30,423 nucleotides of DNA from a virus, in IMG/VR virus record IMGVR_UViG_3300031599_000028, positions 1 through 30,423 of that record. One strand, 5' to 3'. The notes beneath the pieces are model-generated. The model made no database searches. It saw nothing but the letters and a program-made list of their open reading frames with translations, and was not told the DNA's origin. A program made the position numbers and the translations under genes. Positions within the stretch are counted from its first letter, which is position 1, and each line of letters starts with the position of its first letter. Positions 1 to 30,423 of this stretch are shown one piece after another.

Positions 1-3000
1 CCTACTAAAACTAGACAGATGGTTATTGAACAGTATGATGCTACTGCAACTACCCTTAATAATTTTCAAATTACTGCTTACGAAAAAGCAGGAAATCTAA
101 ATGACTTAGTAGTAAACGTTTATGTAGATAATAAATTAAAAGTTAACTTGCAAGATTACGAAATTGATAGAACAAATGGATTTGCAACAGTCCGATTTAT
201 TAAAGACTTAACTGTTGATCAAGTTATTAAAATTAAAACACATAGTTTAGCAAAGAAAACATCTAAAGGATATTATGAATTTCCGCATAATTTAGAAAGA
301 AATCCGTTAAACGAAGACATAACTGAATTTACATTAGGTGAAGTTATTGACCATGTAGATACAATGATTGAAGATGTACAAACTTTTAAAGGAGTGTATC
401 CAGGAAGAAGTAATTTAAGAGACGCTGGCGAAACAGATCATTTTGGTAAAAGATTTGTTAAACATAGTGGTCCTATTAATGTTCCTTTATATCATATAAC
501 AAATAAAGATTTTAATATTGTAAAAGCAATTAAATTTTCAAAGAATGAATATTCTAGATTTAAAAGAAAGTTTTTAGAAACAGCAAACAGTTTAGGTTAT
601 GATGGTCCTACAAAGCAGCATGTAGATAAAATTTTAAATCAACTTAACAAAGAAAAACTAAAGTCTGAACCGTTTTACTTCTCAGACATGTTAGGCTATG
701 GCGATGCAAATAGAATTGAATATACAGTTTTAGATGCAAAGACTAAAACTTATCCTATAACTTCTCCGTTTACGTTATCTTCACTTAGTGCTAAAACTAT
801 TAGCATTTATTTAAATGGAATCCAGTTAGTACATAGCAAAGATTATACATTTAATACTGATGGTTATGTTATTATAAGTGCTGTTATAGCTGAAGATGAT
901 ATTATAGAAATATACGAGTATGAAACAACTGATGGTAGTTTTATTGCTCCTACTCCTACAAAGTTAGGATTGTATCCAAAGTACAATCCAGAGCTAACAA
1001 TTGACGATGGCTATAGAGCAATAAGCACAAATGAAACAGGGCCTTTCAAGTTATACGGAGTCGAAACACAAACTACTAAAGTACATAACGGTAAAGTTGG
1101 ATGGTTTTATCCTTTATATACTTCTGAAGAAGAAGCAATTGCAGCAGATTCTGATTCTAGTGCAGACACAGGTTCCGCACACGAACATGTATTTGACGGA
1201 TTGTCCCAAATATTTTATATGCCGGCTACAGCATTTAATCATGCTGTACAAGATGATCTAACATACGAAGAATACCCAATTGGTATTGCTATGATTAGAG
1301 GACATGATGGTAGCTATATTAAAGCATATAAAGACTTTAGAGATAACTTATTATTAGATCTTGAAAGAAGAATTTTTAATAATATTAAAGTTGAATACTC
1401 AAAAGATTTACTTAATGTTGACGACTTTATAGGCGGCGAATATAAAACTAACGAATTTAGTAGAACAGAAATAGATAATACATTAGCTGGCGATTTTAAT
1501 CAATGGCTTAGATTAGTTAATGGTGCAGAATACACAGAACATAATTTTTATGATCCTAATGATAGTTTTACATTCAACTATGCAACTGCTAGTACTCCTT
1601 TAGGAAACGCAATGCCAGGCTTCTGGAGAGGAGCATATATGTATGCATATGGTACTGATAGACCAAATGCTACTCCTTGGGAAATGTTGGGGTTAACAAT
1701 GAAACCAACATGGTGGGAAACTACGTATGGTCCTGCTCCGTACTCCGGTGACAACTTAGTGTTATGGAGAGATTTAGAAGAAGGTAGAATTAAAGTACCA
1801 GGTAAGGCCGAAGTAGTTGACACAAAATATGCTAGACCTGGACTAACTAAACATATTCCTGTTGATAGCCAAGGAAAACTACGCTCTCCAAGAGATAGTG
1901 GATTTATTAGAGGCTTCTCAAGAAGAGATGCAATCAACGGATGGAAATTTGGCGATCATGGTCCAGTTGAAACCGCATGGAGAAGAAGTCCAGAATATCC
2001 GTTTGCAGTACTATTAGCTTTCTTATTAAACAAGCCTGCTAAAGTAATGGGACTAGGATTTGATGTATCAAGAACTAAGAGGAATTTAGTTAAGCAATGG
2101 GTACATTCAGATACTAATAAACCTATACAATTATCTACTACAAAATTACCTAACACATATAAAGACGATACTAGAGTATTAACCTGCGGACTTGTAAATT
2201 ACATTTACAATTTAGTATCAAGTGATGTATTAAGTGTTTACACAGATTATAAAAATAATCTTTTAAATCTAAAAAATCAATTAGGATTTAAGGTTGGTGG
2301 ATTTACTGATACTAGTAAATTTAATTTAATACTTGATAGTCGTTCTCCTACACTACAATTAGAACGAGACGGTATATTTGTTCCACAAGAAAGTTTTAAA
2401 GTTTTTAGTAATACTAGTAGTCCATTAGAAATGGTTACATATAGTGGTGTTTCTATTGAAAGAGCTGGCACTGGATTTATTGTTAGAGGTTATAATAATA
2501 CTACACCAAGTTTTGAATATTATAAACCAATACCTGGATCGTCAAAGATAACAGTAACAGTAGGCGGCATCTCAGAAGACACCCAAGAGTGGGCAGGAAG
2601 TACTTTTTACGAACGTGGAATGATTGTTCAATATAAGAGTGAATTTTATAGAGCAACAAAACAAGTTACTAGCGGAACAGCTTTTACTATTGACGGCTTT
2701 GTAAAATTAGATGAGTTACCAATTACAGGCGGACGTACTGCGTTTTTCTTTAAAGATTTTGATAATACAGAAGTATATAAGTTACAATACGGAACAAAGT
2801 TAAAAAACACACAAGAAGTAGTAGACTTTATGTTAGGCTATAATGCTAGACAAAAGGTATTAGGATTTACATTTAATGAAGTAGACTCTTTTAATAAGAA
2901 AGTTGAAAATTGGGAAAATACTGCAAGAGAATTTATGTTCTTTACAACACAGGGTTGGTCTGCAGGAACAATAATTACATTAAGTCCAGGCGCTTCAAAA

Positions 3001-6000
3001 ATACAATTTGATAGAGATTTTGTTGTTGTAGACAACTTATATGATAAGTTTTATGATTACAGCATATTAAAAGCAGATGGACAACCTTTACAAGCAGACT
3101 TTAATGGACTTATTAGAGACGGTAATTCGTTTGGACTAGCAGTAGGAGATACTAATGACGGTCTATACCATATAACTTTACCTCTTGTACAAAAAGAACA
3201 TGTTGTTTTATTAGATAACAAGACAGCATTTAGTGATATAATTTATGAACCTAAGTCTGGATATAGACAAGACCGTATTAAGGTTGCTGGCTACCGTACT
3301 GATGAATGGAATGGTGGGTTAAACTTACCTGGATTCTTATATGACGAAGCTATTATTACTGACTGGACACAATGGAAAGATTATAAAATTGGCGAAATAG
3401 TCAAATATAAACAATTCTATTATACAGCTAAAAATAACGTTCCTGGCTCAAAAGACTTTCAAGCAATAGTTTGGTTACAACTTAACGAAAAGCCAACACC
3501 AGAATTAACAGCTAATATGGATTATAAAGCAAATCAGTTTACTGATTTTTATGATTTAGATTCAGATGGATTTGATGACGAACAGCAACGTCTAGCTCAA
3601 CATTTAATTGGATACCAAAAACGACAATATCTTGCAAACATTATTAATGATGATGTGAGCCAGTTTAAATTCTACAGAGGATTTATAGCTGAAAAAGGTA
3701 CTATGAATTCTTTAACAAAATTATTTGAATCATTAGGCGACGGAACAAATTCTGCATTAGACTTTTATGAAGAATGGGCAATACAAACAGGTAGATTTGG
3801 AGCCACTAGTTCTATTAAGCAAGTTGAGTATTCTCTTAAAGAAGAGTTAATGACAGAAACTCCACAAGCATTTGAATTACTTAATACACTACCAAGTACA
3901 AACTATGATAAGGTTTATAGAATACTTCCAAACGATGTTTATGATAAAGAACAAGATTATGACCATGCACCGTTTCCAACAAAAGCAATTAGTTCTGCAG
4001 ATGAATATATTAAGACTGGTGGATATGTATCTGAAAAAGATGTTTCTTTTGTTGCTGGTTCTATACCTGAACTATCATTAGGCGATGTTAACTCTATTAA
4101 ACTTGGCGAATATATTTGGATAATCGAAACAGGAAAAGACACCTGGAGTGTGTATCAAATTGTTCCGGTAAGCTGTAATATTGTTGCGGCAACAGTAAGA
4201 ACAGATAAACTGTCAACTGATGGTATGCGTTTAATAGATTTAGAATTAGACACATGGGCAGATATTCCAGGTGACGGTATTAGACCTTTAATTGTCGAAA
4301 GTGATGTTATTGGCGCACTTGGTGCTGAAGCATTTAAACTTAATGGATTATATGCAGTTGATAAAGATGGCATTAATTTAAGTACAGTAACTATTAAAGC
4401 TGATGTAAATGTAGAAGTAGAAGATTTCTTAGATGAATCTTATCAAGTAGTAAAATTTAGACCAGTACGTAAAACATCAATAGACGATCTTAATGTAAGT
4501 CGTTATACTATGTATGATAAGCAAAGAATTTGGATTGATAGTTATAAAAATGACTGGGCAGTTTTTGAAAATAATCCAGTATACAAAACTAATCAAACAC
4601 TTTTTAATCCATCGGAATTTGATAGTACTGCACAACAGTTTAGTAAAAGTGTTACTATAACACGTGATAATAATAATGTATTTGTTGCAGCTCCCGGAGA
4701 CGGTACTGGTAAAGTAACTCACTATAAAAGAACAAACGAGAAAAATAATTTAGTACTTGACGATGTTATTGAAATAGCAAGTGACGATACTTTACTATCA
4801 ATTGCTACATCATCTAGATTTGGTGAAAGTGTTTCAGTAAGCCCAGATGGCGAATACCTAGCAATTGGTATTCCAAATGCAAGCGGCGTAAAAACAAAGT
4901 TCAAGAGTGTATTTGATAAAACACAAACATACACTAAAGGCGACATTGTAAAATATAGAGAAAGTTTATGGAAAGCTAATAGAGAAGTTCTTCCAGAGAT
5001 TGCTTCACAGCCCTTTACAACTTTCGATACGTATGTTAACTTAGCTGCATCTGCAGATGCAGACTCGACAACATTACAATTACTAGTTGCAGGTGATCCT
5101 GGACTAGCAAATAACACAGTAGATCATATGCTTGTTAGAGCTCCAAAAGATATGTACTTAGGTACATCACCTGGTGATACTCTTAGCCTTTATTGGAATC
5201 AACGTAGTTTTGCATATCCTACATTAACTAACTATCAACCTTTTGGTGGAGCAATAACTGAAATTACTGGAAACTTTATTACCGGTACTCATACTATTCA
5301 ACACAAAGTTGATCATATATTGTTTATTACAACATTTGTAACATTGCCTACAGTAGGACAAACAGTTACTACTACAACAGGTAGTGCTACAGTTTGCTAT
5401 GTAGGAACTAAACTAGATAGTGCAGTAGTTTATCTTAAAGATACAAATGGTATCTTTAGTGTTAGTGATGAGTTGTTTATTGATGAAACTATATTTGTTG
5501 GATTTTATACAGAAGCATCAACGTACAACACTAGTGAAGCAGTTGACGGTTTTTGGTATATTGCGACAGGCTTCCAATATTCAAATGCCGGTACATATTA
5601 TGACACAGGGCGTGGCTTAGTTTATGCTGACGCCAGATTAGCATCATCTGTAAGGACATTAAACACATATTCAAATATTCAACAATCAGTTGGAGACATT
5701 GGATCATATGTTAATAATAAAAACAGAGCTAGTTACATTGCTCAATTGTCATACAGAGGTGATCCAGGCGGAACAGAAGCAGATCAACTTAGTAACAAGT
5801 GGATAGTTAGAGGATCTAAAAGTTTTACTGATACTTTATCAATAAGCGATGAAGCTGAATTTAGAGTTTACAATCTTGATAACAGAGATATTGATGTTAC
5901 AACTTCAGGATTTACATTCGACATACTTAACAAAAAACAAACAGTTGTTGATCTTTGGGACGGCTATATTGATTTTACATATGACGAGTTTGACTTTGCT

Positions 6001-9000
6001 GGTAACGTGTTTGAACCTGTTATTGGTGACATAATTAGTGATGTACAAATACCTAACGATGGACAGGGTGGTCTTGCAATTACAACACAAACTACTAGTA
6101 CTGCTGAAGTTATGTTTTATCGTAGGAACTTTAATAGTGTAAGAGTTTACGTTAAGACACTTAGCGGCACTTGGTCACAATTAACTAATATTGGAAAGTA
6201 TTCTATACAACGTAATGCTAATACTGTAGCACGTGGCATAGCTGATGTTGGTCGTGTTATGGGAACAGTGGCAGATGTTGATAATGATATCTCAGTAGGT
6301 ACTAGTGTAATTGGTAAGTTAATTGTATTTGCACATAGCTCACAATTTGGTATAGTTGCTACTCCAGAAATAATTGATGAAGAATATTGGTTCTTTAATG
6401 AAAACACAGAGCAAGGAATTTCAAGATTACCTAATCCGCCATATAGTTTAAACAAAGACTATACACAAGTTTTCCATATTGCAGCTAATGCAGCTGGCAC
6501 AGCAAGTCCTAATGACGCAGGAGCAGTTGGAATCTATCGTCGACGAGATGATGGTATGTATACCAGGCAGTACTTAATAACTTCAGAGCATGAAACAGCA
6601 AATAGGAAATTTGGTAAAAAAGTTAAATTAGTACAAAAAGGTAACTATTACACGCTTGCAGTTTCAAGCGAAGGTTTAGGTACTAGAAACGACCCTGGAA
6701 GCATAGAAATTTACCGACATGGTTTTAAAAAATCACGAGCTGATTCATACAAAGGACCGTATCAACTTACAAGCTATGCACTAGGCGATATTGTCCTGCA
6801 TCAAGATGAGTATTACGAATGTATTAAAACTGCTGGCACCCTTAACTTTGTAACTGATCCTGTATATTGGGAAAATATTAGTTGGAAAAATGGTAAAGAT
6901 AGTAATTATAGAGGCGAATGGGATAACACTTATAGATACGAAAAAGATTCTGTAGTAGCATATAATGATGTATTGTACAAAGCTAAAACTAATATTGCGG
7001 CAGCCGCAGCTTGGGATACAGCGTTATGGGGAACTTTAACTAGCAATATTGACTATATTGGAATGTTGCCTAACAGAACTGCTAAAACCTTTTACGGAGA
7101 AGAAATATTTGATCCAATACAAAATATTCAACAGTTTAGCAAAGATTTTGATTTAAGTGCAGACGGTGATGTTTTAATTACTACAAGTGAACAAATTAAA
7201 ACAGACAGTTCACGAGATATTGCAATCGTTGTGTATAGAGAAGTAGGTGATAAATTTCAATTTTCACAAATAATTACTGAAGCTAATACACTAAATGGAT
7301 TTGCTGATAAGATAAGTCTAAATCCGCAAGGCACTAAAATTGCTGTAAGTTCTCCATTACGAGATACTACTCGAATTAATCAAGGTGTTGTTTTTATATA
7401 TAACCAAGATACAAACGGAATATTTGGAACAGTTACTAATGCACAGTTGGGAATCACAACAGCATCGCAAGTATTGCTTCCGCCACAGGATGAAGAATCT
7501 GAAAAGTTTGGATATAATGTAGAATTTGGCACAGGAACATTAGCGGTATCTAGTTTAAATGGCGATCAAAAGATCGACACTAGGTTTGACACTTATGAAA
7601 AAACATTAACTGATTCCTATCAGCTAGATGCAACTTCAACAAAGAAAGAAGTTCGTACTACTTTTGATAATAAGTTTACTTCGTTTAAAAACATTAAAAT
7701 AGATAAAGGCGTAGTTTACCTATACGAAACACTTGGCAACGATGTAACACAATCAGAAGTTATTACATATCCTTTAGTTGAAACTAATTTTGGCGAATAC
7801 ATTTATATAGAAGACAACCATGTGTATATTGGAATGCCACAACAATATAGTGATACTGTTAGAGGAGGATTAGTTGACTTTAGAAAATTACCTTCCTCAA
7901 CTGCATGGAAACAAATTAGAAGTAGTGTTACTCCAGTTGATGTAGATAAAATAAAAGGTACTTTTTTATATAATAAAAAGTCTAACCAAATTATTACATA
8001 CGTTGACTTTATTGATCCAGTACAAGGTAAGATTGCAGGAATAGCAGAACAAGAAATTGCGTTTAAAACTAGATATGATCCTGCATTTTATAATACAGGG
8101 CAAGTAGTAGATGATAATGTAGATCCTAATAGACACTGGGCTGAAAATTATGTTGGTAAAGTTTGGTGGAATATTGAAGCAGCTAGATTTGCTCATCCAT
8201 ATCAAGGAACAACTAATTTCCAAAAAAATACTTGGAATACACAACTTGAAGGATCAGTTATTAATGTTTATGAATGGGTTGAAAGTAAATTTTTGCCTGA
8301 TACATGGGACGGGTTTGCTGATACCGATGAAGGATTAGCTCAGGGTATTAGTGGTATTAGTTTACACGGAAATGAAAAATACACAACTAGACTAATTTAC
8401 GATAATGTAAGTAAATCGTTTAGTTCTTTATATTATTTCTGGGTAGAAAATAAGAAAACTGTACCAGCTATTAGAAACAGAAAGTTAAGCATTAGAAATA
8501 TTGCAGCACTTATTGCTGACCCACAGAGTCAGCAATATAGATATGTAAGTTTGTTAAGTAAAGATAAATTCCTTTTAACAAACTGTAACGATCTTATTGT
8601 TAATGACGATGTTGTTTTAAATATTAAATACACAAATGATAGCATTGATAAACAGCGTCAAAATCAACATAATCAATACCAAATATTAAGTAAAGGATTA
8701 GATACAAGTATACCTAACACAGATATACAACGTAAATGGTTTGATAGTTTAGTTGGATTTGATGTAAAATCACGGGCAGTGCCAAATGTTGATCTTCCTG
8801 TAAAGAGTCGTTACGGTGTACAAGACAGACCAAGACAAGGAATGTTTGTTAACAGGTTTGAAGCACTTAAACAGTTCATTGAAAGAGTGAATATAGTATG
8901 TAACCAAAACTTACTTGCTGATGAATATAATCTTGATGCGTTATCAAAGAAAGAACCGGTACCAACGTTATTAAGTGGAGAATATGATCATAAGATTAGT

Positions 9001-12000
9001 ACATATTCTGAAATAACATTTATTAGCACAAGTAAAGTTACTCCTGCAAAATTAACTCCAGTAGTATTAAATGGAAAAATTACTCGAGTTGATATAGTTG
9101 AATCAGGAAGAGGCTACAAAGTTGCTCCTAAAATTAAATTTGTAGGCGTTGGTGTAGATGCAGAAATAAAATTAACTATTGATACATTAGGAAAAATTAC
9201 TAGTGCTGTAGTAGAAAACCAAGGTACTGGATACAATGAAAGTACTACTATAAGTGTAAGAAGATATAGTGTACTTGTTGAATCTGATAGTACAGTGTTT
9301 AATAAATGGTCATTGTATTCTTGGAATGAAACAGATGGTAAATGGTTTAGAAGAAGCATACAAGATTACGATGTAACACAATTTTGGGATACAGTTGATT
9401 GGTATGCAACAGGATACAATCAGTTTACAGAAGTTGACAGCATTATTGCAGGCTCATACTTATTAACAAGTCTTGAGAATTCAATAGGCAATGTTGTTAA
9501 GATTAGCTCAGTAGGCGTAGGCGGTTGGCTACTATTAGAAAAAGTAGCAGATGAAGACACAGAAGATTATACTGTTAATTACAAAACAATTGGTAGACAA
9601 AATGGCACAGTACAATTTAATGATAAGTTATATGACTATGGTAAAAATACTGTAGGATTTGATAATAGAAGTTTTGATAGTTTCTTTTATGATAATACTC
9701 CATCTAAAGAATTAAGAATTATTTTAGAAGCTATTAGAGATAATATTTTTGTTGGAACATTAGCTGTAGAGTATAACGAATTATTTTTTGCATCATTACG
9801 TTATGTGCTTGCAGAACAAATCGGTGCAGACTGGTTATTTAAAACTAGCTTTGTTAAAGCTAAACACAATTTAGGTCCGTTATATCAAGATGTAACGTTT
9901 AATAACAATAATCTAGCAAACTATGAAGCATACATAAATGAAGTTAAGCCTTATAGTACAAACATAAGAGAATTTGTTAGTAACTATGCAAATACAGAAC
10001 CAACAAATAGTTCTGTAAGTGATTTTGATTTGCCACCAGAGTATAACAAAGCAAATAAAGCTATTGAACCAAGTGGCGCCCAAGTTATTAATGGTGTTAT
10101 TGTAAGTGCTCCTAATAGTTCACAAATTTATCCAAGAAAACATTGGGCAGATAATAACGCTTATCAGATTAAAGAAGTTAAAATTTCTAATCCAGGATCA
10201 GGATATACATATGCTCCTACTGTAAAAATAGTTAGCAGTGAAGGAACTGGTGCTACTGCTAGAGCGTATTTAGGTTATGGAAAAATTACTAAAATTGAAG
10301 TACTAACACCTGGTACAGGATACATTCAAAGTCCAGTAGTTACAATCGAAGGCCCGCAGTTAGAAGGAAGTATCAATGCCGCTGCTAGTGCTATATTAGG
10401 AAATGGAGTAGTTAGAAGTCCAAAGATTGTATCTAAGTTTGATAGAGTTTCTGGAAAAGTTTATTACTCATCATTAGAGCAAGTAGTAACACTTGAAGGC
10501 ACAGGAACACAAATAGTATATAACTTAGAATGGCCAATGGATCTTTCAAATTCAAAAGTTCAAGTTTGGATTGGTAAAGATAACACTACGTTAGTTGAGA
10601 AACTACGTAGTGAATATACATATAAAAATGTTGAAAATACTACAGCAGGTTATACTAGAGAGCAAGGTCGAATTACGTTTACTACACCACCGACGAATAC
10701 ATACAAAATTAAAATAAAATACTTTAGACCAATTAGTTTATTAAATGCTGAAGATAGAATTAATTTTGCATACAGTCCTGGCGCTAACATGTATGGCAAA
10801 GAACTGCAACAATTAATGACAGGCGTAGACTACGGCGGAGTTCAAGTACGTAGTTTTGAATTTGATAAACCATCAGGATGGGATACACAAGGTTGGTATT
10901 CCGATAGCTGGGATACGTTTGATAACACATTTGAAGATGAAGTTTTTTACTCGGATGGTTCAACAAATGCAGTACAATTAACTAAACCATTAGCTAATGG
11001 TATCATGTATAATTTCTATCTAAACGGAGTACGTATAGATGATCCAAACTATGATGCAAGTACATTAAATGATAACCCTACTGCAATTACAACTTCTATT
11101 ATTGGCGACGGCGTAACACAAGTACTTGATCTAGAGACAATGGGAATAAGAGTATTACCAAGTGATGTATTAGTTATTAGAAAAACAACTAGTGATGGTA
11201 GTGTATTACCAGATGCTGAAAGTTACGATACAGCATTAACTGGAGGCGACTTAGCATATAGTACAGCAACTGGCATAAAGTCAGAAGATATTATTGTTGA
11301 CGGTGACGGATTTGTAACACCAACTACTAGCGGAGGCCCTGAAGAATTAGTTCCAGGACAAGTTAATGATACATTAGATCTTAAAGTGTTTACTAGAGAT
11401 AGTGCAGGCCAAGGACTTATACATAGTCAAAGTTATATTATGGGTAATACGCTAACTTATAGTTTAGATGTTATTCCACGTACTTCGGCAGCGGTAATTG
11501 TTAAAGTAAATAATATTATTTTAAACCCAACACAATATACAATAAATTGGGCAAGTAATTCTGTAACACTTAATGCAAGTTCTGAAGGTGATGAACTTAA
11601 CATTATAGCAATGGCGCAAGGAACACAAAAAGTATTAGACTTTGGCCAAGGTGTTTCAGTAGCAGGACAAGCAGATTATTTAACTACTGTTGATTGGCAG
11701 AAAGACGTTAGTGTTTTTGTAAGTGTTAACGGTGTAGCTACTGACGTACAAATATTTAACAGTGAAGATAGTGGTGCTCCTATAGCTAAAGTTGGTATTA
11801 GATTTACTACACCAAGAGTAAGTAGTGGTGAAGTAATACATTATACGGTATTCAGCGATAAAACAAAAGTCAACTATAGTCAAGTTAGTAAAGATACGTT
11901 TACAGCAACTGGATCTTCATCACAGTTTACTTTATCTAGTACTCCATTTTATTCATTGCCCAATGAGCATAATATTATTGTAAAGATTGACAATAAAATT

Positions 12001-13317
12001 TTAAATCCTGGATATAATATCCAACATGTAATTGATGCAGACGACACTAGGCAATATAAAATTGAAACATTCCAAGAACCAATTGGAGCAAATGCCGCTG
12101 GCGACATTAAAGTCTTTGTAGATGGAGTAGAAAAGTTTACTCCAAATGAATGGAGATTTGATATTGCTAATAGTCAAATAGTATTAGGTGATAATGTTGG
12201 AGAGCCAGGATCTGTAGTTGAAATATTTGCAATTACAGACGGCGAATATAGAATTAATGGTAAAATTGTTTCAATTGATACTACTCCTACAGCAGGACAA
12301 ACTGTAGAAGTATTCCAATTTTCAAATCACAATTTACTTGGAATAGAAAGAATTAACTATGATGTAGTCAGTAGGGCTGTATTAATAGCTGAAGATGTAC
12401 AAACAGTAACATATAACAGGCTAACAGTTGGCGAAATACCGTTAAGGAAAAAAGCAATAGATGCACAGTATGTTTGGGTAAGTGTTAATGGTGAATTATT
12501 AACTCCTAGCGTTGATTATTCAATAACTAATGATCAAATGAAAGTACAATTAGTAAGAACTCCGGCAGCTAATGATGTTATTGATATTATACACTTTTCA
12601 GAAAAGATAAGTACAGCAAAGTTTGCGTTTAGACAGTTTAAAGATATGTTGAATAGAACACACTTTAAACGTTTAGATAAAGAAGTTACTGCATTACGTG
12701 AAAGATTAGACAGTGACGATTTACGTATTGAAGTAGTTGACGGTTCTAGTTTATCAGTTCCTAGTAAGGGACAAAATCTTCCAGGAGTTATTTTTATTGC
12801 TGGAGAACGTATTGAGTATTTTGTTAAAGATGGTAATACATTAAAGCAGTTACGCAGAGGAACACTAGGAACAGGAGTAAAGTCTTCTTATCCAGTAGGA
12901 CAAAATGTGTTTGATCAGAACATAAGTAAAACTGTACCATATAAAGATATGACTCAATCACAAAGTTTTATTGCAACCGGGGATAATAGTACATTTATAT
13001 TAGGGTTTGATGTTGGAACATACAACGAAATTGAAGTATTTTCCGCAGGTAAGCGTCTTAGAAAGACAACATTACAGTCATTTAATCCAATAATTGCACT
13101 GGATAGTCCAGAAGGCGATATAACATTACCAAAAGAGTTTGAATTTAACTCTGGAAACAACAGTATTACATTAAGTGAGACACCGTTACTTAACACTAAA
13201 GTAACAGTTATTAAAAAAACAGGCCAAACATGGACAAGTACGGGAGAAATGTTAGGAGATGCTGAAAATTCAATTGCTCGATTCTTAAGAGCAGGCACTT
13301 CGGCGCTACCAGAATAA
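1..13317 (+). CDS. Giant virion structural protein (tail/baseplate-associated), 5' end probably outside window
   Basis: The frame is open from the first base. The first ATG is at 19, but it has no clear ribosome binding site and the six codons before it are open, so the true start is probably upstream. Residues below count from that ATG (4,432 aa). Visible parts: beta-repeat at 27-78; a Trp/Tyr-rich segment at 533-621 (PGFWRGAYMYAYGTDRP); CBM5/12-like modules near 855-898, 1112-1155, 1635-1660, 2245-2290 and 2297-2340; FG-GAP-like propeller blades between 1535 and 2625; Gly-Tyr beta repeats at 3021-3080 and 3385-3450; tandem VxVNGxxLxP-type repeats from about 3510 to the end. The end, ENSIARFLRAGTSALPE, resembles the C-terminus of giant structural proteins that I recall from marine T4-like phages. 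It is probably a host-contacting tail or baseplate component. The exact virion location is unknown. There is no enzyme motif, signal peptide or membrane segment. Confidence 0.85.
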   Translation, partial: PTKTRQMVIEQYDATATTLNNFQITAYEKAGNLNDLVVNVYVDNKLKVNLQDYEIDRTNGFATVRFIKDLTVDQVIKIKTHSLAKKTSKGYYEFPHNLERNPLNEDITEFTLGEVIDHVDTMIEDVQTFKGVYPGRSNLRDAGETDHFGKRFVKHSGPINVPLYHITNKDFNIVKAIKFSKNEYSRFKRKFLETANSLGYDGPTKQHVDKILNQLNKEKLKSEPFYFSDMLGYGDANRIEYTVLDAKTKTYPITSPFTLSSLSAKTISIYLNGIQLVHSKDYTFNTDGYVIISAVIAEDDIIEIYEYETTDGSFIAPTPTKLGLYPKYNPELTIDDGYRAISTNETGPFKLYGVETQTTKVHNGKVGWFYPLYTSEEEAIAADSDSSADTGSAHEHVFDGLSQIFYMPATAFNHAVQDDLTYEEYPIGIAMIRGHDGSYIKAYKDFRDNLLLDLERRIFNNIKVEYSKDLLNVDDFIGGEYKTNEFSRTEIDNTLAGDFNQWLRLVNGAEYTEHNFYDPNDSFTFNYATASTPLGNAMPGFWRGAYMYAYGTDRPNATPWEMLGLTMKPTWWETTYGPAPYSGDNLVLWRDLEEGRIKVPGKAEVVDTKYARPGLTKHIPVDSQGKLRSPRDSGFIRGFSRRDAINGWKFGDHGPVETAWRRSPEYPFAVLLAFLLNKPAKVMGLGFDVSRTKRNLVKQWVHSDTNKPIQLSTTKLPNTYKDDTRVLTCGLVNYIYNLVSSDVLSVYTDYKNNLLNLKNQLGFKVGGFTDTSKFNLILDSRSPTLQLERDGIFVPQESFKVFSNTSSPLEMVTYSGVSIERAGTGFIVRGYNNTTPSFEYYKPIPGSSKITVTVGGISEDTQEWAGSTFYERGMIVQYKSEFYRATKQVTSGTAFTIDGFVKLDELPITGGRTAFFFKDFDNTEVYKLQYGTKLKNTQEVVDFMLGYNARQKVLGFTFNEVDSFNKKVENWENTAREFMFFTTQGWSAGTIITLSPGASKIQFDRDFVVVDNLYDKFYDYSILKADGQPLQADFNGLIRDGNSFGLAVGDTNDGLYHITLPLVQKEHVVLLDNKTAFSDIIYEPKSGYRQDRIKVAGYRTDEWNGGLNLPGFLYDEAIITDWTQWKDYKIGEIVKYKQFYYTAKNNVPGSKDFQAIVWLQLNEKPTPELTANMDYKANQFTDFYDLDSDGFDDEQQRLAQHLIGYQKRQYLANIINDDVSQFKFYRGFIAEKGTMNSLTKLFESLGDGTNSALDFYEEWAIQTGRFGATSSIKQVEYSLKEELMTETPQAFELLNTLPSTNYDKVYRILPNDVYDKEQDYDHAPFPTKAISSADEYIKTGGYVSEKDVSFVAGSIPELSLGDVNSIKLGEYIWIIETGKDTWSVYQIVPVSCNIVAATVRTDKLSTDGMRLIDLELDTWADIPGDGIRPLIVESDVIGALGAEAFKLNGLYAVDKDGINLSTVTIKADVNVEVEDFLDESYQVVKFRPVRKTSIDDLNVSRYTMYDKQRIWIDSYKNDWAVFENNPVYKTNQTLFNPSEFDSTAQQFSKSVTITRDNNNVFVAAPGDGTGKVTHYKRTNEKNNLVLDDVIEIASDDTLLSIATSSRFGESVSVSPDGEYLAIGIPNASGVKTKFKSVFDKTQTYTKGDIVKYRESLWKANREVLPEIASQPFTTFDTYVNLAASADADSTTLQLLVAGDPGLANNTVDHMLVRAPKDMYLGTSPGDTLSLYWNQRSFAYPTLTNYQPFGGAITEITGNFITGTHTIQHKVDHILFITTFVTLPTVGQTVTTTTGSATVCYVGTKLDSAVVYLKDTNGIFSVSDELFIDETIFVGFYTEASTYNTSEAVDGFWYIATGFQYSNAGTYYDTGRGLVYADARLASSVRTLNTYSNIQQSVGDIGSYVNNKNRASYIAQLSYRGDPGGTEADQLSNKWIVRGSKSFTDTLSISDEAEFRVYNLDNRDIDVTTSGFTFDILNKKQTVVDLWDGYIDFTYDEFDFAGNVFEPVIGDIISDVQIPNDGQGGLAITTQTTSTAEVMFYRRNFNSVRVYVKTLSGTWSQLTNIGKYSIQRNANTVARGIADVGRVMGTVADVDNDISVGTSVIGKLIVFAHSSQFGIVATPEIIDEEYWFFNENTEQGISRLPNPPYSLNKDYTQVFHIAANAAGTASPNDAGAVGIYRRRDDGMYTRQYLITSEHETANRKFGKKVKLVQKGNYYTLAVSSEGLGTRNDPGSIEIYRHGFKKSRADSYKGPYQLTSYALGDIVLHQDEYYECIKTAGTLNFVTDPVYWENISWKNGKDSNYRGEWDNTYRYEKDSVVAYNDVLYKAKTNIAAAAAWDTALWGTLTSNIDYIGMLPNRTAKTFYGEEIFDPIQNIQQFSKDFDLSADGDVLITTSEQIKTDSSRDIAIVVYREVGDKFQFSQIITEANTLNGFADKISLNPQGTKIAVSSPLRDTTRINQGVVFIYNQDTNGIFGTVTNAQLGITTASQVLLPPQDEESEKFGYNVEFGTGTLAVSSLNGDQKIDTRFDTYEKTLTDSYQLDATSTKKEVRTTFDNKFTSFKNIKIDKGVVYLYETLGNDVTQSEVITYPLVETNFGEYIYIEDNHVYIGMPQQYSDTVRGGLVDFRKLPSSTAWKQIRSSVTPVDVDKIKGTFLYNKKSNQIITYVDFIDPVQGKIAGIAEQEIAFKTRYDPAFYNTGQVVDDNVDPNRHWAENYVGKVWWNIEAARFAHPYQGTTNFQKNTWNTQLEGSVINVYEWVESKFLPDTWDGFADTDEGLAQGISGISLHGNEKYTTRLIYDNVSKSFSSLYYFWVENKKTVPAIRNRKLSIRNIAALIADPQSQQYRYVSLLSKDKFLLTNCNDLIVNDDVVLNIKYTNDSIDKQRQNQHNQYQILSKGLDTSIPNTDIQRKWFDSLVGFDVKSRAVPNVDLPVKSRYGVQDRPRQGMFVNRFEALKQFIERVNIVCNQNLLADEYNLDALSKKEPVPTLLSGEYDHKISTYSEITFISTSKVTPAKLTPVVLNGKITRVDIVESGRGYKVAPKIKFVGVGVDAEIKLTIDTLGKITSAVVENQGTGYNESTTISVRRYSVLVESDSTVFNKWSLYSWNETDGKWFRRSIQDYDVTQFWDTVDWYATGYNQFTEVDSIIAGSYLLTSLENSIGNVVKISSVGVGGWLLLEKVADEDTEDYTVNYKTIGRQNGTVQFNDKLYDYGKNTVGFDNRSFDSFFYDNTPSKELRIILEAIRDNIFVGTLAVEYNELFFASLRYVLAEQIGADWLFKTSFVKAKHNLGPLYQDVTFNNNNLANYEAYINEVKPYSTNIREFVSNYANTEPTNSSVSDFDLPPEYNKANKAIEPSGAQVINGVIVSAPNSSQIYPRKHWADNNAYQIKEVKISNPGSGYTYAPTVKIVSSEGTGATARAYLGYGKITKIEVLTPGTGYIQSPVVTIEGPQLEGSINAAASAILGNGVVRSPKIVSKFDRVSGKVYYSSLEQVVTLEGTGTQIVYNLEWPMDLSNSKVQVWIGKDNTTLVEKLRSEYTYKNVENTTAGYTREQGRITFTTPPTNTYKIKIKYFRPISLLNAEDRINFAYSPGANMYGKELQQLMTGVDYGGVQVRSFEFDKPSGWDTQGWYSDSWDTFDNTFEDEVFYSDGSTNAVQLTKPLANGIMYNFYLNGVRIDDPNYDASTLNDNPTAITTSIIGDGVTQVLDLETMGIRVLPSDVLVIRKTTSDGSVLPDAESYDTALTGGDLAYSTATGIKSEDIIVDGDGFVTPTTSGGPEELVPGQVNDTLDLKVFTRDSAGQGLIHSQSYIMGNTLTYSLDVIPRTSAAVIVKVNNIILNPTQYTINWASNSVTLNASSEGDELNIIAMAQGTQKVLDFGQGVSVAGQADYLTTVDWQKDVSVFVSVNGVATDVQIFNSEDSGAPIAKVGIRFTTPRVSSGEVIHYTVFSDKTKVNYSQVSKDTFTATGSSSQFTLSSTPFYSLPNEHNIIVKIDNKILNPGYNIQHVIDADDTRQYKIETFQEPIGANAAGDIKVFVDGVEKFTPNEWRFDIANSQIVLGDNVGEPGSVVEIFAITDGEYRINGKIVSIDTTPTAGQTVEVFQFSNHNLLGIERINYDVVSRAVLIAEDVQTVTYNRLTVGEIPLRKKAIDAQYVWVSVNGELLTPSVDYSITNDQMKVQLVRTPAANDVIDIIHFSEKISTAKFAFRQFKDMLNRTHFKRLDKEVTALRERLDSDDLRIEVVDGSSLSVPSKGQNLPGVIFIAGERIEYFVKDGNTLKQLRRGTLGTGVKSSYPVGQNVFDQNISKTVPYKDMTQSQSFIATGDNSTFILGFDVGTYNEIEVFSAGKRLRKTTLQSFNPIIALDSPEGDITLPKEFEFNSGNNSITLSETPLLNTKVTVIKKTGQTWTSTGEMLGDAENSIARFLRAGTSALPE
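4621..7890 (+). other. FG-GAP-like beta-propeller region inside the giant protein, interrupted by a ~500-residue insertion
   Basis: Within residues 1535-2625 of the giant protein a pattern recurs: FGxxVxxxxxGxxLAVxxP followed by GxVxIY. Examples are FGESVSVSPDGEYLAIGIP (near 1599), FGKKVKLVQKGNYYTLAVSS (near 2196), FSKDFDLSADGDVLIT (near 2372), GFADKISLNPQGTKIAVSSP (near 2428), FGYNVEFGTGTLAVSS (near 2497) and FGEYIYIEDNHVYIGMP (near 2590). The blade near 1599 lacks its GxVxIY half. A lone half (GAVGIYRRRDDG) appears near 2168 after unrelated sequence with a CBM-like module. FG-GAP repeats are known from integrin-alpha-type propellers. Blade count (about 7-8) and the split-blade reading are inference. 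Confidence 0.55.
10171..13317 (+). repeat. Protein-level tandem beta repeats in the C-terminal third of the giant protein
   Basis: Roughly seven degenerate units repeat the plan 'VxVNGxxLxPxxxYxxxxxxIxxxxxPxxGDxIxIxxF'. Readable cores are FYLNGVRI, VKVNNIILNPTQYTI, VSVNGVATDVQIF, VKIDNKILNPGYNI, VFVDGVEKFTPNEW, WVSVNGELLTPSVDYSI and EVFSAGKRLRKT. The same plan occurs once near the N-terminus (VNVYVDNKLKVNLQDYEI). Such units are common in phage tail-fibre and needle-like proteins, as T7 gp17-type N-terminal repeats. A Gly-Tyr pair (NPGSGYTYAPTV, TPGTGYIQSPVV) lies at the start of the stretch. The repeats are too diverged to be seen as DNA repeats. Confidence 0.6.
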
Positions 13318-13320
13318 ATA
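13313..13320 (+). promoter_or_regulatory. T4-type late promoter-like octamer AATAAATA
   Basis: AATAAATA matches 7 of 8 positions of the T4 late promoter TATAAATA. It overlaps the stop codon of the giant gene and lies 16 bases before the ATG at 13337. T4-like phages recognise this element with a phage late sigma factor. A+T-rich DNA makes chance matches likely, but two other inter-gene gaps have similar octamers. Confidence 0.45.
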
Positions 13321-13336
13321 CAGTATAGGAATTAAC

Positions 13337-13939
13337 ATGAACGATAATATGCAAGATAAAAATGGAGTACTAGTTCAAGGACATATAAAAATCTTTGATC
13401 CTAAGTCAAAAGAAGTATACGTTGAAAAACGTAACGCAATTCATTATGAGAATATGAGTATTGCATTAGCAGAAAGTTTAAGCAATGCAGGTGCTGGATT
13501 TATATATGAAATGAGTTTCGGCAACGGCGGCACATCAGTTGATCCAACTGGTATTATTACATATCTTACACCTAATAGTACAGGAACCAACGCTAGTTTG
13601 TATAACCAAACATATACTAAAGTAGTTGATGAAAGAAGTGTTAACAATACAGATGCTGCTAGAAATAAAACAGAAACACGCCATGTAAGTGGAACAAACT
13701 ATACTGATATACTAGTTTCATGTTTATTAGATTACGGTGAACCAAGCGGGCAAGAAGCATTTGATAATGCAACTGATCCTGATAATTCTTATGTTTTCGA
13801 TGAACTAGGATTAAGAAGTTATAGTGCGAGTGGCACAGGGCGCCTTATTACACACGTAATTTTTCATCCTGTACAAAAATCATTGAACAGATTAATACAA
13901 ATTGATTATACTGTTCGTGTACAGAGTTTAGCGGGTTAA
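13337..13939 (+). CDS. Virion structural protein, 200 aa
   Basis: It starts at ATG 13337 with AGGA six bases upstream. The N-terminus (GHIKIFDPKSKEVYVEKRNA, then IHYENMS) and the following FGNGGTSVDPTG match a family that I recall recurring beside tail-fibre genes of marine T4-like phages, usually annotated only as virion structural or hypothetical. The C-terminus, residues 160-200, reads as alternating beta strands (HVIFHPVQKSLNRLIQIDYT). There is no enzyme motif, coiled coil or membrane segment. It lies 19 bases after the giant gene and 11 bases before the first fibre gene. A tail or baseplate accessory role fits the context, but the specific position in the virion is not known. Confidence 0.8.
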   Translation: MNDNMQDKNGVLVQGHIKIFDPKSKEVYVEKRNAIHYENMSIALAESLSNAGAGFIYEMSFGNGGTSVDPTGIITYLTPNSTGTNASLYNQTYTKVVDERSVNNTDAARNKTETRHVSGTNYTDILVSCLLDYGEPSGQEAFDNATDPDNSYVFDELGLRSYSASGTGRLITHVIFHPVQKSLNRLIQIDYTVRVQSLAG

Positions 13940-13950
13940 GGGGATAATAC

Positions 13951-16011
13951 ATGGCATATGCAATTAGTTATACAGACTCTGTAAACAAAGGTAATATTAC
14001 CGTTGAAGATAATACTATTAACACAGAGACTACACTAAGTCTACCTGGTAGATTTACAACGGCGTATGGCCAAGCAATTAGTGAAAATTTCTTACACTTA
14101 TTAGAAAATTTTGCTAATAGTACTGAACCTTTACGCCCAGTTGAAGGGCAATTATGGTACGATACAACAACAGGTGTTGATCAACTTAAAATTTATGATG
14201 GAACATTTTGGCAAGCTGCAGCAGGACTTAAAAAAGCAACGTCTGAGCCAGCAGTTGCAAATAGTAGCGCCGGAGATTTATGGGTAAACACAGGTAGTCA
14301 GCAGTTATATTTGTTTACAGGTTCTACATGGGTATTAGTTGGTCCAGAGTTTACTGATGGATTACTTACAGGTACAAAATCAGATGCATTGGTTGGTACA
14401 GACAACTTAACATATAAAGTACTTTCGATCAAAGTACAAGATAAAACGGCATTTATTATTAGTGACCGGGCATTTATACCTAAGACTGCTATCACAGGAT
14501 TTACAACTGGTATCAAAGCAGGAATGAATGTTAGTTCAACTGCACTTTTTGGTACTGAATTACTAAAATATTACGGAACAGCAGAAAAAGCAGATGCACT
14601 AGTTGTTGGAACAACTACAGTTCCTGCAGCAAACTTTGTTAGAACTGACCAAACATCAACATCAAACTTTGATTTAAAAATTAAAAATAATGGTGGTGTT
14701 GTTATTGGTACAGGCGGACAATTAAGTATAGGAGTTGATGGAGAGCAAGGTGTTATACAACATAATACTAGTGGTTCTAACATTGATTTTAGGCTTAGAA
14801 GCGGAACATCAACTCCTACAGTAATGCGTATTGATGCAAGTGGCAAAGTAGGAATTAATAATAGTGCTCCAGAACAAGATCTTGATGTAGCTGGCAATGT
14901 AAAAGTTACACCTAAATCAGGTGTTGCAGGATCAGGGTATTTACAAGTTACTAGCACAACTAATTCTACAAGCATTAGCACAGGAGCAATTATTACATCA
15001 GGCGGCGTAGGTGTTGCACTAAATGCATATATTGGTGGTAATGTTGATATTGGTGGTATATTACAAACAGGTAATATTTCTCCAGATGTAGGATCATCAA
15101 GAAATATTGGTACGCTAATTAACAAATATGATAACATTTATGCTAATACATTCTTTGGAAATATGCAAGGCAATGTTAGTGGTACAGTAAGTGGAAGAGC
15201 TGGGTCAGCAGATAAATTAGCAAGTGCTACAACGTTTGCAGTAGGTGGTGATGTTGAAGCAGCAAGCTTTGAATTTGATGGGCAAACCGGCGGCAGTACA
15301 AAGACATTTAATATGTCTATTGCAAACACATTTATTTCTAGTAAGACGGTTACATATGATGCTGCAAACTCCGATGAATTAATTATAAACAGACCTACAG
15401 GGACAACTGGTGTTTTTAGAATTACAAAAGCTAATTTTATAAAATCTATACCGTTAAACCCAATTGGAGCAATGATGGCTTATGGTGGTACAACTTCCCC
15501 ATTAGGATGGGTATTTTGTGATGGATCAGAAGTTAGAAAATCAGACTATAATGATTTATGGTTAACAATTGGATTTAACTTTAAAGATGCTTCACTAATT
15601 AGTGACTCTGGAGTTAACTTTTTTGCATTGCCAGACATGCGTGGTAGATTTCCATTAGGATTGGATAACATCGGCGGAGCAAATGCAAATAGAGTATCTG
15701 ATAATACAGCAAAAACAATTGGTGGAGCATCAGGCTCCGAAACAACAGCAATTGCTGTTGCTAACTTACCAGAACACGAACATGATATGGAAGGCGATAG
15801 CGGAACACAGTATTATGCAACAAGAGTTGGTACTGGTACACCGACTGATAGTGGTGCAATTCAATTATCAATTACTTCAGGTACACAAGGTACACAAGGT
15901 TTAGCTTCTAGTGGTGGCATTAAAACAGCGGCAACATTAGGAACATCATTGAATACTATTGATCCTTACTTAGCTCTTAACTATATTATCTATACTGGAG
16001 TCACAACATGA
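13951..16011 (+). CDS. Tail fibre protein with C-terminal phage tail-collar domain
   Basis: AAGGGG, overlapping the previous stop, sits seven bases before ATG 13951. Residues 1-250 are the module shared with the next two genes: YGQAISENFLHLLENF, then two copies of a GxLW.xT...L..Y/F.G..W motif (about 66-87 and 107-132). Residues near 310 carry the fibre-type phrase DLDVAGNVKV, and a segment with SSRNIGTLINKYDNIYAN follows. From about 499 the protein is a phage tail-collar domain: PIGAMMAYGG, LGWVFCDGSEV, PDMRGRFPLG near 560, HEHDMEG near 608 and a DPYLALNYIIYTG end. Collar domains are known in T4 gp12-type short fibres and related adhesins, and often end in a receptor-binding head. Role: trimeric fibre contacting the host (inference). 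It overlaps the next gene as ATGA. Confidence 0.85.
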   Translation: MAYAISYTDSVNKGNITVEDNTINTETTLSLPGRFTTAYGQAISENFLHLLENFANSTEPLRPVEGQLWYDTTTGVDQLKIYDGTFWQAAAGLKKATSEPAVANSSAGDLWVNTGSQQLYLFTGSTWVLVGPEFTDGLLTGTKSDALVGTDNLTYKVLSIKVQDKTAFIISDRAFIPKTAITGFTTGIKAGMNVSSTALFGTELLKYYGTAEKADALVVGTTTVPAANFVRTDQTSTSNFDLKIKNNGGVVIGTGGQLSIGVDGEQGVIQHNTSGSNIDFRLRSGTSTPTVMRIDASGKVGINNSAPEQDLDVAGNVKVTPKSGVAGSGYLQVTSTTNSTSISTGAIITSGGVGVALNAYIGGNVDIGGILQTGNISPDVGSSRNIGTLINKYDNIYANTFFGNMQGNVSGTVSGRAGSADKLASATTFAVGGDVEAASFEFDGQTGGSTKTFNMSIANTFISSKTVTYDAANSDELIINRPTGTTGVFRITKANFIKSIPLNPIGAMMAYGGTTSPLGWVFCDGSEVRKSDYNDLWLTIGFNFKDASLISDSGVNFFALPDMRGRFPLGLDNIGGANANRVSDNTAKTIGGASGSETTAIAVANLPEHEHDMEGDSGTQYYATRVGTGTPTDSGAIQLSITSGTQGTQGLASSGGIKTAATLGTSLNTIDPYLALNYIIYTGVTT

Positions 16012-17873
16012 GCTATCAATTAAATAAAACAGACGGCACACTACTTACATCATTAATTGACGGGCAAATTGATATAGCCAGTACTAACCTTACGTTAGTA
16101 GGTAAAAATTATACCGGGTACGGCGAAGCATTTAATGAAAACTTTATTAAATTATTAGAAAATTTTAGTAATACAGCTGCACCTAGTACTCCATTAACAG
16201 GACAACTATGGTGGGACACTACTAACGCTAGATTAAAGGTATATGACGGAACAATATGGAAAGCCAGCGGTGGTCCATTTGTACAAAATACACAACCTAC
16301 AATGGTTGCAGGTGATTTATGGATTGATAATTTAAACAATCAGCTGTATGCATTTGATGGATCTGACACAGTCTTAGTTGGCCCGCAATATACATCTACA
16401 CAAAAGAAAAGTGGCTTTGAAATTAGCCAAATATTAGATAATCAAAGTAGATCAAGAACAGTAGCTTACCTTTATATAGGCGGTACACTATCAGCAGTAT
16501 TAAGTTCGCTACAATTTACGCCTACTTATGCTCAAAGAATAATAGGACTAGTTACAGCTACTAACACAGATGGTATTATATACGAAGGCATTAATATTAT
16601 TAATGCTGCAACATTTAAATGGCACGGTGTTGCAAATAGTGCATTAGGACTTACAGACGCTGCTGGACTTACTAAAACAGCTGATCAGTTTTTAGCGTCA
16701 AACGCTAATGATGTTACTACAGGTGCATTAACTATTCAAAACTCCGGTGGATTAACAATTGGACTTTCGCAAAATAATGTACAAAAAGTTATTGGTGAAA
16801 GATTTTATGTTGAAAATCAGTTACTGGATCACGATTTAAGTTTAAGAGTACGTTCAAATAAGTTTAACTCACTTATTGTTGATGCTGTATATGTAGATGC
16901 AAGTACAGCAAAAGTTGGTATATTTACAACTAATAGATTACCAATATATACACTAGATGTTGAAGGCGATATTAGAGCTACAGGTAATTTAATTGTAGAA
17001 GGTACATCAACTACAATTGATACAGTTACATTAAGAGTTGAAGATAAAAATATTGAACTAGGATACCAGTCAGATAGTACCGGCGGCGATGATGCAGGTG
17101 CAGAAGGCGGCGGAGTCACACTACTATCAACTGATTCAGATAAAACAATGAAATGGGTAGGTAGTACAGATGCCTGGACGTTTAATAAAAATATTGATAT
17201 ATCTGATGCAACAAAGACAATTAAAATTGGCGGACAAACTAAATTAACAAATACTAGCTTATCAAATATTTTATATGCTGATGAGCTAACTAGACTAGGA
17301 ACACTTACAGCATTACAAGTAGATTCAATTAATATTAACGGTAATACTATAAGCAACAGTGCTTCTGTAATTAATATTACAGCAACAGGTGGAATAAATC
17401 TTACACCAGGTGGTACTGTAGCGTTTACTGGAGCACCTCGAATATCTGGTGTTGGAAATCCTACAGATATACAAGACGTTTCAACAAAATCTTATACAGA
17501 TACAGAAATTGCAAATGAAACTATTGTAATGGGATTTGACGTTACTGGATTAGGCACAGGATCGACATTACAAGCAGCAGTAGCAGGGTACTTAAATGAT
17601 TTATATCCTGCTGCAACTATTAATACTAATAAACAAGCAAAATTACATTGCACTTCGTATGCTAATGCAACAGCTAGTGGTATTGATGTAAACTCGGCAA
17701 AAACAATTAGTTACATAGCTGTAGATTCAAACGGAACACAAAACGAATCAGTAGTACAAGACATTGTATTTGCTGGTGCAAGTGGTAACGTTTCATTATC
17801 TGCAACACGTAGTTTGATGAGATATCAGTCAAACGGAACAGCATGGGAGTGGCAGGCAACAACTGCTTATTAA
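16008..17873 (+). CDS. Tail fibre protein, second of three tandem paralogues
   Basis: The ATG at 16008 overlaps the preceding stop (ATGA), with GGAG seven bases upstream. The N-terminus repeats the shared module: YGEAFNENFIKLLENF, then GQLWWDTTNARLKVYDG (about 65-84) and GDLWIDNLNNQLYAFDG (about 103-128). Residues 327-353 (NLIVEGTSTTIDTVTLRVED) followed by a Gly-rich stretch and MKWVGSTDAWTFNKNIDI (about 380-400) form a segment that I recall from many marine phage fibres. The C-terminal 120 residues, after DVSTKSYTDTEI near 490, are different from those of its two neighbours and I cannot assign them. It is most likely a structural fibre or fibre-linker protein with its own tip. No enzymatic motif is visible. 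Confidence 0.8.
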   Translation: MSYQLNKTDGTLLTSLIDGQIDIASTNLTLVGKNYTGYGEAFNENFIKLLENFSNTAAPSTPLTGQLWWDTTNARLKVYDGTIWKASGGPFVQNTQPTMVAGDLWIDNLNNQLYAFDGSDTVLVGPQYTSTQKKSGFEISQILDNQSRSRTVAYLYIGGTLSAVLSSLQFTPTYAQRIIGLVTATNTDGIIYEGINIINAATFKWHGVANSALGLTDAAGLTKTADQFLASNANDVTTGALTIQNSGGLTIGLSQNNVQKVIGERFYVENQLLDHDLSLRVRSNKFNSLIVDAVYVDASTAKVGIFTTNRLPIYTLDVEGDIRATGNLIVEGTSTTIDTVTLRVEDKNIELGYQSDSTGGDDAGAEGGGVTLLSTDSDKTMKWVGSTDAWTFNKNIDISDATKTIKIGGQTKLTNTSLSNILYADELTRLGTLTALQVDSININGNTISNSASVINITATGGINLTPGGTVAFTGAPRISGVGNPTDIQDVSTKSYTDTEIANETIVMGFDVTGLGTGSTLQAAVAGYLNDLYPAATINTNKQAKLHCTSYANATASGIDVNSAKTISYIAVDSNGTQNESVVQDIVFAGASGNVSLSATRSLMRYQSNGTAWEWQATTAY

Positions 17874-17884
17874 TCAAATGATTA
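17871..17884. other. Perfect inverted repeat TAATCA-AA-TGATTA over a stop codon
   Basis: A 6-base inverted repeat with a 2-base spacer includes the TAA stop of the second fibre gene. As RNA it gives at most five A+T-rich pairs and has no following T-run, so it is not a good terminator. It could be chance, or a protein-binding palindrome next to the late-like octamer five bases downstream. Confidence 0.25.
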
Positions 17885-17888
17885 AAAC

Positions 17889-17896
17889 GATAAATA
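17889..17896 (+). promoter_or_regulatory. T4-type late promoter-like octamer GATAAATA
   Basis: GATAAATA matches 7 of 8 positions of TATAAATA. It sits in the 55-base gap before the third fibre gene, 32 bases before its ATG, the right distance for a short leader carrying the AGGGG ribosome binding site at 17916-17920. Confidence 0.5.
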
Positions 17897-17928
17897 ACAT
17901 AAGTACAGTACTATTAGGGGTTACATAG

Positions 17929-19404
17929 ATGGCATATCAAATTGATAGATATAATAATACGCTTTTAACTAACGTTGAAGACGGAACTGTTGATCAAACT
18001 ACTGATTTAAAATTCATTGGTAAAAATTACGCAGGCTACGGTGAAATACAAAATGAAAACTTTTTGTTTTTACTGGAAAACTTTAGTGGAGCAACTGCAC
18101 CAGCTAGGCCATTAAGTGGACAGCTTTGGTACGACACGTCAGTTTCAAAATTAAAATTTTACGATGGAACAAAGTGGAGAACAAACGGTGGATCTGAAGC
18201 AGCAGCAACAGAGCCAACAGGATTATCAGTAGGTGACTTTTGGTGGGATACTACTAATAATCAGCTATACGTTTATAACGGAACTATTTTTATATTAATT
18301 GGTCCACAGAATGCAGGCGATGGCGTAACCCAAATGCAAAGCTTGTCATTACTTGATACTAATGGTACTACTAGAAATGTTATAGCAGGTACACTGAACA
18401 GTGAAACTGTAATGATGATTAGTGCAGTTGAATTTGATATTGCTACAAGTAATGCAGTTACAGGATTTGATAGGCTCAAAAAGGGCATTACACTTATTAA
18501 TACTAAGTTGGCTACTAACGGCGTAACTACTCCGTCAGGACATTACTTTTGGGGAACAGCGTCAGATAGTGCTAGATTAGGTGGACAATTAGCTTCAAAC
18601 TTTATTCAAGCATCAGCAGGTGGAGCAAATACTGTATTTGCAAATATTGTTGAATTTCCAGATGGTGGAATACAAATTGGTGACTCACAAGATTTACAAC
18701 TATTAATAGAAAACGGCTCCGAAGGAGTTATACAAAATGTTACTGGTAACAATAGCATAATAAAAATTAAAACTTCAAACGGATCAGGAACATCTACACA
18801 CTCAGTTACATTTAATTCAACTGGATTAATACCAGCAGTAGATAATACATTCGCACTAGGTAGTACAACTTTAAAATATTCAAATGTGCATGCATCAGCA
18901 TTTACTGGCGAAGCAACAAGAGCAACTGCATTAAGAGTTGGAACAGATTTTAGATCAGCAAGTTCTAGTGCATCAAATAATACTGTAGCAGTAAGAGATG
19001 CAACAGGCAACATTGCAGCTAACTTATTCCAAGGTACTGCAACACAAGCACGTTATGCTGACTTAGCAGAAATTTATGCAACAGACCAAGAATATCCAGT
19101 AGGTACAGCAATTGCAGTAGGTGGCGAAGCAGAAGCTAGATCCGCAAGCATTGGCGATATTTGTATTGGTGTTATTTCAGATAATCCTGCATATTTAATG
19201 AACTCAGAAGCTGACGGACAAGCAGTTGGATTAAAAGGCAGAGTTCCTGTAAGAGTTAGCGGTCCTATATCAAAAGGCCAAGCAGTGTACGCATGGGAAC
19301 ATGGAGTATGTAGCACTATTACAACTAATGCAATGGTCGGAGTAGCACTGGAAACAAATGGTGATGCAGGCGAGAAATTAGTTGAATGTGTGTTAAAAGT
19401 TTAA
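17929..19404 (+). CDS. Tail fibre protein with YADLAE-type C-terminal domain, third tandem paralogue
   Basis: ATG 17929 has AGGGG eight bases upstream. The shared N-terminal module is clear: YGEIQNENFLFLLENF, GQLWYDTSVSKLKFYDG (from about 64), GDFWWDTTNNQLYVYNG (from about 102). Residues 305-340 carry ALGSTTLKYSNVHASAFTG, the short 'LG(S)xxxKYxNVxAxxFxG' beta unit that also occurs in the first paralogue. From residue 376 a distinct domain begins with YADLAEIYATDQEYPVGTAI and continues through GVISDNPAYLMNSEADGQ and LKGRVPVRVSGPISKGQAVY to the end. Domains of this type cap many phage fibres and resemble the peptidase-G2/intramolecular-chaperone group, in which the tail may help trimer folding and be self-cleaved. 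I cannot confirm autocleavage here. Confidence 0.8.
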   Translation: MAYQIDRYNNTLLTNVEDGTVDQTTDLKFIGKNYAGYGEIQNENFLFLLENFSGATAPARPLSGQLWYDTSVSKLKFYDGTKWRTNGGSEAAATEPTGLSVGDFWWDTTNNQLYVYNGTIFILIGPQNAGDGVTQMQSLSLLDTNGTTRNVIAGTLNSETVMMISAVEFDIATSNAVTGFDRLKKGITLINTKLATNGVTTPSGHYFWGTASDSARLGGQLASNFIQASAGGANTVFANIVEFPDGGIQIGDSQDLQLLIENGSEGVIQNVTGNNSIIKIKTSNGSGTSTHSVTFNSTGLIPAVDNTFALGSTTLKYSNVHASAFTGEATRATALRVGTDFRSASSSASNNTVAVRDATGNIAANLFQGTATQARYADLAEIYATDQEYPVGTAIAVGGEAEARSASIGDICIGVISDNPAYLMNSEADGQAVGLKGRVPVRVSGPISKGQAVYAWEHGVCSTITTNAMVGVALETNGDAGEKLVECVLKV

Positions 19405-19416
19405 GGATTTTAACTA

Positions 19417-21528
19417 ATGGCAGATATAACCGCAGCGCGATTAAACAACTTACAATCTAGAATCGCACTTATTCTAGGAACAGGAAGCGGCAGTAGTGGA
19501 TACGGGCAATCTCTTGCATCCTCTCAGGTTGTGGCTGATTCAATAGTTGCATCATCTGATATTAATAATATTTTTACAGATATGGTAAAGGCAAGAATAC
19601 ATCAGGTAGGTATTGCTGAAACTGGCATTAGACAAGTTATTGAAGATCTTAATATTATTGCAGAAGACACTAGTGGAACTATAACTGATGCAGGTGTTGA
19701 AGGTTCAGATGTTGAAGGCACTAAAAAAGGGCTAGCTGACTATGAATCATTAATGAATAATATTGAGTCAGACAAACTATTATTACACTCTAGTCAAGCA
19801 GCACTAGAACCTAAATTAACAAGTACTAGAACAGCTACATGGAATGGATTAATATATCACGTGTTTACTGCAACGTGGTCCAGTGCTGATGTCCGAAGAC
19901 ACTTTTTTAATGCTGGCGGCGAAATTAGACTTTCTACAAATAATACTAATCCTAGCACATCTAAAGGTCTTGACTGGGCTGCATTATGTAGTGAAGTAGG
20001 CATAGTTAGGTTTACTAGAAGTCAAACTTTTGCTGGCAACAGCGGCCAAGGATATTTTATTGGTGATGACTATATGAGCTCATCTTACCAAACAGTTTAT
20101 GCTAAAGTAGGCGCTGGTACATACAGCGGAGTTTATGCAGGTAACCTATATACTATTAAAGCTAGAGAAACAAGTTCTTCTGTAATTGAATTTAGAATAG
20201 AATTTAACGATGTTGTTGTAGACAATAATATAGACAACAATGTAGATGGAGCACTCACTAGTACAATTCAACAGTATAGAGCAGTTGGTCCTAACAGTAT
20301 AACTTCAGTTAGTCCAACATTCTTTAGTAGCACATCATTATCAGGATTTAATATTCCAGTTGATGTTAGTATACCAACATACATTTTATCGTCAACTTCA
20401 AATGCAATCGACGAAGGCGAAAGCTTTACTCTTACATTAACAACAACAAATATTACAAATGGAACAATAGTACCATACACTATTACAGGTGTTAGATCTT
20501 CAGATATTGGAAATGCAAGCTTAACAGGCAACTGGGTAGTTAATAATAATACAGCTACACTAACATATGCATCTACAGCTGATTTTACAACTGAAGATAC
20601 TGAAATAATGACAATGACATTAAACAATGGTAAGACAGCAATAAGTATTACTATTAGTGACACTAGTCGATCACAAATATCATATGTATATACTCCGCAA
20701 TGGATAAATGAATTTGGTAGTACTTTCTTAAATAATATTCCAACTGCAACAGCATTAACTATTGCTGAAATGATTGCAAGTAATCTTTATAATAATACAG
20801 GTGCTTGGACAAATACAAACGCTAGTACAGTATATGCATTGAATAGAAAACCTGACGCATCGGGATTAGCATATTGGACTAGAGAATATTATAATAACTA
20901 TTTCAATTCTTTTGCATTAGTTATTGCAAATGCAACTGGATTTACTAAAACGTTCTTTGATTATATGGCTAATCAAACTAATCCAATTCCGTTTACAGTA
21001 GGCGGCGTTGCACTTACAGGATCAGCTAATTCAGACTCAGCAAGGATATTACTAGCATCTAAGCCATCAATTGTTGGTGACGGATTTGGCGACTTTGGCA
21101 ACAGAGGTTCAGCAACTGGCATTGCACCATCACCAGAAGCACCAAGTGCAGGATTTGCGTTTACAGTAAGTGGCGGAGCTGTTAACTTTAATGGAAGCGA
21201 CAATCCAGTAACAACGAGCTTTACAGTAGCATGTAGTGCAGGATCAGGTAGTATTACAGTTGAAGAATTAACTAGACCAAGTCAAATTGCTGTAGCAGTA
21301 ACAACGTCAGCTCCAGATAAAACTAGTTATAGTATTAACTATCCAAGTGTTATTACTAGTGCTAAAGCATCATTAACAAATAATATAGCAGCTGGACAAT
21401 CTCGTGTGTACACAACTACTATACATAATACACAAAATGGTACGTGGACAGGTAGCTTTGCATTCAAAGAATCAACAGGCGTAGGACAATTAATTACTAA
21501 AGCATGGTCAGGTACGTTTGGCGCATAG
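19417..21528 (+). CDS. Composite tail adhesin-like protein: shared N-module, Calx-beta-like and DUF4214-like segments
   Basis: AAGGA, overlapping the previous stop, lies nine bases before ATG 19417. Residues 1-290 match the next gene: ITAARLNNLQSRIALILGTG at the start, HSSQA at 124, a TWNG..H.F.ATW stretch, and RRHFFNAGGEIR. From about 319 to 418 there is a Calx-beta/Ig-like domain with EGESFTLTLTTTNITNGT, PYTITGV, and the closing ISITISDTS. Residues 429-495 resemble DUF4214, with ALNRKPDASGLAYWTREYYN at about 474. The last 150 residues are Ser/Thr/Gly-rich beta sequence. Calx-beta and DUF4214 domains are known from secreted bacterial adhesins and RTX-like proteins, so this looks like a fibre or adhesin assembled from modules. 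No catalytic residues stand out. Confidence 0.75.
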   Translation: MADITAARLNNLQSRIALILGTGSGSSGYGQSLASSQVVADSIVASSDINNIFTDMVKARIHQVGIAETGIRQVIEDLNIIAEDTSGTITDAGVEGSDVEGTKKGLADYESLMNNIESDKLLLHSSQAALEPKLTSTRTATWNGLIYHVFTATWSSADVRRHFFNAGGEIRLSTNNTNPSTSKGLDWAALCSEVGIVRFTRSQTFAGNSGQGYFIGDDYMSSSYQTVYAKVGAGTYSGVYAGNLYTIKARETSSSVIEFRIEFNDVVVDNNIDNNVDGALTSTIQQYRAVGPNSITSVSPTFFSSTSLSGFNIPVDVSIPTYILSSTSNAIDEGESFTLTLTTTNITNGTIVPYTITGVRSSDIGNASLTGNWVVNNNTATLTYASTADFTTEDTEIMTMTLNNGKTAISITISDTSRSQISYVYTPQWINEFGSTFLNNIPTATALTIAEMIASNLYNNTGAWTNTNASTVYALNRKPDASGLAYWTREYYNNYFNSFALVIANATGFTKTFFDYMANQTNPIPFTVGGVALTGSANSDSARILLASKPSIVGDGFGDFGNRGSATGIAPSPEAPSAGFAFTVSGGAVNFNGSDNPVTTSFTVACSAGSGSITVEELTRPSQIAVAVTTSAPDKTSYSINYPSVITSAKASLTNNIAAGQSRVYTTTIHNTQNGTWTGSFAFKESTGVGQLITKAWSGTFGA

Positions 21529-21644
21529 AATTATTTGGCCTGGAAATGTTAGACAGTTCCCAAGTATACGTACAGCTGACGAATAACCTTTCTAAAGTAA
21601 GTGCTACTATTATTCAACTAAATAGTAATAGAGAGGTTTATTAA
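21504..21644 (+). CDS. Candidate small ORF, 46 codons, in the gap between the paralogous adhesin genes
   Basis: An ATG at 21504 opens a frame that overlaps the end of the previous gene by 25 bases and stops three bases before the next ATG. An internal ATG at 21546 would give 32 residues (starting MLDSSQVYVQLTNN). Neither start has a good ribosome binding site; the nearest is GGA three bases before the second ATG. The frame fills the gap exactly, which is suggestive, but a frame this short can occur by chance in A+T-rich DNA. I do not recognise the peptide. Confidence 0.2.
   Translation: MVRYVWRIELFGLEMLDSSQVYVQLTNNLSKVSATIIQLNSNREVY
21542..21560. other. Small symmetric hairpin in the 119-base gap
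   Basis: GGAA-A-TGT, loop TAG, ACA-G-TTCC forms seven pairs around one A·G mismatch, 13 bases after the stop of the composite adhesin gene. No T-run follows, so it is not a typical intrinsic terminator. It might be a weak processing or pausing site. Confidence 0.25.
21617..21624 (+). promoter_or_regulatory. Weak late promoter-like octamer ACTAAATA
   Basis: It matches 6 of 8 positions of TATAAATA, including the TAAATA core. It lies 23 bases before ATG 21648, with GAGAGG (21631-21636) between. Position and core agree with the octamers near 13313 and 17889. It overlaps the candidate small ORF. Confidence 0.35.
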
Positions 21645-21647
21645 TTA

Positions 21648-22589
21648 ATGCCAACACGTATATTAGCATCAAGATTCAATAATTTAAAAACAACAGTAGA
21701 TAGACTGTTGGGACCTTGTCTTGAAACAAGTAAAGTTAGTGGCAACTACACTAAAGGCTACGGTGAAACACCAAGTAGTTATCTTGCACAATCTAATTCT
21801 GGCAATGACTTAATTGATGCTGCGGCATACCAAGGATTATATCTTGATATAGCTAAAATTAAAATACATCAAGTAGGTGCAGCAGCATTTACTCCTTTAG
21901 CATACCGAGTTGGTGACATTCTAAATAACGCAAATGCTGATAAAGTTGAAGAAGCATTTGTTGCAGGTATAGAGTCATTAGCAACTGATATAACAACCAA
22001 TAAGTTTGTATGCCATTCTACACAAGCAGACTTACTAGCAGCTGATAGCTCAACTAGTGCTTCTACTTGGAACGGAACACTAAGTCATATAGTTAAAGTA
22101 ACCTTTGCTTCTGCTCAAGAAAGACGCGAATATTTTAATGCAGGCGGCACAATAAGATTTTCACCATCAATGTCCTATTCAGGAACACAAGCTAAGACAC
22201 TTGACTGGAAAGAAATGATTAATGAAATAGGTGCAGTAAGTTTTGGTTGTCAAGGTACTACTAGTTCTGGAGGCCACGGACAAGATTATGGCGGCATGGG
22301 ACATGATTATATGACTGCGTCATACCAGAGAGCGTACTATAATATAGGTGGCGGTGTATATACTCCTAATCAATATACAGTATATGCATTAGAATTAAGT
22401 GATACAGTATTACAATTTAAAACTGAAATTACTGATCCTAGTTACGGCACTCCGGACGAAACAGTACTAGCGGCTGTTAATAATGTAGTACAATTCTTTA
22501 GACCCAACGGTACAGCTATAATAAACGGCACTTCTCATAATACAGTTATTCGTTCTATTCCTGTTGCTCAAACAATATCTCCTTTTTAA
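21648..22589 (+). CDS. Tail-associated structural protein, short paralogue of the preceding gene
   Basis: ATG 21648 follows GAGAGG at 11 bases. Its whole length corresponds to the N-terminal 290 residues of the preceding gene: RILASRFNNLKTTVDRLLG at the start, YGETPSSY, AKIKIHQVG, HSTQA, TWNGTLSHIVKVTF, RREYFNAGGTIRF, LDWKEMINEIG, DYMTASYQRAYYNIGGGVYT. It lacks the Calx-beta-like and later segments, ending soon after FFRPNGT. The conserved FNAGGxIRF block is, as I recall, common in marine phage tail proteins of unknown position in the virion. It is the last gene of the structural block: a strong sigma70-type promoter begins four bases after its stop. It could form mixed oligomers with its longer paralogue (inference). 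Confidence 0.75.
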   Translation: MPTRILASRFNNLKTTVDRLLGPCLETSKVSGNYTKGYGETPSSYLAQSNSGNDLIDAAAYQGLYLDIAKIKIHQVGAAAFTPLAYRVGDILNNANADKVEEAFVAGIESLATDITTNKFVCHSTQADLLAADSSTSASTWNGTLSHIVKVTFASAQERREYFNAGGTIRFSPSMSYSGTQAKTLDWKEMINEIGAVSFGCQGTTSSGGHGQDYGGMGHDYMTASYQRAYYNIGGGVYTPNQYTVYALELSDTVLQFKTEITDPSYGTPDETVLAAVNNVVQFFRPNGTAIINGTSHNTVIRSIPVAQTISPF

Positions 22590-22592
22590 CGG

Positions 22593-22621
22593 TTGACTAT
22601 CTAGTATAATAATGCTATAAT
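22593..22621 (+). promoter_or_regulatory. Strong sigma70-type promoter with extended -10
   Basis: TTGACT at 22593-22598, a 17-base spacer, and TATAAT at 22616-22621 preceded by TGC (extended -10 at 22613-22615). Five of six -35 bases and all -10 bases match consensus. Predicted start of RNA is near 22628. It would let host polymerase transcribe the downstream operon without the phage late sigma factor, separating it from the late structural genes. An additional TATAAT at 22605 has no matching -35. Confidence 0.8.
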
Positions 22622-22627
22622 AGTAAT

Positions 22628-22669
22628 TATATTCAGACTTCTGCCTCCACTGTGGGCAAAATGAATATA
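22628..22669 (+). promoter_or_regulatory. Stem-loop at the predicted 5' end of the operon mRNA
   Basis: TATATTCA (22628-22635) pairs with TGAATATA (22662-22669). Inside, after a GAC bulge, TT-c-TGCC (22639-22645) pairs with GGCA-a-AA (22655-22661), leaving a nine-base loop. This gives 14 pairs with one mismatch and one bulge. The hairpin starts exactly at the predicted transcription start and ends ten bases before the AGGAG site at 22679. A 5'-terminal stem can protect an mRNA from decay. It has no T-run, so a terminator role is less likely. Confidence 0.6.
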
Positions 22670-22690
22670 TAATATTATAGGAGAGTCTGT

Positions 22691-23050
22691 ATGGATGAAA
22701 GATTAGATAAGGCATTAGAGTTTTCAAACTATATGCTTACGCTTAATAATCAAAAAAGGTTATTGACTGAAAAGTACCAAGAAGAATTATTATATTTTTA
22801 TGACGGTTGCCAATTTACTGTTACTAAAGAACTAATTAATTTTGTCAAATTGTTACTTGATAATGAGCAAGATGAAAATGCTGTACTAACAGATGACAAT
22901 GGTATTCCTACTATTGTTGCAGATGTAGATAAATTTTATAATTCAATCATCAATGTATACTTTGTAGCTTCGAATACATATCATTCAGAATATATAAAAT
23001 TAAAAAATCAAAGAAGCGTGGAAAAACTAGTTGACTATGAAGAAAACTAA
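22691..23050 (+). CDS. Small conserved-type phage protein, 119 aa, function unknown
   Basis: This is the first gene of the sigma70-driven operon, with a strong AGGAG seven bases before ATG 22691. The protein is acidic and mostly helical by appearance: KALEFSNYMLTLNNQKRLL, then FTVTKELINFVKLLLD, DNGIPTIVADVDKFYNSIIN and a basic end, NQRSVEKLVD. I believe I have seen similar proteins in marine T4-like phages, always without a function. There is no DNA-binding, enzymatic or membrane motif. Its last 14 bases overlap the next gene, so translation is probably coupled. Its promoter-proximal position suggests it is needed early or in large amounts, but what it does cannot be read from the sequence. 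Confidence 0.75.
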   Translation: MDERLDKALEFSNYMLTLNNQKRLLTEKYQEELLYFYDGCQFTVTKELINFVKLLLDNEQDENAVLTDDNGIPTIVADVDKFYNSIINVYFVASNTYHSEYIKLKNQRSVEKLVDYEEN

Positions 23051-23894
23051 AGGTGCGTTCTTAATTGCTCGAAATAACTCTCAGGTTGATTATGTTAAAC
23101 AAGCAGTTTTTTTAGCAAAGCGTATACGTAAATATTTAGGTATACCAACTACAGTGCTAACTGACTCGGTAGAATATATTAATCATAATTTTGACGCTGG
23201 AGTGTTTGATAGAATTATTCCGTGTTCTGCTACGCAACAACAAAATCAAAGACTGTATTTTGATGGCAGTATGCATCAACGTCAAGCAACATTTAATAAT
23301 AGAACTAGATCACAAGCATATGATCTTAGTCCGTATGACGAAACGTTATTGTTAGATACAGATTATATTATTAGTAATAGTTTATTAAAAAACTGTTTTG
23401 ACTCGCAAGATGATTTTTTAATTTACAAAGATTCAACTGATGTTGCACAGGTTCGAGACGAACAAGAATTTAAATACATAAGTGATACTAGTGTTCCATT
23501 TTACTGGGCAACTTGTGTATTTTTTAGAAAAACTCCAGTTAATAAAATTTATTTTGATTTAGTACAACATATTGAAAAAGAATGGGATCATTATAGAAGA
23601 GTTTATCAAATAGCATCTCAGTTGTTTAGAAATGATTTTGCATTTAGTATTGCAATCCATATAATGAACGGATTTCAAGAAGGGTTATTTGCTAAGCCAA
23701 TGCCAGGTAAAATGATGTATACTACTGATAGAGATATTTTGTGGCAGTTAAATGATGATCAAATGATGTTCTTAGTAGAAAAGAAAGGTTACTTAGGAGA
23801 GTATACTGCATTAAAAACAAAAGGTCAAACAATTCATGTTATGAACAAATATAGTTTAGGACGAATGATTGATTTGGAGATGTCTAATGAGTAA
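23037..23894 (+). CDS. Glycosyltransferase-like protein (GT-A fold, DTD motif)
   Basis: The start is taken as ATG 23037; a TTG six bases upstream in frame is possible but less likely. The ribosome binding site is weak (GTGGA), fitting coupling to the overlapping previous gene. The 285-residue protein begins GAFLIARNNSQVDYVKQAVF, a Rossmann-like strand-helix start, and has LLLDTDYII at 104-112. The D107-T-D109 triplet is placed like the metal and nucleotide-sugar binding DxD of GT-A enzymes such as GT8. It is related to the next gene (YVKQA.xLA in both). Sugar donor and acceptor are unknown. Context with two more transferases suggests glycan assembly on a phage or host surface. Confidence 0.65.
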   Translation: MKKTKGAFLIARNNSQVDYVKQAVFLAKRIRKYLGIPTTVLTDSVEYINHNFDAGVFDRIIPCSATQQQNQRLYFDGSMHQRQATFNNRTRSQAYDLSPYDETLLLDTDYIISNSLLKNCFDSQDDFLIYKDSTDVAQVRDEQEFKYISDTSVPFYWATCVFFRKTPVNKIYFDLVQHIEKEWDHYRRVYQIASQLFRNDFAFSIAIHIMNGFQEGLFAKPMPGKMMYTTDRDILWQLNDDQMMFLVEKKGYLGEYTALKTKGQTIHVMNKYSLGRMIDLEMSNE

Positions 23895-24726
23895 AGGTAT
23901 TGTAGTACTAGCACAAAATCTTAAAGACACAAGTTATGTTAAACAAGCAGAAACTTTAGCAATGAGTTTGAAAGTTACAAATCCTAAAATTAAAATTAGT
24001 ATTATAACTAATAACAAGGTTGAATTTAAAGATTTATTTGATCAAGTAATTCCTATACCTTTTGGCGATGCAGCAAAAGACTCTACTTGGAAGATTGAAA
24101 ATAGATGGAAGATATATCATGCTAGTCCGTATAATCAAACGATTGTAATGGATACTGATATGCTAGTATTACAAGATATATCGGCGTGGTGGAAGTTTTT
24201 AGAAAATTATAAAATATTTTATACTAATAAAGTGTATACTTACAGAGGCACTATAGCTGACACCAAACATTATAGAAAGACATTCCTTAAAAATAGTTTG
24301 CCTAATTTATTTTCCGGAGTACACTATTTTGAAAAATCTGATAAAGCACAAGAATTTTATCGTTGGTTAGAATTAGTTGTTAACAACTGGGAAGCATTTT
24401 ATGAAGTATTTCTAGAAGGAGTAACTAGACCTACACATGTTAGTATAGATGTATGTGTGTCAATTGTTGCTATGATACTCGATTGCACAAATGATATAAC
24501 TAATCCAAATGTAAGCTTTCCTAGTTTTACACATATGAAAAAGAATTGCCAAGGCTGGATTGATGGATCAAGTAATTGGCAGGACCGTGTTGGATTTTAT
24601 ATTTCAAGAGATTGTAAAGTTAAAATAGGAAATTACGACCAAACAGGAATCTTACATTACACTGAGAATGATTTTATAGAAAAGACACCTGTTATTGAAC
24701 GATATAGGAATTTACTAAATGTCTGA
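23887..24726 (+). CDS. Glycosyltransferase-like protein (GT-A fold, DTD motif), paralogue of preceding gene
   Basis: The start is ATG 23887, preceded by TTGGAG with seven bases of spacing; a longer form from TTG 23869 adds six residues but lacks this site. It overlaps the previous gene by eight bases. The 279-residue protein opens with GIVVLAQNLKDTSYVKQAET, parallel to the preceding gene. It has VMDTDMLVL with D89-T-D91, matching the GT-A DxD motif, and then VHYFEKSDKAQEFYRWLELV, a region where GT8-like enzymes bind acceptor. The C-terminal part contains HMKKNCQGW and GILHYTEND, with a His possibly completing the metal site. The pair looks like an old duplication. Substrates are not predictable. 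Confidence 0.7.
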   Translation: MSKGIVVLAQNLKDTSYVKQAETLAMSLKVTNPKIKISIITNNKVEFKDLFDQVIPIPFGDAAKDSTWKIENRWKIYHASPYNQTIVMDTDMLVLQDISAWWKFLENYKIFYTNKVYTYRGTIADTKHYRKTFLKNSLPNLFSGVHYFEKSDKAQEFYRWLELVVNNWEAFYEVFLEGVTRPTHVSIDVCVSIVAMILDCTNDITNPNVSFPSFTHMKKNCQGWIDGSSNWQDRVGFYISRDCKVKIGNYDQTGILHYTENDFIEKTPVIERYRNLLNV

Positions 24727-26062
24727 GTTAGCTGATTTAATTAAATCTTTACAAGTAGAAGTAAAGCAGTCTCAATCTACATATGTTTACTATGATACAG
24801 AAAGTGGAAAAGTAAATAGACTTAGTGGAACAGAGCAAGAACCCGACGAAGATGAATCTGTTCTTGCAGTACCTCATGATATTACTAGTCCTATACTTAC
24901 AGGTGAAAAAAGAACATCAGACTATATTATTATATACGATATAGCATTAAAACAACGAATATTAAAAGAAACAACATATGAAGATTCACACAAAGAAGCT
25001 TCAACAATGTGTTATCAATTGCCTATCATTAAGAACAATAGATCAGGACATATGGCGTGTACTGAAATATATGACGGTGTTGAAGTTTACCTATGGTTTA
25101 AAGATACAGCCTACAAGAAAAATCATTTAGTTTGGTACGAAGACACAGTTTATAAGTTATTAAAATCTAATAGAAAAGCACAAAGTTTTAGTAAAAAGAA
25201 TGCAATAGTGTTTATTAACAATGTACAGTTGACTAACTTGGCAACGCAAACTTTAGCATTAACTACGTTACGACATACTCAAGAGTATGTTGGCTTACAT
25301 ATTGATATTTGGTATAATGATTTAGAACACTTAGCAGGACAACATGTATGGATTGGTAAATGTATATATAGAATAATTGAAGATCAGTTAGCTGACACAG
25401 AATTTAATCCTGATAATGCAGTTATGCTGGTATCTAATGTTTTACTTTACAGGGACACAAATGTAAGTCTTGATACTATTACGCATATACAAGACGGTGA
25501 TGTATATTTAGACTATAATAAAATTTATAGTGCTAGCCTTACTGAGAACGTATATGATAAAACGTCAAATGATGTAATATTTTATACAGGTCAACATCAT
25601 ATTGTAAAATGGGTATCTACAAATGATACTTTGTTAAGATTTGACACTACAGATACAAAAGACTACACCTTAACTGAAAACACTATAGAAGTAGTAGATC
25701 AAACTGACTTAAAGAACGGCACTATAGTTTTATTAGGTAAGAAACTGTATACTATACAGCTTGATAAAGAATATGATATTATTGTTACACAAGACAAGCC
25801 GTCAAAGATATGGACATTAGCATTAAATCCTGCAACATTAAAGTATTTACAAATGACAAATTATGAGCATACTGATATGCTGTATTTTAGTATAACTGCA
25901 AAACATGATCCAAATATACTTTATAGGTCACTTAAAATTTCAATGTCAGAATTAAATAAAATTCATGTTATTCCTTTTCAACATGATAACGAAAGCACCG
26001 AAGATGTAAGTTTATATACAGCCAAATATTTTGATAGCTACGCACACGAGGTAATTGAATGA
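24719..26062 (+). CDS. Unknown protein, 447 aa, with beta-repeat-like segments
   Basis: ATG 24719 has AGGA nine bases upstream and overlaps the preceding stop by eight bases. The N-terminus reads MSELADLIKSLQVEVKQSQS, then YYDTESGKVNRLSG and acidic EQEPDEDES. A helical stretch (YEDSHKEASTMCYQLPII) leads to a long beta-rich part. Near residues 135-150, KNHLVWYEDTVYKLL resembles the 'GxxVxYxxxxYxA' core of the CBM5/12-like modules in the giant protein, and AGQHVWIGKCIYRI further on looks like a second copy. No catalytic motif is visible. I believe similar proteins occur in marine T4-like phages without known function. It may be structural, which would link the operon to the virion, but that is weakly supported. 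Confidence 0.6.
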   Translation: MSELADLIKSLQVEVKQSQSTYVYYDTESGKVNRLSGTEQEPDEDESVLAVPHDITSPILTGEKRTSDYIIIYDIALKQRILKETTYEDSHKEASTMCYQLPIIKNNRSGHMACTEIYDGVEVYLWFKDTAYKKNHLVWYEDTVYKLLKSNRKAQSFSKKNAIVFINNVQLTNLATQTLALTTLRHTQEYVGLHIDIWYNDLEHLAGQHVWIGKCIYRIIEDQLADTEFNPDNAVMLVSNVLLYRDTNVSLDTITHIQDGDVYLDYNKIYSASLTENVYDKTSNDVIFYTGQHHIVKWVSTNDTLLRFDTTDTKDYTLTENTIEVVDQTDLKNGTIVLLGKKLYTIQLDKEYDIIVTQDKPSKIWTLALNPATLKYLQMTNYEHTDMLYFSITAKHDPNILYRSLKISMSELNKIHVIPFQHDNESTEDVSLYTAKYFDSYAHEVIE

Positions 26063-26982
26063 GTAACACTTTTAAAGTAACAGACTACGACATTATATAT
26101 CTAAGTTATGATGAACCTAATGCAGAAAAAAATTATGCAGATTTATGTAAAAAAGTTCCGTGGGCAAAACGGGTACACGGAGTAGAAGGCAGTGACGCTG
26201 CACATAAAGCTTGTGCAAAGCTTAGTGAAACAGATCGATTTATTACAGTTGATGCTGATAATATTGTAAATGAAAAATTCATTAATCAAGAAATTAACTT
26301 TGATGAACACGAAGATTTACAACACAGTGTAATTAGTTGGGCTGGATATAATGCTGTTAATGGACTAATGTACGGCAACGGCGGACTTAAATGTTGGCCA
26401 AAGAAGTTTGTACTAGGAATGAAAACGCATGAAAATGCAGATGCAAATAACGTACATGCCCAAGTAGACTTTTGTTGGGATATTAATTATATACAAATGA
26501 ATAGTTGCTTTAGTACAGTATATAATAATCATACAGCACAGCAAGCATGGAGAGCAGGATTCCGTGAAGGTGTTAAAATGGCACTAGATCGAGGAATGCG
26601 TGTTAATAAAGAAGAGTTTGCAAAACTGCATTGGAAAAATTTACATAGGCTTTATGTTTGGCTAACAGTAGGAACAGATGCAAAAAACGGGTTGTGGGCA
26701 ATTTATGGTGCTAGAGAAGGGCTGTATAAGACTATGGCAACAGATTGGGACTTTGTTAATGTAAGAGACTTTACATACCTTAATAATTATTGGGAACTTC
26801 AAGTTGATAAAGATGAGTCAGCACTACTTGACAAAGTTAGAATGTTAGGGTCAAAGTTACTAAATGAATTAGATGTTCCAATTCCAGTTGAGCCGTTTAA
26901 TCCTGAACAAAGTAAATTTTTTAAAACAGTTTATCAAAATCCAGGAAGAATGCAACACCAATTTATAGATATCGAGACATAA
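26059..26982 (+). CDS. GT-A-like glycosyltransferase family protein (DADN motif)
   Basis: ATG 26059 overlaps the preceding TGA (ATGA), with GAGG seven bases upstream. The 307-residue protein opens with DYDIIYLSYDEPNAEKNYAD, then KRVHGVEGSDAAHKACA and FITVDADNIV, where D65-A-D67 sits at the position of a GT-A DxD motif: the strand, helix and acidic triplet order fits a nucleotide-sugar transferase. Later segments are WAGYNAVNGLMYGNGGLKCW and many Trp/His residues. I recall this family from marine T4-like phages, usually as hypothetical. A transferase role is inferred from fold-like pattern and context, not from a close known relative. It differs in sequence from the two upstream transferases. 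Confidence 0.55.
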   Translation: MSNTFKVTDYDIIYLSYDEPNAEKNYADLCKKVPWAKRVHGVEGSDAAHKACAKLSETDRFITVDADNIVNEKFINQEINFDEHEDLQHSVISWAGYNAVNGLMYGNGGLKCWPKKFVLGMKTHENADANNVHAQVDFCWDINYIQMNSCFSTVYNNHTAQQAWRAGFREGVKMALDRGMRVNKEEFAKLHWKNLHRLYVWLTVGTDAKNGLWAIYGAREGLYKTMATDWDFVNVRDFTYLNNYWELQVDKDESALLDKVRMLGSKLLNELDVPIPVEPFNPEQSKFFKTVYQNPGRMQHQFIDIET

Positions 26983-26983
26983 T

Positions 26984-28387
26984 ATGACTCAAAGTTCCTA
27001 CAATGCTGGAGCTGAACTTGCAAGAGAAAAACTTAAAAAAATAAGTTGTTCTATGTGTTTAGCAAAGTGGACACAAGTAACTATGCATCTCCATAACGGG
27101 CATACACATAGTTGCCATCATCCTGCTCCGCATTTTATTCCACTAGATGAACTTAAAGATAATCCGCATGCATTACATAACACAAAACACAAAATAGAGC
27201 AACGTAAAATGATGCTAGAAGGTGTAAAGCCTGATGAATGTAATTACTGTTGGAATATTGAAGATTTAGATAATGGACATTTTAGTGATAGACATTTTAA
27301 AAGCGGTGAAGATTGGAATGAAGGTCAATATGAAAAAATTAAAGAATCTCCATTAAGTAATACATTTTTACCAACCTATGTAGAAGTTAGCTTTAATAAT
27401 ACATGTAACTTTGCATGCATGTACTGTAGTCCTCAAATATCTAGTAAATGGATGGAAGACATTGAAGCAAACGGAGCATATGACTTAGGCGACTATAAAG
27501 TACATCATCTTGATTATTTGCGTAGTAAAAACCAAATACCAATTCGAAACAGAGACCATAATCCTTATATTGAAGCATTTTGGAAAATATGGCCTGAGCT
27601 ATATACTAATCTAAAAGTTTTTAGAATAACAGGTGGCGAGCCGTTGCTTAGTAAGCATACTTGGAAAGTATTAAAATATATCCAAGACAACCCAAACCCT
27701 AATTTAGTATTAGGAATTAATACTAACTTGTGTGTACAAGATGGATTCATTGATAGGTTAATACCAATTGCTAAAGACTTAATTGAAAATAACAAAATTA
27801 AAAACTTTGAGTTATACACTAGTGTTGAAGGTACTGGAAAACAAGCTGAATACATCCGAGATGGATTAGATTACGATAAATTTATTTACAATTTAAATAA
27901 AGTTACAAAAGAAATACCAATGATAGCTTGGAAATCAAAAACAATAATTATGGCAACATATAATTTATTAAGTATTCCAACTTTTCGTAATTTACTAGAA
28001 TGGCTTCTCGACTGGCGCAAGGAACACGGGTCAAGCACTTGGAAAAAGCTATGGTTAGATATAAGCTATTTAACGTATCCTAATTGGCAAACTATTGCAC
28101 TTGCTGATAAAGAAATGTTGAAAATAATGCAAGATGATCTTAAATTTATGGAGTCTAACAGAGAACAAGAAATAGGCCACCATGGATTCCAAGATACTGA
28201 AATATCTAAAATGGCAAGAGCTGTAGATTATGTAACACAAAGTTTAAACAACGATAAAACAAATGAAATGAAACAATTTTATAACTTCTTTACTTCTTAT
28301 GATATTAGACGTAACAAGAACTTTGTTGAAACATTTCCAGAGTATTCTAAGTTTTATCAGGAATGTAAAAGGATAGCAAATGGATAG
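26984..28387 (+). CDS. Radical SAM protein with N-terminal cysteine set (twitch-domain type)
   Basis: ATG 26984 follows the previous stop by one base; only a weak GAG precedes it. The radical SAM site is C141-N-F-A-C145-M-Y-C148 (CX3CX2C), binding a [4Fe-4S] cluster and S-adenosylmethionine, with T-GGEP at 216-220 as the second SAM-contact motif. Before it lie C22, C25, C44, C86 and C89 (KISCSMCLAKW, HTHSCHHP, ECNYCW), which could hold an auxiliary Fe-S cluster. This arrangement is like the 'twitch domain-containing radical SAM' group found in marine phages. Radical SAM enzymes make difficult C-H changes on sugars, peptides or other small molecules; the substrate here is unknown. It sits between two transferase-like genes, so sugar modification is a candidate (inference). 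Confidence 0.85.
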   Translation: MTQSSYNAGAELAREKLKKISCSMCLAKWTQVTMHLHNGHTHSCHHPAPHFIPLDELKDNPHALHNTKHKIEQRKMMLEGVKPDECNYCWNIEDLDNGHFSDRHFKSGEDWNEGQYEKIKESPLSNTFLPTYVEVSFNNTCNFACMYCSPQISSKWMEDIEANGAYDLGDYKVHHLDYLRSKNQIPIRNRDHNPYIEAFWKIWPELYTNLKVFRITGGEPLLSKHTWKVLKYIQDNPNPNLVLGINTNLCVQDGFIDRLIPIAKDLIENNKIKNFELYTSVEGTGKQAEYIRDGLDYDKFIYNLNKVTKEIPMIAWKSKTIIMATYNLLSIPTFRNLLEWLLDWRKEHGSSTWKKLWLDISYLTYPNWQTIALADKEMLKIMQDDLKFMESNREQEIGHHGFQDTEISKMARAVDYVTQSLNNDKTNEMKQFYNFFTSYDIRRNKNFVETFPEYSKFYQECKRIANG

Positions 28388-29630
28388 AGTAAACGTATGG
28401 AAAAGATCAGACTTATCTGCTGAAAATAAGGGATATAGATTCCATTGTGGATTTAAAAAAGAATTTTTAGGTTTATTTCCGAAACATGTAGATCCATTTA
28501 TTCCTCTTGGACTAACTACCAAACAAGCACATAAAGTTTATAACCCTATTAGCAGCTTTAAAACAATTAAAAATGAAAAATATTTTTATCCTATTCCTTG
28601 GGTACCGGTACAAGAAACAACGCATCTATTAAACGATGTAATTGAAATTGAACCAATGCATTTAACTTATGTAAGATCTAAGAGATGTAAAATACTAGTT
28701 ATTAATATTATGGAAGGCTGGAACCATGACGGGCATTATCAAACTATAATTGAAGCTATTAAAGACAAATATGATTTAGAATATGATGATTTTGTGCTAC
28801 TAACTGGCAACATGGATCAACCGCCATTCCCTGTTCCGAATATATATTATAATTGGTGGGAACAGCATATGAATGATCACGGATTAATGGAATATGCTAA
28901 ACAAGGTTTTTATAGTACAGACAGTGGGGTTCGTCCTAATAGATTTATTTGTTTAAACAGACGACCACATGCACACCGCATATTAGTAACTAGCGTATTA
29001 GAACAGTATAAAGATATTGGCATCTTAACTTGTGCTAAAGAAACTGACTTTGGCTCAATCCAGGGATTTAATGGAGCCCTGCTCAAGAAAATCCCACGGG
29101 ACTACCCTAAATTTAAAGATTATATACACAACAATATAAATTCTTTTCCAGAGTTTTTAAATAGATTACCTTTTACACATGATGACGGATATAATGCCGC
29201 TGACGATAATCCAACAGTTGATGAATCTAGAGATAAGTTTTATAATAGTTGGTTGCATGTTGTAACAGAAACATATCAGACAAACGGGCAAACATTTTTT
29301 AGTGAAAAAATATTTAAACCTATGATATATTGGCAACCATTTATTTTAGTTGGTGCCCAACATGACTTAAAAAGTTTAAGATCTCTTGGTTATAAAACAT
29401 TTGACGGAATAATAGATGAAACATATGATACTATTGAGGATAATGAAGAAAGACTTAAAGTATCTATTGAAGAAATAGAGCGTATTATTAAATTATCAGA
29501 TGAGGATATAGCTAAATTATATGAAGATTGCTATGAGATATTAACACACAACTTCCATCATTGGATGTATAGACAACAAACTATACACATGGGGTTAAAA
29601 GCTGACTTACTGGAGATTTTAAATGCCTAA
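28380..29630 (+). CDS. GT-B/fucosyltransferase-like protein
   Basis: ATG 28380 has AAAGGA six bases upstream and overlaps the preceding stop by eight bases. The 416-residue protein has a C-terminal motif at 306-325, FFSEKIFKPMIYWQPFILVG, followed by SLRSLGYKTFDGIIDE. The 'SEKxFKPxxxxxPFxxxG' pattern is like the donor-binding motif of GT10-type alpha-1,3-fucosyltransferases and similar GT-B enzymes. A middle block RFICLNRRPHAHRI (about 194-207) is typical of this phage family as I recall it. The N-terminal half is unassigned. Donor sugar and acceptor are unknown. The gene adds a fourth transferase-like activity to the operon. Confidence 0.6.
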   Translation: MDRVNVWKRSDLSAENKGYRFHCGFKKEFLGLFPKHVDPFIPLGLTTKQAHKVYNPISSFKTIKNEKYFYPIPWVPVQETTHLLNDVIEIEPMHLTYVRSKRCKILVINIMEGWNHDGHYQTIIEAIKDKYDLEYDDFVLLTGNMDQPPFPVPNIYYNWWEQHMNDHGLMEYAKQGFYSTDSGVRPNRFICLNRRPHAHRILVTSVLEQYKDIGILTCAKETDFGSIQGFNGALLKKIPRDYPKFKDYIHNNINSFPEFLNRLPFTHDDGYNAADDNPTVDESRDKFYNSWLHVVTETYQTNGQTFFSEKIFKPMIYWQPFILVGAQHDLKSLRSLGYKTFDGIIDETYDTIEDNEERLKVSIEEIERIIKLSDEDIAKLYEDCYEILTHNFHHWMYRQQTIHMGLKADLLEILNA

Positions 29631-30276
29631 ATTATTTGCATACGGGTGCAGTTATACTTACGGCCATGGATTAGAAGATTGTATTATTGGAAAGTGTGAC
29701 CCAGGTCTTGAACCTAGTAAGTTAGGGTATGCTTCACTAGTATCACAACACTTAAATGCTAATGAACTATTAAATTATAGTAGACCAGGTACAAGTAATA
29801 AATGGATAGTAAATGCAATTAACGTAACAGTTGAATCCCAACAAATAGGAAAAAACGATGCAGTTATTATACAATGGACTTTTCTAGATCGAACATGTGT
29901 ACTAAAAAAAGGTAGTCACCGAAACTTAGACAAATATGAACCTTTAGGTACATGGCTGGCAACTAAAAAATCATTATCATCAGCTTATTATAAGCACCTG
30001 TATAATATACATGATAGTACACACGTTACTTCTTGGTATATAAAATATGTTGATTTGTTATTAAAAAGTCACGGTATAACAAAAGTTTTACACACTGCTC
30101 TTCCTGACGGAGAAGTAGATATGAAAGTTTACCTACCGGATACTATAAAATGGTGGGACGATAACATATCTCGAAATCGAATTGATAAAGCAATTGATGG
30201 TAGTCACCCCGGTCCTGAATCTCAAAAATTATTCGCTGATAAATTATTTAAAGAACATGGTGATTATTTAAGTTGA
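29623..30276 (+). CDS. SGNH-hydrolase-like protein
   Basis: ATG 29623 has GGAG seven bases upstream and overlaps the preceding stop by eight bases. The 217-residue protein shows SGNH block I as YGCSYTYGHGL with Ser10, a block-II-like glycine in SRPGTSNKWIV, and block V as DGSHPGP with Asp192 and His195 spaced D-x-x-H. The block III GxND is not present: VIIQWTFLDR occupies its place, so the oxyanion-hole Asn is missing or replaced. SGNH/GDSL enzymes remove or transfer acyl groups, often acetyl groups on sugars or cell-wall polymers. In this operon it may edit O-acetylation of a glycan. With block III altered, reduced or different activity is possible. Confidence 0.7.
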   Translation: MPKLFAYGCSYTYGHGLEDCIIGKCDPGLEPSKLGYASLVSQHLNANELLNYSRPGTSNKWIVNAINVTVESQQIGKNDAVIIQWTFLDRTCVLKKGSHRNLDKYEPLGTWLATKKSLSSAYYKHLYNIHDSTHVTSWYIKYVDLLLKSHGITKVLHTALPDGEVDMKVYLPDTIKWWDDNISRNRIDKAIDGSHPGPESQKLFADKLFKEHGDYLS

Positions 30277-30423
30277 AAAAAATTACTGAGACAGATCCAC
30301 AAACAGCTGCACAGCAAGTAATTCCTATGTTGGATGAAATATCGCCTACTATGTGCATGGCTAAATGGCTATGGTCCAGTATACATTTAACTAATGGATT
30401 GACTAATAGTTGCTTTTTACCAC
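30273..30423 (+). CDS. Second radical SAM-type protein, N-terminal part, cut by window edge
   Basis: A frame starting at TTG 30273 overlaps the preceding TGA (TTGA) and runs open to the window end (50 residues). An in-frame stop at 30261 rules out a longer form, and the first ATG is 18 codons in. The segment PTMCMAKWLWSSIHLTNG then NSCFLP aligns with SMCLAKWTQVTMHLHNG and HSCHHP of the radical SAM gene at 26984. Cys28 and Cys47 have the same 19-residue spacing as Cys25 and Cys44 there. The radical SAM core itself is beyond the window, so the family call rests on the N-terminal match only. No good ribosome binding site is visible, consistent with translational coupling. Confidence 0.6.
   Translation, partial: MKKITETDPQTAAQQVIPMLDEISPTMCMAKWLWSSIHLTNGLTNSCFLP

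Follow-up and report, generated by a model that had tools for sequence, protein, structure and literature searches.

The window analysed here, a 30,423-base linear IMG/VR record (IMGVR_UViG_3300031599_000028), carries directly after its last tail-fibre gene an operon in which a fixed core of five genes, A-B-C-D-E, precedes an exchangeable module, and hundreds of related phages hold this first half fixed while they exchange the second half. With moderate confidence we read it as a phage-encoded operon for glycan and radical modification in the cytoplasm, served by its own promoter and having a virion protein as its most likely acceptor.

The window comes from an uncultured marine jumbo phage that is T4-like and belongs with 121Q, PA5oct and Atu_ph07. 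A 200-aa protein encoded at 13337-13939, between a giant structural ORF and the fibre genes, is 43-54% identical to structural or hypothetical proteins of the jumbo phages 121Q, CBB, Phosso and Atu_ph07. The T4-type major capsid protein gp23 is absent from the window itself and was found in six of eight related records, in one of which it is about 70% identical to gp23 of Vibrio phage 2.275.O, Phosso and PA5oct. The giant ORF (1-13317, at least 4,438 aa, open at the window start) matches the virion structural protein family phrog_10938 in its first part (E 2e-103), and a structural gene of 13 kb occupies the equivalent place in Atu_ph07 and Phosso. The fibre/collar-type protein encoded at 17929-19404 matches tail-fibre families (phrog_19602) in its C-terminal part, which is also conserved in these two phages.

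Viral contig searches with E, B and C as baits returned at least 575 relatives each; these contigs partly overlap between collections, and the loci are not all independent phages. No tblastn match to A, B, C, E, G or an E paralogue was obtained among isolate phages, and a set of 50,697 phage records yielded no relative of A, B, C, E or G. One close relative, with an E protein 86% identical to that of the window, lies in a contig of 335 kb that was binned as Neomarinimicrobiota. The phage cassette is also carried by two long contigs assigned to Candidatus Neomarinimicrobiota (PBPT01000016.1 and PBPT01000082.1; loci L111 and L114), which have many identical promoter sites in common and thus resemble jumbo-phage contigs inside a bacterial MAG. 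Host assignment through MAG bins was set aside because such contigs resemble phage sequences misplaced among bacterial bins.

Eight genes follow one another on the plus strand from 22691 to 30276, together with the start of a ninth, with overlaps of 4-14 bases or a 1-base gap. Gene A (22691-23050) encodes a conserved protein of 119 aa, B (23037-23894) a predicted GT8/glycogenin-like GT-A glycosyltransferase, C (23887-24726, ATG start at 23887) a predicted GT8-like GT-A glycosyltransferase homologous to B, D (24719-26062) a modular protein with a duplicated domain, and E (26059-26982) a predicted GT2-like GT-A glycosyltransferase. They are followed by F (26984-28387), a predicted N-terminal-twitch radical SAM enzyme; G (28380-29630), a putative glycosyltransferase with a GT10/GT-B-like motif; H (29623-30276), an SGNH-like esterase/acyltransferase candidate; and the start of a second gene of the N_Twi_rSAM family (30273-30423, TTG start at 30273), cut by the window end. 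A and B overlap by 14 bases (23037-23050), B and C, C and D, F and G, and G and H by 8, and D and E as well as H and the second radical SAM gene by 4, while E and F are separated by 1 base. Directly upstream, on the same strand, lies the last tail-fibre gene (21648-22589), whose product may be the acceptor of the modification.

A sigma70-type promoter, TTGACT-N17-TATAAT (22593-22621, plus strand; 11/12 consensus match), stands between the fibre gene and A and is the sole TTGAC-N-(16..18)-TATAAT match in the window on both strands. Matches of 11-12/12 with the exact 17-base spacing, at most 150 bases upstream of A, were found in 81 of 106 non-redundant loci, and comparable sites elsewhere on the same strand occur at 0.03 per kb; the promoter is more than a chance match. 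Similar sites do occur elsewhere in these genomes, so this type of promoter is not unique to the operon. It marks A-E as separately transcribed. A hairpin in the 5' UTR (22628-22669) was not significant (z -0.27), and T4 late promoters (TATAAATA) are lacking in the window and fewer than expected in the relatives. The original prediction had described a tight same-strand operon after the fibre genes, driven by sigma70; the ORFs, their strand, order and overlaps are as it described, and the near-perfect promoter and its retention among relatives bear out the second part.

The fixed core A-B-C-D-E is seen with more than one bait. Among the matches listed for B, gene A is adjacent in all 78 testable loci, C in 69 of 74 and E downstream in 55 of 57. 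Fibre-type genes stand no more than 6 kb upstream in 69/71, and radical SAM genes follow at most 6 kb downstream in 50/52. Among those listed for C, the corresponding counts are 67/70 for A, 67/70 for B, 61/62 for E, 60/62 for fibre-type genes and 53/54 for radical SAM genes. Nearly every one of 98 relatives has a fibre-type ORF whose end lies 21-115 bases before A. The proteins of these upstream ORFs share a NAGG-type motif in 68 of the 98; of the other 30, most have a similar C-terminal stretch, as judged by eye, and a few are clearly different.

The glycosyltransferases of the core are predicted from structure models and profiles. The AlphaFold model of B (pLDDT 95.4) aligns with glycogenin-1 over 206 residues (Z 15.6, rmsd 3.4), and D107-x-D109 and H267 are invariant in an alignment of relatives. 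B thus resembles glycogenin and other GT8 enzymes (LgtC, GlyE) in GT-A fold, DxD motif and overall topology, but is only about 12% identical. The profile of C matches glycogenin (E 5e-7) and that of B (99.7% in a profile-profile comparison), and each aspartate of D88-x-D90 is nearly invariant (at least 90%). Candidates for a C-terminal histidine metal ligand of the HxxGxxKPW-like type are, at the sequence level, the invariant H267, M269, N270 and K271 of B and the invariant H256-Y257 of C. Neither window protein matches a Pfam family at E<=1, and the best family for the relatives of C is PF11051 (E 0.003); since no match exceeds its cut-off, B and C are called GT8-like and are not filed as members of GT8. 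We regard B, on its model, and C, on its profile, as predicted GT8-type GT-A proteins.

The model of E (pLDDT 85.7) has a GT-A domain at about residues 4-160 (Z up to 10.6) followed by a helical C-terminal part. Mean column identity is 72% in 47 rows, with D65-x-D67 invariant. Its match to PF00535 (E 0.11, 12.8 bits) lies under the cut-off of 23.3, and E, a predicted GT-A protein, is therefore called GT2-like and not filed as a member of GT2. Relatives of 28-35% identity occur in actinobacteria and Parvibaculum, and the one bacterial neighbourhood examined (L123) has the E relative among glycosyltransferase genes. S-glycosylation was considered for E, as SunS/ThuS were the top Foldseek hits, and rejected since their Z scores tied with those of many other GT-A structures; a PDB hit to an ammonium transporter (0.011) was treated as chance.

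Two members of the core lack a family assignment. A has no family over the cut-off; a role as immunity protein was discarded, the CdiI_ImmP match (E 0.005) being below the cut-off and hits among relatives scattered. In the loci read, D lies between C and E with a single exception (L017); it ranges from 174 to 459 aa in the relatives and is conserved at its N-terminus. It contains a duplicated domain of about 65 aa, at about 110-175 and 185-250 (internal repeat 99.4%). Comparison of D with PHROGs and Pfam gave nothing consistent. No fold is recognised in the protein, which is possibly structural.

Beyond the core, F scores well over the curated cut-off of N_Twi_rSAM (NF033640; E 8e-93, 311.6 bits against a cut-off of 170), and C25, C44, C86, C89, C141-x3-C145-x2-C148 and GGEP (G217-P220) are conserved at 95% or more in 73 sequences. 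By this score, its N-terminal cysteine set, CxxxCxxC and GGEP, F is an N-terminal-twitch radical SAM enzyme. Twitch radical SAM enzymes include MoaA and cyclitol dehydrogenases such as BtrN; no reaction was found for any member of NF033640. The start of the second radical SAM protein is 95-97% identical to relatives in L002 and L003, and the copy in L025 matches NF033640 with E 3e-105. The only isolate-phage matches of F and the second radical SAM protein were to radical SAM proteins of Vibrio phages (21-26% identity).

G contains the conserved stretch ...TETYQ...FFSEKIFKPM...PFILVG. A single, weak hhalign comparison with 18 bacterial GT10 proteins gave a probability of 27% over the ExN...TEK motif (GT-A controls, 0.1%), and searches gave no Pfam family and no PF00852 hit; G is tentatively a GT10/GT-B-like glycosyltransferase. 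A bacterial G homologue adjoins a DegT-type aminotransferase-like gene. In H, G8-C9-S10 and H195-P196 are conserved at 95% or more in 10 sequences; N51 and G56 are also conserved, and the sequence contains DGSHP. The serine in block I and DxxH in block V agree with SGNH motifs, whereas neither H nor its L025 copy matches a Pfam GDSL/SGNH family; H is thus kept as a candidate SGNH-like esterase or acyltransferase. Another SGNH-type protein of the islands matches PF13472 below the cut-off (E 0.003).

The module from F onward is exchangeable and joined to the fixed core. Within 9.5 kb after E, 282 ORFs of the radical SAM cluster were counted in 87 of 89 loci, with one to seven radical SAM genes per locus that are 19-40% identical to one another within a locus. 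In two long contigs (G001 and G002) N_Twi matches extend across about 30-36 kb directly after E, with about ten and eight, respectively, over the cut-off within the island. Other recurrent members are glycosyltransferase-like G homologues, SGNH proteins and an E paralogue (35% identical to E), and the continuation in relatives includes a NeuD-type sugar acetyltransferase, a DegT/LegC-type aminotransferase, an NDP-sugar dehydrogenase and a LegB-like dehydratase. In L025, H is followed by radical SAM, G-like, acetyltransferase, SGNH-like, aminotransferase and dehydrogenase genes and the E paralogue. Comparison of the window with L023 reveals a clean module exchange: E and the second radical SAM protein retain 94% and 97% identity, G and H reach only 33% and 39%, and F is absent.

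A simple hydropathy test found a TM-like window in only 17 of 701 island ORFs, and no flippase, polymerase or lipid-carrier transferase was recognised in those island clusters that were scanned against families, so that the system looks soluble. A conserved protein of 71-78 aa, present at 13652-13870 of L048 and in 22 further loci, recurs in the islands. It is frequently preceded by the E paralogue and a conserved protein of about 230-350 aa and followed by radical SAM genes, and may act as a small substrate or partner. In L081 a 482-aa ORF on the opposite strand (12870-14318, minus strand; copies in L082, L084 and L085) interrupts the island.

The original prediction had counted four transferase-like proteins, for three of which a GT-A fold is predicted, in B and E by structure modelling and in C by profile, while the fourth, G, rests on a weak one-motif alignment. 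Its radical SAM enzyme (F) was recovered over the family cut-off and the start of a second was located, and its SGNH-like protein stands by the motifs of H and lacks a Pfam match. It had asked whether the genes co-occur in the same order in other phages, and they do recur together. The dedicated pathway that it proposed, building a modified sugar or decorating fibres or the host envelope, fits, and relatives add nucleotide-sugar genes in flanking positions, but the genes do not form one set. It named no single known pathway with this set of genes; close cases have been published (PMC7029224; PMC5332604).

One of these is the host recognition cluster of pelagimyophages, in which tail-fibre genes are accompanied by GT8 enzymes and by cassettes of radical SAM genes (PMC7029224). 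As in the clusters of pelagimyophages and cyanomyophages, a hypervariable fibre-side island with GT8, sugar and radical SAM genes is found here in marine T4-like phages (PMC7029224), and fibres, GT8-like genes and radical SAM genes occur together in a variable island. Unlike them, the present loci belong to a jumbo-phage lineage related to 121Q/PA5oct/Atu_ph07, and their variable part comes after a fixed A-B-C-D-E core that has a conserved promoter of its own. The marine T4-like genome TARA_ERS488813_N000010 has 12 radical SAM genes, treated within Fe-S metabolism (PMC5332604); it shares with our loci the many radical SAM genes of an uncultured marine T4-like phage, but here these are tied to a fibre-side glycosyltransferase core, and relative to the N_Twi_rSAM family at large the copies within one phage are diverged. 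No published description of the A-E core was found in a search mostly outside subscription journals. What is new here is the fixed core and its conserved promoter, the occurrence in jumbo phages, and the division into a fixed and an exchangeable part.

Among cultured phages, Atu_ph07 (Agrobacterium; L298, 23424-31073) and Phosso (Sinorhizobium; L299, 22650-30393) share the same genomic frame, with SPASM/radical SAM genes at the syntenic place directly after a fibre gene. These differ from the marine genes in being peptide-maturase-like (best models DynA, PapB and DarE) and in their company: an adjoining protein, whose tail region matches phrog_35144, ends in CHxSCHxSCHxSRSRR and looks like a radical SAM-modified virion protein, and nothing matches the profiles of B, C and E. 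CHxS-type RiPP tails were not seen in the marine loci.

As to substrates, order of steps and acceptor, we infer the following. With a sigma70-type promoter of its own next to the fibre genes, the operon would encode a soluble, cytoplasmic modification line in which B, C and E build a conserved common inner glycan. The exchangeable radical SAM enzymes, G and H, along with the aminotransferase, acetyltransferase and dehydrogenase of the relatives, would make and attach phage-specific, chemically unusual sugars or side-chain changes, and the acceptor would most likely be a virion protein encoded next door, for instance the preceding fibre or the structural-looking D. Counted for this reading are the GT8-like and GT2-like assignments with conserved DxD, the synteny of core and fibre genes with baits other than E and the fibre gene just before A, the nucleotide-sugar genes of relatives and the sugar-gene neighbourhoods of bacterial E and G relatives, and the conserved private promoter, soluble proteins and cassette exchange. 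Counted against it are the published reading of similar islands, which favours the host O-chain (PMC7029224), the assignment of G and H by motif only and the lack of a recognised fold in D; moreover, an operon with its own sigma70-type promoter need not be expressed with the fibres.

Fibre or other virion proteins are the more likely target than the host envelope, since the locking of the core to fibre genes and D, together with the radical SAM cassette of Atu_ph07 and Phosso beside the CHxS-tailed protein, tilts the reading to a virion acceptor. That the operon instead remodels the host envelope is less probable but a serious alternative: host LPS or another surface glycan would be changed during infection, blocking superinfection or re-adsorption, with the radical SAM and acyl enzymes making altered sugars. 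The GT8 and LPS-type genes of pelagimyophage islands have been read as modifying the host O-chain (PMC7029224), and a promoter that is sigma70-type and not obviously late, variable modules that suit competition between phages, and NDP-sugar genes flanking the set in relatives all agree with such a role. The near-absence of membrane proteins and of recognised lipid-carrier transferase, flippase and polymerase genes from the islands speaks against it, although soluble LPS glycosyltransferases also lack TM segments and the scarcity is compatible with it; the attachment of the core to fibre genes and D does not fit it.

Within the preferred reading of a virion acceptor, a more specific version is doubtful as yet: the twitch radical SAM arrays and the three-glycosyltransferase core would jointly equip the fibres with a radical-edited modification, glycan or peptide, that is rapidly exchanged, a strategy of which the CHxS-tail cassette of Atu_ph07 and Phosso would be the protein-only form. 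It is improbable that the radical SAM enzymes act on virion peptides like RiPP maturases, independently of the glycosyltransferases, in a general locus for virion-protein modification. The syntenic SPASM genes beside the CHxS-tailed protein favour this, and the presence of one to seven diverged radical SAM genes in a locus points to a number of different substrates or sites, but the marine loci lack such tails and their enzymes belong to the twitch type, among which BtrN-like cyclitol dehydrogenases are found. Glycosylation of phage DNA bases, a frequent role of phage glycosyltransferases and one conceivable in phages that are T4-like by capsid, is very improbable, given the fixed position of the operon beside fibre genes and the finding, in four related records (which may be fragments), of a single PF00303 gene apiece with a strong thymidylate-synthase-type match, so that a separate dCMP hydroxymethylase-like gene is not seen.

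If the acceptor is the virion, these loci would represent a system, widespread among phages, for diversifying the chemistry of the phage's host-contact surface by exchange of enzyme cassettes and not only through fibre sequence, as well as a large reservoir of uncharacterised radical SAM chemistry. Part of this idea is open to laboratory study, since the same locus holds a radical SAM cassette in the cultured phages Phosso and Atu_ph07. Should the host surface be the target, the fixed core with its private promoter would still be a module that can be recognised and used to annotate hundreds of contigs of uncultured marine phages, whose genes are currently without names.
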